Source of the DNA: a virus
Direction: 5' to 3' (one strand)
Length of the DNA stretch: 41,209 nucleotides
Virus record (IMG/VR): IMGVR_UViG_3300043395_001664
Span: 1 to 41,209 of that record
A model generated the notes under the pieces. It did no database searches, was not told the origin of the DNA, and saw only the letters and a program-made list of their open reading frames with translations. Positions 1 through 41,209 of this stretch are shown one piece after another (within the stretch, counting starts at the first letter, position 1; each line of letters starts with the position of its first letter). A program made the translations under genes and the position numbers.

Positions 1-229
1 GCTCTACCCATCCGGCGGCTGGCAGCCCTTCTGCTTCTAGGAGCTTCTGTTCTTCAGAGTGCCCGAGCTTTAGGAAAGGGCGCACATGGTCTTTGTTTTC
101 ATCAAAGGCCCGGACCATCTCATCAAGGTCTTTAACCGAGTACTCGTCACCGTTCCACTTGCCGGCTGAGAAAATCTCAACCGACTTAACGGAGTGTAGG
201 CCTTGGTCTAGGACATCAGGTTGTGGCAT
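1..229 (-). CDS. Head maturation protease (Mu gpI-like), N-terminal part, cut by the left edge
   Basis: The minus strand from an ATG at 229 stays open to position 1 and encodes 76 residues beginning MPQPDVLDQ. A GGGGAG ribosome-binding site sits five bases upstream. The text includes GKWNGDEYSVKDLDEMV, then RPFLKLGH and LPAAGWVE, the pattern at the start of Mu gpI-like prohead proteases that cut scaffold and capsid during head maturation. The place, just after portal-MuF and (if circular) just before decoration protein and capsid, is right for a protease. The catalytic residues lie outside the window. The right-edge reading frame (40931-41209) is probably the C-terminal end of this gene. Confidence 0.75.
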   Translation of the reverse strand, partial: MPQPDVLDQGLHSVKSVEIFSAGKWNGDEYSVKDLDEMVRAFDENKDHVRPFLKLGHSEEQKLLEAEGLPAAGWVE

Positions 230-241
230 CTCATCTCCCCT

Positions 242-844
242 TTAACTAATCAGACCGATTGAACGGGCCTTAGCGGTTACGGTGATCTGGCCTGCGGTCA
301 AGGTGGACTCAACCCTAACGTATGGGTAGGCAATGTTCGAGTAGCTCATCATAGTTGACCCAGCGGCGGCGAGCGTTGAACCTGCTACGTCGAAGTAGTT
401 TGAGCCATCTATTGAAACCTCAAGGTGAACATCAAGGCCCGCTATGGCCGTGGGCTTTAGCGAGTTAGTGCCGCTGCCATCGGCAGCAATGTTGATCTTA
501 GTGCCTGCAATAGCATTGGCCCGGCTTGTGGATAGGGCAATGGTGCTGGCATCAACGACGGACACATAGTAGTTAGTCGTATTGTCCAGCCCAGTAGGCA
601 GCGCTCCCGTGGTGGTGGCAGTCACGAGCAGGCCGGTCTTATAACCGTGAGAAGAAATGTTGATCGTGTCGGCGGTGGCCGAGACATCTGTGCTCGCAAA
701 GTCTTTCGTTGCCGGACCGTCATTGGTCACCGACAGGTAAACCGAATAATGGTTCATGTACTCCTGGTAGTGTGCCGAGGATACTGTCCCAGCAGCGTGT
801 GACACCGCGTCCCAGCATGTAGTCGATCCAATGTCTGCTCTCAT
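242..844 (-). CDS. Probable virion protein of unknown role (200 aa)
   Basis: ATG at 844 follows an AGGAG site five bases upstream, and the gene sits nine bases after the portal gene. The 200-residue protein is rich in Ser, Thr, Ala and Gly, has no membrane segment, and looks like a beta-rich structural protein; the middle (NNYYV-like stretch, residues about 85-110) resembles repeats seen in phage decoration or tail-needle-like proteins. The C-terminal half (DVHLEVSIDGSNYFDVAG ... YPYVRVE) resembles a beta-sandwich found in small phage structural proteins. Its place between portal-MuF and protease suggests a head protein. I do not recognise a named family. Confidence 0.65.
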   Translation of the reverse strand: MRADIGSTTCWDAVSHAAGTVSSAHYQEYMNHYSVYLSVTNDGPATKDFASTDVSATADTINISSHGYKTGLLVTATTTGALPTGLDNTTNYYVSVVDASTIALSTSRANAIAGTKINIAADGSGTNSLKPTAIAGLDVHLEVSIDGSNYFDVAGSTLAAAGSTMMSYSNIAYPYVRVESTLTAGQITVTAKARSIGLIS

Positions 845-852
845 ATTAACTC

Positions 853-3183
853 CTAGTTTTTAGAAAACCCTTCGCCCTTGTTGTCCTCAATAAACTGCTC
901 GATTGGCTTACTGCCGACCTTCTTATCGGGTGTAAACTCCTCAAACTTAGTGATCGGTATTAACGTGGAGCGGCAATTGAAGTGCATAGGCGGCACGGGT
1001 TCATCTCCTGCTTTGAATATCTTCCCGTGAAGTCCTGCACATATGTCAGAGGTGCGGTCATCCATGAGGGCCGAGTACTGGTAGGCGGCCACGATGCCCG
1101 TTGCTTCAAACTCCTCGATACGCGCTCTGTTCATGACCTCTGTTAGCTTGGTGCGGGAGTACCTTTCGATACTCACCTCGGATAAGTCTTGGAGGCTTTC
1201 GTCAAGATTGGTGAGCACCGACGAAAGGGGCCGTCCGTCCTTGATGGCCGCTGCGAGCTCTGTTCGGGTGTTCTTAGTGATCTGGTATTCCCAGTCACCA
1301 ACGTACCTGAATGTCTCGGCGTCGAGGAATTCGAGAAACTTATCCGATGGTAAAGGTTTAGAAAACTTCTGCTTCAACAACTCCGCCCTGGCTAACGCCT
1401 TCTGATCTAAGTACGACTGGCGGAAGTATTTGATGAGCACCAACTGGAGCTTCTTTAAGTACTTGAGCTTTAGCGTGTCCATGCGGTCATGGTGTTGCAG
1501 GACGTTCTTCTTAGCCAGCTGGTCTTTAAGATCCTCAAGGATCTCATCAACCACCGGCTTGCACTGGGCGAGGATAGTTTTCTGGCCCGAGTCTAATGTC
1601 GCAGCCAGTGCTTTGAAGTCAACGCGGGCGCTAAAATCCCCTTCGGTTTTCTTGTACACCCCGAAGTGCCCAAGGTCTGAGAACTTGGCGTCAGTGGCTT
1701 TATCATCCTTGGGTTCTTCTTTGCCTGCCGCTGGCGCTGGCTCTTTGCCATCATTAGGCTTTTCTTCTTGCTTACCTTCTTCACCAGGCTTTGCTCCATT
1801 CATCGGATCGGCTGGGTTCATCGGTAGCCCAGTGTTGGGATCGATCAACCCTGGTGAGCCACCGGCGGAGCCAGCACCAATCCACTCGATCTCATCCTCG
1901 TCACTTAAGGGGAACTTGATCAGGTCTTTAAAGTGGTTGATCTCTTGAATGGTGGGCTTATATATCTTGCCCTTCACTAGCTCTAAATACTTCTGGGCAA
2001 AGTCCATCGCCTTGTCATCAGAGATCGGGTTAAGTACGAACTTCGGGTACTCCTCCATGATGCCATAGTTCCACACGCATAAGGGCTGGATGATGTGCTT
2101 GTTCACCAGGCGCTCAAGTGCGCGGCGCCTTCTAAGGATGTGCTTATAGAACACCCCGATCTGTGACTGTCCTAAGGATAAAGACCCGCCACCAGTGTCG
2201 GAGCCTTGAAACCCTAACAGGTCAGGGATGCACAAGGCCCTGCCGATGAACATATTAAATAGGTTGATGCCTTTGGTGTACGCCTCGCCATTGCCTTCAG
2301 CCTTCAGGAACTCAATTGAAAAGTCCTCAGGGATGGTCAGTGCAGTCTTAGCTTGAAAGTTCTTAATAGCGTTATGGACCTCAAGCACTCGGGCATTGGG
2401 CACGTTCTTATTGTACTTCGCCACGGGTATGGGGCCTGCGGCCTTCTCTAGGAAAATGGCATAGAACCTAACGATGTGCCGCTTGGCCATCCATGCCTCA
2501 TACGCAGCCCTTAAATCCGACTTCCCGTAAGGGTTATCATGGCGCCCTTGGTTGATGTAGTGAATAAGAGACTTAGGATTTACGTTGAGCGTACCTTTGA
2601 TGGTGTGCTGCTCATACTTTTCCACATTCCCGAACTCGTCGGTGTGGATAAGCCAGGAGTTCGGGTAGCGGGTCTTGAGGTTTCTTAAGGCTAAAGTGCC
2701 ATCGTCTTTGATCTTGAATATCTTTTCAGTGAGGGCGAAACCTTTGGTGTAGGCGGTGTCGATCATTTCCTCAAGCATGTCGTCGAATGACGCCTCTGGT
2801 TCTTCTTCAAGGTCACAGAAGATGGCGTCGGCACATTCCTGGTGATCTTCCTTCTCAGTAACGATAGTCCACCCGGAGCCGATTACGAGGTCACGCTTTA
2901 GCTGCATCGCGATTGAAACCTGATCGTCTACTTCCATCTCCTCGTAGATGTCATAGTTGCTGGTCTTGAAGTAAAGGTCGTCAGGGTTGTAGGGCTTATA
3001 AAGGGACTTGCGCACCCAGGATGATTCCTGCATGGACTTCTCGGCGGTGCCGAAATAAAGGTCCTTAGCGATGCTGTCGGTGGGTGCAGACTTTGGATAA
3101 GGCTTGTCTTTGGGTTCTTGTTCTTCGGGCTTAGGAACATCGGTCAGGATTTCATCATCGTCTGTTGCGGGGACTTGAGCCAC
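853..3183 (-). CDS. Portal protein (DUF935, Mu gp29-like) fused to MuF minor head protein
   Basis: The 776-residue protein starts at GTG 3183 with an AAAGGAG site upstream. After an acidic, proline-rich N-terminus, residues about 60-440 follow the DUF935 portal family (VDDQVSIAMQLKRDLV; NPYGKSDLRAAYEAWMAKR; TGGGSLSLGQSQ). A charged, low-complexity linker of Pro, Gly, Glu and Lys fills about 450-510. The end (about 680-760) is a MuF domain with the motif DDRTSDICAGLHGKIF then PPMHFNCRS, including the paired Cys and His positions of that family. Portal forms the DNA gate of the head, and MuF proteins are minor head proteins packaged with it. Most phages of this type encode the two separately, so this is a fusion. 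It follows the terminase genes, as in Mu-like head clusters. Confidence 0.93.
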   Translation of the reverse strand: MAQVPATDDDEILTDVPKPEEQEPKDKPYPKSAPTDSIAKDLYFGTAEKSMQESSWVRKSLYKPYNPDDLYFKTSNYDIYEEMEVDDQVSIAMQLKRDLVIGSGWTIVTEKEDHQECADAIFCDLEEEPEASFDDMLEEMIDTAYTKGFALTEKIFKIKDDGTLALRNLKTRYPNSWLIHTDEFGNVEKYEQHTIKGTLNVNPKSLIHYINQGRHDNPYGKSDLRAAYEAWMAKRHIVRFYAIFLEKAAGPIPVAKYNKNVPNARVLEVHNAIKNFQAKTALTIPEDFSIEFLKAEGNGEAYTKGINLFNMFIGRALCIPDLLGFQGSDTGGGSLSLGQSQIGVFYKHILRRRRALERLVNKHIIQPLCVWNYGIMEEYPKFVLNPISDDKAMDFAQKYLELVKGKIYKPTIQEINHFKDLIKFPLSDEDEIEWIGAGSAGGSPGLIDPNTGLPMNPADPMNGAKPGEEGKQEEKPNDGKEPAPAAGKEEPKDDKATDAKFSDLGHFGVYKKTEGDFSARVDFKALAATLDSGQKTILAQCKPVVDEILEDLKDQLAKKNVLQHHDRMDTLKLKYLKKLQLVLIKYFRQSYLDQKALARAELLKQKFSKPLPSDKFLEFLDAETFRYVGDWEYQITKNTRTELAAAIKDGRPLSSVLTNLDESLQDLSEVSIERYSRTKLTEVMNRARIEEFEATGIVAAYQYSALMDDRTSDICAGLHGKIFKAGDEPVPPMHFNCRSTLIPITKFEEFTPDKKVGSKPIEQFIEDNKGEGFSKN

Positions 3184-3204
3184 CTGACCAACTCCTTTGT
3201 TCTT

Positions 3205-4683
3205 TTATAGCAGTATCTTCTCGGCTATGTTGTCGTACAAATCAAATCGACCATGCTTAATAGCCATCTGAAGCGCGATGGAGGTTGCGATAACGGCGTC
3301 ATCATTCTCCCCGTCCTCGGCCTCGATCTTTCCGCCATTATCAATGAGCGTCAAGCATTCGTAAAGTATTGCCTTAGAGTTCAGGACAATTTGTCGCTCC
3401 TCAACCGCCTCGATAAACGTATCCAGCATCACAGGTCTAGAAACTGAATTAGTTTTCCAGCCTAACATCTGGTCCTTTGGGTCCTTATAAAGGTTCGGGT
3501 AGCTGTGCATCTCATCAAGGGCCAGCAGCACTGCGTGACCATGGTTGTTACGCTCGACTGCCACCAGCGGGTGACTGCCACCACCTTTCTGATACCTGTC
3601 CGCAAGCTCGCATATTCCGGTGGCAAACTCGGCGGGCTTTACGCGGTTTGATCTGTAGATGGCCACCACCTCAAGGCTTTGGGAATCCAGCATCACCGCT
3701 ACTGAGTAGTCCTTATTCACCCCTTCTGCCGTATCAGCACCGATCACATAAAGGCGTCTGGGATCAAAGGGCTTGTAGATTTCTACCGCAGTAGACTTCT
3801 CTAATGGCTCAGGTGCGTTATTGATCATCTCCTGAATGATGGTGAGGTCGAACGGAGCTCCACCACTGGCGAGGAAACAAGTGACATCATCCTCTGGGTA
3901 CTCCTGAATGAACAGGTCCTTAAGGTCGTTCTGCTTAAAACGCCTGAAGGCAATCTGACCTGGCGTGATGTCCACCCCATAAAGACGCTTGGCCTTATGC
4001 GTAAACTCTATTTCTTCAGGGGTGAGCTGCTTCACGGTGGACGGGTCTAGTTGATACTGCGGGTCAACGTACCAGGGAAAGAACATCTTCTCATAGAACG
4101 GGTCTGGGTCTACCCAGGAGCGATAGAAGTGATTGCCCATGCCGTTGGGGGTAGTCTCAATGGTCACGATGCCGGTCTTGATGGGAACAGTTTCAAGCGT
4201 GGCCTTGATACGGTTCTTGTCAGCGAAGGCTGCCTCTGACACATGCAGTCTATGGATCGTACCGCCGCGCACTTCAAGGTCTGCATAGATGCGGGAGTTG
4301 AGGTCTGGGAAAATCATCTCGAATTTGGATCCCCCACCACGATCAAGGCGGGGCTTTAAGTTATCGGCCAAGAACTTGTAAGCACCCTTGGCGATATCGA
4401 ATAGCGTTTCAAGCCCATCGGAGTCATGCGCCAGGATGCAGGCTACGCGGTTGCGGTGAAAGAATACATCGTCACAGGCTTTAAGGATCTCATTCGTTGA
4501 CACCCCGCCCTGACGGTACTTTAGGATGCGCTTCCTGAGCGAACTCGAGTTATTAAGCCTGCGCTGTATCCCGTTCTCGCGGAACTTAACCAGCCGCCCC
4601 TGCTTGTTTACTATGGAATACAAATGATTTAAGCGCCAACGCGGGTCAGCAATCTTCTGGATCTTCTCCTGGGTCAGATTCAT
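3205..4683 (-). CDS. terL: Terminase large subunit
   Basis: This is the packaging motor: an ATPase that pumps DNA through the portal and a nuclease that cuts concatemers. The 492-residue form starts at ATG 4683; TTG at 4692 would add three residues. A Walker-A-like KYRQGGVST is near residue 55, and the hydrophobic Walker B ending in Glu is RLHVSEAAF near 145. An RNase H-type nuclease follows, with its acidic residues in VIGADTAEG, VAVERNNHG and the late GENDDAVIA. Length and order of motifs are normal for TerL. The start lies inside the end of the small terminase gene (38-base overlap), and the portal gene follows after 21 bases. Confidence 0.95.
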   Translation of the reverse strand: MNLTQEKIQKIADPRWRLNHLYSIVNKQGRLVKFRENGIQRRLNNSSSLRKRILKYRQGGVSTNEILKACDDVFFHRNRVACILAHDSDGLETLFDIAKGAYKFLADNLKPRLDRGGGSKFEMIFPDLNSRIYADLEVRGGTIHRLHVSEAAFADKNRIKATLETVPIKTGIVTIETTPNGMGNHFYRSWVDPDPFYEKMFFPWYVDPQYQLDPSTVKQLTPEEIEFTHKAKRLYGVDITPGQIAFRRFKQNDLKDLFIQEYPEDDVTCFLASGGAPFDLTIIQEMINNAPEPLEKSTAVEIYKPFDPRRLYVIGADTAEGVNKDYSVAVMLDSQSLEVVAIYRSNRVKPAEFATGICELADRYQKGGGSHPLVAVERNNHGHAVLLALDEMHSYPNLYKDPKDQMLGWKTNSVSRPVMLDTFIEAVEERQIVLNSKAILYECLTLIDNGGKIEAEDGENDDAVIATSIALQMAIKHGRFDLYDNIAEKILL

Positions 4684-5092
4684 ACTGCTCAATTATCCCC
4701 ACAATGCTGGCGTTCAGGTTAACAGTGCCTTCAACCTTGGCGTCTACGTCCACCTTCTCGCGCCAGTTGTGCCGGTTCTTCATGTTGATGTTCCAGGCCG
4801 CCTGGTTAAACCCTGGCAACTGACCGGCAGTGCCCGCGTTCCCGAGCTTCTCCCAGAACAATAAATTGGCCTGAGCTCCTAGCCGCTTGGCGTCGGAAAA
4901 GGCTTTGAACTTTTCCGTCCAAGCATAGAGTGTATCGCGATCAACGCCCACCACACCGCCGAAGGACTCAAAGCTTAGGCCCTGTTTTCCCATGTGGTCG
5001 ATGAGCATTTGGCAGTACTCGCTACGGTACTTCGTCGGCCTCCCGCCCCATGCTCCTGTCTTACGGGGATCATGCTTTGGCTTATCTGCCAT
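4646..5092 (-). CDS. terS: Terminase small subunit
   Basis: The 148-residue protein begins at ATG 5092, seven bases after an AGGAG site. A basic N-terminus with GGRPTKYRSEYC leads into a helix-turn-helix (about residues 30-65, including VVGVDRDTLYAWTEKFKAF), typical of small terminases that recognise the packaging site. The mid-part (FWEKLGNAG ... AAWNINMKNRHNWREK) is the usual oligomerisation region of the family, and the tail is acidic. It lies directly upstream of, and overlaps, terL. The packaging site would be expected in or near this gene but I could not identify it. Confidence 0.9.
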   Translation of the reverse strand: MADKPKHDPRKTGAWGGRPTKYRSEYCQMLIDHMGKQGLSFESFGGVVGVDRDTLYAWTEKFKAFSDAKRLGAQANLLFWEKLGNAGTAGQLPGFNQAAWNINMKNRHNWREKVDVDAKVEGTVNLNASIVGIIEQYESDPGEDPEDC

Positions 5093-5102
5093 GCGTCAAC
5101 TC

Positions 5103-5918
5103 CTATTGTCCGATGTCCATAAAGGCCTGGGCTTTGGGCAGCTCTACTTCGCCCTGCGGCAACTTATCGGGTGATTTAAGGCCGCGATAAAATCGGTTCA
5201 TGCAGTGGGCATCAAGGAGCCACTTGCCTAAGATGGTGTGCTTTAGAAACCCGATGAAGGCTTCCATGTCCTTAGGGAAGCAGTGGCCACCATAGCCTTT
5301 CTTTCCATCAGGGCCTGGCACCTGGGTATGCTGGCGGTTGATGTGCCCTGAGGCCAATATGCCTTGTAGGACGCGATCGTAGGAGAGTCCACGGGCGGAG
5401 CATTGCTCATAGATGCCGTTAAAGAAGGTGACCTTGGTGGCGCCAAAGCAGTTGTGAGCGTACTTGGCCATCTCACACTCTGCGTTAAGCATTGGAATTC
5501 TAGCGTGCTCTGGGAACAGCTCTGACATGATGCGGTGTCCTTGTTTGCCGTAGATGACTGGGAGGCTTGCGGTATCTCTATCGGCGTTACGTTCGGTGAG
5601 GAACTCTGGGCAGGAGATGATGTTGACGTTATAGATTTGAGACAGGTTATCTGCGGTGCCCGGCAGGACGGTGGACTTAAGGAAGATCGGCGTGGTTGAG
5701 TGCTGGTGCTCTTTTAAGATCCCCTCAACGATTGAGAAGTCGAGCTTGAAGTGCTTGGTCGGGACCGGCACACAGATGAAGATGCAGTCCGGCTTATCTA
5801 CCCAGGTTTCGTTTAATCCCAGGCCCGGGTCTATTCTTGAAACCTCGTGACCTCTGGCGTTAAGGTATCGGTATAAGGCACCGCCAACAACTCCTAATCC
5901 ATAGATTCTGACCTTCAT
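5103..5918 (-). CDS. UDP-glucose/GDP-mannose dehydrogenase-like protein, short form
   Basis: The N-terminus is an NAD-binding fold (RIYGLGVVGGALYRYL) followed by CVPVPTK and KSTVLPGT, as in UDP-sugar 6-dehydrogenases. The central domain has ECEMAKYAHNCFGATKVTFFN, and the catalytic cysteine lies in GYGGHCFPKDM near residue 215. These enzymes oxidise the C6 of a UDP-sugar to a carboxylate. Full enzymes have about 390-450 residues; this one has 271 and stops soon after the catalytic motif, so the C-terminal UDP-sugar-binding domain is missing. The end of the gene is intact (ordinary stop, next gene 11 bases on), so this looks like a settled short form and not a frameshift. The start ATG overlaps the stop of the epimerase gene (TAATG). 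Confidence 0.88.
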   Translation of the reverse strand: MKVRIYGLGVVGGALYRYLNARGHEVSRIDPGLGLNETWVDKPDCIFICVPVPTKHFKLDFSIVEGILKEHQHSTTPIFLKSTVLPGTADNLSQIYNVNIISCPEFLTERNADRDTASLPVIYGKQGHRIMSELFPEHARIPMLNAECEMAKYAHNCFGATKVTFFNGIYEQCSARGLSYDRVLQGILASGHINRQHTQVPGPDGKKGYGGHCFPKDMEAFIGFLKHTILGKWLLDAHCMNRFYRGLKSPDKLPQGEVELPKAQAFMDIGQ

Positions 5919-6802
5919 TATTCATCCCCTCCGTAGAGCATATCATTTAACCCAGCCTCAAGGTTGTACTGTGGGCGCCAGCCTAGTTCCTTAAGCAGGA
6001 AGTTATTCGAGAGCGAGTTCAGCACGTCCCCTGGTCGGGCTTCTATTATGTCCCAGGTGAACTTACGCTCTGGGAGCAGGCGCGTTAAGATAGCGAGTAA
6101 GTCTTGAAGTGAGCGGGCCTCGCCGAAGCCGACATCAAACACCCCGCTTGCATCCTCCCTGAGTACGGTTTCAATGGCCGAGCACACGTCCTTAACGTAG
6201 GTAAAGTCCCTGGTCTGAGTACCAGGGGCGTGAAGCTTTATCGGGTCGCCTGAAAGGAGCTTTGGAATCACCGCAGCATAAGGGGAGTCTGCCCGCTGTC
6301 TGTTTCCGTAGACGTTAAAGAACCTAAGGCCCGTACATAGAAGGCCGTAATGCTTTGAGAATTGTCTGACGTACATCTCGTTGATGAGCTTTGAGAGCGC
6401 GTAAGGGGATTGGGGGTCTATCGCCCCTTGAGTGCCGCCTGTGATACTTGATGAGGAGGCGTAGATTAATCGCTTACATCTGGAGCCTTTCATCGCCACC
6501 AGGAGCCGGTGAAACTTCTCGACGTTGTGCTCGAAGGTGAGCTCTGGGTGGTTGATGGACCTTGGGACTGACCCTAAGGCGGCAAGGTGAATGACCGCAT
6601 CCATCTGGTCAAGGTGGTCAAGGGCTGCCGTGAAGTCATCCTCAACAAAAACGAAGTTGCCCGTAGAAAAGCACTGAGCGATGTTCTCAAACTTCCCGTT
6701 TGATAGGTTGTCTACGCCATAGACGGTGTGTCCTTTAGCGAGTAAGAAGTCTGAGAGATGGGAGCCGATGAAGCCAGCGGCACCTGTAACGAGTAGTTTC
6801 AT
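5918..6802 (-). CDS. NAD-dependent sugar-nucleotide epimerase/dehydratase (extended SDR)
   Basis: The 294-residue protein opens with the Rossmann motif TGAAGFIGSHL (about residues 6-16) and has the conserved acidic end of the second strand in GVDNLSNG. The active site shows the Ser stretch YASSSSITG near 115 and the Tyr-Lys pair of YALSKLINE near 135. RFFNVYGNRQ and TRDFTYVKDV are family hallmarks of UDP-glucose/UDP-glucuronate 4-epimerases and related decarboxylases or dehydratases. The exact substrate cannot be read from the sequence. Coupled by a one-base overlap to the dehydrogenase-like gene, it would supply or use the same UDP-sugar. No strong ribosome-binding site precedes the ATG. Confidence 0.88.
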   Translation of the reverse strand: MKLLVTGAAGFIGSHLSDFLLAKGHTVYGVDNLSNGKFENIAQCFSTGNFVFVEDDFTAALDHLDQMDAVIHLAALGSVPRSINHPELTFEHNVEKFHRLLVAMKGSRCKRLIYASSSSITGGTQGAIDPQSPYALSKLINEMYVRQFSKHYGLLCTGLRFFNVYGNRQRADSPYAAVIPKLLSGDPIKLHAPGTQTRDFTYVKDVCSAIETVLREDASGVFDVGFGEARSLQDLLAILTRLLPERKFTWDIIEARPGDVLNSLSNNFLLKELGWRPQYNLEAGLNDMLYGGDE

Positions 6803-6862
6803 GCCAAGAGAATTGTGTTAGATTGGTGATGAAGATGCAACCAATAATCATAGGAGGTGACT

Positions 6863-7126
6863 TTGATATTTTTTAAGAAGCAGCACGAGGACATCGCGGC
6901 GGGGTTCTTAAAGCGCATCGACTTCCTACTTAGGTCCGACAATAAGGCCGTAGCTGGGTACTCTATCGATACTAAAGGGGAGACGCTGACTTTAAAGATT
7001 GGCAAGTCCTTGGTGAAGATGACCATTGAGGGCGAGATGTGGTCCTACCGCCAGGAGGATCTACCGAAGGTGGATATGCCCGTGGTTGAGGACCCGGTTG
7101 AAAGTGCTAAAGAGGTTCTTTACTAA
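6863..7126 (+). CDS. Hypothetical protein (87 aa)
   Basis: A TTG start at 6863 lies five bases after a perfect AGGAGG (6852-6857). A GTG in the same frame at 6857 overlaps that site and is less likely. The protein has a basic N-terminus (FFKKQHEDIAAGFLKRIDFLL), a beta-rich middle and an acidic end (VEDPVESAKEVLY). I recognise no family. It is alone on the plus strand between two minus-strand genes, divergent from the epimerase gene and convergent with the ribbon-helix-helix gene, whose last four bases it overlaps. Confidence 0.7.
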   Translation: MIFFKKQHEDIAAGFLKRIDFLLRSDNKAVAGYSIDTKGETLTLKIGKSLVKMTIEGEMWSYRQEDLPKVDMPVVEDPVESAKEVLY

Positions 7127-7281
7127 ACCAGCTCGACTGCGGCCTTGATCGCTTGCCTTACGATCTCAGGGATGTCGGCGCCGATCTTGCGCAAGGTTTT
7201 AAGATCCTTCTTCGGCACGCGAACGTGCAGCACTGAGCTCTCACCCTTCTTCATCGGTAGCGGTGGTGGTTGATTGTGCAT
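7123..7281 (-). CDS. Small ribbon-helix-helix-like DNA-binding protein (52 aa)
   Basis: ATG at 7281 follows GAGGGGGA on the minus strand. The N-terminus is proline-rich. Residues about 17-50 (LHVRVPKKDLKTLRKIGADI then PEIVRQAIKAAVEL) fit the beta strand plus two helices of a ribbon-helix-helix repressor such as Arc or CopG. It is the first minus-strand gene ahead of the late operon, so it may act on the control region just upstream (7282-7450). The family call rests on pattern only. Confidence 0.62.
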   Translation of the reverse strand: MHNQPPPLPMKKGESSVLHVRVPKKDLKTLRKIGADIPEIVRQAIKAAVELV

Positions 7282-7350
7282 TTTTAGATTCCCCCTCAAA
7301 AAGTTGACGCAATAAAACACAGTTAGAGCACGAAGGGTTTAGGTTTGACA

Positions 7351-7386
7351 AATAAAAAACCCCGACTGAGCCTATCCCAATCGGGG
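7351..7386 (-). terminator. Rho-independent terminator on the minus strand, ahead of the late operon
   Basis: On the minus strand CCCCGA pairs with TCGGGG. The inner TGGG and CTCA extend the stem to about eleven pairs counting wobbles, around a short ATAGG loop, and a T-rich tail (TTTTTTATTT) follows. The plus strand has no such tail. It lies upstream of the first minus-strand gene (7281) and 65 bases from the start of the plus-strand ParB-like gene, so it would stop a short minus-strand transcript before it enters the late operon. Confidence 0.75.
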
Positions 7387-7450
7387 CCGGAACAAGGACC
7401 ATCATTTTATGGCCTGATGGCAGTAAGAGTTTATAAGACGAGGCAATAAA

Positions 7451-8020
7451 ATGGAACAGCTTAAGGTCGTTGACGTAGATATTAGTCAGATTAAAGAGGC
7501 CGCCTACAACCCTAGAGCCATCTCTGACGGGGCGTTTCAGGGCCTCATCAATTCTATAAAAGAGTTCGGCGTCGTTGATCCCCTGGTGGTGAACCGGAGG
7601 TCTGGGAACCTTGTCGGTGGGCACCAGCGTCTTAAAGCCCTAAAGCATCTCGGCTACTCAAAGGTCCCAGTTGTGTTCGTTGACCTGTCTCCGGCCAAGG
7701 AGAAGGCGCTCAACATTACTTTGAATAACACGAAGATTTCTGGCTTCTACACCGATGGCCTACAGGAGTTGCTTGAGGGGTTGTCCATCGAGGTTCAGGA
7801 ACTGGGCGAGAGCTTCATGAAAGACCTTCGCTTGGATCTGCTTCAATTGCCATCTGCATGGGCGGGTGGCGGGGAGAAGGTCGAGTTCACGACCTCTAAT
7901 CTTGATGGCATAACAGCCACGATCAAAGTGCTGTGCCCACAGGAGAAGAAAGACGCCATCAAGGAATTTTTAAGGGACAAGTTCGCTGAGATGGGTTCGA
8001 CTGATGTCTCGGTCGAGTGA
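7451..8020 (+). CDS. ParB/sulfiredoxin-fold protein at the head of the base-modification operon
   Basis: The 189-residue protein carries an N-terminal ParB-like domain: YNPR at residues 19-22 and GGHQR at 56-60, followed by PVVFVDLS and a Leu-rich helical part. The ParB superfamily includes CTPases, nucleases and phosphotransferases. The GHQR box marks the nucleotide-binding site, but the actual reaction is unknown. Phage proteins with only this domain are common. The last 17 bases overlap dpdA, so the two are translated together; that points to a role tied to DNA modification, perhaps in DNA recognition or protection. No helix-turn-helix of chromosomal ParB is visible. Confidence 0.85.
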   Translation: MEQLKVVDVDISQIKEAAYNPRAISDGAFQGLINSIKEFGVVDPLVVNRRSGNLVGGHQRLKALKHLGYSKVPVVFVDLSPAKEKALNITLNNTKISGFYTDGLQELLEGLSIEVQELGESFMKDLRLDLLQLPSAWAGGGEKVEFTTSNLDGITATIKVLCPQEKKDAIKEFLRDKFAEMGSTDVSVE

Positions 8021-8840
8021 GCCCTTAAACATTCTAGTTGCCTATCCATACATGAAACCAGACATGATTGAGCGGTTGGTTAAGTATAGCGACCATACTC
8101 GGCTTCTGGTTGACTCTGGAGCTTTCACGGCCTGGAAGGCTGGTAAGAAAATTGAGCTTGATGACTACTGCCGGTTCCTTGAGTCCCTTCCGGTAAAGCC
8201 TTGGCGTTATTTCACACTAGACGTTATCGGTGATGCTGCCGGAACAATGAAAAATTATGAGGAGATGCTGCGCCGGGGATTCTCGCCAATACCTATTTTT
8301 ACGCGAGGTGAAGACCCGTTCGTCATTGAAGAATATTATAAAACGTCTGACGTGGTGGGGATTGGTGGTCTTGTTGGTACAAAGGGCAATAAAGGTTTTG
8401 TTAAAGGAATAATGTCAAAGGTCGGAGAAAGAAAAGTTCACTGGCTTGGATTTACAAACATTTCTTTTATCGGGCACTTCAGGCCATTTTCCTGTGACTC
8501 GTCCTCTTGCACAACGGCCAAGAGGTTTGGACAAATTCCAATATATTTAGGTCGGGGAAATTGGAAAATAATATCCAGAAATGATGTTAAAGATTTGTGG
8601 AGCCAGGAGCTTGATGAGGTAATTCATTTTTACGGACTGTCAAGGGCACAGCTTATGAACGATTCCGCGTGGAGAAACGACGGAACGCTTGAGCCTGCAA
8701 TCATTCGACTTCCTACCATGTCCTACATTAGATACTCGCGAGAAATCGCAAGGACATTCAACACTAAATATTTCCTTGCTTTATGTAATGCTGCGGAAAT
8801 GGACGCCTTTCAAACGTTTTCAAAGGAGCTTGTTTCGTGA
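8004..8840 (+). CDS. dpdA: DpdA-like DNA guanine transglycosylase
   Basis: The 278-residue protein resembles phage DpdA, a relative of tRNA-guanine transglycosylase that swaps guanine in DNA for a 7-deazaguanine base. A TIM-barrel pattern is visible: LLVDSGAF at residues 34-41 with the key Asp 37, FTLDVIGD at 70-77 with Asp 73, VVGIGGLVG near 117 and a later Cys pair (SCDSSSC near 165). Known DpdA proteins share the DSGAF motif. The neighbours encode all enzymes that make preQ0, which strongly supports the call. The gene overlaps the ParB-like gene upstream and queC downstream by four bases. Its middle is visibly richer in A and T than the genes around it, suggesting separate descent. Confidence 0.87.
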   Translation: MSRSSEPLNILVAYPYMKPDMIERLVKYSDHTRLLVDSGAFTAWKAGKKIELDDYCRFLESLPVKPWRYFTLDVIGDAAGTMKNYEEMLRRGFSPIPIFTRGEDPFVIEEYYKTSDVVGIGGLVGTKGNKGFVKGIMSKVGERKVHWLGFTNISFIGHFRPFSCDSSSCTTAKRFGQIPIYLGRGNWKIISRNDVKDLWSQELDEVIHFYGLSRAQLMNDSAWRNDGTLEPAIIRLPTMSYIRYSREIARTFNTKYFLALCNAAEMDAFQTFSKELVS

Positions 8841-9499
8841 AGAAAGCAATTGTTGTTTTATCTGGCGGTATGGATTCAACAGCCGCCTTGGCCCATGCCA
8901 TTAACAATCCTGATTTAATGGTCATCGGGTGCTTAAATTTCCAGTATGGATCAAAGCACAATCTTCGAGAGGCTGGAGCCGTATTCAATATCTCAAAGCA
9001 CTACAAGATCCCATACACAATGATTGATCTTGATTTTATGAATAAGCACTTCTCATCTAATCTTCTAAAATCAGGTGGTGAAATACCAGAGGGCCACTAT
9101 GCCGACGAGTCGATGAAGAAAACTGTGGTCCCTTTTAGAAACGGTATTATGCTCTCAATCGCCGCAGGTTTCGCCGAGAGCAAAGGTGCCAATGCGGTCA
9201 TCCTTGGCAATCACTTTGGCGACCATGCGATCTACCCGGACTGCAGAAAGGACTTCTCAGAGGCCATCAAGCAAGCTATTCGCCTCGGCACCTATGCCCA
9301 GGTTGAAGTTCTAACGCCGTTCGTCAATGTTGATAAGACAGAGATCGCAAGGATCGGCTCAAAGCTGGGTGTTCCGTTTGAGCTGACTTGGACCTGCTAC
9401 AAGGGCGGGCAAAAGCATTGCGGGAAGTGCGGCTCATGCACTGAGCGCAAGGAGGCGTTTCAACTAGCAGGTGTTACAGATCCCACGGAGTATGAATGA
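8837..9499 (+). CDS. queC: 7-cyano-7-deazaguanine synthase QueC
   Basis: QueC uses ATP and ammonia to turn 7-carboxy-7-deazaguanine into preQ0. The PP-loop ATP motif SGGMDS is at residues 9-14. RNGIMLSIAAGFAE and LGNHFGDHAIYPDCR are family motifs. The C-terminal zinc site is CYKGGQKHCGKCGSC, with all four Cys present. At 220 residues it has normal QueC length, with no fused amidotransferase domain of the Gat-QueC kind that makes archaeosine-type bases. Start GTG overlaps the dpdA stop by four bases; the end overlaps queD by four. Confidence 0.96.
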   Translation: MKKAIVVLSGGMDSTAALAHAINNPDLMVIGCLNFQYGSKHNLREAGAVFNISKHYKIPYTMIDLDFMNKHFSSNLLKSGGEIPEGHYADESMKKTVVPFRNGIMLSIAAGFAESKGANAVILGNHFGDHAIYPDCRKDFSEAIKQAIRLGTYAQVEVLTPFVNVDKTEIARIGSKLGVPFELTWTCYKGGQKHCGKCGSCTERKEAFQLAGVTDPTEYE

Positions 9500-9921
9500 T
9501 CAAGGCGGTTAGGAAGATTCACTTCTGCTCAGGGCACAGGGTTCTGAATCACGAATCAAAGTGCGCAAACCTTCACGGTCACAACTATGTTGCATGGGTC
9601 TATGCAGAGGTCCCTGAGCTTGATTCAATTGGACGGGTGATTGACTTCTCTGTACTTAAAGAAAAGGTCGGTGGGTGGATTGATGAGCACTGGGATCATA
9701 CGACCTTGCTCTTTATTGAGGACCGTGAGCTTTTAGAAATCTCGATTGCCTTTGAAAAGAATAAGAAAGTTTTTATCTGCCCCTTCAATCCCACGGCTGA
9801 AAACATGGCGGAGTATATTCTAAAGGTCGTTGGTCCTGAGGTATTGGTGGGGACTGGTGTCAGGCTCACAAAGGTTGAGTTATGGGAGACTGAGAATTGT
9901 AAGGTTGAGGTGAGCTTGTGA
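9496..9921 (+). CDS. queD: 6-carboxytetrahydropterin synthase QueD
   Basis: QueD turns dihydroneopterin triphosphate into 6-carboxytetrahydropterin, the second step to preQ0. Zinc-binding histidines are seen in FCSGHRV and in LHGHNY, with the conserved Cys of SKCANLHGH between. HWDHTTLL and the late Glu of LWETENCK complete the active-site pattern. Length (141 residues) is normal. Four-base overlaps (ATGA) with queC and with queE mark tight translational coupling. Confidence 0.95.
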   Translation: MIKAVRKIHFCSGHRVLNHESKCANLHGHNYVAWVYAEVPELDSIGRVIDFSVLKEKVGGWIDEHWDHTTLLFIEDRELLEISIAFEKNKKVFICPFNPTAENMAEYILKVVGPEVLVGTGVRLTKVELWETENCKVEVSL

Positions 9922-10544
9922 ACACCTATCTGATCAAGAAAATCTTTGGTCCTACAATTCAAGGCGAAGGATCAAGGGCAGGCACGCCAGTTAAGTTCAT
10001 TAGGTTTGCTGGCTGCAATAAGTGGTCAGGAAAGCCAGAGCATAAATCAAAGTCCATTTGCTGGTACTGTGACACTGACTTTCACGGTGGCGAGAAATTA
10101 ATGATCCCTGAAATCATAAGTAAGCTCGACGCCCTTGGCCCAGTTAAGCAAGTGGTGCTATCTGGTGGGGAGCCGACGCTACAGATTGATGAGCCGCTAC
10201 TCGTCGCCCTTGCTCATGCTGGATACACACTGCACCTTGAAACCAATGGATCAAAGGACATTGACACCTTGGCTGGGTACTTCACCCACATCACAATGAG
10301 CCCGAAGCAAGGGCTTGATGAAACAAGGCTCAGGTGGGCGCATGATATAAAGCTACTCTTCCCTTGGATCAAGCCCGAGATATCGGCAGAGGCTTTTAAA
10401 ACCTTCTCAGCCGACAACCGGTTCATCCAAACCCTCTGGACTGATGAGTACAGGGGAAACCTTGATAGGGCAATTGAGTGGCTGATGCTTAACCCACAGT
10501 ATCGCTTATCTGTTCAAACCCATAAAATAATAAACGTGGAGTAA
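9918..10544 (+). CDS. queE: 7-carboxy-7-deazaguanine synthase QueE (radical SAM)
   Basis: QueE rearranges 6-carboxytetrahydropterin to 7-carboxy-7-deazaguanine. The N-terminus has GPTIQGEGSRAGTPVKFIR. The iron-sulfur cluster ligands have the QueE-type spacing of Cys, 14 residues, Cys, 2 residues, Cys (Cys 33, 48 and 51), which differs from the usual radical SAM CxxxCxxC. SGGEPTLQ and HLETNGS follow. At 208 residues it is full length. The start is GTG at 9918, overlapping queD. Confidence 0.95.
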   Translation: MNTYLIKKIFGPTIQGEGSRAGTPVKFIRFAGCNKWSGKPEHKSKSICWYCDTDFHGGEKLMIPEIISKLDALGPVKQVVLSGGEPTLQIDEPLLVALAHAGYTLHLETNGSKDIDTLAGYFTHITMSPKQGLDETRLRWAHDIKLLFPWIKPEISAEAFKTFSADNRFIQTLWTDEYRGNLDRAIEWLMLNPQYRLSVQTHKIINVE

Positions 10545-10546
10545 TC

Positions 10547-11089
10547 ATGGAAGATTTAATTAGACAGATCCTAAAGCACATCGGCGACGACCCAGAGCGC
10601 GAGGGCTTAAAGGATACGCCGAAGCGGGTGGTGAAGGCTTGGCTTGAACTCTACGCAGGCTACAAGCAGGACCCGGCTGAGATCCTGTCCACGGTCTTTG
10701 AGGAGGGGTCATGCGATGAGATGGTTATACTTAAAGACATTGAGTTTGTTTCAACCTGTGAGCACCACATGGAGAAGATTCTAGGGACCGTTGATATTGG
10801 CTATGTGCCGGATAAGCGGGTGGTGGGTCTTTCAAAGCTTGCGCGTCTGGTTGATTGCTTTGCCCGCCGCCTTCAGATCCAAGAAAAGTTCACCACCGAT
10901 ATCGCTTCAGCCATCACTGAGCACCTAAAGCCCAAAGGGGTGGCCGTGGTCGTTAAAGCCTCCCATCAGTGTATGAGTTGCAGAGGGGTGAAGAAGTCCG
11001 GCGCCACCATGATCACCAGCTCAATGACAGGGATCTTTCGAGAGGACCCAAAGGCCCGATCTGAGTTTATAGACCTCTGTAAAGCCTAG
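10547..11089 (+). CDS. folE: GTP cyclohydrolase I
   Basis: FolE opens GTP to dihydroneopterin triphosphate, the first step to preQ0 and also to folate. Zinc ligands are present in CEHH (about residue 69) and in HQCMSCRGV near 145. GLSKLARLVDCFARRLQIQE and SSMTGIF are family motifs. The 180-residue length is normal. It is the last gene of the operon that begins at the ParB-like gene, two bases after queE. A small hairpin (AGCCTA-GCTAA-TAGGCT) overlaps its stop codon but lacks a T-tract. Confidence 0.96.
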   Translation: MEDLIRQILKHIGDDPEREGLKDTPKRVVKAWLELYAGYKQDPAEILSTVFEEGSCDEMVILKDIEFVSTCEHHMEKILGTVDIGYVPDKRVVGLSKLARLVDCFARRLQIQEKFTTDIASAITEHLKPKGVAVVVKASHQCMSCRGVKKSGATMITSSMTGIFREDPKARSEFIDLCKA

Positions 11090-11177
11090 CTAATAGGCTC
11101 TAATATAACGCATCTAAAGACACAAATACGCTACTGATATCATACGGTTGGGCCGTGTGCTTTTATGCCGATTTATG

Positions 11178-11206
11178 TTGTCTTTCTATATAAGATGTTA
11201 TATATT
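11178..11206 (+). promoter_or_regulatory. Candidate sigma-70-type promoter for the small-gene cassette
   Basis: TTGTCT (11178-11183) and TATATT (11201-11206) are 17 bases apart, matching four of six and five of six consensus bases. A strong AGGAGG (11215-11220) and an ATG (11225) follow at once, so the leader would be very short. The rest of the 135-base gap after folE shows no other feature. Confidence 0.5.
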
Positions 11207-11224
11207 AGTTATATAGGAGGACAT

Positions 11225-11467
11225 ATGAACAAGAAATTGGATCAGAATAAAACACGAAAATACCGGGGGTTTCAAATATTGAAAATCGAAGGGATTAACG
11301 AAATTGTTTGGTCCGTTCGCGACGTGAACGGTGAAGCTGGAATACGCTTTCGGACATTGCGCGGCGCTAAACAATTCATTGATGCCCAAACGAATGGCGG
11401 TCCCGCCAATCAATGTTTTTGGTCCGATGAATTGGGTCGATTCGTAACCATTCCCGGGGGTGAATAA
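11225..11467 (+). CDS. Hypothetical protein (80 aa)
   Basis: ATG at 11225 follows AGGAGG at ideal spacing; an upstream in-frame start at 11165 lacks such a site and would run through the promoter. The protein starts with a Lys-rich stretch, then YRGFQILKIEGINEIVWSV and RTLRGAKQFIDAQ, a pattern common in tiny phage and plasmid proteins. No function is known to me. It opens a group of four genes with more GAA, AAA and TTG codons than the flanking operons, suggesting a transferred cassette. Confidence 0.75.
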   Translation: MNKKLDQNKTRKYRGFQILKIEGINEIVWSVRDVNGEAGIRFRTLRGAKQFIDAQTNGGPANQCFWSDELGRFVTIPGGE

Positions 11468-11701
11468 ATGAAACCGAAAATGTTCCGTGTCGAAATTGAA
11501 TTAACCGGCGAGTTGGGATTGACCATCATGGCCGGGTCCGAAAAACAGGCCCAACGGGTCGCACAGGACATTGTTGACCGGTTGTGTTTGGACCGGGATT
11601 TGTGGCTCCACCCGGCGATTGAGGATGTTACCGAAACATTCGAAACCGACGATTACATGACCATTGACGAAATCGATGACGACGGAGGATCAAATGAATA
11701 A
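11468..11701 (+). CDS. Hypothetical acidic protein (77 aa)
   Basis: ATG at 11468 directly follows the stop of the previous gene, with a GGGGG just upstream. The protein has an N-terminal beta pattern (FRVEIELTGELGLTIMAGS), a helix (EKQAQRVAQDIVDRL) and an acidic tail (about residues 53-77). This looks like one small alpha-beta domain. No family is recognised. Codon use matches its neighbours in the cassette. Confidence 0.7.
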   Translation: MKPKMFRVEIELTGELGLTIMAGSEKQAQRVAQDIVDRLCLDRDLWLHPAIEDVTETFETDDYMTIDEIDDDGGSNE

Positions 11702-11990
11702 ACCAAACCACACCACTGGACCGTGGTTGCTCGAATATGACATGAGTCTTGTAATGGCTGGTCAAGTCGTTGGTCAGGTGCCATCACCTGATAATGCATC
11801 CAAGGCGGAGCGAATCGCCAACGCCCGCCTCATTGCGGCGGCGCCGGAATTACTTGACGCCCTTATACGGGCTAAAAATGAATTGGAATGGGCCGTAAAA
11901 CAAATAAAATTCGCAGCGACTCCGACGACAATACACACTGCTTTGATCGACATACGAAAAATCATTACCAAAGTGGTGTCCAATGAATAA
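11694..11990 (+). CDS. Small phage protein of the GPW/ANARLIAAAP type (98 aa)
   Basis: ATG at 11694 follows GGAGG and overlaps the end of the gene before it. The start MNKPNHTTGPWLLEYD and the block RIANARLIAAAPELLDAL are typical of a family of small proteins frequent in phages and prophages, function unknown. After the shared block comes a helical tail (residues about 58-98) that differs from its paralogue next door (11983-12267). Confidence 0.78.
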   Translation: MNKPNHTTGPWLLEYDMSLVMAGQVVGQVPSPDNASKAERIANARLIAAAPELLDALIRAKNELEWAVKQIKFAATPTTIHTALIDIRKIITKVVSNE

Positions 11991-12267
11991 ACCAAAACAC
12001 ACGCCTGGACCGTGGTCTGGGAGCCGCGAATCAATCAATGCGCCGAGCGGAAGGTTGATTGCGGAAAATATGTTCATTGGAACTCAGGAAGAATTTGAGG
12101 CCAACGCCCGTCTCATCGCGGCGGCACCTGATGGACTAGAGCTAGCCGAAGAAATACTAGCCTATGCAGAGGCGCATGGTCAGTTCGGATTAGACTTTCG
12201 TGATGGCCAGACCCTAGAGGATGTGCTCAAGGCCTTCATCGCCAAGGCCACGGGGGGTGATAAATGA
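11983..12267 (+). CDS. Second small phage protein of the GPW/ANARLIAAAP type (94 aa)
   Basis: It begins MNKPKHTPGPW and carries FEANARLIAAAP, the same frame as the preceding gene, so the two look like a tandem duplication that diverged. The C-terminal part (ELAEEILAYAEAHGQFGL, then DGQTLEDVLKAFIAKA) is helical. Overlap with the gene before is eight bases, and with the next four. Function is unknown. Confidence 0.78.
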   Translation: MNKPKHTPGPWSGSRESINAPSGRLIAENMFIGTQEEFEANARLIAAAPDGLELAEEILAYAEAHGQFGLDFRDGQTLEDVLKAFIAKATGGDK

Positions 12268-12482
12268 CGCCACAGGAGCTGAACGAGTACCAACGAAAGC
12301 TCGTCGCGATGCTTTACGGCGGGCGCAAGGAAGATACCGAGAAGCGCCGCTACTGGCAGGCCTGTCACCTGGTGTTTGGCAACGGCTCGGAGCAAACCCG
12401 TAGGGAATGTGAGGCGATGACCGAGGACGAGAAACTTAATTTACTAAGGAGGATGTGTGAAACCAAAGCTACGCCTAGTTGA
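12264..12482 (+). CDS. Hypothetical protein (72 aa)
   Basis: ATG at 12264 overlaps the previous stop by four bases, after GGGGGTGA. The protein is hydrophilic and helical, with many Arg, Lys and Glu (YQRKLVAMLYGGRKEDTEKRR) and two Cys. It has no recognisable domain. From here on codon use returns to that of the main early genes. Confidence 0.65.
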   Translation: MTPQELNEYQRKLVAMLYGGRKEDTEKRRYWQACHLVFGNGSEQTRRECEAMTEDEKLNLLRRMCETKATPS

Positions 12483-12801
12483 AGGGCTGATCTTACGCAA
12501 GACCGAACCCCACCACCGCCCCATCTCAGCCTTTGCCCAGGACATCGCAGAGGCTTGGCCTTCAATCAACCCCGTGGCGGCGAGCTATCTACACGCCATG
12601 CACATGATCGATCAGATTGAAGACACCTACGGGCTGGACTCAGCAGAGGGGATTGTCCTTAGATTCCTATGCGCTGCCCAGACCTGGCGTGGGGAGAAGG
12701 CGAGAAAGATAAAAGCGGACTTAAGAGAGATCGTAAAAAACATAAACCAAGAGTTGGCTTCGGCCAACCATATGGCCGTATATGCGGCAAAGGAGAGATA
12801 A
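12457..12801 (+). CDS. Hypothetical protein (114 aa)
   Basis: GTG at 12457 follows AAGGAGG, inside the end of the preceding gene. The protein is mainly helical: ISAFAQDIAEAWPSINPVAASYLHAMH, then SAEGIVLRFLCAAQTWRGEKARKIKADL. The pattern (short conserved block near WPSINPVAASYL) resembles small conserved phage proteins in replication regions, but I cannot name a family. Confidence 0.7.
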   Translation: MKPKLRLVEGLILRKTEPHHRPISAFAQDIAEAWPSINPVAASYLHAMHMIDQIEDTYGLDSAEGIVLRFLCAAQTWRGEKARKIKADLREIVKNINQELASANHMAVYAAKER

Positions 12802-12802
12802 A

Positions 12803-13873
12803 GTGAGCAAGGTAATAATGCACTTCGATGGGGTGCGAGTAGCGAAGGACTATATGACGGGAGTTATCTCGTCGGCGGAGCTGGTGGAGAAGTTCAATCA
12901 GACCTGGATACCGTTCTACCAACGAGAGCGCGTGATGCGTAAGAAGAAGATCAATGCGCTTAAAGCGGTGTTTCAAACGGGTGGCAAGATTGACTCGATC
13001 AAACTTAACCTCATTGGGGACTATATAAAGGAAGGTAGACAGGCGATCTTGTCCGGGACCTTCCGGACCATCGATGGGCAGCAGCGTTTATGGGCTTTGA
13101 AGGAATCAGGAGTGAAGAATATTCTGATCCCCGTTGAGCTCTACATCAACATTCCGGAGCAAGAAGAAGTTAAGCTGTTTCACCAGTTCAACCGTGAGGC
13201 GTCACAGCTTCTCTTAGGCGACTTGCTTAAATCAACCTCTGGCCAGTTTGCTGACTGGGGCCGCAGGGTTGTAAAGGACTCCAGTTACCCGATTAAAGTA
13301 AACATCAACAGCAGGGCCACTGGTATAAACCTTGGCCTTTACGCATCCATACTTCATATGGTCCATAGGCGCTTACTGTTAAAGACCTATATGCGTCAGG
13401 CGGCCTCTGGTAATCATCTTATTACAATGTTCGAGGCGGAGCTTCCAATAAGGGACGTGGCGATGACTGAGTATGGGGTGAAGAACATTTTAAAACATAC
13501 GGTCCAAATCTTTGGTGAGTATGATTCTAAAGCCTTATGCTACACACGCCGGTTCTTCCTAGCCTGGTGCTTGTTCGTGACCAGGTATTTTATGACCGAC
13601 GGTGGGGTGGTATCGTTTAAGAAGTACCAGACCAAAATTGAAACCTTACCGAACTTGCTCAATAACTCAAGGATGAGGGAGTTGCTAAATAGCGGTAGCC
13701 CTGATCAAAGAGACATCATCCAAAAATTGGTTGAGCATTTTAACTACAAGAACAAGCGCAACATCCTACCACCCTTTGAAGTTGATCTGCCTATGTCCGA
13801 GGAGCTTAAAAACTTTCGTACCCGACGGTCTATAGAGATGACTGGTAAACTGAAAGAAGCGGTGAGAGTATGA
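12803..13873 (+). CDS. ParB-like / DGQHR-type protein (356 aa)
   Basis: GTG at 12803 has an AGGAGA site and follows the previous stop by one base. Residues about 25-125 form a ParB/DGQHR-like domain: WIPFYQRERVMRKKKINAL, then GKIDSIKLNL and FRTIDGQQRLWAL, whose DGQQR box equals the DGQHR box of DndB-type and DUF262-type proteins. HQFNREASQLLLGDLLK continues the family pattern. The remainder is helical with no known domain. Such proteins bind nucleotides and DNA; DndB regulates a DNA-modification operon. It is the second ParB-superfamily protein in this genome. Its role is not known. Confidence 0.75.
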   Translation: MSKVIMHFDGVRVAKDYMTGVISSAELVEKFNQTWIPFYQRERVMRKKKINALKAVFQTGGKIDSIKLNLIGDYIKEGRQAILSGTFRTIDGQQRLWALKESGVKNILIPVELYINIPEQEEVKLFHQFNREASQLLLGDLLKSTSGQFADWGRRVVKDSSYPIKVNINSRATGINLGLYASILHMVHRRLLLKTYMRQAASGNHLITMFEAELPIRDVAMTEYGVKNILKHTVQIFGEYDSKALCYTRRFFLAWCLFVTRYFMTDGGVVSFKKYQTKIETLPNLLNNSRMRELLNSGSPDQRDIIQKLVEHFNYKNKRNILPPFEVDLPMSEELKNFRTRRSIEMTGKLKEAVRV

Positions 13874-14214
13874 AGGCCAAACGAGTGATCCATATAGATG
13901 CCAAAGCTAGAACGATAAAAGAAACCCTGGTCGCCACCCTGGAGGACATGCAGAAGCTAGTCGGTGGGCTTATCTGCTATGCCACCACCCTTGATAACGG
14001 GGACGAGGTTTACTGTAATGATGAAGGGTTGTTCGGAGCCGATGAAGAAGGGCTGCTTGATTTCGTGCGCTTTAATCACGACGATGCAATCTTCGCTGGC
14101 TCAGTTTACGTTATTGGGCACGCCACCAGGGCGGGGAACTCGACGGACGCAAAGAGTTCTGTTAAAGAGATCACACAACTTGTACAATTCAGACGCGGGA
14201 GGGTAATGCTATGA
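13870..14214 (+). CDS. DUF3846-like protein (114 aa)
   Basis: The start overlaps the previous stop by four bases. The pattern is a short N-terminal strand, then LVATLEDMQKLVGGLICYATTLDNGDEVYCNDEGLF and a later AGSVYVIGH. The order LQ/MQ-x-x-VGG, then a strand, then N-D-E-G is that of DUF3846, small proteins common in phages and plasmids with no assigned function. Length fits the family. Confidence 0.72.
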   Translation: MKAKRVIHIDAKARTIKETLVATLEDMQKLVGGLICYATTLDNGDEVYCNDEGLFGADEEGLLDFVRFNHDDAIFAGSVYVIGHATRAGNSTDAKSSVKEITQLVQFRRGRVML

Positions 14215-14414
14215 GTTTGAATAAAGGCTATGAGAAGTACCTGAAGAAACGTGGCGGAAAGAAACTAATCCAAGCCCATATCGATGAAGGGCTTCACCAA
14301 GTGATGGCCGACATTCTAGAGGAGACGGACCTCTCCTGGTCCGAGTTCGTCGCTATGATGTGCGAGAAGTTCCTTGATGACCACCATGTGAAGAAGGATA
14401 AGGCTATTGGCTAA
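14211..14414 (+). CDS. Small protein, possibly ribbon-helix-helix type (67 aa)
   Basis: The start overlaps the previous stop by four bases and follows GGGAGGGT. The N-terminus is basic (YLKKRGGKKLIQAHI). The part from about residue 20 (AHIDEGLHQVMADILEETDL then SWSEFVAMMCEKFLDD) could form a strand and two helices as in ribbon-helix-helix proteins, but this is a weak call. It is the last gene before a terminator and the long control region, so a regulatory role is plausible. Confidence 0.65.
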   Translation: MSLNKGYEKYLKKRGGKKLIQAHIDEGLHQVMADILEETDLSWSEFVAMMCEKFLDDHHVKKDKAIG

Positions 14415-14450
14415 ACACCTCGCCTTGGGCCCTATAAACTCCTATAACCA

Positions 14451-14482
14451 CCCCTGGGCACCCTGCCTGGGGGTTCTTATTT
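14451..14482 (+). terminator. Rho-independent terminator ending the 11225-14414 operon
   Basis: CCCCTGGGCA and TGCCTGGGGG pair over ten positions (two wobbles) around a CCC loop, followed by TTCTTATTT. It is 37 bases after the last stop codon of the operon. Confidence 0.75.
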
Positions 14483-15036
14483 GATGCCCAGAATCAAGGC
14501 AAACCCCTAGGGATAGGGATATAACGCGCCCTAGCCCCTATATCTAGGGTTCTTAAATTATCTTAAATTATAATGTGCCATATAAAAATAAGACCCCGCT
14601 TGGCCTTTGCGACACAAGCGGGGAATAATTCCATCTGCAAGAATTGAATCGGCTTCCAGGTCTATCAAATCCAGCAGCCGAGTCAATTTTTTAATGATCA
14701 TGACGGACCGTGAAATAGCATAAGAGCGAACATCATGGCCGACACGCTGCAAATGGACTTGTGGCCGACAGCATGACTAGGCACCGACGATTAAGGGCCT
14801 AGCGGAAGGCCGGCACGATCATTGGGACATAACGGGTGGGGAAACCTTTAAAGTCGAACGTACTCACTGGGCCGAAGGCAATCTTGGTTTGTCATCAGAC
14901 AAACATTAAAGCATTTTCCCGTTTCAGACCTCGGCTTTACGCCCGATAGAGGACTATCAGGCGTCCGCTTAAATCCCTTACTCACTATAAATGACGATGA
15001 CACAGAAGAATCACTAGCCTTTTCCTGATCACTGTA
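14483..15036. other. Non-coding control region with hairpins and repeats; candidate ncRNA and/or origin
   Basis: No convincing gene is present in this stretch. It holds a set of TAGGG/CCCTA inverted segments (about 14510-14550), a minus-strand terminator (14581-14623), a direct repeat TGGCCGACA (14736-14744 and 14762-14770), and three hairpins: CTAGGC/GCCTAG (14777-14802), GTTTGTC-ATCA-GACAAAC (14887-14904) and CGCC-GATAG/CTATC-GGCG (14940-14963). Two minus-strand frames of 45 residues (14848-14985) and 64 residues (14558-14752) lack ribosome-binding sites. The minus-strand terminator implies a leftward transcript from near 15030. Confidence 0.55.
14581..14623 (-). terminator. Rho-independent terminator on the minus strand
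   Basis: On the minus strand CCCCGCTTG and CAAGCGGGG form a perfect nine-pair stem with a 12-base loop, followed by TCTTATTTTTATA. The plus strand has no T-tract after the stem. It faces the plus-strand terminator at 14451-14482, so the two transcripts converge here. Confidence 0.75.
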
Positions 15037-15055
15037 TTATTTATTTTATAAATAA
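15037..15055. promoter_or_regulatory. AT-only palindrome, candidate operator upstream of the recombination operon
   Basis: TTATTTAT and ATAAATAA form perfect eight-base arms separated by TTT. The site lies 21 bases before the start of the next plus-strand gene and next to the presumed start of the leftward transcript of the control region. It could be an operator for a dimeric repressor or an easily melted element. Confidence 0.5.
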
Positions 15056-15075
15056 CAATTTCCCTGGAGGGACAA

Positions 15076-15300
15076 ATGGACACGAAGCTTGAGTGTGGGG
15101 TACGCGTTCGCGTGAAACCCCTTCCGGATATTCATAACTTCTTACATGGTGCAGTGGGGATGATAGTTAAACCACCGAGTGAGCATGCGTTAAGAGAGCG
15201 TAGGCTTGTTCGGTTTGATCAGCCCGTGGTTAACCCCTACGGTGGGGTTGTTGCCCAGTCCTGGCTTGATGAATCAATGGTGGAGGTGGTCAATGAGTGA
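15076..15300 (+). CDS. Hypothetical protein (74 aa)
   Basis: ATG at 15076 follows TGGAGGG. The protein is a small beta-rich domain: GVRVRVKPLPDIHNFLHGAVG, then RRLVRFDQPVV and AQSWLDESMVEVV. The spacing of strands looks like an SH3-like barrel of the kind found in small phage proteins (a 'KOW-like' turn around HGAVGMIV). Function is unknown. It overlaps the annealing-protein gene by eight bases. Confidence 0.7.
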   Translation: MDTKLECGVRVRVKPLPDIHNFLHGAVGMIVKPPSEHALRERRLVRFDQPVVNPYGGVVAQSWLDESMVEVVNE

Positions 15301-16117
15301 ACAGTTGTTCGCAAGCATTGCCAAAGCCCAAGGGGAGTTCCCCGCTATTCCTAAAGACTCAGAGGTTGAGGTTAAGAACAAGGAAGGAAGGTTCCTATAC
15401 CGGTACAAGTATGCAGACCTCACGACCATTATCAATTGCACTAGGCCAGCTTTAGCAAAGCATGGGTTGAGCATTACGCAGTCTTACTTAAAAGAAGAAC
15501 GGATGTTCTATACGAGGATCATGCACGAGTCTGGGCACCACCTGGACACTGGGTTTATCCCCTGTGTGATTCAAGATAACCTGGATATGAAAACCATCGC
15601 AGGGATTGTGACCTACGTTAAACGCATCTCGTTAACCGCCGCCCTAGGGGTGAGTGCCGATGAAGACGTTGACGCGGCCCATGACGAGGCGAGCCACGGC
15701 AACACCTCAACGAAGGAACGGGTACAGCAAGGGCCCAAGCCCAGCACCCTGGCAAACGCTCCTAAACAGGCCAGGGAACCCGAGATAGATGATGTCCTAG
15801 AGAAGGACCCGCCGAACCTCCCGCCTCACCAGAAGCCCAATAAACCCACGACACACATGGACGTAGACGACCCAGGCTCCTATGTGATCACGATGGGCTA
15901 CTACAAGGGGAAAACGCTCGGTGAGGTTGGGGTGCTCAACGCCAATAAAACCATCGCTTACTTTAAGAAGCTCAACAAGGAGTCGGGCAAGATGCCCACG
16001 GCGGCCCTTGAGCAGCTAGAGAAGATGGTGGCCATATACATTGAACACAAGAACGCTACAAGGAACTTAAAAGAAATTGCTAACGATGGGCCAAGTGATG
16101 ACTTACCGCCGTTCTAA
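15293..16117 (+). CDS. erf: ERF-family single-strand annealing protein
   Basis: ATG at 15293 follows GGAGGTGG; an in-frame start further upstream at 15206 would lie inside the previous gene. Of 274 residues, the first 130 match ERF recombinases (SIAKAQGEFPAIPKDSEV, YKYADLTTIINCTRPALAKHG, GIVTYVKRISLTAALGVSADEDVDAA), which form rings on single-stranded DNA and pair complementary strands. A Pro-rich linker follows. The tail (ITMGYYKGKTLGEVG near 200) resembles the short C-terminal domain often fused to phage recombination proteins and exonuclease X. It is the core of the recombination module, with the DUF1064 nuclease and Gp157 further on. Confidence 0.88.
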   Translation: MSEQLFASIAKAQGEFPAIPKDSEVEVKNKEGRFLYRYKYADLTTIINCTRPALAKHGLSITQSYLKEERMFYTRIMHESGHHLDTGFIPCVIQDNLDMKTIAGIVTYVKRISLTAALGVSADEDVDAAHDEASHGNTSTKERVQQGPKPSTLANAPKQAREPEIDDVLEKDPPNLPPHQKPNKPTTHMDVDDPGSYVITMGYYKGKTLGEVGVLNANKTIAYFKKLNKESGKMPTAALEQLEKMVAIYIEHKNATRNLKEIANDGPSDDLPPF

Positions 16118-16613
16118 AAGAAAAAAATGCTTCAAATGCGAAACCTCCAAGAGCATTAGTGAGTTCTACCGTCATGCGGAGATGGCAGATGGACATTTGA
16201 ACAAGTGTAAGTCATGCGCGAAGATCGATGTATTGGCCCACCGAATTAAAAATTTAGAAAAGATCAGAGAGAGTGATCGAGCTAGGGGCAGACTGGAATA
16301 TCGCAAAGCTAAATCGCGCAATTATCTGAAGCAGCACCCAGAAAAACAAGCCGTATACAAAAAACGATGGTCACAGAAGAACAAGCATAAGCGCCGCGCC
16401 CATTCGAGACTATGGGCGGCTCTAAAAAAAGGCATAGTTGTTCCTGGACCATGCGAAAAGTGCGGTAATGTTAAGTCGCAAGCACACCACGACAATTATG
16501 ACAGGCCACTTGAGATCCGCTGGCTTTGTGCCCTGCACCATGCAGAGCACCATAGAGAAGAAAGGTCAAAATCCCGTGAGAACCTTGGACTTTACTCAGG
16601 CCGATGTGTTTGA
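16098..16613 (+). CDS. Zinc-binding HNH-like phage protein
   Basis: The frame overlaps the end of erf; ATG at 16098 or 16086 may be the start, neither with a clear site. A first zinc knuckle is CFKCETSK with CKSC 23 or so residues on. A Lys/Arg-rich helix follows (about residues 45-110). The C-terminal block has CEKCGNVKSQAHHDNY, PLEIRWLCALHHAEHH, with Cys and His in the order of an HNH-type beta-beta-alpha zinc fold. This block is common in phage proteins of unknown role, some of them homing-like nucleases. It is less like the neighbours in codon use (more AAA and GAA), so insertion by transfer is possible. Confidence 0.72.
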   Translation: MTYRRSKRKKCFKCETSKSISEFYRHAEMADGHLNKCKSCAKIDVLAHRIKNLEKIRESDRARGRLEYRKAKSRNYLKQHPEKQAVYKKRWSQKNKHKRRAHSRLWAALKKGIVVPGPCEKCGNVKSQAHHDNYDRPLEIRWLCALHHAEHHREERSKSRENLGLYSGRCV

Positions 16614-16696
16614 TCAGTGGATGGCGTCGCCACAAAAGTGCTGGACTTAAAGGGATTGAGCCTTGTTCAATCTGAGGAAATAGGGGGATCCAAATT

Positions 16697-17119
16697 ATGA
16701 ACACGAGGGGGAAAATAATTATGTCAGCTTTAGCATGGATCGGAATTCTAGTGGGGGTGTGCCTGGTGATCGTCAGCTTACTTGGGCTTGGTGAAGGGGA
16801 CCGGCCTGGGAAGAAAGTAGTTGATGACAAGCCAGCACCAGCGGTTGAGAGCAGGGAAGCTTTCAACGCCCGCGTTAAGATGTCAGCCGAGATCGCCTCA
16901 CTCACCTCACACCTAGAGGAAATGGATAACGAGATCGATAAACTCACTGAGCGCGTTACCTATGCCGGTGGTGCCATCGATCAGCTATCAAAGCAACTAA
17001 AGGCCCTAGAGCTAAAGCCCGCGCCGAAGTTCCCAACCCGTATGCGCCTGGACGTGGTGAACTACAAAGGGCAGATGAAGAAGGCCGTGCCCGTAAAGCC
17101 CGCAGAGGTAAAGAAATGA
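16697..17119 (+). CDS. Membrane-anchored coiled-coil protein (140 aa)
   Basis: The N-terminus has one hydrophobic segment (about residues 9-31: SALAWIGILVGVCLVIVSLL), then a linker and a heptad-rich helix (about 53-103: AEIASLTSHLEEMDNEI and AIDQLSKQLKALEL), and a basic Pro-rich end. It probably sits in the inner membrane with the coiled coil on one side. The site GGGGGATCC precedes the ATG. The shape resembles inner-membrane spanins (Rz), but it lies in the early region and lacks the lysis neighbours, so I leave its function open. Confidence 0.7.
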   Translation: MNTRGKIIMSALAWIGILVGVCLVIVSLLGLGEGDRPGKKVVDDKPAPAVESREAFNARVKMSAEIASLTSHLEEMDNEIDKLTERVTYAGGAIDQLSKQLKALELKPAPKFPTRMRLDVVNYKGQMKKAVPVKPAEVKK

Positions 17120-17361
17120 AGAAAGTCCTAGACGTTCATTTAGCAGTCACGAGTGGCGGGATGACCAAGCAGGGGACGGTGCCGATTAAGATGGTGCTGA
17201 TCTTTGGCCCACCAACGGCAGACCCGAAGGGCAAAGAGATCCCTTTGACCATCAAAGAGATGCTGATGAACGATCGGCCCTTGGATTACTTTCAGCGCAA
17301 GATGATCGTTGAGTGGATCGGTGGCGAGGACGCACTTGCCGCCCTTGCTCATGGATTTTAG
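17116..17361 (+). CDS. Hypothetical protein (81 aa)
   Basis: The start overlaps the previous stop by four bases. The protein begins with strands (KVLDVHLAVTSGG; GTVPIKMVLIFGPP), then helices (LTIKEMLMNDRPL; YFQRKMIVEWIGGEDALAAL). No family is recognised. Confidence 0.62.
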   Translation: MKKVLDVHLAVTSGGMTKQGTVPIKMVLIFGPPTADPKGKEIPLTIKEMLMNDRPLDYFQRKMIVEWIGGEDALAALAHGF

Positions 17362-17448
17362 ATGAACTCCCCTATGGTGGCCGGTCACATTCGCACAGTC
17401 CTCCAGATGATGCCGGTGCTATCGGCTGCCGTAGGGGCCTTTTTATGA
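17362..17448 (+). other. Terminator-like hairpin that also holds a 28-codon reading frame
   Basis: CCCCTATGG (17069+300, i.e. 17369-17377) pairs with CCGTAGGGG (17429-17437) through nine positions with one wobble, followed by CCTTTTT that ends on the ATG of the next gene. The same stretch encodes a hydrophobic peptide (MNSPMVAGHI ... AAVGAFL) starting right after the previous stop and overlapping the next start by ATGA. Either reading could be real: an attenuator between operon parts, or a tiny peptide that couples translation. There is no clear ribosome-binding site for the peptide. Confidence 0.4.
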
Positions 17449-17780
17449 AGCAAACAGTCTTTAGAAATAACCCCAGGCTTGGTACCTTCGAGGATGAAAC
17501 CTACATCATTGAAGTTAAGGCCCACCCTTACGGTGAGCGCCAGCATGATGACGTGTATTGGATGGACGTTTCACGCCACGACAAGAAGCCCATCATGTCC
17601 TGGGCTGACCTACAGGCTATTAAAAATAAACTCATCGGTAAAGAGCACGAGGCATTTATGGTCTACCCACCCGATAGCAGGCTCGTTGACCTGGGAAACC
17701 ATTACCACTTGTTCGTGTTTAAGAAGCCCGGTCAGTCATTGGGGTTCGGGTTTAGATATAGGAAGGTAAAACGTGAGTGA
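17445..17780 (+). CDS. DUF7694-like protein (111 aa)
   Basis: ATG at 17445 is chosen because an earlier frame start at 17313 would overlap the previous gene. Its site is weak (GGGGCC). The sequence has WADLQAIKNKLIGKEHEAFMVYPP, then LVDLGNHYHLFVF, the order W-x-D-L-Q-x-I-K-N ... Y-P-P ... L-V-D-x-x-N-x-Y-H-L typical of a phage family annotated DUF7694. Function unknown. The end overlaps a tiny membrane-peptide gene. Confidence 0.72.
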   Translation: MKQTVFRNNPRLGTFEDETYIIEVKAHPYGERQHDDVYWMDVSRHDKKPIMSWADLQAIKNKLIGKEHEAFMVYPPDSRLVDLGNHYHLFVFKKPGQSLGFGFRYRKVKRE

Positions 17781-17868
17781 CGAGACACAGTATTTGATTC
17801 TCCTCTGGCTGAACCTAGTACAGCTGGTGTGCTTAATTGTCATCTTGGCGAGTATGGTTAAAGTATGA
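17773..17868 (+). CDS. Tiny single-span membrane protein (31 aa)
   Basis: GTG at 17773 is preceded by GGAAGG at good spacing, overlaps the end of the DUF7694-like gene, and its stop overlaps the next ATG as ATGA. The product starts MSDETQYLILL and is hydrophobic from residue 7 to 28 (LILLWLNLVQLVCLIVILAS), one membrane span. Such gene-to-gene overlap on both sides is good evidence that it is translated. Its role is unknown; small phage membrane peptides often act on host membrane proteins. Confidence 0.62.
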   Translation: MSDETQYLILLWLNLVQLVCLIVILASMVKV

Positions 17869-18059
17869 GCGAGAATGACGAAGCCTACATCTGTGCCGAT
17901 TGTATAAAGGAGCGCGGCTATCGGTGGCCCGATGATGGTGGCGTGGAGGCCAGGAAATGCCGGTGCTCTATGTGTGAGCTGTTTACAATTTGCTTTTGTC
18001 TTGAGGATCTTGAGCCCGCGATGGAAGTGAAGCGGGGACTGCCGAAGGGGATGAAGTAA
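17865..18059 (+). CDS. Small Cys-rich, probably zinc-binding protein (64 aa)
   Basis: The protein has the Cys pairs ICADC and KCRCSMC, then FTICFC, seven Cys in about 40 residues, as in a small zinc ribbon. It is otherwise acidic. ATG overlaps the stop of the tiny membrane peptide. A GC-rich inverted repeat (CCGCC-CAAGC-GGGC) follows its stop but has no T-tract. Confidence 0.65.
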   Translation: MSENDEAYICADCIKERGYRWPDDGGVEARKCRCSMCELFTICFCLEDLEPAMEVKRGLPKGMK

Positions 18060-18076
18060 CCCGCCCAAGCGGGCTG

Positions 18077-18099
18077 GCCTTTGAAGGGAGTGAGGGAGA
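18077..18099 (+). repeat. 23-base direct repeat, first copy (ribosome-binding leader)
   Basis: Positions 18077-18099 are identical to 18326-18348. Both copies contain GGGAGTGAGGGAGA and lie directly before an ATG, so the repeat carries the translation start signal of two small genes. Confidence 0.85.
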
Positions 18100-18242
18100 T
18101 GGAGCAAGAACTTATTGTTTATCGAGAGTTCCCAGACGGTGGGGATGAAATCGGGATATTGACTTATGAACAAGGTCACTTTTGGGTGTATGTCGGGGAT
18201 TTCGCTCAAGCGTTCAGGGACTGTGCGTATGGGATTGGGTAG
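18099..18242 (+). CDS. Small acidic protein (47 aa)
   Basis: ATG at 18099 follows GAGGGAG within a repeated leader. The product begins MEQELIVYREFPDGGDEIG and ends FAQAFRDCAYGIG; it looks like one small beta-hairpin and helix. No family known. Codon use is like that of neighbours and the ribosome-binding site is strong, so it is probably real. Confidence 0.6.
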   Translation: MEQELIVYREFPDGGDEIGILTYEQGHFWVYVGDFAQAFRDCAYGIG

Positions 18243-18325
18243 GAGTAACTGTGAAGGTGCACCTGTAGCAGTGAGGCCCCATTTAGCGCAGCAAGGGGAT
18301 CTGTGGTCAGTCCCTGAACGTGAGA

Positions 18326-18348
18326 GCCTTTGAAGGGAGTGAGGGAGA
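18326..18348 (+). repeat. 23-base direct repeat, second copy
   Basis: Same sequence as 18077-18099. It leads into an ATG at 18350. The stretch between the copies holds the 47-residue gene and about 80 bases with no gene, so a short duplication brought a second leader here. Confidence 0.85.
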
Positions 18349-18349
18349 G

Positions 18350-18418
18350 ATGACCATAACGCGAGAGATGCTTGCCGCGAAGATTGGAGAGAAGGGAGCC
18401 CTCAGTGGAGCGGAGTGA
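18350..18418 (+). CDS. Possible 22-residue leader peptide
   Basis: ATG at 18350 has the strong repeated leader and encodes MTITREMLAAKIGEKG and six more residues before TGA at 18418. It overlaps the start of the next gene (18405) in another frame. It may be a leader peptide that couples translation, or the remnant of a longer gene after a frameshift into the next frame. Confidence 0.35.
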   Translation: MTITREMLAAKIGEKGALSGAE

Positions 18419-18749
18419 GTTTGAGAAGTTGAGGGATAAAAAGCTTAATGAGTATAAGAAGCTGCCAGAGCAAGGTGACTATGGATCGAGGGTTCTTTAT
18501 GACCTGTGCGGCAGCATTAGCATAGAAGTTAGGAAAGCGTTTCTTGACGGTTGTGATTGGGCCTTCGACCTCCAAGCCAGCCGCATAAGGGAGCTGGAGG
18601 CTGAGGCTGAGAAATTGGCCAGCGCCGTTAAACTCGTAGCTGATGACCTGGACGCCATCGCCATTCAGCCAACTGACATTGCATACCTTGAAACTCTGCG
18701 CGGTGCCCTGAGCCAATGGCACGCATTCAAAGCAAAGGCGGGCCTATGA
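18405..18749 (+). CDS. Hypothetical helical protein (114 aa)
   Basis: GTG at 18405 is six bases after GAAGGGAG; a TTG further up at 18372 has no such site. The protein has a Lys-rich start (FEKLRDKKLNEYKKL), a Cys in DLCGS, then a coiled coil (about residues 60-85: ASRIRELEAEAEKLASAV) and a helical end. No family known. The end overlaps the next ATG by four bases. Confidence 0.62.
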   Translation: MERSEFEKLRDKKLNEYKKLPEQGDYGSRVLYDLCGSISIEVRKAFLDGCDWAFDLQASRIRELEAEAEKLASAVKLVADDLDAIAIQPTDIAYLETLRGALSQWHAFKAKAGL

Positions 18750-19036
18750 GAGAAGCTAGTCGAGAAGAGTTGCTGGAGAGGATTGTAGACCTGGAGAACG
18801 CATGTAAGGCGGCAATGAAAACTGCGGCAGAATTTGAGGCCCAGCTCAGCGAGGCGCTGACGGTGATTGAGTGGTATGCAAAGGGGGAAAATCTTGAGAT
18901 TGACCATTCTGGTCAACTGATAAATTGGCCAAGCCAACCGCATCATGGTGATTGGAGAATTGCACAACCGTTCCTAATATCGGCAGAAATGGGACAGACT
19001 GCCCGCGAGTGGCTGAAGAAGTGGGGGAAGGGATGA
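18746..19036 (+). CDS. Hypothetical helical protein (96 aa)
   Basis: ATG at 18746 overlaps the previous stop. The first half is a coiled coil (EELLERIVDLENACKAAM ... EFEAQLSEALTVIEWYA), then a short middle with INWPSQPHHGDW, and a basic end (AREWLKKWGKG). The pattern of helix plus aromatic residues recalls small phage proteins of unknown role. The end overlaps the lipoprotein gene by four bases. Confidence 0.65.
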   Translation: MREASREELLERIVDLENACKAAMKTAAEFEAQLSEALTVIEWYAKGENLEIDHSGQLINWPSQPHHGDWRIAQPFLISAEMGQTAREWLKKWGKG

Positions 19037-19170
19037 GGACGCTCCTCCTTCTCATCACACTCCTCACTGCCTGCTCCTCACCGGCACCGCGCCCCTGTCC
19101 CTGCGCCGAGCAGAAGGACCGCGATATTTTCAAGTGCGAGTGCTTCTGGGAAGCCCTCGGGGAGGATTGA
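19033..19170 (+). CDS. Small lipoprotein (45 aa)
   Basis: ATG at 19033 follows GGGGGAAGG. The product begins MRTLLLLITLLTACSSPAP, a lipoprotein signal with lipobox LTAC and lipidated Cys at residue 14. The mature part of about 32 residues has four more Cys (CPCAEQ and KCECFW) and is otherwise charged. It sits in the early operon, not with the lysis genes, which speaks for a surface role such as superinfection exclusion, as with the T5 Llp lipoprotein, over an Rz1 spanin. The stop overlaps the next ATG. Confidence 0.75.
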   Translation: MRTLLLLITLLTACSSPAPRPCPCAEQKDRDIFKCECFWEALGED

Positions 19171-19577
19171 TGTTTAAGCCGTGGCCAAAGAATAGACGGA
19201 TAAATAAATTTAACGCATCACCATCTGGTGACTTTCCTAGTAAGCTTGAGGCCGCAGTCTACCATCTCTTACTCCTTAGGGAACGAATGGGAGAGATCAA
19301 GAATATCACTAGGCAGCCATCGGTAAAGCTCACCAGGGCAGCGATAGGGTATAAGCCTGACTTCAAATATACCGATTGTAAGACTGGTGAAGTGGTTCAC
19401 GTTGAAGCGAAGGGCGCAGAAACAGAGGGCTACAATATACGAAAACGCTTGTGGAAATACTATGGGCCAGGAAGGCTTGAGATATATAAAGGGCACTACC
19501 GCAGACCAGGACTTCAGGAGGTGGTGGTTCCCGTGGGGGTCAAGGATGAAGCGGCTAATAGTGACGACGATTGTTGA
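19170..19577 (+). CDS. DUF1064-type nuclease (PD-(D/E)XK fold)
   Basis: ATG at 19170 follows GGAGG at five bases. Residues show FPSKLEAAVYHLLL, then YKPDFKY, HVEAKGAETEGYNIRKRLW and LEIYKG. The Glu of SKLEA, Asp of PDF, and Glu-x-Lys of VEAKG make the catalytic set of the restriction-endonuclease fold, as in DUF1064 phage proteins that lie in recombination clusters. It probably cuts branched or single-stranded junctions, although the substrate is not proven for the family. Length (135) is normal. Confidence 0.82.
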   Translation: MFKPWPKNRRINKFNASPSGDFPSKLEAAVYHLLLLRERMGEIKNITRQPSVKLTRAAIGYKPDFKYTDCKTGEVVHVEAKGAETEGYNIRKRLWKYYGPGRLEIYKGHYRRPGLQEVVVPVGVKDEAANSDDDC

Positions 19578-19746
19578 ACCACATGACGAGGCGGTGATAT
19601 ATGAAAACCTCATAGACACCTTTAAGCTCTCACAGGTAGAAATCTATAACCTCGATAGAGGGGTGGAGCTATCGGTTACTGAGTCAGACTGTGAAGATGG
19701 CCGAGTAATAACGAAGGTACGAATTGAAGTCGATACGGAAAACTAA
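19546..19746 (+). CDS. Hypothetical protein (66 aa)
   Basis: ATG at 19546 lies inside the end of the nuclease gene, after GGGGGTCAAGG; the longer frame upstream is only a shadow of that gene. The protein is an alternation of strands and a helix (RLIVTTIVEP; AVIYENLIDTFKLSQVEIYNL; VITKVRIEVDT). It is acidic. Function unknown. Confidence 0.6.
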   Translation: MKRLIVTTIVEPHDEAVIYENLIDTFKLSQVEIYNLDRGVELSVTESDCEDGRVITKVRIEVDTEN

Positions 19747-19759
19747 ACTGGAGGAACAG

Positions 19760-20269
19760 ATGGGTGAGAAAAGTGTAGAAGAAAACAAGTCCCTGATTAC
19801 CCTGGCAAGCCAGATGGAAATTGATCTCATAGAGTCAGAGGGCGAGATCACTGAGATGATCGCGGCGAAGCTGGCACAGATTGCCCAGAAGGTTGATGGG
19901 TCGGTATTTGTCCTAGAGCGGTTTGAGAAGATCGCCGAGCACTACGCCGACAAGGCAAAGAAGATGGCCGACATATCAACCGCCGCCCGCAAAGCCAATG
20001 ACCGCTTAAGAGAGTACATAAAAGGTGCTATGGAAATGATGGGGTCAACAGAGCTTGAAGGCGATGACTTTCGGTTTAAGATCACCAAGAGCCCGCCCAA
20101 GGTGGTAGTAACAAGTGAGGGCGATATCCCAGAGCCCTTTATGGTGACGAAGGTGATGAAATCCCCAGACAAGAAGGCCATCTCAAAGGCCATCGAGTCA
20201 GGGCAAGAAGTACCAGGGGCTAGTCTTGAATACTCAGTGGGGCTTAGAATTTATCCTAGGAAGCCATAA
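19760..20269 (+). CDS. Siphovirus Gp157-like protein
   Basis: ATG at 19760 follows TGGAGG. The 169-residue protein has a long helical first half (EGEITEMIAAKLAQIAQKVDGSVFVLERFEKIAEHYADKAKKMADIS) and a beta-rich second half (GDDFRFKITKSPPKVVV; PEPFMVTK; PDKKAISKAIESGQEVPGA). This two-part layout and DKxAIKxAI-like motif are those of the Gp157 family, found next to annealing and ssDNA-binding proteins in siphoviruses. It probably takes part in recombination or replication; the exact role is unknown. Confidence 0.82.
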   Translation: MGEKSVEENKSLITLASQMEIDLIESEGEITEMIAAKLAQIAQKVDGSVFVLERFEKIAEHYADKAKKMADISTAARKANDRLREYIKGAMEMMGSTELEGDDFRFKITKSPPKVVVTSEGDIPEPFMVTKVMKSPDKKAISKAIESGQEVPGASLEYSVGLRIYPRKP

Positions 20270-20280
20270 GCTAGATCGAA

Positions 20281-20342
20281 GTCCGGCCCAAGCCCAGTTC
20301 ATCCTTGAACCCGCTACGCCCAGCGTTGGTCAAGGGCCGGAC
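20281..20342. ncRNA. Candidate structured RNA (62 nt) between operon parts
   Basis: A perfect nine-pair outer stem GTCCGGCCC/GGGCCGGAC (20281-20289 with 20334-20342) closes a 44-base loop that itself contains the hairpin GTTCA-TCCT-TGAAC. CCCAGCGTT occurs in the loop and again about 60 bases downstream (near 20380). This is no tRNA. It may be a regulatory RNA, or a protein-binding element in the mRNA. Confidence 0.4.
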
Positions 20343-20402
20343 AATAACCATCCTACCATAGCTGGCCTTGAAATCGAGCCCAGCGTTAAACAGAATTGAG
20401 TT

Positions 20403-20600
20403 GTGAAACGAGATGCAGCGATTGATGCCATTGTGGATGTGCTACGCTCAAAGTTGGGCAACGCCGACGATGCAGAAGAGATTGCCATTGAAATCTACGA
20501 TGACATCATAGCGGAGTGTGTTGACGATGAAAGACAAGAGTGGATACTGCTTTCAAAGGCTGCTCCTGATCGCCCTGATGGCCGTGGGTTCGATAGCTGA
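20403..20600 (+). CDS. Hypothetical acidic protein (65 aa)
   Basis: GTG at 20403 has only a weak site (TTGAG). The protein is mostly helical and acidic (AAIDAIVDVLRSKLGNADDAEEIAIEIYDDII). Its last part runs inside the next gene in another frame. No family recognised. Confidence 0.55.
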   Translation: MKRDAAIDAIVDVLRSKLGNADDAEEIAIEIYDDIIAECVDDERQEWILLSKAAPDRPDGRGFDS

Positions 20601-20910
20601 AGCCATTCAGTCTAAACCAATTGTTATGCCAGAGGTGCAAACCCCATGGGGAACCGTCCTGCCAGTTATCCTAAGCGACAAGTTCCTAGCCCCGCTCATC
20701 GCAGGCAACATAGGAGTCCTCGTGATGTGGCTCTGGAGAACGATCAGGAACCCAGAAAGAAAAGAACGCCAAGAAATCCTAAACCTCGTCAAGCACGTTC
20801 CCGATATCCTGCATAGGCTTGAGCAGATAGATCGGCACATGACGAAGGTCCCCACCGAAGCAGACGTGAAAGTGATGATCCTTAAATCACAACTCGGTAA
20901 AGACCTATGA
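20527..20910 (+). CDS. Membrane protein with two hydrophobic segments (127 aa)
   Basis: ATG at 20527 is nine bases after GGAG. Residues about 10-25 (RLLLIALMAVGSIAEA) look like a signal sequence or first span; about 50-70 (LAPLIAGNIGVLVMWLWRT) form a second span. The rest is a charged helical tail (PERKERQEILNLVKHV, HRLEQIDRHM). The shape would suit a holin or antiholin, and the convergent lysis genes are 600 bases away, but it is on the early strand. The role is open. Confidence 0.65.
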   Translation: MKDKSGYCFQRLLLIALMAVGSIAEAIQSKPIVMPEVQTPWGTVLPVILSDKFLAPLIAGNIGVLVMWLWRTIRNPERKERQEILNLVKHVPDILHRLEQIDRHMTKVPTEADVKVMILKSQLGKDL

Positions 20911-21122
20911 GGATGACAGTCCTAGCTATGATCCTGGTGCTAATGATGTTCGTCATGCTCACCGTTAGGCAGCAGTGCTCAGGTGACGCGATCTTCGCAA
21001 TCGCCACCTATAAATGCGACGAGCATGGCCGAGAACTAAGGTCAGTCGAACAGACTGGGATATTCACCGTCAGGTATCAGTGCGGGGAAAAGAAGCGGGA
21101 CAACTCTATCCGTCACCCGTAA
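20907..21122 (+). CDS. Small exported or membrane protein (71 aa)
   Basis: The start overlaps the previous stop by four bases. The N-terminus is hydrophobic (VLAMILVLMMFVMLTV, residues 5-20), then a hydrophilic part with four Cys (QQCSGD, YKCDEHG, YQCGEKK), probably outside the cytoplasm. It ends one base before the convergent last late gene. Between the two stop codons TTACTT and AAGTAA (21123-21141) form a small two-way hairpin. Confidence 0.65.
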   Translation: MRMTVLAMILVLMMFVMLTVRQQCSGDAIFAIATYKCDEHGRELRSVEQTGIFTVRYQCGEKKRDNSIRHP

Positions 21123-21455
21123 TTACTTTGATCCTAAGTAAACTCCAGAGGCGAAGCCAATGGCAAAGAATGATAGGCCGGTGAGGAGTGCTGTGTTGAG
21201 GCATGAGTTACACTCAGGCGGGTGAACCTCTGAATCGTAAACCCGCTCAACCATCTCGTTATAGTAGTAGTATTGTGGCCAGGGAACTAAGACCCCGCCG
21301 GTAGGTGCCCTATCCCCTGGGTGGAGTTCCTTCTCCAGAACCACCCCGATTGAGCCGTATTGTGCGCTCGTTTGCGCGTTTAACGAGATCGGCGTGAGAA
21401 GTACCATAAACACTATTATGAATCTCTTGGTCACGGACCATCTTCTCAAGCTCAT
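21123..21455 (-). CDS. Spanin-like protein with signal sequence and C-terminal membrane span
   Basis: ATG at 21455 has AGAAGG just upstream and lies inside the previous gene (21310-21549) in another frame, overlapping 146 bases, as outer spanins do with inner spanins. The N-terminus is a Sec signal (FIIVFMVLLTPISLNAQ), with no lipobox Cys. A second hydrophobic stretch is near the C-terminus (TALLTGLSFFAIGFASGVYL). The linker is Pro/Tyr-rich. The layout resembles a one-piece spanin that connects the two membranes, but without the usual lipid anchor. It is the last gene of the late operon. Confidence 0.6.
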   Translation of the reverse strand: MSLRRWSVTKRFIIVFMVLLTPISLNAQTSAQYGSIGVVLEKELHPGDRAPTGGVLVPWPQYYYYNEMVERVYDSEVHPPECNSCLNTALLTGLSFFAIGFASGVYLGSK

Positions 21456-21549
21456 TTAACCTTCTCAGGTCTACGGATCTGAAGAACTTATCTAACAACA
21501 GTAAGGCTATAACGACAAGTAGAGCCACATCAACAAGGCTTAACTGCAT
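21310..21549 (-). CDS. Inner-membrane spanin-like protein (Rz-like, 79 aa)
   Basis: ATG at 21549 overlaps the stop of the transglycosylase gene (TGATG). It has one N-terminal membrane span (VDVALLVVIALLLLDKFF, residues about 6-23), then a charged helical stretch (RRLNELEKMVRDQEIHN, RANERTIRLNR) and a short Gly-rich end. The place after the muralytic enzyme and the embedded second gene suit an Rz/Rz1-type pair, though it is shorter than most Rz proteins. Confidence 0.6.
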   Translation of the reverse strand: MQLSLVDVALLVVIALLLLDKFFRSVDLRRLNELEKMVRDQEIHNSVYGTSHADLVKRANERTIRLNRGGSGEGTPPRG

Positions 21550-22025
21550 CACACTAACTCGGGCTTAAGGATTGATTTAACCTTGTCCACATAATACTGG
21601 TTCACATACTCCCCGCTGGGTCGCTTGATTGGGGAGCCAGCATTGTAGGAGGCAATCACATCATCAAGTGATGACTTGTGGGTTTCAAAGAGCTTTGCGA
21701 GCTTCATACACCCATACTTAGCGCCGACGAAGGGATCAAGGAGCTGCACGAGGGAGCCAGTATGCCCGAGTTCCCGCGCCACGGTTCCCATGACTTGCAT
21801 AAGCCCAAAGCTACAAGCCTGAAGCACTCGCTCTGTTTCAACTGTCGTATTACAGAGTTTTGCGAAGTGCTCCATATTGTACTGGTATTTCCACCCAGGC
21901 TCATAGCGGATAGCCATTGAATCACCACCAGATTCAACTTCACAGATAGCGAGGGCTACCATGACAGGAACATCTTGTTGCTTTGCGAATCTATGAACGA
22001 TGTCAATGATTCGGTGTGAGAGCAT
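21549..22025 (-). CDS. Endolysin: SLT-type lytic transglycosylase
   Basis: The 158-residue protein shows the transglycosylase order ALAICEVESGGD (catalytic Glu near residue 29), SFGLMQVMGTVARELG and ASYNAG, then a Tyr-rich end (YVNQYYVDKVK). These enzymes cleave the glycan strand of peptidoglycan with formation of an anhydro end. It has no signal peptide, so it needs a holin to reach the cell wall; the preceding small membrane protein is the candidate. The lysis neighbours support the call as the endolysin. Confidence 0.9.
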   Translation of the reverse strand: MLSHRIIDIVHRFAKQQDVPVMVALAICEVESGGDSMAIRYEPGWKYQYNMEHFAKLCNTTVETERVLQACSFGLMQVMGTVARELGHTGSLVQLLDPFVGAKYGCMKLAKLFETHKSSLDDVIASYNAGSPIKRPSGEYVNQYYVDKVKSILKPELV

Positions 22026-22026
22026 T

Positions 22027-22272
22027 TTACTTATCCAGTTTAGGCAGCTTCACCCGCACCGCCCAATCAAGGACGTACTGAACAACTGCGTAGGCTTTCG
22101 ACGCTTCAACGGCACTTAGGATCTCGTTGTCCTTGATCGTCTCTGTGGCATCAACGTAGGCCCTGAGAAGGCTAAAGAGTGGTTTATTGATGGAACTGAG
22201 TACATAGAGCGCGGCCAGAACCCCAGCCAAGGTGGGATATTTAGAAACCAGATCGATGATGAACAGCTCCAT
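22027..22272 (-). CDS. Putative holin (81 aa)
   Basis: One base separates it from the endolysin gene. It has a hydrophobic segment at about residues 13-29 (TLAGVLAALYVLSSI), a less hydrophobic one around 60-72 (AYAVVQYVLDWAV), and a Lys-rich end (VRVKLPKLDK) as in many holins. The call depends on size, membrane segment and place. Confidence 0.55.
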   Translation of the reverse strand: MELFIIDLVSKYPTLAGVLAALYVLSSINKPLFSLLRAYVDATETIKDNEILSAVEASKAYAVVQYVLDWAVRVKLPKLDK

Positions 22273-22298
22273 AAATCCCCCTTTATTTTTTAAGCGCC

Positions 22299-23630
22299 CT
22301 ACGCCCTCATCTCTGATGGTAACTTAAGTTTGCTTAAATCAAAATAGAGCCAGTTTACAGCCTCCGGCCTAGACTCCAGATCCGCACTCAACCAATGCCT
22401 CGTTATCTCAACTGACTTCTGGCGCAGCGCAGCGGCTAGCTTTGGGTCTTTAGTCATGTCGGCCATGCGGCGGTAGCAGTGGGTAATCGGGGCCAGCACG
22501 TTACCCGCACCAGGAGAGGCTAGGATACATTTCTGCCAGTATTCCAGGGATAGCTCAAACTGGTCGTAGCGCATCGCCAGGTCAGCCATAAAGCGCCAGG
22601 TTAGGTAGCACTCCCCGCAGGCCGCCTTGAACGGCTCGTAGAACTCCTTTACCAGGTCCTCGAACTTGACCTCCTGCTTATGGGAGTGAAGCTCATGGCG
22701 GCGGTGCTCATAGTTGGCCATCCATGCGTCTGGGTAGTTCGGATAAGCCTTCACTGCCCCAGCGAAGTCCTGCCGCTGGAAAGCCACATAAGCCTCCTTG
22801 ATGTGGGCCATTGTCGCCTCGATCACGGCTGGATCTTCGTACTCTGGCTCTAGCTTCATAAGCTCATCGTTACGCTTGCACAAGTAGGTGCTGCCATAGA
22901 TCACCCCGTCATACTTAACAACCTCAAGACCGGCCTTCTTAAGAACCGTCTCGAATAGTTTCCTGCTCCAGGCGTTGATGTGATTCGTGTCGTAGTAGTA
23001 CTCAAGATCAAACCCTGGCAGGCCAAAGTTCACCATCGCATCGAACCAGGTGGGCACAGAGATGTAAAGCATCCCGTCCTCGGCCAGGGCCAAGGCGTAT
23101 TCTCTTAACCGCTTATCGGCGTCCATCTGGTGCTCGGCCACCTTGTAGGACGTGATCAGGTCGTACTTCTTGGTCGTATCAAAGTCCTCAGTTAGCATGA
23201 GGTCATGCTCGTAGTACGCCACGCGCCGGTAGGTGGTCGTGAGCTCAGTGCCGTAGAACTCCCCTTTGGGAAAATAATTGCGCTTCAGGTGGTTAAGGAA
23301 CAGCCCATAGGCCGCGCCAATCTCACCGATTACTGGGGCTTCTTTCCTGGCCTTTAATCGCTCAAGCTCTGGACCTATGAAAGCATCATGGTTGTGCAGC
23401 TTCTTCATCCCAGTGTACAGGTTCCCGACCTTCGGGATCGCACGGTAATCAGTTCTGTAATACGCCTTGATTTCCTCCTCAGTCTTATAGAGAGCAGGAT
23501 AAGAAACCAGGCCACACCCCTGACAGATTGCCATGCCCTTTGGAACGATCCGGTATTGATCAACGCTTTTCCACTTATCGGTTGCGTCGCACACGATGCA
23601 GCGCATGTTATGTTTTACTGCTGATTCCAT
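22299..23630 (-). CDS. Zinc-knuckle SAM methyltransferase with a TPR-like tail
   Basis: The 443-residue protein starts with a zinc-binding domain (RCIVCDAT and ICQGCGLV, residues about 11-40) as in sugar C-methyltransferases and SAM-dependent enzymes of nucleotide-sugar pathways. The methyltransferase core is at about 95-215 (GEIGAAYGLFLNHL, YDLITSYKVAEHQ, DGMLYISVPTW). The region from about 270 is helical, like TPR repeats (WMANYEHRRHELHSH, FELSLEYWQKCI). It likely methylates a sugar or a surface glycan, given the neighbouring sugar genes. AGGAG precedes ATG by eight bases; the start overlaps the end of the DAHP-synthase-like gene. Confidence 0.82.
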   Translation of the reverse strand: MESAVKHNMRCIVCDATDKWKSVDQYRIVPKGMAICQGCGLVSYPALYKTEEEIKAYYRTDYRAIPKVGNLYTGMKKLHNHDAFIGPELERLKARKEAPVIGEIGAAYGLFLNHLKRNYFPKGEFYGTELTTTYRRVAYYEHDLMLTEDFDTTKKYDLITSYKVAEHQMDADKRLREYALALAEDGMLYISVPTWFDAMVNFGLPGFDLEYYYDTNHINAWSRKLFETVLKKAGLEVVKYDGVIYGSTYLCKRNDELMKLEPEYEDPAVIEATMAHIKEAYVAFQRQDFAGAVKAYPNYPDAWMANYEHRRHELHSHKQEVKFEDLVKEFYEPFKAACGECYLTWRFMADLAMRYDQFELSLEYWQKCILASPGAGNVLAPITHCYRRMADMTKDPKLAAALRQKSVEITRHWLSADLESRPEAVNWLYFDLSKLKLPSEMRA

Positions 23631-24466
23631 TTAGGCAACTCCTGTCTGGGTTTCATTATTTTCCTAATCCCATCAACGCGGTAGATGATCGATAAAAACG
23701 TATCAAGGCTCACAGCCTGGTCAGCGTCCGATAAACTCTTCTCAGGATCAGTATGGGTTTCAACCAAGATCCCATCAGCACCAGCCGCAACCCCCGCTAA
23801 GGTCATCGGTTCAACTAGGTCCCTGCGCCCAGTGCCGTGAGAAGCGTCAACTAGGATCGGGATATCTGTTAAAGCCTGTACTGCAGGGATCATGGAAATT
23901 GATAGATCCCAACGACAGTGCGTCGCTTGCGTCGATGATCCGCGCTCAATTAGCACCGGGTCACAAAGCTGGCAGGCCGTTAGTAAATGCTCTGCCGCCC
24001 CTAAGAACTCATCAATGGTTGTACCAGGGTGACGCTTTAAGAACGTCTGTCTGCCGTATGCTGCAACCTTTCTAAGTAGGGTATAGTTCTGCATGGATCT
24101 ACAGCCGATCTGAAAGCAGTCCGCGTACTTGGCAACAATCTCCAGTTGGGTTGGTGAGTAATCAAGAACCTCGATAATACACTTTAGCCCGTTCTTATGA
24201 GCGGCATCACTATAGGCAGCGATGAGCTTCTCATCTATCAGCCCAAAGTTCTTCCCAGGGTAGGTGCCCGCCCTGAACACACCACCACGAAGATGGGTTG
24301 CCCCTAAGACAGACACGATCCTTGCGATCTGGTGAATCTGTTCCTCTGACTCCACCGAGCAAGGGCCAGCTATGATGATAAACTTCTGATCCTCTGGTGG
24401 CACATAAGCCTCAACCAGTGGGTACCTCGGCTCAGGCCCCCAGGTTCTTCGCTTCGCGAAATCCAT
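23615..24466 (-). CDS. DAHP/KDO8P-synthase-family aldolase, divergent
   Basis: The 283-residue protein follows the type I-beta DAHP synthase fold: AGPCSVESEEQIHQIA near residue 34, LRGGVFRAGTYPGKNFGL near 60, QIGCRSMQNYTLL, LKRHPGTTIDEFLGAAE, LIERGSS, ILVDASHGTGRRDLV and GADGILVETHTDPEKSLSDADQ. DAHP synthases join phosphoenolpyruvate with an aldose phosphate. The strand that normally reads FKPRTSP is changed to FRAGTYP and the usual TRNTLD block to CRWDLS, so the aldose may not be erythrose 4-phosphate. With the cytidylyltransferase-glycosyltransferase two genes upstream, a role in making an acidic 3-deoxy sugar is more likely than aromatic synthesis. Confidence 0.88.
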   Translation of the reverse strand: MDFAKRRTWGPEPRYPLVEAYVPPEDQKFIIIAGPCSVESEEQIHQIARIVSVLGATHLRGGVFRAGTYPGKNFGLIDEKLIAAYSDAAHKNGLKCIIEVLDYSPTQLEIVAKYADCFQIGCRSMQNYTLLRKVAAYGRQTFLKRHPGTTIDEFLGAAEHLLTACQLCDPVLIERGSSTQATHCRWDLSISMIPAVQALTDIPILVDASHGTGRRDLVEPMTLAGVAAGADGILVETHTDPEKSLSDADQAVSLDTFLSIIYRVDGIRKIMKPRQELPKWNQQ

Positions 24467-24479
24467 ATTATCCCCTCGC

Positions 24480-24938
24480 TTAAAACGAACTATCCTTTAG
24501 GAACTTCTCAAACTCTACATCTACCTTGCGCTTGTACTCGTGAGCTTTCCTAAAGTCCGTAGCAATCTTGTGTGTTATCTTTGTTCTGCTCTTGATAATT
24601 TGTCTAGCAGTTTTCTCTATGGACTTCTGCCATCTGATAAACACCTCGGCCACGGCTGGCGTAGATAGACCAGACTTCACAAGTTCATCCATCCCAACCT
24701 GAAGCCCGTAGCGAACCTTTATGAGCTCCTGTAGATCCTTCTTCTTTAAGCACCGATTGAGCCAGGCGTTCCACTTGTGATGAGACTTAACGGCCTTGAA
24801 TGATTGCGATGCATCAACATTCGCTGCAACATCATCGCCGAATGATGAGCTTGGATTGTAAAGGAATTCATCTTCGAACCCCTCAAGGCGCCCTGAGTAA
24901 AGTTTAAGGATGTCTATTGCTGGCCACTTCCGCGCCAT
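24480..24938 (-). CDS. Hypothetical helical, basic protein (152 aa)
   Basis: ATG at 24938 begins inside the end of the glycosyltransferase gene. The protein is mainly helical and Lys-rich: RYGLQVGMDELVKSGLSTPAVAEVFIRW, KTARQIIKSRTKI, KAHEYKRKVDVEF. There is no catalytic motif that I recognise. The position inside the sugar gene set, coupled with its neighbours, suggests it serves the same pathway. Confidence 0.65.
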   Translation of the reverse strand: MARKWPAIDILKLYSGRLEGFEDEFLYNPSSSFGDDVAANVDASQSFKAVKSHHKWNAWLNRCLKKKDLQELIKVRYGLQVGMDELVKSGLSTPAVAEVFIRWQKSIEKTARQIIKSRTKITHKIATDFRKAHEYKRKVDVEFEKFLKDSSF

Positions 24939-26229
24939 ACTTTTCAACGAGAGATTGCTTTATCTGCTCCCGCTCCTGTGGGTTAGATTTAGATAGCGAT
25001 GTTGGGTGTTGACGATAGAAGAACGTAGGGCGCGAAAAGTACCCGATCCTAAGCTGCTCCCTAGCCCTGGCGTAAAGGTCCACCCCTTCAAACCCCCGCA
25101 TCCCCTCGGTGAACTTTATATGATTTAAGGCAGAGGTTCTAAAGATAGACCCACCAACATGGTGCTGCTGTTCTGGCTGCTGGATGATACTCGTCGAGCC
25201 ATAGTAGTTAGCAGGGTAGATTGCATCCACTGGCCGCGCACCAATCTCCCCTAACAACTCACGACATGACGTTTGGCTTGTGAAATAATCGTCAGCATCA
25301 AGCCTAACAATGAACTTTCCGCGAGCGTTCTTTAGGGCTATGTTACTTGATGAGGCAAGCCCAATGTTCTTAGCGTTCCTAACGAGCTTCACATTCTGGT
25401 ACCGTGATTTGAACTTTGCCATGCGGTACATGGTTTTATCAGTCGAGCAATCATCGATCAGGATATATTCAAAGTTCTTAAAGCCTTCTTGCGAGGCTAC
25501 GGACTCCATCGTTTCAGATATCCACTCGTCAGCGTTATAGGCACAGGTGTAGATAGTGAGATTGGGCAAGCGGTTAAGGTCGTTCACCCATCGCTGCGAC
25601 TTACAGAACGCCTCCACCTGGCGCTTCGTGCAGTCGTTCCCTAAGGTAGAGAGCACCGTCTCAAGGAATACCAGATCCTCCTCATAGTCACACAGAAGCC
25701 TTACACCCTTCTCCCCTGTAAAGGGCATATCCCAGATGTTGTCCGTCACCGCCCTGACCGCATAGGAAACGTGCTCAACCCCAGTGAACTTCTCCCTTGC
25801 TAAGGCTAAGGCATCAATGGAGATGATCTCAAACCCAGATCCAGCTGTAAGGGTTGACGAGAACAAGTAGTCTAGCTTCTTTGCCTCGAACTCCTGAAGT
25901 GCTGAGAGCACGTCACATGGGTCAACGAATATCTTATCATGCGTCACCCTGATAACCGTATCGATGCCCTGCGAGATTGCAGCGTCATAAAGCCTCGCAA
26001 GCGGGTCGTGGTCGTGGCCCGTATACCAGGAGACACCGCCGGTATTGTTCGCCCAGTGCTTCCACTGATCCATCTCTGACTCAGGGGTGGCGACAATGAT
26101 CGGTAGCCCAGTCTCGCCCAAGCGATTCACTAGGTGCTCTAACAGCGGTACGCCATTGATCGGGGTGAGTGCCTTGCCAGGAACCCGGCGCGACTGTAAG
26201 CGGGCACATACTATAAAGGCTGCTTTCAA
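24904..26229 (-). CDS. Fusion of SpsF/KdsB-type cytidylyltransferase and GT2 glycosyltransferase
   Basis: TTG at 26229 follows GGGAGAG. The first ~215 residues match the CMP-sugar synthetase family (FIVCARLQSRRVPGKAL for CTP binding, ATPESEMDQWKHWA, GHDHDPLARLYDAA, RVTHDKIFVDP). From about 225 a family 2 glycosyltransferase begins: LTIYTCAYNADEWISE, YILIDDCSTDKT, then the DxD-type acidic motif RLDADDY, and EQQHHVGGSIFRTSAL, RGFEGVDLYAR. One polypeptide would thus activate a sugar acid with CTP and transfer it to an acceptor. The CMP-sugar is unknown. Gene overlaps with its neighbours show operon coupling. Confidence 0.85.
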   Translation of the reverse strand: MKAAFIVCARLQSRRVPGKALTPINGVPLLEHLVNRLGETGLPIIVATPESEMDQWKHWANNTGGVSWYTGHDHDPLARLYDAAISQGIDTVIRVTHDKIFVDPCDVLSALQEFEAKKLDYLFSSTLTAGSGFEIISIDALALAREKFTGVEHVSYAVRAVTDNIWDMPFTGEKGVRLLCDYEEDLVFLETVLSTLGNDCTKRQVEAFCKSQRWVNDLNRLPNLTIYTCAYNADEWISETMESVASQEGFKNFEYILIDDCSTDKTMYRMAKFKSRYQNVKLVRNAKNIGLASSSNIALKNARGKFIVRLDADDYFTSQTSCRELLGEIGARPVDAIYPANYYGSTSIIQQPEQQHHVGGSIFRTSALNHIKFTEGMRGFEGVDLYARAREQLRIGYFSRPTFFYRQHPTSLSKSNPQEREQIKQSLVEKYGAEVASNRHP

Positions 26230-26230
26230 C

Positions 26231-27175
26231 TTAACTCTCCCACGGGGCTACGAACCCACCGTATGACTCAAATGATGAACAGGTCTTGCAAGGTGATTTC
26301 TCAAACGCCTTGCCAGACTTTAACTCCTTACGAAGCCCTTTAGCCGCCAGCGAATTGAAGATGTCTTTAAGGGATTGCGTGTTGGCGTCCCCAATAAGTA
26401 GGTCCCCGGCAATCGATGGGCAGCATGGTGCCACCTTCCCGTCATGGTGGACTATGAGTCTAACGAACGCTTGCTTGCAGGGTATTCGTACAGAGACATC
26501 ACGAGATCGTGTGACGACTGTAGATAGGTCCTTTCCAACCCTTCCCTCCACGCAATCTCTAACAGAGGCGACTGCAGAGGGCCATCGACTCTTAATCTCC
26601 CATTCGAGATCCTCATCTTTATTGAGATTGGTTCTGACCGCTTGGATGACAAGAGTATTCTCCCTGCCGGGATAGTTATAGAACTTCGTGATATTAGCAA
26701 GCGTGGCCTCGTACTTTGACCCCTGCCTTTGTTTCTCAAATATATCCTTAATGAACGAATCAAAGCTGACCTTAACCTTTGTTTGGTTACACAGCCCACG
26801 GAAAATGTCCTCTCTATCGTGTCGAAAATTAAAGTTAGAATTTGTGAGTCGATCAATGAAGGTGCTCCCCTTGGCTCGTAGCTTTGCACGGAATGTAATC
26901 TCCTCGAAGTTTGGGTGTAGCGTAGACTCGCCACGATGATTCATCTTGATGGAGTGAACGCCTAAGTCCGCCGCCTCTGTGATGAGGCTTATGGCAAGCT
27001 CGCGTGACATAAAGGATCTCTTAAAAGGAATTGTGCCTGGAGAGCTATGATAGCAGTAGCCACATGCGTTATTGCATCGAGATGATAACTCTAGTGCTAT
27101 ATCGACGGGCTTTGTGAGGGGGAGATGCTGACCATACCGATACTTTGCTCGGTATATAAATCGGCGCAGATCCAT
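26231..27175 (-). CDS. Radical SAM enzyme with SPASM/Twitch-type C-terminus
   Basis: The 314-residue protein has the radical SAM cluster motif CNNACGYC near residue 33 and NHRGESTLHPNFEEI, the equivalent of the SAM-binding Gly-Glu motif. The C-terminal block CKQAFVRLIVHHDGKVAPCCPSI, GDANTQSLKDIFNS and SPCKTCSS is that of SPASM enzymes, which carry one more iron-sulfur cluster. These enzymes modify peptides or small molecules; in sugar gene sets they perform deoxygenation or epimerisation. The substrate here is not deducible. It is followed directly by the fused cytidylyltransferase gene. Confidence 0.86.
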   Translation of the reverse strand: MDLRRFIYRAKYRYGQHLPLTKPVDIALELSSRCNNACGYCYHSSPGTIPFKRSFMSRELAISLITEAADLGVHSIKMNHRGESTLHPNFEEITFRAKLRAKGSTFIDRLTNSNFNFRHDREDIFRGLCNQTKVKVSFDSFIKDIFEKQRQGSKYEATLANITKFYNYPGRENTLVIQAVRTNLNKDEDLEWEIKSRWPSAVASVRDCVEGRVGKDLSTVVTRSRDVSVRIPCKQAFVRLIVHHDGKVAPCCPSIAGDLLIGDANTQSLKDIFNSLAAKGLRKELKSGKAFEKSPCKTCSSFESYGGFVAPWES

Positions 27176-27215
27176 GTGTGAACTCCTTTGGCCCTAGTAC
27201 GGGCGAAGGAAAAGG

Positions 27216-27392
27216 TTACTTCGCTGGCTCTACCGGCGCAGCGGGAGCTGGTTCGGCGGGCTTTGGCTGATCAATTACTGGTGCAGCAGGTGCCGCAACT
27301 ACTACGGGCTTCTTGTGAAAGAGTGACCAGAACGCGAGAAGTGCGACGAGCGCAACGATGAGTGCAAGACCTAGTTGTTTCTTCTTATCCAC
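27216..27392 (-). CDS. Small membrane protein with Pro/Ala-rich tail (58 aa)
   Basis: GTG at 27392 is six bases after AAAGGAG; an upstream in-frame start at 27446 lacks such a site. Residues about 7-23 (LGLALIVALVALLAFWSLF) form a single span after a KKK N-terminus, followed by a low-complexity Pro-Ala-Val tail (AAPAAPVIDQPKPAEPAPAA). The tail probably extends into the periplasm. It lies between the receptor-binding fibre and the sugar genes. Role unknown; anchors of this kind can be part of lysis or superinfection exclusion. Confidence 0.65.
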   Translation of the reverse strand: MDKKKQLGLALIVALVALLAFWSLFHKKPVVVAAPAAPVIDQPKPAEPAPAAPVEPAK

Positions 27393-27474
27393 GAGTGACT
27401 CCTTTGTGACTTCTAAAAGAGTCCTCAATATGAATGTCCCATGCAAGAGTATTTTTATTCACTGACGCGAAAGG

Positions 27475-28692
27475 CTACGCAATCCTAACAGCGTAGATCA
27501 TCACGATACCAGCCCCACCAGCACCACCGGCACCACCCGATGCTGGTGAGTTGTTAGAGCCACCGCCGCCACCGCCGCCAGCCCCGTAGCCGCCTGGAGA
27601 TCCGGCTGTAGAGTTACCCTGTCCCCCAGCACCGCCTGCGTAAATAGCAGCACCGCCGCCTCCGCCACCACCGCCGTCACTGTTGGCCGCGCCACCGGCA
27701 CCACCAGCAGCGTAGTCAGATGGACCGCCAGCAGCACCGGCAGACGCACTGTTATCCCGCCTTGCGCCGCCCCCGCCACCACCACCGCTCCATGTCCCAG
27801 CAACACCAGCACCTGGGGAGCCAGTCCCGCCAGCACCAGGCCCCGCGATAGCACCGAACATTGACCCACCACCGCCGCCGCCTCCACCATTTCCAGCGGT
27901 GGCATTAGCCCCACCGGCAGCTCCAGCCTGAAACAAGCTAGAGGCTCCAGTGCCACCGTCATTAGTTCCAGTTCCACCGGCACCTTTGCCACCACCATAT
28001 CCGCCATACCATGTCGCCACAGCAGTTCCATTTAGGCTGATGGTAGTTGTCCCGCCATTGCCGCCAGCAGAAGCAGTGTTTGAGTTATCAGTTCCTGCAG
28101 TACCAGTAGCGCCAGCCGTTCCGATGGTAATGCTTAGGGTATCGCCCTGACTAACTGACACCAGGATGGTCCCGTACATAGCGCCACCCCCGCCGCCGCC
28201 TCCAGCTCCACCGCCGCCGCTTCCTGCGCTATCTCGACCACCACCGCCGCCACCGCCTCCGCCGCCTCCTGATCCTTTGATCCAAAGGTATGACGTGTTG
28301 CTTGGCACAGTGTAGGTTCCAGTCGCGGTGATCGTCGAGGCCGTGAGCATAGTGGTTGACGGATCGATTCCAGATAGACCAGCAGGACTTATTGTTGCCA
28401 CGGTAACACTATTAATTAGAAATCTAAACTGCCCTAAGGTTGCGTTGACGTTCCCAGTGAACTCTAACGCCGCAGTGCTTGTTGATGTCCTAAGGTCTAC
28501 AGTGCCGCCGTAGAACTTAAGCCACCGATGCTCTGATGATCCTAAGTCATGCGTGTTATCAGAGGCCGATGCGGTGTCGGTATTTATCGGTACGATGGTG
28601 CCTCGGTAGTTCGAGAAGTTAGTATTAACTTCCGATGACCTTGCTTTACCGCCTACGGTGAACGAGAAGAAATTGGTAATTGTATTTGGCAT
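27475..28692 (-). CDS. Tail fibre / adhesin with polyglycine-rich tip
   Basis: ATG at 28692 overlaps the stop of the previous gene (TAATG). The first ~65 residues (FTVGGKARSSEVNTNFSNYRG ... THDLGSSEHRW) are a fibre attachment module shared with the gene at 30584-31294. From about residue 145 onward long Gly tracts (up to 11 in a row) alternate with short loops, ending in GGAGIVMIYAVRIA. Gly-rich tracts like these fold as polyglycine II bundles in the tip adhesin gp38 of phage S16, whose loops between tracts bind the host receptor. The end is conserved in such glycine-rich domains. This is the best candidate for the receptor-binding protein. Confidence 0.85.
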   Translation of the reverse strand: MPNTITNFFSFTVGGKARSSEVNTNFSNYRGTIVPINTDTASASDNTHDLGSSEHRWLKFYGGTVDLRTSTSTAALEFTGNVNATLGQFRFLINSVTVATISPAGLSGIDPSTTMLTASTITATGTYTVPSNTSYLWIKGSGGGGGGGGGGGRDSAGSGGGGAGGGGGGGAMYGTILVSVSQGDTLSITIGTAGATGTAGTDNSNTASAGGNGGTTTISLNGTAVATWYGGYGGGKGAGGTGTNDGGTGASSLFQAGAAGGANATAGNGGGGGGGGSMFGAIAGPGAGGTGSPGAGVAGTWSGGGGGGGARRDNSASAGAAGGPSDYAAGGAGGAANSDGGGGGGGGAAIYAGGAGGQGNSTAGSPGGYGAGGGGGGGSNNSPASGGAGGAGGAGIVMIYAVRIA

Positions 28693-30587
28693 TATTTGGC
28701 TCCAACACAATGAAGGATGAAATCAACCGCACTGCAAGCTGTAGACGCATCATCCTCACAGTCCACACTCACTGCTGTTGCAGAAGTCGCATCGACGTTT
28801 AGCTCTAAGCCCGTTGAATACCCGCCAGCCGTAGCCGGTGTAGCGGTGCAGTAAGGCGTGGCCGAAAATGTCCCAGTGGTTAGAGTTACGGCACAGGCGC
28901 CGCCAGAGATGTTGCCAATACTAGAAACCCAAGTCCCTTGCTGCGACATGATTGATGAGCCAGCATCACAGTTGAGCTTTGCCGCCTCGATGCCAGTCAC
29001 ACCGTTAGCGGTATTCGTCACCGAGTTGACTAGGTATGGTGTGGCCATCGGCGTTAGTAGGTCCCTAATGGTCCACCTGATTGTGTAGTGATAGGTCGTG
29101 TTTGCTTGAATTGCTCCAGTGCCGCTTGAGGCTGCCATCTGTATGCTAAACGTCGTTGATGTACCGGCAGAGGTTGGAGTATGCCAGCCGCAAAGCTCCA
29201 TCGGCAGTCCACCAGAGGCCGGTTCGTTCTGTGACCTCTGCGCTATGGTCGTGGTTCCAGCCAATAACTGATAGGCGTTAGCCGCTCCAGTCGTGTCGCC
29301 ACCAGACCGGAACGATGCGCAAGCCTCATAGGTGCTGGTCCTTGGCAAAGTGATAGTAAACCCTGGAGTGAATGTCAGAGCACCAGCCATCGCACTTGTG
29401 ACAGACCCAGCGTTGACGTTCTTGTACTCAGTCCATGAACATGATGCGTCACCAGCCGGATCACCATAGGCGGTGTTATTCCTAGTCCAGGCACAGTTTG
29501 ACTCATGCCGACCCTCATAGAAAAACGGCACCTGGCTCGGCCTATACCCCTGGTCGTAGCTTGTGGGGAATCGGTAGATCCAGAATTGAAGGGACTTATT
29601 CGAGATTGAGTTATCAATAGCAATGGCGCCGCTACCAGACGCTCCGTAGACCTCAAAGGTGTGGTTGGCCGCAGTCGTATAGTTAAAATGTCCAGCAAAC
29701 GTAACACCGTCGGCAGCACTCGCAGTTGACCCGCAGTTGCCACGGCCTGACGATGTAGTTCCGTCGTTGAGCGTAAACGTGCAAGGGTTTCCAGTACCAT
29801 CCTTAAGTGTCGGGACTGAAACCCAGACCTCATAGTTTCCTGGCGGCATGTTGTTCACAGTGATCTTTGGCAGATCCGCGTCGGTGGTTTGAATCACTCC
29901 AGGCCCCGCGTTAACCTCAACCGTTGGCCCAGGGCAATCTGAATCCGACGCAAAAGCCCCAAGAGCCGTGTTGGTCCTAGACCACCCAGCGCAGTTTGTA
30001 GTGGTCGCAAAGTAGGCAGAGCCTACAAAGGTTGCTTGAGAAATATTCGAGATGTTCACACCAGCCGCAGGACCTAGGTAGCAATCATCTACCGTGATCG
30101 AAGGCTCATCAGCCTGGGCAAGTAGCCTTAAGCTCACGGTTCCCGATGAGGGGAAAATAAAGTTCACCGCATTTAAGAGCGGCAAGGTTGACGAAGTGAT
30201 CGACTGCGAGGCAATGGTTAAAGACCCATCAAATACCTCTAGCTTATGCGTCGCAGTTCCACTGGGAGTCATCACGCGGCAAAATGCCACTCCATTATTG
30301 CTGTAAAGCCCTGCCGGTATGGTCACGGCAAAGCTCGAAAGCGTATCATTAGAGGCCGCAGCGTCCCAAGTAGCTGACGCCTTGCCGCTGAGAAGGTTTG
30401 AGCCTGTGATTGTGATGTTGAATGTCCCAGCAGATGCGGTCCACTTGCCAACCCCCGCCCCTTTGCCGTTCTCAAAGCCCCCGTTGGTGAGGATCGACTT
30501 AGGGTATATGTCCTGCTTGTCCACGTCGTTAAGCGCCGCGTAAGCAGTGAGCGTGACCATCGAGAGTAAAAATAAGTACTTCATCAT
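28692..30587 (-). CDS. Cys-rich tail or surface protein with Sec signal peptide (631 aa)
   Basis: The N-terminus MMKYLFLLSMVTLTAYA-ALND is a classical signal peptide. The 610-residue mature part is rich in Ser, Thr, Gly and Asn, beta-strand-like, with 16 Cys, an even number. ILTNGGFENGKGAG opens a carbohydrate-binding-module-like domain (about residues 33-170). A motif is repeated: NCAGWSRTNTALG ... DCP ... VNAG (about 198-230) and NCAWTRNNTAYG ... SCSW ... VNAG (about 367-400). The gene lies between two fibre genes and overlaps both. It may be a virion fibre that is exported or oxidised outside the cytoplasm, or a protein shown on the infected cell. Confidence 0.8.
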   Translation of the reverse strand: MMKYLFLLSMVTLTAYAALNDVDKQDIYPKSILTNGGFENGKGAGVGKWTASAGTFNITITGSNLLSGKASATWDAAASNDTLSSFAVTIPAGLYSNNGVAFCRVMTPSGTATHKLEVFDGSLTIASQSITSSTLPLLNAVNFIFPSSGTVSLRLLAQADEPSITVDDCYLGPAAGVNISNISQATFVGSAYFATTTNCAGWSRTNTALGAFASDSDCPGPTVEVNAGPGVIQTTDADLPKITVNNMPPGNYEVWVSVPTLKDGTGNPCTFTLNDGTTSSGRGNCGSTASAADGVTFAGHFNYTTAANHTFEVYGASGSGAIAIDNSISNKSLQFWIYRFPTSYDQGYRPSQVPFFYEGRHESNCAWTRNNTAYGDPAGDASCSWTEYKNVNAGSVTSAMAGALTFTPGFTITLPRTSTYEACASFRSGGDTTGAANAYQLLAGTTTIAQRSQNEPASGGLPMELCGWHTPTSAGTSTTFSIQMAASSGTGAIQANTTYHYTIRWTIRDLLTPMATPYLVNSVTNTANGVTGIEAAKLNCDAGSSIMSQQGTWVSSIGNISGGACAVTLTTGTFSATPYCTATPATAGGYSTGLELNVDATSATAVSVDCEDDASTACSAVDFILHCVGAK

Positions 30588-31294
30588 GAGAAAGTGACCT
30601 CACATTGTTTTGGCAGGAATCTAACATCTGACGTAGCTGTGTCGGTATCTCGATAAAGTCTAACAAGAATAGTGTCCGATGCAGAGATGGCCACGGAATT
30701 TATCTCACCGATAGAGCTTGAAATATCTAGCGAGATTTTCTGGACCTCACTATCGTTTGAGGATGACATAGTTATAGCCGCGTTCGTCGTTGTTCGCTGG
30801 TTGGTAGTCGAGGCAATGTCATCAACCTCTGCCCTAATCAACGTAGCCTGTGCCCTTAGCAAGATGTTCCCCGACGTATCAGGGGAGTAGGCTTTGATCT
30901 TTAACGCAATGGGGTTGCCTGCCGTATAGGTAGACGGGACGTGAACCTCTGTGTACAGCTCCTGTGAAGCACCAGCGAGGAACTTATAAACCGCTGCGTT
31001 ATTCTCAACTTCCTTAACTGGAGCATTGGCCGGTTCCTCCCAGATGATCCCGCCGCCCCCGCCACCCCCGCCTACTGCATTAGTTGAGTTTATGGTGGTG
31101 ACGTAAAGGGTGCCCCAGCGATGGTCCGATGAACCTAGATCATAGGCGCCACTCGTGGCTGCCGTTGCAGTATCTGGGTGAACAGGGAGAAAGTGACCTC
31201 TAAACACACTGAAGTTGTTATTGTGCTCAGATGATCTAATTAAGGCTCGCTCCGCGAAGGTGTAGAAGGCTGTTATCGTTGCGCTTGATGGCAT
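30584..31294 (-). CDS. Tail fibre-like protein (236 aa)
   Basis: The first ~62 residues (FAERALIRSSEHNNNFSVFRG ... AYDLGSSDHRW) repeat the attachment module found at the start of the glycine-rich adhesin. A Gly tract of eight (about residue 77) then joins a beta-rich C-terminal domain (ALKIKAYSPDTSGNILLRAQATL ... ILVRLYRDTDT). The stop overlaps the start of the signal-peptide protein. It is a virion component of the tail tip, by module and position. Confidence 0.78.
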   Translation of the reverse strand: MPSSATITAFYTFAERALIRSSEHNNNFSVFRGHFLPVHPDTATAATSGAYDLGSSDHRWGTLYVTTINSTNAVGGGGGGGGIIWEEPANAPVKEVENNAAVYKFLAGASQELYTEVHVPSTYTAGNPIALKIKAYSPDTSGNILLRAQATLIRAEVDDIASTTNQRTTTNAAITMSSSNDSEVQKISLDISSSIGEINSVAISASDTILVRLYRDTDTATSDVRFLPKQCEVTFS

Positions 31295-31297
31295 CTG

Positions 31298-32704
31298 TTA
31301 CGTCTCCCTGGCTACGAACCTACACTCGAAATTATCAATGTTTAGTTCAATCGAAATCAAGTTGAACTCCTCGCTATTCAAGTAAATAGCATCACCGTCC
31401 CTTGGATCAAATACTAGGTCATCTACCGCCGAGATAGAGTCCGCCCAGTTCCCGATGTCCCATAGATTATATGGAGATATGAAACGACTGATGTCGTAGG
31501 AAATCTGCACCTGGTCAAGAAGGTCCAGGCCAGGGACAAAGGTAGTATTGAAATCAATCTCCCGCTTCAGGGCTGAGTAGTCAGTAAAGATAGACGTTGC
31601 AATTGACTGAGCTATCGTTGAGTTCGGTATCCAGGTGTTATCAATCCTAAACGTCCGCTGACCGTACTGCCAGGAAATAGACGGAGGGGATACGGTGAGG
31701 GTGGACTCAACAACCTCGTAGGATGTAGTCGTATCTTCTTCGCGGTACTTCACCTCAACCCTGGTGTAGAGCTTAGAAATCTTTGGGCCGAGGAAGTTAA
31801 TTTTCTTGATCGTGTTGCCGTACTCAAAGTCATATACGCCAAGGCCGTTGAATACGAAGGCTGCCGTGGTGGTGTTTGAATCTCTAGGGACAAACCTGAA
31901 CCGGCCAGCCGCAGTAACAATTGGTAGGTAGTTCTCACTCCCTGCGAGCTTCTCAATTATCTCCCACACGTTCGCATCAATCACATCAGCCGAGGTGGAG
32001 GTACTTAGGTTAGAGTACTCAACCGCTGTCGATGCGATGGAGAACCCCGTCGTGGTATTCCCAAAGAACGGAAGGAATACTTTGCTACCGCTTCCATCAA
32101 CCTGATCCCTTACTAGGGTGATAAAATCAGAGGCCGTTAAGGACGTGTTATAGCCCGTGATGTTCCTTGCCGCGTACTCTCTAAAGGCTTCCGTCAAGGG
32201 CTTTACTGGGATCGTTACCTCGTTCTGGTCGTTCTCAGTAATGTCGCCACCGATAAATCCAGTGAACACAGCAGACCCGCTATCGTCATCATAGAGAGCC
32301 GCTTCATAGTAGGCTTCGTCATAGTTGGCCTCTGACGGGTGCTCGATCCTTGCAAAGGTCCCATCGCCATAGTCGTAGTCCTCAACAAAACCGGCCTCGA
32401 TTCTAACCAGGGTACGCGCTCGCGGGAGATAGCCTGACCAGTAAGAAAAGATTGAGTCCTCTGGGCCAAACTGACCTTCATCATTGACCACTGTTAGATT
32501 CAGGGTTGGGAACCTGAAGCGTCCGGCGAACTTGGAGTCAGCCTCGTACTTGATGGTGCCAAACTTCTTAACGTCATTGGTGATGTCGAACCATGAGGAC
32601 TCATAGGCACCAGTAGAAAGGGCGCGGCGCTTTATCAACACACGACGGAACACCAGCGAGTGATGTGCCTTTACCATGTTGATAATGTTCTCCGCTAAGA
32701 TCAC
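31298..32704 (-). CDS. Tail hub/baseplate-type protein (468 aa)
   Basis: GTG at 32704 overlaps the previous stop (GTGA). The protein has features of hub proteins: an early beta region (FGTIKYEADSKFAGRFRFPTLNLTVVN), FTGFIGGDI, and a mid-part (ASDFITLVRDQV ... ENYLPIVTAAGRFRFVPRD) like the barrel of gp27-type hubs, where LAGSENYL and GRFRF are typical. The end (DQVQISYDISRFI) is also like such hubs. It comes after the distal tail protein, as expected for a tail-tip protein that receives the fibres. Confidence 0.78.
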   Translation of the reverse strand: MILAENIINMVKAHHSLVFRRVLIKRRALSTGAYESSWFDITNDVKKFGTIKYEADSKFAGRFRFPTLNLTVVNDEGQFGPEDSIFSYWSGYLPRARTLVRIEAGFVEDYDYGDGTFARIEHPSEANYDEAYYEAALYDDDSGSAVFTGFIGGDITENDQNEVTIPVKPLTEAFREYAARNITGYNTSLTASDFITLVRDQVDGSGSKVFLPFFGNTTTGFSIASTAVEYSNLSTSTSADVIDANVWEIIEKLAGSENYLPIVTAAGRFRFVPRDSNTTTAAFVFNGLGVYDFEYGNTIKKINFLGPKISKLYTRVEVKYREEDTTTSYEVVESTLTVSPPSISWQYGQRTFRIDNTWIPNSTIAQSIATSIFTDYSALKREIDFNTTFVPGLDLLDQVQISYDISRFISPYNLWDIGNWADSISAVDDLVFDPRDGDAIYLNSEEFNLISIELNIDNFECRFVARET

Positions 32705-33477
32705 CGAGAGATTTCCTTTAGCGTAATAGTCCCCTTAAACCCAGCGCCAGACGCATTATCGGCGAACTCAAAGAAATCAAACGCCCCTGGCCACACCACC
32801 TCATACCCAATCCCATCCCAGCTTGTAGTCGTTGGGAAGGCCATAAAAATAAAATCATCTGCATCAAGCCATACCTCATAGAGCGAGTCCTTAAATGATT
32901 CGGTGATGTATTTGAGTTTTATCCGCGACTCAAACTTGCGCTCAATGGTGTGTATCCTCACCCCTCCGTCAGAGAGCTTGTGCTCCTTCTGCTCAACCTT
33001 TATATTCGGGTCATAGTCCCCAGCCGCCGGGATCTTCTCAAAGTCTAGGAGCTGGCTCGATATCGCAAGCCAGCCGATAGCTTTCTCTGCATTGGCAACT
33101 TGAGTTGAGTACATATCAATGGTTACAGAGGTGGCGTTCACTGATGCAAAGGCTAGGCACATTGAGGCTTGAGAGTTCGTTGTCCACTGTGACGTGGTGG
33201 TGGCCGACGTGGTGGTAAGGGACAATGTGTTGGCAGTCGCCCCGTTATAGTAGATGTTAAACTTCTTTAAGTTTATCCCATCAAGGCATATGCGGTTAAC
33301 CGTCGTGGTTTCAGAAAATGAAATTGTAATGCTGGCCGCAAGCGAGTCGTTATCATAGTTATCTGAAACCCACTGGCGCCTGATGTCGCGGATCATTAGG
33401 TTTGAAGCAGTCAGCGTTCCGGTATTGACCGAGATCATGGTGCTGGTGTCGTATTGGTTCTTGTTCCAGAACTCCAC
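32701..33477 (-). CDS. Distal tail protein-like (258 aa)
   Basis: The N-terminal half is a beta-sandwich (ASNLMIRDIRRQWVSDNYD ... VNRICLDGINLKKFNIYYNG), similar to discoidin-type folds found in distal tail proteins. The C-terminal half (EQKEHKLSDGGVRIHTIERKFESRIKLKY ... GFKGTITLKEI) resembles Dit domain beta strands. The start (GTG) overlaps the stop of the tape measure (TAGTG). Position directly after the tape measure matches Dit in siphoviruses. Confidence 0.75.
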   Translation of the reverse strand: MEFWNKNQYDTSTMISVNTGTLTASNLMIRDIRRQWVSDNYDNDSLAASITISFSETTTVNRICLDGINLKKFNIYYNGATANTLSLTTTSATTTSQWTTNSQASMCLAFASVNATSVTIDMYSTQVANAEKAIGWLAISSQLLDFEKIPAAGDYDPNIKVEQKEHKLSDGGVRIHTIERKFESRIKLKYITESFKDSLYEVWLDADDFIFMAFPTTTSWDGIGYEVVWPGAFDFFEFADNASGAGFKGTITLKEISR

Positions 33478-35096
33478 TAGAAAACCCCCGTATCAAAGGC
33501 CACTGACTCGTTATTCTGCCTGAGCTTCAGCATCTGCGGGTCTAGCATCTTGGCCAGGGCGTAAAGGCTTTGCTCATCACCAACTAGGTTGCCGTGAATG
33601 TTGATCGTCACCCCACCGCCGCCACCTGGGACTTGGCCATTCTCTAATGGGATCACAGCCTCATCTTTACCACCCTCACCGATGATTGCAGGAACCCCGC
33701 CAGGGGTTGCCTTGACGATACCACCGTCTGCCAATTGAACTCCTGCGACCTTAGCAATCTGGGCCGCCCCTGAGGCGTATGCTAATGATGAAAATGCTGT
33801 GGCAAGTGCAGGCCCGCCAACTGCCATACCCCACTTAAACCCATCGGCTGCTGCTTGAGCAGTTGATATTGTGATCTGTGCGATTGCAGCAGCCTTGCCG
33901 ATTGACGCCAGAAGTGAGTTATGGGAACTCTGCATGGCTGCCATATGAGAGAGAAAGTTTGTCCGAGCGGTTGTCATTTCCGCGTTCTTCTTTTCCTCGA
34001 TCTTCTTCTCATCTTCGGCTTGCTTCTTTAATACAGCCAAGTCCTTGGCTGCTGCCGCTGCCTTTACTGCTGACTTGTTATCCTCGCTCTGTTGCAGTTT
34101 GGCTAACTCCTCGGCCTGCTTTGCCTCAACCGCCAGGCGCTTCTGCTCGTCAATCATTGCAAGCTCGGCGTCCTGGGCCGCCATATTCTCTTTAACAACA
34201 GCACCTATTTGTTGAATACCAAGGGCTGCAACCTCCTTGGCCTTAGTGAATTGCCCACTCATCAGCAAGGAAACTGACTCAATCGAGGCTCCCAAGACCG
34301 TACCGATTACACCGCCTAGATTTAAGATACCCGTCTTTAGGTAGATAAACCCTTTGGTGGCTATCGTAAGTGAGGCATCCAGCATATCAATAAACCTGGA
34401 GCTACTGCCAAGCTGCTGAAGCCAATTCGTCATCACCTTGGCACCGGCACTGATCGCTGGCGATAGCTTCTCACCTACAGTTTCTAAGATATCGGAGAAC
34501 GCATTTTTAAGCTGTGCAACTGAGCCTAAGCCCTTTGCCTGGGCCTCTGCCATCCCCTCCCACTTACCGTTGATGCCAGCAATAACGGCGGCGTACTTCT
34601 CGGTAGTGGTTAGACCTTCCTTCATCTCAACGCCCTGGCGGGCAAGGGCATTAGTTGTGGTTCCGATAGTCTTACCGACTAGCTCCGCAGCAGAAGCTAG
34701 GTCCATTTTCTTGGCTGCCGCAAGGTTTAGCGTGGCCTGGGTAAGCTCTTGAGTAACTTCTCTTTGCCCGACGTAGCCCTGAAGAACGGCTTGGGCTGAT
34801 ATAATCTGTTCATCGCCAAAGGTAGTGAGCTTCTGAAGCTGGGACGCCTGGTCCTGATACTTCTTAGCCAGGTCAGTTGAGTAAATACCTTGGTTGATCA
34901 TGGACTGCGACAGCGCGTTAGTGGCTTCTTCTTGCTCTCTATAGGCGGCTACGGCAACGCCAGCAAAGCCAACGATGGCAGCACCGACATACTTGGCCGC
35001 ATCTGCAATGCCAGATAAAAGATCAGTTACCTTACTTAGGGCCTCTGACCCGACTTCTTTTATTTTTAGTAGGAGTGTTGCTTCTTTGTTCGACAT
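33477..35096 (-). CDS. Tape measure protein
   Basis: The 539-residue protein is almost all helix and Ala/Gln/Lys-rich, with hydrophobic segments (about residues 30-52: AAKYVGAAIVGFAGVAVAAY, and 390-440), a tape-measure N-terminal domain (NALSQSMINQGI ... GQREVTQELTQATLNLAAAKKMDL), a long coiled coil (about 310-365) and a Gly-rich turn near the end (GGGGVTINIHG). Length predicts, at roughly 1.5 angstrom per residue, a tail of about 80 nm. It follows the frameshifted chaperone gene, which overlaps its start. Confidence 0.92.
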   Translation of the reverse strand: MSNKEATLLLKIKEVGSEALSKVTDLLSGIADAAKYVGAAIVGFAGVAVAAYREQEEATNALSQSMINQGIYSTDLAKKYQDQASQLQKLTTFGDEQIISAQAVLQGYVGQREVTQELTQATLNLAAAKKMDLASAAELVGKTIGTTTNALARQGVEMKEGLTTTEKYAAVIAGINGKWEGMAEAQAKGLGSVAQLKNAFSDILETVGEKLSPAISAGAKVMTNWLQQLGSSSRFIDMLDASLTIATKGFIYLKTGILNLGGVIGTVLGASIESVSLLMSGQFTKAKEVAALGIQQIGAVVKENMAAQDAELAMIDEQKRLAVEAKQAEELAKLQQSEDNKSAVKAAAAAKDLAVLKKQAEDEKKIEEKKNAEMTTARTNFLSHMAAMQSSHNSLLASIGKAAAIAQITISTAQAAADGFKWGMAVGGPALATAFSSLAYASGAAQIAKVAGVQLADGGIVKATPGGVPAIIGEGGKDEAVIPLENGQVPGGGGGVTINIHGNLVGDEQSLYALAKMLDPQMLKLRQNNESVAFDTGVF

Positions 35097-35634
35097 CTAT
35101 CTGCCTCTCTCCTGGCCTTCTCTGCTGCCTTCGACTCGAACTCAGCGCCTACCGATGCGACCATAAGATTAAGACAGAAGTCCTCAATGCTTAGGTTCGC
35201 AATAACAGATGGTAGAACTCCGTACCTCTGGGCTATAGCATCTATGTCTGCAACCTTCGAGCGAGCTAGGAAAAGTACATTTTTTTTTTGCCATAGGTGT
35301 ATCCAATAACTTCAGCGTACAGTTTGTTAGCGAGCTCCCAATCAGTAAACAGGTTATCTACTAAAACCCCTTCGCCATCGGCCTTGCGCTTTAGCTTCGG
35401 CTCAACAACTCCGGCCAGGAACACGTCACGGTAGTGTGATCTAACGCGCTCCATGTTCGGCTCACTGATTTCTTTCTTCTGCTCATAGGTCTGGAATATC
35501 TGGGCCACAGCCTGTGACCCGTCCATGTAGCTGAACGGGTCTATTTTCTTGATGCGGAACCTAACCCCGTTCACAGAGATTAGGCGCGTCTCATTTAAAG
35601 CACTCTCCAGGCTTTTATTCCAGAATCTAAGCAT
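35066..35634 (-). CDS. Long tail assembly chaperone, made by -1 frameshift (189 aa)
   Basis: The short chaperone frame (35266-35634) continues in the -1 frame from a run of ten A: the joined frame has 569 bases plus one re-read base, 190 codons. The extension begins NVLFLARSKVADIDAIAQRYG, keeps a helical coding pattern (IEDFCLNLMVASVGAEFES, EKARREADRC) and ends with a stop at 35066, inside the first codons of the tape measure gene. Without the shift this stretch would be a 170-base gap in a tightly packed operon. The long form corresponds to gpGT of lambda, which brings tape measure and tail tube together. It is not a pseudogene: both frames are intact. Confidence 0.85.
35266..35634 (-). CDS. 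Short tail assembly chaperone (122 aa)
   Basis: The frame runs from ATG 35634 (overlapping the tube gene stop as TAATG) to TAG at 35266. It is acid/basic mixed and helical (SVNGVRFRIKKIDPFSYMDGSQAVAQIFQTYEQKKE; VRSHYRDVFLAGVVEPKLKRK; WELANKLYAEVIGYTYG), typical of gpG-type chaperones and of their place between tube and tape measure. The last codons before the stop hold the A-run where the frameshift occurs. Confidence 0.85.
   Translation of the reverse strand: MLRFWNKSLESALNETRLISVNGVRFRIKKIDPFSYMDGSQAVAQIFQTYEQKKEISEPNMERVRSHYRDVFLAGVVEPKLKRKADGEGVLVDNLFTDWELANKLYAEVIGYTYGKKKMYFS
35279..35290 (-). promoter_or_regulatory. Programmed -1 frameshift slippery site (C then ten A then T)
   Basis: On the minus strand the frame reads GGC AAA AAA AAA ATG TAC. 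Ten A in a row (35289-35280) let both tRNA-Lys slip one base back, after which reading is AAA AAT GTA CTT. This is one of the strongest slippery sequences known in bacteria. The stop of the zero frame is 11 bases downstream. Confidence 0.88.
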
Positions 35635-36686
35635 TAGGTGTAGCTCGATGTTAAGTTTCTAACAACGGCCCGCAGAGCATACCCGCTTGCGCTAGACACA
35701 TCCTTTAAGACGTTAAAGGTTACCTCACTGGTCAGGATCTCATCAGGCCCACTGATCTCTGGGTCTCCAGCATCGGCAATCGTCATGCGCGGGATCTGAA
35801 ACTTTATCATGCGCTTGAGCGACGACGTGGTGAGCGTCGATCCTAGGAACTCTAGCTCTGCGGCAAACTCAGTTCCAGCCATCATAGCCGCATAAGCAGT
35901 GGTGGTGTTGAACCGCATGGTGACTTTAAAATCAACCGTTGCTATGCCAAGGGGGAGAATATCAAGCGTCTCACTCCCGATTCTACGGCTCTCTGAATCG
36001 GCCTTTAGGTTGTTGTTGATAGATAGCTCACAGCTCTGCACATGCCACACAGTTGCAGTGGTGACAGACGCAAGAAGCCCTGAACCAATCGATACCCGCC
36101 CGTTAACAAAGGACAACGGCTCATGCGAGCTGTTCGAGTAGGCCGCTGAGATATCGTTAGAGGTCTGAGTGCAGTCCTTACCGATTAGCCCAAACGAGCA
36201 CACTAATGGCTCGTCAATCTCTGCTGTGAATGTGACCTCGTTAACCCTTAACCCAAAGTACTCAAATACCCGGCCAGAGGTAGCTTGCCCTTTACGGGTA
36301 TTGATGGAGATTGAGCTATATGATCCGCTTAAGTTACCCAGCGGGATGGTGTGGTCGAATGACATGCCGCCCACAGTTTCACTCGCGTTAGTGGCCGTGG
36401 TAATTGCACCACCAAGGGCGTTCTGCAGTAGGTAGTTAAATGCCAATGATTCGGCATAGGCTAAAGTCTCAACCTCACCCTCGACAGTCTTTGAAAGACC
36501 AACGTCCTTCGAGTAGCTGCGCCCTACAACAATCTCCTCGATGATCTTTCGCTCCTTTGTTACTTTGAGCGAACTGGACATGAACTCCAGGAAAGCGGTT
36601 GAAGTAACCTGTGTGCCGTAGGTCGTCTCCCGGCCCACGGCGAGATAAGAACCCCATCCCTCTACGCTTGAATCACCGACAGACAT
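35634..36686 (-). CDS. Major tail tube protein
   Basis: The 350-residue protein starts SVGDSSVEGWGSYLAVGRETTYG, a typical tail tube start, and has the two beta-rich halves of the tube family (FDHTIPLGNLSGSYSSISINTRKG; VNEVTFTAEIDEPLVCSFGLIGKD; WHVQSCELSINNNLKADSESRRIGS), including the T-F-T-A-E and S-I-N-N-N-L patterns. It follows GGGAGAG. Position before the chaperone pair fits. It is also the gene right after the Maf/MptE-like gene. Confidence 0.9.
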   Translation of the reverse strand: MSVGDSSVEGWGSYLAVGRETTYGTQVTSTAFLEFMSSSLKVTKERKIIEEIVVGRSYSKDVGLSKTVEGEVETLAYAESLAFNYLLQNALGGAITTATNASETVGGMSFDHTIPLGNLSGSYSSISINTRKGQATSGRVFEYFGLRVNEVTFTAEIDEPLVCSFGLIGKDCTQTSNDISAAYSNSSHEPLSFVNGRVSIGSGLLASVTTATVWHVQSCELSINNNLKADSESRRIGSETLDILPLGIATVDFKVTMRFNTTTAYAAMMAGTEFAAELEFLGSTLTTSSLKRMIKFQIPRMTIADAGDPEISGPDEILTSEVTFNVLKDVSSASGYALRAVVRNLTSSYT

Positions 36687-36699
36687 TTAAGCTCTCCCG

Positions 36700-37701
36700 T
36701 TAAATAGTTGTTTGAACAAAGTTATTCCAGTGCATCTCACCGATGGACCGCAAGCTGTTTTCAATCATCTGCATCTCACGCATCAAAGCATCCCTACGCC
36801 TCATGTCTGATCTTACAATGTCCCTGTGCGCGGGCTTAAACATATAAGGCAACTGCTCGGACAGAGGTCTAGCCTTTACCTTCCCTAAGATCCCACCAGG
36901 GGAACAGTTCACAATGGGGAGCTTGAAAATCTGCAGGTAATTCTCAAGCCACTTAGCTGAGAACAAAAGGTTAGACGAAGTAAACACAATCTCACTATTG
37001 CGGTTTACAGCATAAATGTGACGCATATAGTTATGCTTGCCATTGGCCTTCTTATCAAACGCGTAGTAGCTACCGTCTGGCTTCCATGAGTAATCAAAGC
37101 CTACGAGCAGGATCTTATCGTAGCCAAAGAAGTTGCGGCGGGCTTTGTTATCGGACTGGGTGGCGAACACAACCATAGCGTTTGAGACATTCGTAGCGGC
37201 GGCAATCAGATTAGGGCAGCCACCGGCAAGGGCTGCGAACTCAACCTCGCTGCGGAGAACGTCGAAGTTAACGAAGAAGTATTTATCTTTCCAGTTCCCA
37301 TTGCCCGACCACATGGGATTAGCCGTGACGTTCATAAAGAGAATGGTCTTGTCTAGCTGATCTTTCCACGGCGCCATGTACTTCTCATAATTCACCTTAG
37401 CGTCGGCGATCAGGCAGAAGGTTGGCTTGATACCGTGGTTAAGTAAATGCCCTAAGGTTTTATCGCAACACAGGATATCGACTGAGTTTTTATGTTCTTT
37501 GAGAATGTCGATCTGCTCCTCGAATGACGCCCCGTTGGCTACGATCACCAGGGCACGGCCAACGCCTGAGTTCTGAAAATCCTCTAGGCTCTTAAATGGC
37601 GCATATTTCGAGTGCTCTCTGGCGTGTTTACGCCATAGCTCCCCGTGCTGTTTTATGACCTGTTCTGATTGTGCCTTCGTGTTTAGATTGTTAATAGCCA
37701 C
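36700..37701 (-). CDS. Maf / MptE-like (DUF115) protein
   Basis: The 333-residue protein contains RALVIVANGASFEEQIDILKEHKNSVDILCCDKTLGHLLNHGIKPTFCLIADAK (residues about 50-103), the N-terminal pattern of DUF115, shared by the archaeal 6-hydroxymethylpterin pyrophosphokinase MptE and by bacterial Maf proteins, glycosyltransferases that move nonulosonic acids to flagellin. Later blocks (GCPNLIAAATNVSNAMVVFA; ILLVGFDYSW) resemble the second part of that domain. GTG starts the gene. It lies among tail genes, 14 bases from the tube gene, where no enzyme is needed for tail building, so virion glycosylation is an attractive idea. A pterin kinase role is the other option. Confidence 0.8.
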   Translation of the reverse strand: MAINNLNTKAQSEQVIKQHGELWRKHAREHSKYAPFKSLEDFQNSGVGRALVIVANGASFEEQIDILKEHKNSVDILCCDKTLGHLLNHGIKPTFCLIADAKVNYEKYMAPWKDQLDKTILFMNVTANPMWSGNGNWKDKYFFVNFDVLRSEVEFAALAGGCPNLIAAATNVSNAMVVFATQSDNKARRNFFGYDKILLVGFDYSWKPDGSYYAFDKKANGKHNYMRHIYAVNRNSEIVFTSSNLLFSAKWLENYLQIFKLPIVNCSPGGILGKVKARPLSEQLPYMFKPAHRDIVRSDMRRRDALMREMQMIENSLRSIGEMHWNNFVQTTI

Positions 37702-37713
37702 TAGATACCCCCG

Positions 37714-38217
37714 TTAGTAGTAGATAATTGCCCTTAGGCCCATTAGCCCCACCCTAAGATGTGCCTGTTCTCCCGTCGGCGCAAGGGCCGTATGGTAGGT
37801 CACATCTGGGGACAGGTGCCACTTGGCAATCGTTCCGCCCAGAGTATCGCTATTTCTTAAAACTTGCTCAATGTTTTCCATCAACTTTTCACAGTCATCG
37901 TCAGCCGGATCTAGTGTGGTCGTAGAGGAGTATGGAACCCACACAACCCCGGCTACGTTAAACAAGAGTTCGGCCTTTCGTTTACCACTGGCTAAACTCA
38001 TGTTGATGGTCTCAAGACTTACTTTCTTTGCCGCAGCCCATATAAAAACAGCCGGGAGGATGTGAGCCTCTGGCATTATCTTCTCAGGGTTGTAGGTGTT
38101 CACATACTGCACACGTCGGGACATGCCGGTTGATAGATCATATGACGCAACGGTGTCGTTGGCCGTATCCATCAGTGACTTTACTGTTCCCTTTAGTGTG
38201 CTGATATCAATGGCCAC
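37714..38217 (-). CDS. Tail terminator-like protein (167 aa)
   Basis: GTG at 38217 lies one base after the previous stop (38219). The order of elements (N-terminal helix SLMDTANDTVASYDLS, then strands HILPAVFIWAAAKKV and VWVPYSST, then helix CEKLMENIEQVLRNS and end strands LRVGLMGLRAIIYY) matches Gp37/tail-terminator-like proteins that cap the tail tube. Position between the HK97 gp10-like protein and tube is right. Confidence 0.7.
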   Translation of the reverse strand: MAIDISTLKGTVKSLMDTANDTVASYDLSTGMSRRVQYVNTYNPEKIMPEAHILPAVFIWAAAKKVSLETINMSLASGKRKAELLFNVAGVVWVPYSSTTTLDPADDDCEKLMENIEQVLRNSDTLGGTIAKWHLSPDVTYHTALAPTGEQAHLRVGLMGLRAIIYY

Positions 38218-38218
38218 G

Positions 38219-38698
38219 CTAATCTCCAGCCAAGAACGCTAGTGTGGCCTCTGAAATCTTATTCATCGCGGCATCTGATAACCACATGAAGTCACGCTTG
38301 GGGAGCTTTGGCCCACCCTCATCATGCGCGTAGGCGTATGGGAACCCTGAGTTTGTTTTAGCTGGGTTGTACCACTCAATCCCCTGGGAAGTCTTGCGCC
38401 ACTGTCCTGGGGTGAAACTGTTACGAAGGCGCCCGGTGTCTTGGAGGATATTGTTGCCACCTTTGCCGGCGGCCTTCATCTTGGCACTGTAGGAGCTGGA
38501 CCAGCCAACCCACTTACCATCAGACCCTTGCTCGTTTTTAAAGTGATCCAGAACATCTTGAAACACAAATATGCCGATGGAGTTACAGAACGCCGACTCA
38601 CGCTTTTCAATAGCCTTACGCCGCTGCTCAATCGCCTTAAGCCAGCTCAGGACCTTCTCTGCATCAAAGGCTAACTCAATGGCTGACTCAATGGCCAT
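38219..38698 (-). CDS. Virion morphogenesis / HK97 gp10-like protein (159 aa)
   Basis: The protein is helical at the start (AFDAEKVLSWLKAIEQRRKAIEKRESAFCNSIGIFVFQDVLDHF), then has GWSSSYSAKMKAAGKGGNNILQDTGRLRNSF, and FPYAYAHDEGG. The blocks I-L-x-D-T-G-R-L-R-N-S-F and Y-A-x-x-H-D-E-G are hallmarks of the phage tail-completion family (Mu gpG virion morphogenesis, HK97 gp10). Such proteins sit at the head-tail joint. Confidence 0.87.
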   Translation of the reverse strand: MAIESAIELAFDAEKVLSWLKAIEQRRKAIEKRESAFCNSIGIFVFQDVLDHFKNEQGSDGKWVGWSSSYSAKMKAAGKGGNNILQDTGRLRNSFTPGQWRKTSQGIEWYNPAKTNSGFPYAYAHDEGGPKLPKRDFMWLSDAAMNKISEATLAFLAGD

Positions 38699-39178
38699 CT
38701 AGTCCCTCTCATCATCAATGTCGTCTAGCTTGTCCTGGTCCGGTCCCCAGTTGACAGAGCTATCTTCGTTGAATGTCGGGCTGTAGTCAGTCGTGTTGCA
38801 ATGAATGGGCATCTCGTCAGAGTCACTCTCAATCAACGCGCCAGTGGAATCAACCAAGGCTGCGTCGCCATTTAAGATATCCTCAAGGTTCTTCTCGGCC
38901 TTCTTTATGTACCTATCCGCACGGGCATAGGCTTCCTTCGATCCCCTGGCCGTGGCCTCATAGAGGTATCCTAACGCCAGCCACTTGCAGATAACCTGAA
39001 TGGCCGGAGGTGTAAGGGCGTTAGTTGTCCAGTCTGAGGGATCGTACTTAGTGGCCATCCGTTTATCGATCTCGGCCTCTGCATCGTCAATGCAGTCTGA
39101 GGCCAAAGCAGTAAGGCCGGTGAACGGAGCACCGACCCACTGTAGAGATATGCTAGTCGTCGTCGAGTACGTTCCGAT
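38699..39178 (-). CDS. Head-tail connector-like protein (gp6/DUF1320 type), probable AUC start
   Basis: The conventional start is TTG at 39106, but the coding text extends upstream for 24 residues (IGTYSTTTSISLQWVGAPFT ...) to an ATC at 39178, with AAGGAG at the proper distance. At this point the stop of the gene before reads TAATC, where other junctions in this operon read TAATG. From the ATC the protein has 159 residues: helical, with ASDCIDDAEAEIDKRMATKYD, a helix-rich middle (CKWLALGYLYEATARGSKEAYARADRYIKKAEKNL) and an acidic end. This is the usual layout of head-tail connector proteins after capsid. Confidence 0.7.
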   Translation of the reverse strand: MGTYSTTTSISLQWVGAPFTGLTALASDCIDDAEAEIDKRMATKYDPSDWTTNALTPPAIQVICKWLALGYLYEATARGSKEAYARADRYIKKAEKNLEDILNGDAALVDSTGALIESDSDEMPIHCNTTDYSPTFNEDSSVNWGPDQDKLDDIDDERD

Positions 39179-39513
39179 TAGACTGCTCCTTTAGAGTAGT
39201 ATTTCCCGCCCTCGCCCTTCTTCAGGGTGGCGAGAAAGTCCTTAACGTCTTTCTTCTTCACGTTGCCCACATATAGGGTATAGACACCGCCATTGTTCTT
39301 ACGAAGCTTCTTTACGAGCTTCTTACCGGCGTTGATCTCGTACCACTCCTCCTTAACCTTAAGACCCATCTTGTGCTTGCGTTCTTCTTTGGCTCGGCGC
39401 TTGAGCCACTCGGCCTTTGACTCGTCGTCAAGGTCCTTTGTTGGGTCTACTTTGGCCGACGTATCGGCACCATGCGCTCCTACTTCCATGTCATTTCCGC
39501 GTCTGCTTGACAT
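39178..39513 (-). CDS. Basic hypothetical structural-region protein (111 aa)
   Basis: ATG at 39513 follows AGGAGAAA. The protein is highly charged: an acidic patch, then KAEWLKRRAKEERKHKMGLKVKEEWYEI and NAGKKLVKKLRKNNGGVYTLYVGNVKKKDVKDFLATL. It is between capsid and connector, where small head proteins occur; a role in head completion is possible. No family known. Confidence 0.65.
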   Translation of the reverse strand: MSSRRGNDMEVGAHGADTSAKVDPTKDLDDESKAEWLKRRAKEERKHKMGLKVKEEWYEINAGKKLVKKLRKNNGGVYTLYVGNVKKKDVKDFLATLKKGEGGKYYSKGAV

Positions 39514-39530
39514 ATATTTCTCCTACGGTT

Positions 39531-39566
39531 TGTTAAAGAACAGGCGAGGGAAGTTACTCCCCCGCC
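39531..39566 (-). terminator. Terminator after the capsid gene
   Basis: On the minus strand GGCGGGGGAG pairs with CTTCCCTCGCC-type arm over ten positions with two wobbles around TAAC (39543-39566), followed by TGTTCTTT. It is 11 bases after the capsid stop. A leaky terminator here would give more capsid than downstream proteins. Confidence 0.7.
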
Positions 39567-39577
39567 TCTAAAAGACA

Positions 39578-40513
39578 CTAAGCTAATACGTCTTGCAGCA
39601 AGTAGCCTGCAAGTGAGGCGACAACCTTAGGCTGAAAGTGGATATTCACTTCGATAGCCTCCGACTGACGCTCCTCTGCTCTCCAGCGTTTCACCATCGG
39701 AATGTTATTCCGGAAGATGTAACCGGCTGAAGGAGTTAATGGCGACGCCTTCGCAGGCTTGTAACCCACGAATACGTTATCGCCCCAGATCGGGGAGATA
39801 GAGGCCGCAGTAGCACCATCCACCGAAGTCTCGATGACAGCCTTACCGACCAACAACTGCGGGACGTCAAAGAGTCCGGCAATCATGGCGGGGGTGATGT
39901 CAGCCGAGGTGTACTTGATGCGGTCAATCACTGAGCTATGGTTCTTCGCGGCAATCAAGCAGCGATGGGGAATCATAGCGTAGTTCGCAACCTGACCAGA
40001 GTTCTCAAGGATGACCGTTGCGGCGGTATCCATCTGAGGAATCGGGTTTGAGGTGACGCTATCAAGCGACCATTGCTGGGCGGCTGAGAGCGAGTGCTTG
40101 AGCGACCAAGAAGCGTTGGTGTTACCGCTTGAGGTTTGGTTGACGAACAACTGGGCCACGTCGTTCTCTAAGCGGAGCAAAATCTTGTCCGTTAGAAACT
40201 CAGTGGTGTCAGCCCGCAAGTCAGAGACATCATAGTTCTCTGCATCGCGGTCTGAAACGTAGTCCTTGAGCGAGTGCTGTGCCAGGACGTATTGCCCAGT
40301 GGTAACGTCGAATGACGCCTCACGAGCTACACCCTTGGGCGAGCGAATCGTCTCAGGGAGCCGGAAGTTGCGGTCATAAATCCGGTAAAGATCGGAGTCC
40401 TTCTTTACGGGAACCTCAGGGAAAATCTCGCTGGCAATATAGCTCTGGTTCTTGTACTGAATAGAGATATTGCTCAACTGCTGGTCAACATGGAGTTGTG
40501 ACTTAAGTGGCAT
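39578..40513 (-). CDS. Major capsid protein
   Basis: The 311-residue protein follows the decoration protein with a TAATG overlap. It begins HVDQQLSNISIQYKNQSYIASEIFPEVPVKKDSDLYRIYDR, a pattern of Mu-like/siphovirus major capsid proteins with an N-arm and E-loop; AREASFDVTTGQYVLAQHSLKDYVSDRD follows (E-loop), and the P- and A-domain text contains CLIAAKNHSSVIDRI and GYIFRNNIPMVKRWRAEERQSE near the end. Length and place are right for the HK97 fold. Confidence 0.92.
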   Translation of the reverse strand: MPLKSQLHVDQQLSNISIQYKNQSYIASEIFPEVPVKKDSDLYRIYDRNFRLPETIRSPKGVAREASFDVTTGQYVLAQHSLKDYVSDRDAENYDVSDLRADTTEFLTDKILLRLENDVAQLFVNQTSSGNTNASWSLKHSLSAAQQWSLDSVTSNPIPQMDTAATVILENSGQVANYAMIPHRCLIAAKNHSSVIDRIKYTSADITPAMIAGLFDVPQLLVGKAVIETSVDGATAASISPIWGDNVFVGYKPAKASPLTPSAGYIFRNNIPMVKRWRAEERQSEAIEVNIHFQPKVVASLAGYLLQDVLA

Positions 40514-40911
40514 TAGACACTCCCTCTAATGTAGCCAGGCATCACGAACACGTTCGCTATAGTAGCGGTCGAGTTCACGGAGGCGTCAACGAGAACGCCC
40601 ACATACGCGGCTGAAAGAGTTGAGGACGTAGAGGTATCGGCGTGTGCGAGGGCCACACCACGACCTGAGCTATCGGCCTGCACTAAAGTTCCGGACGCGA
40701 CGCTATCGTTGAAATACAATCTCGCGATAGAGCCTGGTCCTGCCACTGGGATTGCCTGGTTGGTATCCTTCACAGTGTCGATGGTCACACCTACTGGCAA
40801 GGCTTGGGCGTTCGCGGGATAGCCAACAGTGTTGGCCGTTCCGTTCATCGCTACAACCCGATATGCCAGGAGTGTGCTCGCCACTCTAAAGGACAAGACG
40901 TTGGTTTTCAT
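40513..40911 (-). CDS. Head decoration protein (DUF2190-like)
   Basis: The 132-residue protein is beta-rich and without Cys, with AYRVVAMNGTANTVGYPANAQALPVGVTIDTV and GPGSIARLYFNDSVASGTLVQADSSGRGVAL, the pattern of DUF2190 capsid-stabilising proteins. AAGGAG lies before ATG. It lies directly before the capsid gene as in many siphoviruses. Confidence 0.85.
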   Translation of the reverse strand: MKTNVLSFRVASTLLAYRVVAMNGTANTVGYPANAQALPVGVTIDTVKDTNQAIPVAGPGSIARLYFNDSVASGTLVQADSSGRGVALAHADTSTSSTLSAAYVGVLVDASVNSTATIANVFVMPGYIRGSV

Positions 40912-40930
40912 CTAGTCTCCTTAAAAGGGT

Positions 40931-41209
40931 TTACTGCTCGGTTAAGTGCTTGGCGCCGAGTTTGTCCGCGTACTTCTTGGCAACAACACGATAGGCAGCC
41001 GCATAGGATACCTTATTGTCTTGCTGGTACTTGGCAACTTCCTGCTCCAAAGCCTCAACAGTTTCTTTGCCTTCACCTTCCTTGCGCCCTTCGTGCGAAC
41101 CCTCTTCTAGGTTAACGTCTCCGGCGGCCTTGAAAAGCTTTAGCAATTCTTTGATCACTTCTTCTTTCTTAAGAGCCTTCTCTCCGACGCTGTACTGAGC
41201 CACTTCTTT
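40931..41209 (-). CDS. Protease/scaffold C-terminal part, cut by the right edge
   Basis: The frame is open from the right edge (41209) to a stop at 40931; the GTG at 41203 is probably internal. The end is Lys/Glu-rich and helical (KEEVIKELLKLFKAAGDVNLEEG; VEALEQEVAKYQQDNKVSYAAAYRVVAKKYADKL), as at the end of Mu gpI/gpZ-like protease-scaffold proteins. It is next to the decoration and capsid genes. With the left-edge protease it likely forms a single gene interrupted by the window ends. Confidence 0.65.
   Translation of the reverse strand, partial: KEVAQYSVGEKALKKEEVIKELLKLFKAAGDVNLEEGSHEGRKEGEGKETVEALEQEVAKYQQDNKVSYAAAYRVVAKKYADKLGAKHLTEQ

Follow-up and report, generated by a model that had tools for sequence, protein, structure and literature searches.

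The window is the whole 41,209-nt stretch of viral DNA that was analyzed (IMG/VR record IMGVR_UViG_3300043395_001664). Five genes with intact open reading frames span positions 22299-27175 on the minus strand, packed tightly between fiber and lysis genes. They overlap or are separated by gaps of 1-13 nt: 26231/26229 and 24480/24466 are short gaps, 24947 lies inside the gene bounded by 24904, and 23630 lies inside the gene bounded by 23615. A preliminary description placed a set of sugar-acid and glycosylation genes here, and the reading frames, coordinates and family matches all agree with it.

27475-31294: fiber-like genes, upstream of the cassette
26231..27175, minus strand: radical SAM/SPASM (twitch) enzyme (PF04055, 4.5e-8; PF13186, 4.6e-11)
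24904..26229, minus strand: cytidylyltransferase (SpsF/KdsB/NeuA-like, residues ~1-215) fused to a GT2 glycosyltransferase (residues ~222-430) (PF02348; PF00535)
24480..24947, minus strand: small helical protein of 155 aa (no family match)
23615..24466, minus strand: DAHPS-fold aldolase with an altered acceptor loop, proposed 3-deoxy-ulosonate synthase (PF00793, 9e-46)
22299..23630, minus strand: class I SAM methyltransferase with an N-terminal Cys4 zinc knuckle and a TPR-like C-terminus (PF13489, 6.4e-11)
22027..22272, minus strand: putative holin/small membrane protein, downstream boundary (size, position, hydrophobic stretch)
21549..22025, minus strand: SLT transglycosylase/SLT-family endolysin, downstream boundary (PF01464, 4.1e-10)

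The CX3CX2C motif (C34/C38/C41) and the C-terminal cluster (C233/C251/C252/C296/C299) of the radical SAM enzyme are invariant in 15 phage sequences, and the solved structure nearest to its twitch region is BtrN, a radical SAM dehydrogenase (2e-19). The fusion protein is 29-52% identical across 14 relatives. It matches PF02348 over residues 4-146 (5.5e-15; 56.2 bits against a cut-off of 22.6) and PF00535 over residues 226-369 (4.2e-26). The N-terminal R..S.R.P.K nucleotide-binding motif (R10/S13/R15/P17/K19) is nearly invariant in the cytidylyltransferase alignment. The nearest solved structures are 6oew (7e-28 over the entire domain) and KdsB for the cytidylyltransferase, and chondroitin synthase for the GT2 part. 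GT2 enzymes usually use NDP-sugars, not CMP-sugars, and for this reason the fusion is not simply explained. The methyltransferase is encoded by all 16 genomes in the first comparison set. Its N-terminal CxxC...CxxC cysteines (C11/C14/C36/C39) are invariant in four aligned sequences, and the C-terminus gives weak TPR-like matches. The small protein is a predicted helix bundle (pLDDT 74.6) with 10 homologues in the same slot. A fold search returned no PDB match at E<0.5, and profile comparison detected no similarity to the 110-112 aa proteins that occupy this position in L012 and L021. A weak HEPN match (0.043) was not believed.

Conservation across related viruses

The cassette was compared across about 45 related viral contigs. 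The order radical SAM enzyme, cytidylyltransferase/GT2 fusion, (small helical protein), aldolase and methyltransferase recurs in diverged phages. The preliminary description had pointed to related phages as the place to look for the same block, and it is there in dozens of contigs. The arrangement is far beyond chance because the order is kept at roughly 30-70% identity across these dozens of contigs, and chance gene neighbors were rejected on this basis. Recent insertion of host genes was also rejected: the GC content of the cassette is 45-53% compared with 51% for the phage, and no cellular homologue with the RAGT acceptor loop of the phage aldolase was present among 31 loci from one pattern scan of 84,980 species genomes. 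None of the isolated phages in the collection carries the cassette. The comparison with relatives turns what had been a guess about these genes into a fairly strong case, argued from sequence.

Two further sugar-nucleotide genes lie elsewhere in the window.

5918..6802, minus strand: NAD-dependent nucleotide-sugar epimerase/dehydratase, accessory (PF01370, 1.2e-50)
5103..5918, minus strand: short UDP-glucose/GDP-mannose dehydrogenase (UGDH)-like protein, accessory (PF03721, PF00984)

The epimerase matches GalE at 2.2e-40, which is under the cutoff. The UGDH-like protein lacks the C-terminal UDP-binding domain and has a readable GYGGHCFPKD active-site motif. On a circularly permuted contig, both genes would stand at the head of the cassette operon, and in relatives G009 and G012 the series UGDH-epimerase-terL-portal-...-Maf-like-tail-...-radical SAM is contiguous on one strand. 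Epimerase homologues lie within the cassettes of L173, L206, L208, L244, L249 and L251; a UGDH homologue lies within that of L173, and L177 has a full-length version. The preliminary description counted the pair as part of a possible pathway. They are present, but they are accessory: several near-complete relatives lack them, though nucleotide-sugar dehydrogenases or epimerases recur inside other cassettes. No recognizable nonulosonic acid (NulO)-precursor genes were found in the window phage, which would therefore need host sugars.

A Maf/PseD-like gene beside the major tail protein gene

The acidic-sugar core of the preliminary description is well supported, but the most informative transferase lies outside the cassette and was overlooked. 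It would be a sixth gene of the pathway.

36700..37701, minus strand: Maf/PseD-like protein of 333 aa, proposed ulosonyl transferase (PF01973, 1.7e-16)
35634..36686, minus strand: putative major tail (tube) protein, proposed acceptor (precedes the tape-measure gene; conserved neighbor of the Maf-like gene)

The Maf-like protein scores 60.9 bits against PF01973 (cut-off 34.6), and its sole NCBIfam match is PseD (7.9e-9). The match covers the domain only (NF050051, 34.6 of 670 bits), and the three-domain architecture of full-length PseD is absent. The AF2 model (pLDDT 87) retrieved Maf 5mu5 as the best Foldseek match (2e-11), followed by the MptE HPPK (1.5e-5) and sialyltransferases (~2e-3). The fold is Maf-like, with a moderate superposition on 5mu5 (TM 0.57 by query length, rmsd 5.9). 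The PF01973 family also takes in archaeal HPPK, the second-best fold match.

Maf-like gene and cassette show near-strict co-occurrence. When contigs of at least 35 kb were selected solely by their Maf-like gene, 18/18 carried the cassette, and no relative was found to be missing just one of the two. The Maf-like gene adjoins the major tail protein gene, upstream of it, in 74/74 loci, and no tail module without the Maf-like gene, a natural knock-out, occurred among them. This adjacency could be plain operon conservation. The major tail protein contains 23.4% Ser+Thr and may be the glycan acceptor.

The virion is favored over the host surface as the target because of where the genes lie and because membrane anchors and a flippase are lacking. 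Flagellin is the normal Maf target, O-antigen conversion typically involves GT2 and CMP-sugar genes, and a GtrB-like PHROG match was obtained (4.3e-10), all of which would fit the same ulosonic-acid pathway decorating LPS, capsule or flagellin as a barrier to superinfection or a shield for the cell. This outcome is unlikely given a late structural operon beside lysis genes, a Maf-like gene that always adjoins a tail gene, and cassette genes among which no strong transmembrane stretch and no flippase, polyprenol-linked or membrane-anchored partner was recognized. A fiber target, reached by the GT2 domain with the Maf-like protein being an unrelated assembly factor or pterin kinase, is improbable. 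The cassette does adjoin fiber genes, the GT2 and CMP-transferase domains form one protein, and archaeal HPPK ranks second in the fold search, but fold, NCBIfam and sequence comparisons all favor Maf, and the gene nearly always travels with the cassette.

Identity of the aldolase

The aldolase has full-length homology to PF00793 (residues 25-258). It shares the fold, the C/H/E/D metal site and the PEP-binding Arg/Lys with type I-beta DAHP synthase (KDO8PS-like), and DAHP synthase (1e-76) is a far closer relative in sequence than NeuB (0.014). Residues C, R, K, R, H, E and D, which we take to be the metal and PEP ligands, are conserved in the DAHPS-like alignment columns. The curated DAHPS cut-offs are missed, with 233 bits against 267.75 for TIGR01361 and 258 bits against 335 for PRK08673. 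The KPR[TS] motif for the erythrose-4-phosphate acceptor is gone in 28/28 viral sequences that cover the loop and retained in 29/29 bacterial sequences. The viral loop reads [RS]AGT[YF]P in 20 of the 28 and RAGTYP in the window enzyme, and the DAHP synthase ERGIRTFE...RNT is replaced by ERGS...RWD. The open-access literature gave no lead on the KPRT motif.

The aldolase slot is readable in 43 non-redundant cassettes. It holds a DAHPS-like gene in 24, a short NeuB homologue in 15 and both in 2; in the remaining 2 the slot is empty and NeuB lies elsewhere on the contig. All slot replacements tested (9/9) reach the PF03102 gathering score of 22.1, whereas the window enzyme scores 15.3 bits and is not a NeuB by sequence. 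DAHPS-like and NeuB enzymes trade places repeatedly on the SpsF-GT2 tree, where NeuB requires nine state changes. Well-supported branches force at least 5 of these, and the close sisters L188 and L202 differ in having NeuB and DAHPS, respectively. The slot NeuBs are nearest to pseudaminic/sialic acid synthases, but they are short (~225 aa) and lack the SAF domain. NeuB, PseI and SpsE nonulosonic acid synthases share an operon slot with the window enzyme in sister phages, and the same PEP plus aldose chemistry would be expected of it.

With NeuB swapped in, KPR[TS] lost and the PEP and metal residues kept, the most likely product of the slot is a 3-deoxy-ulosonic acid, not DAHP. The NeuB replacement and the rewritten acceptor motif lend good support to the earlier proposal of an acidic sugar made by the aldolase and activated by the CMP-transferase. 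On the same sequence features, an enzyme yielding DAHP only is unlikely. The best family matches are DAHP synthases, and phage DAHP synthases are already named in PHROG 5045. An ordinary auxiliary metabolic gene that supplies DAHP for aromatic synthesis during infection is nonetheless very improbable: the gene sits among glycan genes with no other shikimate gene recognized among those scanned, and the missing acceptor motif, the sub-threshold scores and the slot exchange led us to reject this identity.

Proposed pathway and comparison with known systems

These genes probably encode a late phage pathway in which a CMP-activated ulosonic acid is O-linked to a virion protein, most plausibly the tail tube; the sugar, acceptor and linkage are predictions. 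In the predicted order of steps, the slot enzyme, DAHPS-like here and NeuB-like in sisters, would condense phosphoenolpyruvate with a host-derived aldose to form a 3-deoxy-2-ulosonic acid. The SpsF/KdsB-like domain would convert it to the CMP-sugar. Before assembly, the Maf/PseD-like protein would transfer the sugar to Ser/Thr residues of a virion protein, for which the tail tube subunit is the likeliest candidate. A further sugar would be attached by the GT2 domain, possibly a UDP-uronic acid in phages that have UGDH and the epimerase, and the glycan would be modified by the radical SAM enzyme and the methyltransferase. Methylation of the sugar itself is conjectural, as is any part played by the helical protein. 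Hypermodification of phage DNA by the cassette together with the 7-deazaguanine genes (QueC/QueD/QueE/FolE/DpdA-like, early operon) is highly unlikely, as the cassette belongs to the late operon, its kin are sugar-acid, Maf and SPASM enzymes, and most relatives gave no matches to those early-operon proteins.

This phage and its whole lineage of relatives may thus bring their own sialic-acid-like pathway for sugar-coating protein, probably their own tail. Tentatively, an uncultivated lineage might have self-contained ulosonic-acid protein glycosylation, with a tail-tube Maf-like enzyme, a repurposed DAHP synthase repeatedly swapped with NeuB, and possibly an undescribed acid. If so, phages have long maintained sialic-acid-type protein glycosylation, so far known from bacterial flagella, and aimed it at a virion protein. 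DAHP synthase, which opens the aromatic pathway, would have been naturally re-tooled into a sugar-acid synthase, and NeuB, as its functional stand-in, would give a direct handle on the new substrate specificity. A single-domain Maf-like protein glycosyltransferase would also be on offer.

The open-access literature gave no lead on ulosonic acids on phage virions. Stenotrophomonas phage DLP4 has a NeuB-family gene in its lysis module that is unexplained there and occurs in other phages (PMC6469090). Proximity of NeuB to lysis genes is common to both, but a single gene was reported for DLP4 and no conserved cassette was described. The pathway offers a testable reading for NeuB, SpsF and radical SAM genes that otherwise lack an explanation in the late operons of phages. 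Mycobacteriophages Che8 and Rita have phage-encoded glycosyltransferases and glycans on virion proteins (as cited in PMC11256854). Their gene set is different, with no ulosonic-acid synthase or CMP-activation mentioned in that source.

Flagellin is O-glycosylated with nonulosonic acids by Maf enzymes, some of which can use CMP-Neu5Ac and CMP-Kdo (PMC11339370). The Maf/PseD flagellin systems of Campylobacter, Magnetospirillum and Clostridium share with the phage system an ulosonic acid synthase, a CMP-transferase and a PF01973 transferase, the last linked to a tube-forming protein. The phage system differs in that it is phage-encoded, its 333-aa Maf-like protein has a single domain instead of three, the gene lies beside a tail protein gene, and many members use a DAHPS-like synthase.

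Gene content and order of the cassette

The preliminary description proposed a phage route for the synthesis, activation, methylation and attachment of an acidic sugar. Its five genes at 22299-27175 on the minus strand of this 41,209-base viral record from IMG/VR have exactly the positions and descriptions that it gave.

5103-5918: short UDP-glucose-dehydrogenase (UGDH)-like gene
5918-6802: epimerase
7451-11089, plus strand: early operon (ParB-like, queuine tRNA-ribosyltransferase/DpdA-like, QueC, PTPS/QueD (PF01242), QueE, GTP cyclohydrolase I (PF01227)), probably a 7-deazaguanine DNA-modification set
22299-23630, minus strand: methyltransferase with an N-terminal CxxC...CxxC
23615-24466, minus strand: DAHP-synthase (DAHPS)-family aldolase
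24480-24947, minus strand: 155-aa protein, predicted helical
24904-26229, minus strand: cytidylyltransferase fused to a GT2 glycosyltransferase (SpsF-GT2)
26231-27175, minus strand: radical SAM/SPASM enzyme (rSAM)
35634-36686: putative major tail protein
36700-37701: Maf-like ORF (PF01973), flanked by head-tail genes and by the gene at 35634-36686

The five cassette genes overlap or are separated by at most 13 nt, with fibre-like genes on one side and a putative holin and SLT lysin on the other. The epimerase and dehydrogenase-like genes had been placed at the head of the same operon, and this holds given circular permutation because UGDH, epimerase, terL, portal and the structural genes through rSAM and SpsF-GT2 form one contiguous strand in the related contigs G009 and G012. 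The record is probably circularly permuted, as it ends inside a gene; the ORF at 40931-41203 is the apparent cut end of a ~350-aa gene that relatives carry between dec and portal.

The whole data set consisted of uncultivated viral contigs, and scanning it with the aldolase recovered 3 relatives and then 16. The block recurs with the order rSAM, SpsF-GT2, aldolase and methyltransferase wherever a contig spans the region. A more distant group (loci L012, L021, L022 and L023) retains this order, with the cassette located upstream of the terminase and portal and not behind the fibres. Aldolase identity among the nearer relatives is 56-70% compared to 46-65% for the major capsid protein, meaning the aldolase is at least equally conserved. 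Among 50,697 phage records, neither the Maf-like protein nor rSAM has a match, and SpsF-GT2 has none over its full length.

The window epimerase and UGDH have no match in several long relatives (G002, G005, G007 and G013) and are thus accessory. In L173, UGDH and epimerase lie between rSAM and SpsF-GT2, the L177 cassette includes a full-length UGDH, and an epimerase separates SpsF-GT2 from the aldolase in L206, L208, L244, L249 and L251. These nucleotide-sugar enzymes within other cassettes point the same way as the sugar-acid reading. The very distant L256 cassette has a KduI/IolB-family isomerase and a ~200-aa protein between SpsF-GT2 and the DAHPS-like gene (9326-10601). A second radical SAM-like protein (CNFNCSYC) is inserted behind the first in L242 (8885-9973). 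A protein of ~110-155 aa precedes the aldolase in near and distant cassettes (window, 24480-24947; L012, 9659-9991; L021, 9174-9512), and similarity of the window protein to these two positional equivalents was not detectable.

Acceptor loop and exchange of the aldolase

DAHP synthases hold the phosphate of erythrose 4-phosphate with the Arg and Thr of KPRT. The acceptor loop is KPR[TS][SN]P in 29 bacterial homologues. KPR[TS] occurs in 0 of the 28 viral sequences that cover the loop (one of the 29 aligned is truncated there), and 20 read [RS]AGT[YF]P. The main viral group has ERGS...RWD where the bacterial sequence is ERGIRTFE...RNT. Nearly all viral sequences retain the metal-site Cys, His, Glu and Asp as well as the Lys/Arg residues that bind PEP, and the window protein scores under curated DAHPS cut-offs. 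The loss of KPRT suggests an aldose other than erythrose 4-phosphate, perhaps unphosphorylated or longer. The cellular search for enzymes with the viral RAGT loop was one pattern scan.

Scans with the rSAM and SpsF-GT2 alignments, which do not select for the aldolase, revealed cassettes without a DAHPS-like gene. In these, the slot that separates the helical protein from the methyltransferase holds a ~225-aa protein. All nine replacements tested match NeuB (PF03102; 4.8e-10 to 2.2e-21), and their nearest solved relatives are pseudaminic acid synthase, sialic acid synthase and SpsE. The slot is readable in 43 non-redundant cassettes, of which 24 have DAHPS-like, 15 NeuB and 2 both, while 2 have an empty slot with NeuB elsewhere on the contig; the state of L193 was assigned by reading its frame. 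The empty-slot contig G021 carries a compact block of PseF-like cytidylyltransferase, longer NeuB and epimerase elsewhere (L303, 90-2516). NeuB state requires nine changes on the SpsF-GT2 tree, at least five forced by well-supported branches; the number is approximate because the bootstrap is not fully settled. L188 and L202, which are close sisters (support 100/99), have different slot states.

In the two-gene phages, NeuB departs from residues conserved in other NeuBs at the GYSDHT and EKHFT histidines (L175) or at the KxQ glutamine and RD pair (L185), as if replacement were in progress. HNH/NUMOD4 homing-endonuclease-like ORFs lie within three cassettes (L175, 11353-11886; L179, 9495-10004; L199, 8964-9470), one exactly between the NeuB and DAHPS-like genes, and could drive the exchange. 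Taken together, the loop change, sub-cut-off DAHPS scores and NeuB exchange make a predicted 3-deoxy-2-ulosonate synthase, not an ordinary DAHPS, the simplest reading of the viral enzyme.

A Maf-like gene beside the tail gene

The 36700-37701 ORF matches PF01973 (1.7e-16), and PseD, a flagellin modification protein, is its one match in NCBIfam (7.9e-9, far under the full-length cut-off). An AlphaFold2 model built from 14 homologues (pLDDT 87.4) has the Magnetospirillum Maf glycosyltransferase 5mu5 as its best PDB match (E 2e-11, TM 0.57 by query), followed more weakly by archaeal HPPK (1.5e-5) and sialyltransferases (about 2e-3). A sequence profile also recovered 5mu5 (2e-5). This single-domain fold match with moderate superposition points to a Maf-type protein. 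Maf enzymes attach nonulosonic acids to flagellin Ser/Thr, their central PF01973 domain is sialyltransferase-like, and some accept CMP-Neu5Ac and CMP-Kdo (PMC11339370).

The gene is present in 13 of 15 records in the first relative set and 13 of 16 in the more distant set; of the records missing it, five in all, four are 15-24 kb fragments. All 18 contigs of at least 35 kb selected by the Maf-like gene alone contain the cassette. The gene immediately precedes the tail gene in 74/74 tail-protein-selected loci with enough upstream sequence, and distant lineages keep it before the tail gene with at most one small ORF intervening. This constant adjacency makes the tail tube protein the most likely acceptor. 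It may also be inherited operon order, and a search for independent losses that could test the linkage found none. The Maf-like gene of L302 (contig G016, a distant record) contains an in-frame TAA, a sign of a pseudogene, recoding or an assembly error.

Proposed glycosylation pathway

The DAHPS-like or NeuB enzyme would condense PEP with a host aldose to a 3-deoxy-ulosonic acid, which the SpsF-like domain would convert to the CMP-sugar. The Maf-like protein would transfer this sugar to a virion protein at Ser/Thr residues. The tail tube protein is the most likely target, and Ser+Thr make up 23.4% of the putative major tail protein. The GT2 domain would extend the glycan, perhaps with a uronic acid where UGDH/epimerase are present, and rSAM and the methyltransferase would modify it. 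The comparisons show the gene content, the slot exchange, the changed motif, the fold match and the tail adjacency, and the pathway beyond these is inferred. The closest solved structure to the rSAM twitch region is BtrN (2e-19), a radical SAM enzyme that dehydrogenates an aminocyclitol. The likeness is compatible with oxidation on a sugar and is not proof of it. None of the cassette proteins has a strong transmembrane stretch, and this fits an acceptor protein in the cytoplasm better than a glycan of the envelope.

The acidic-sugar route is supported in part, its biosynthetic half strongly, and both the Maf-like gene and the exchange with NeuB extend it. The proposed system would be a variant of nonulosonic-acid protein glycosylation.
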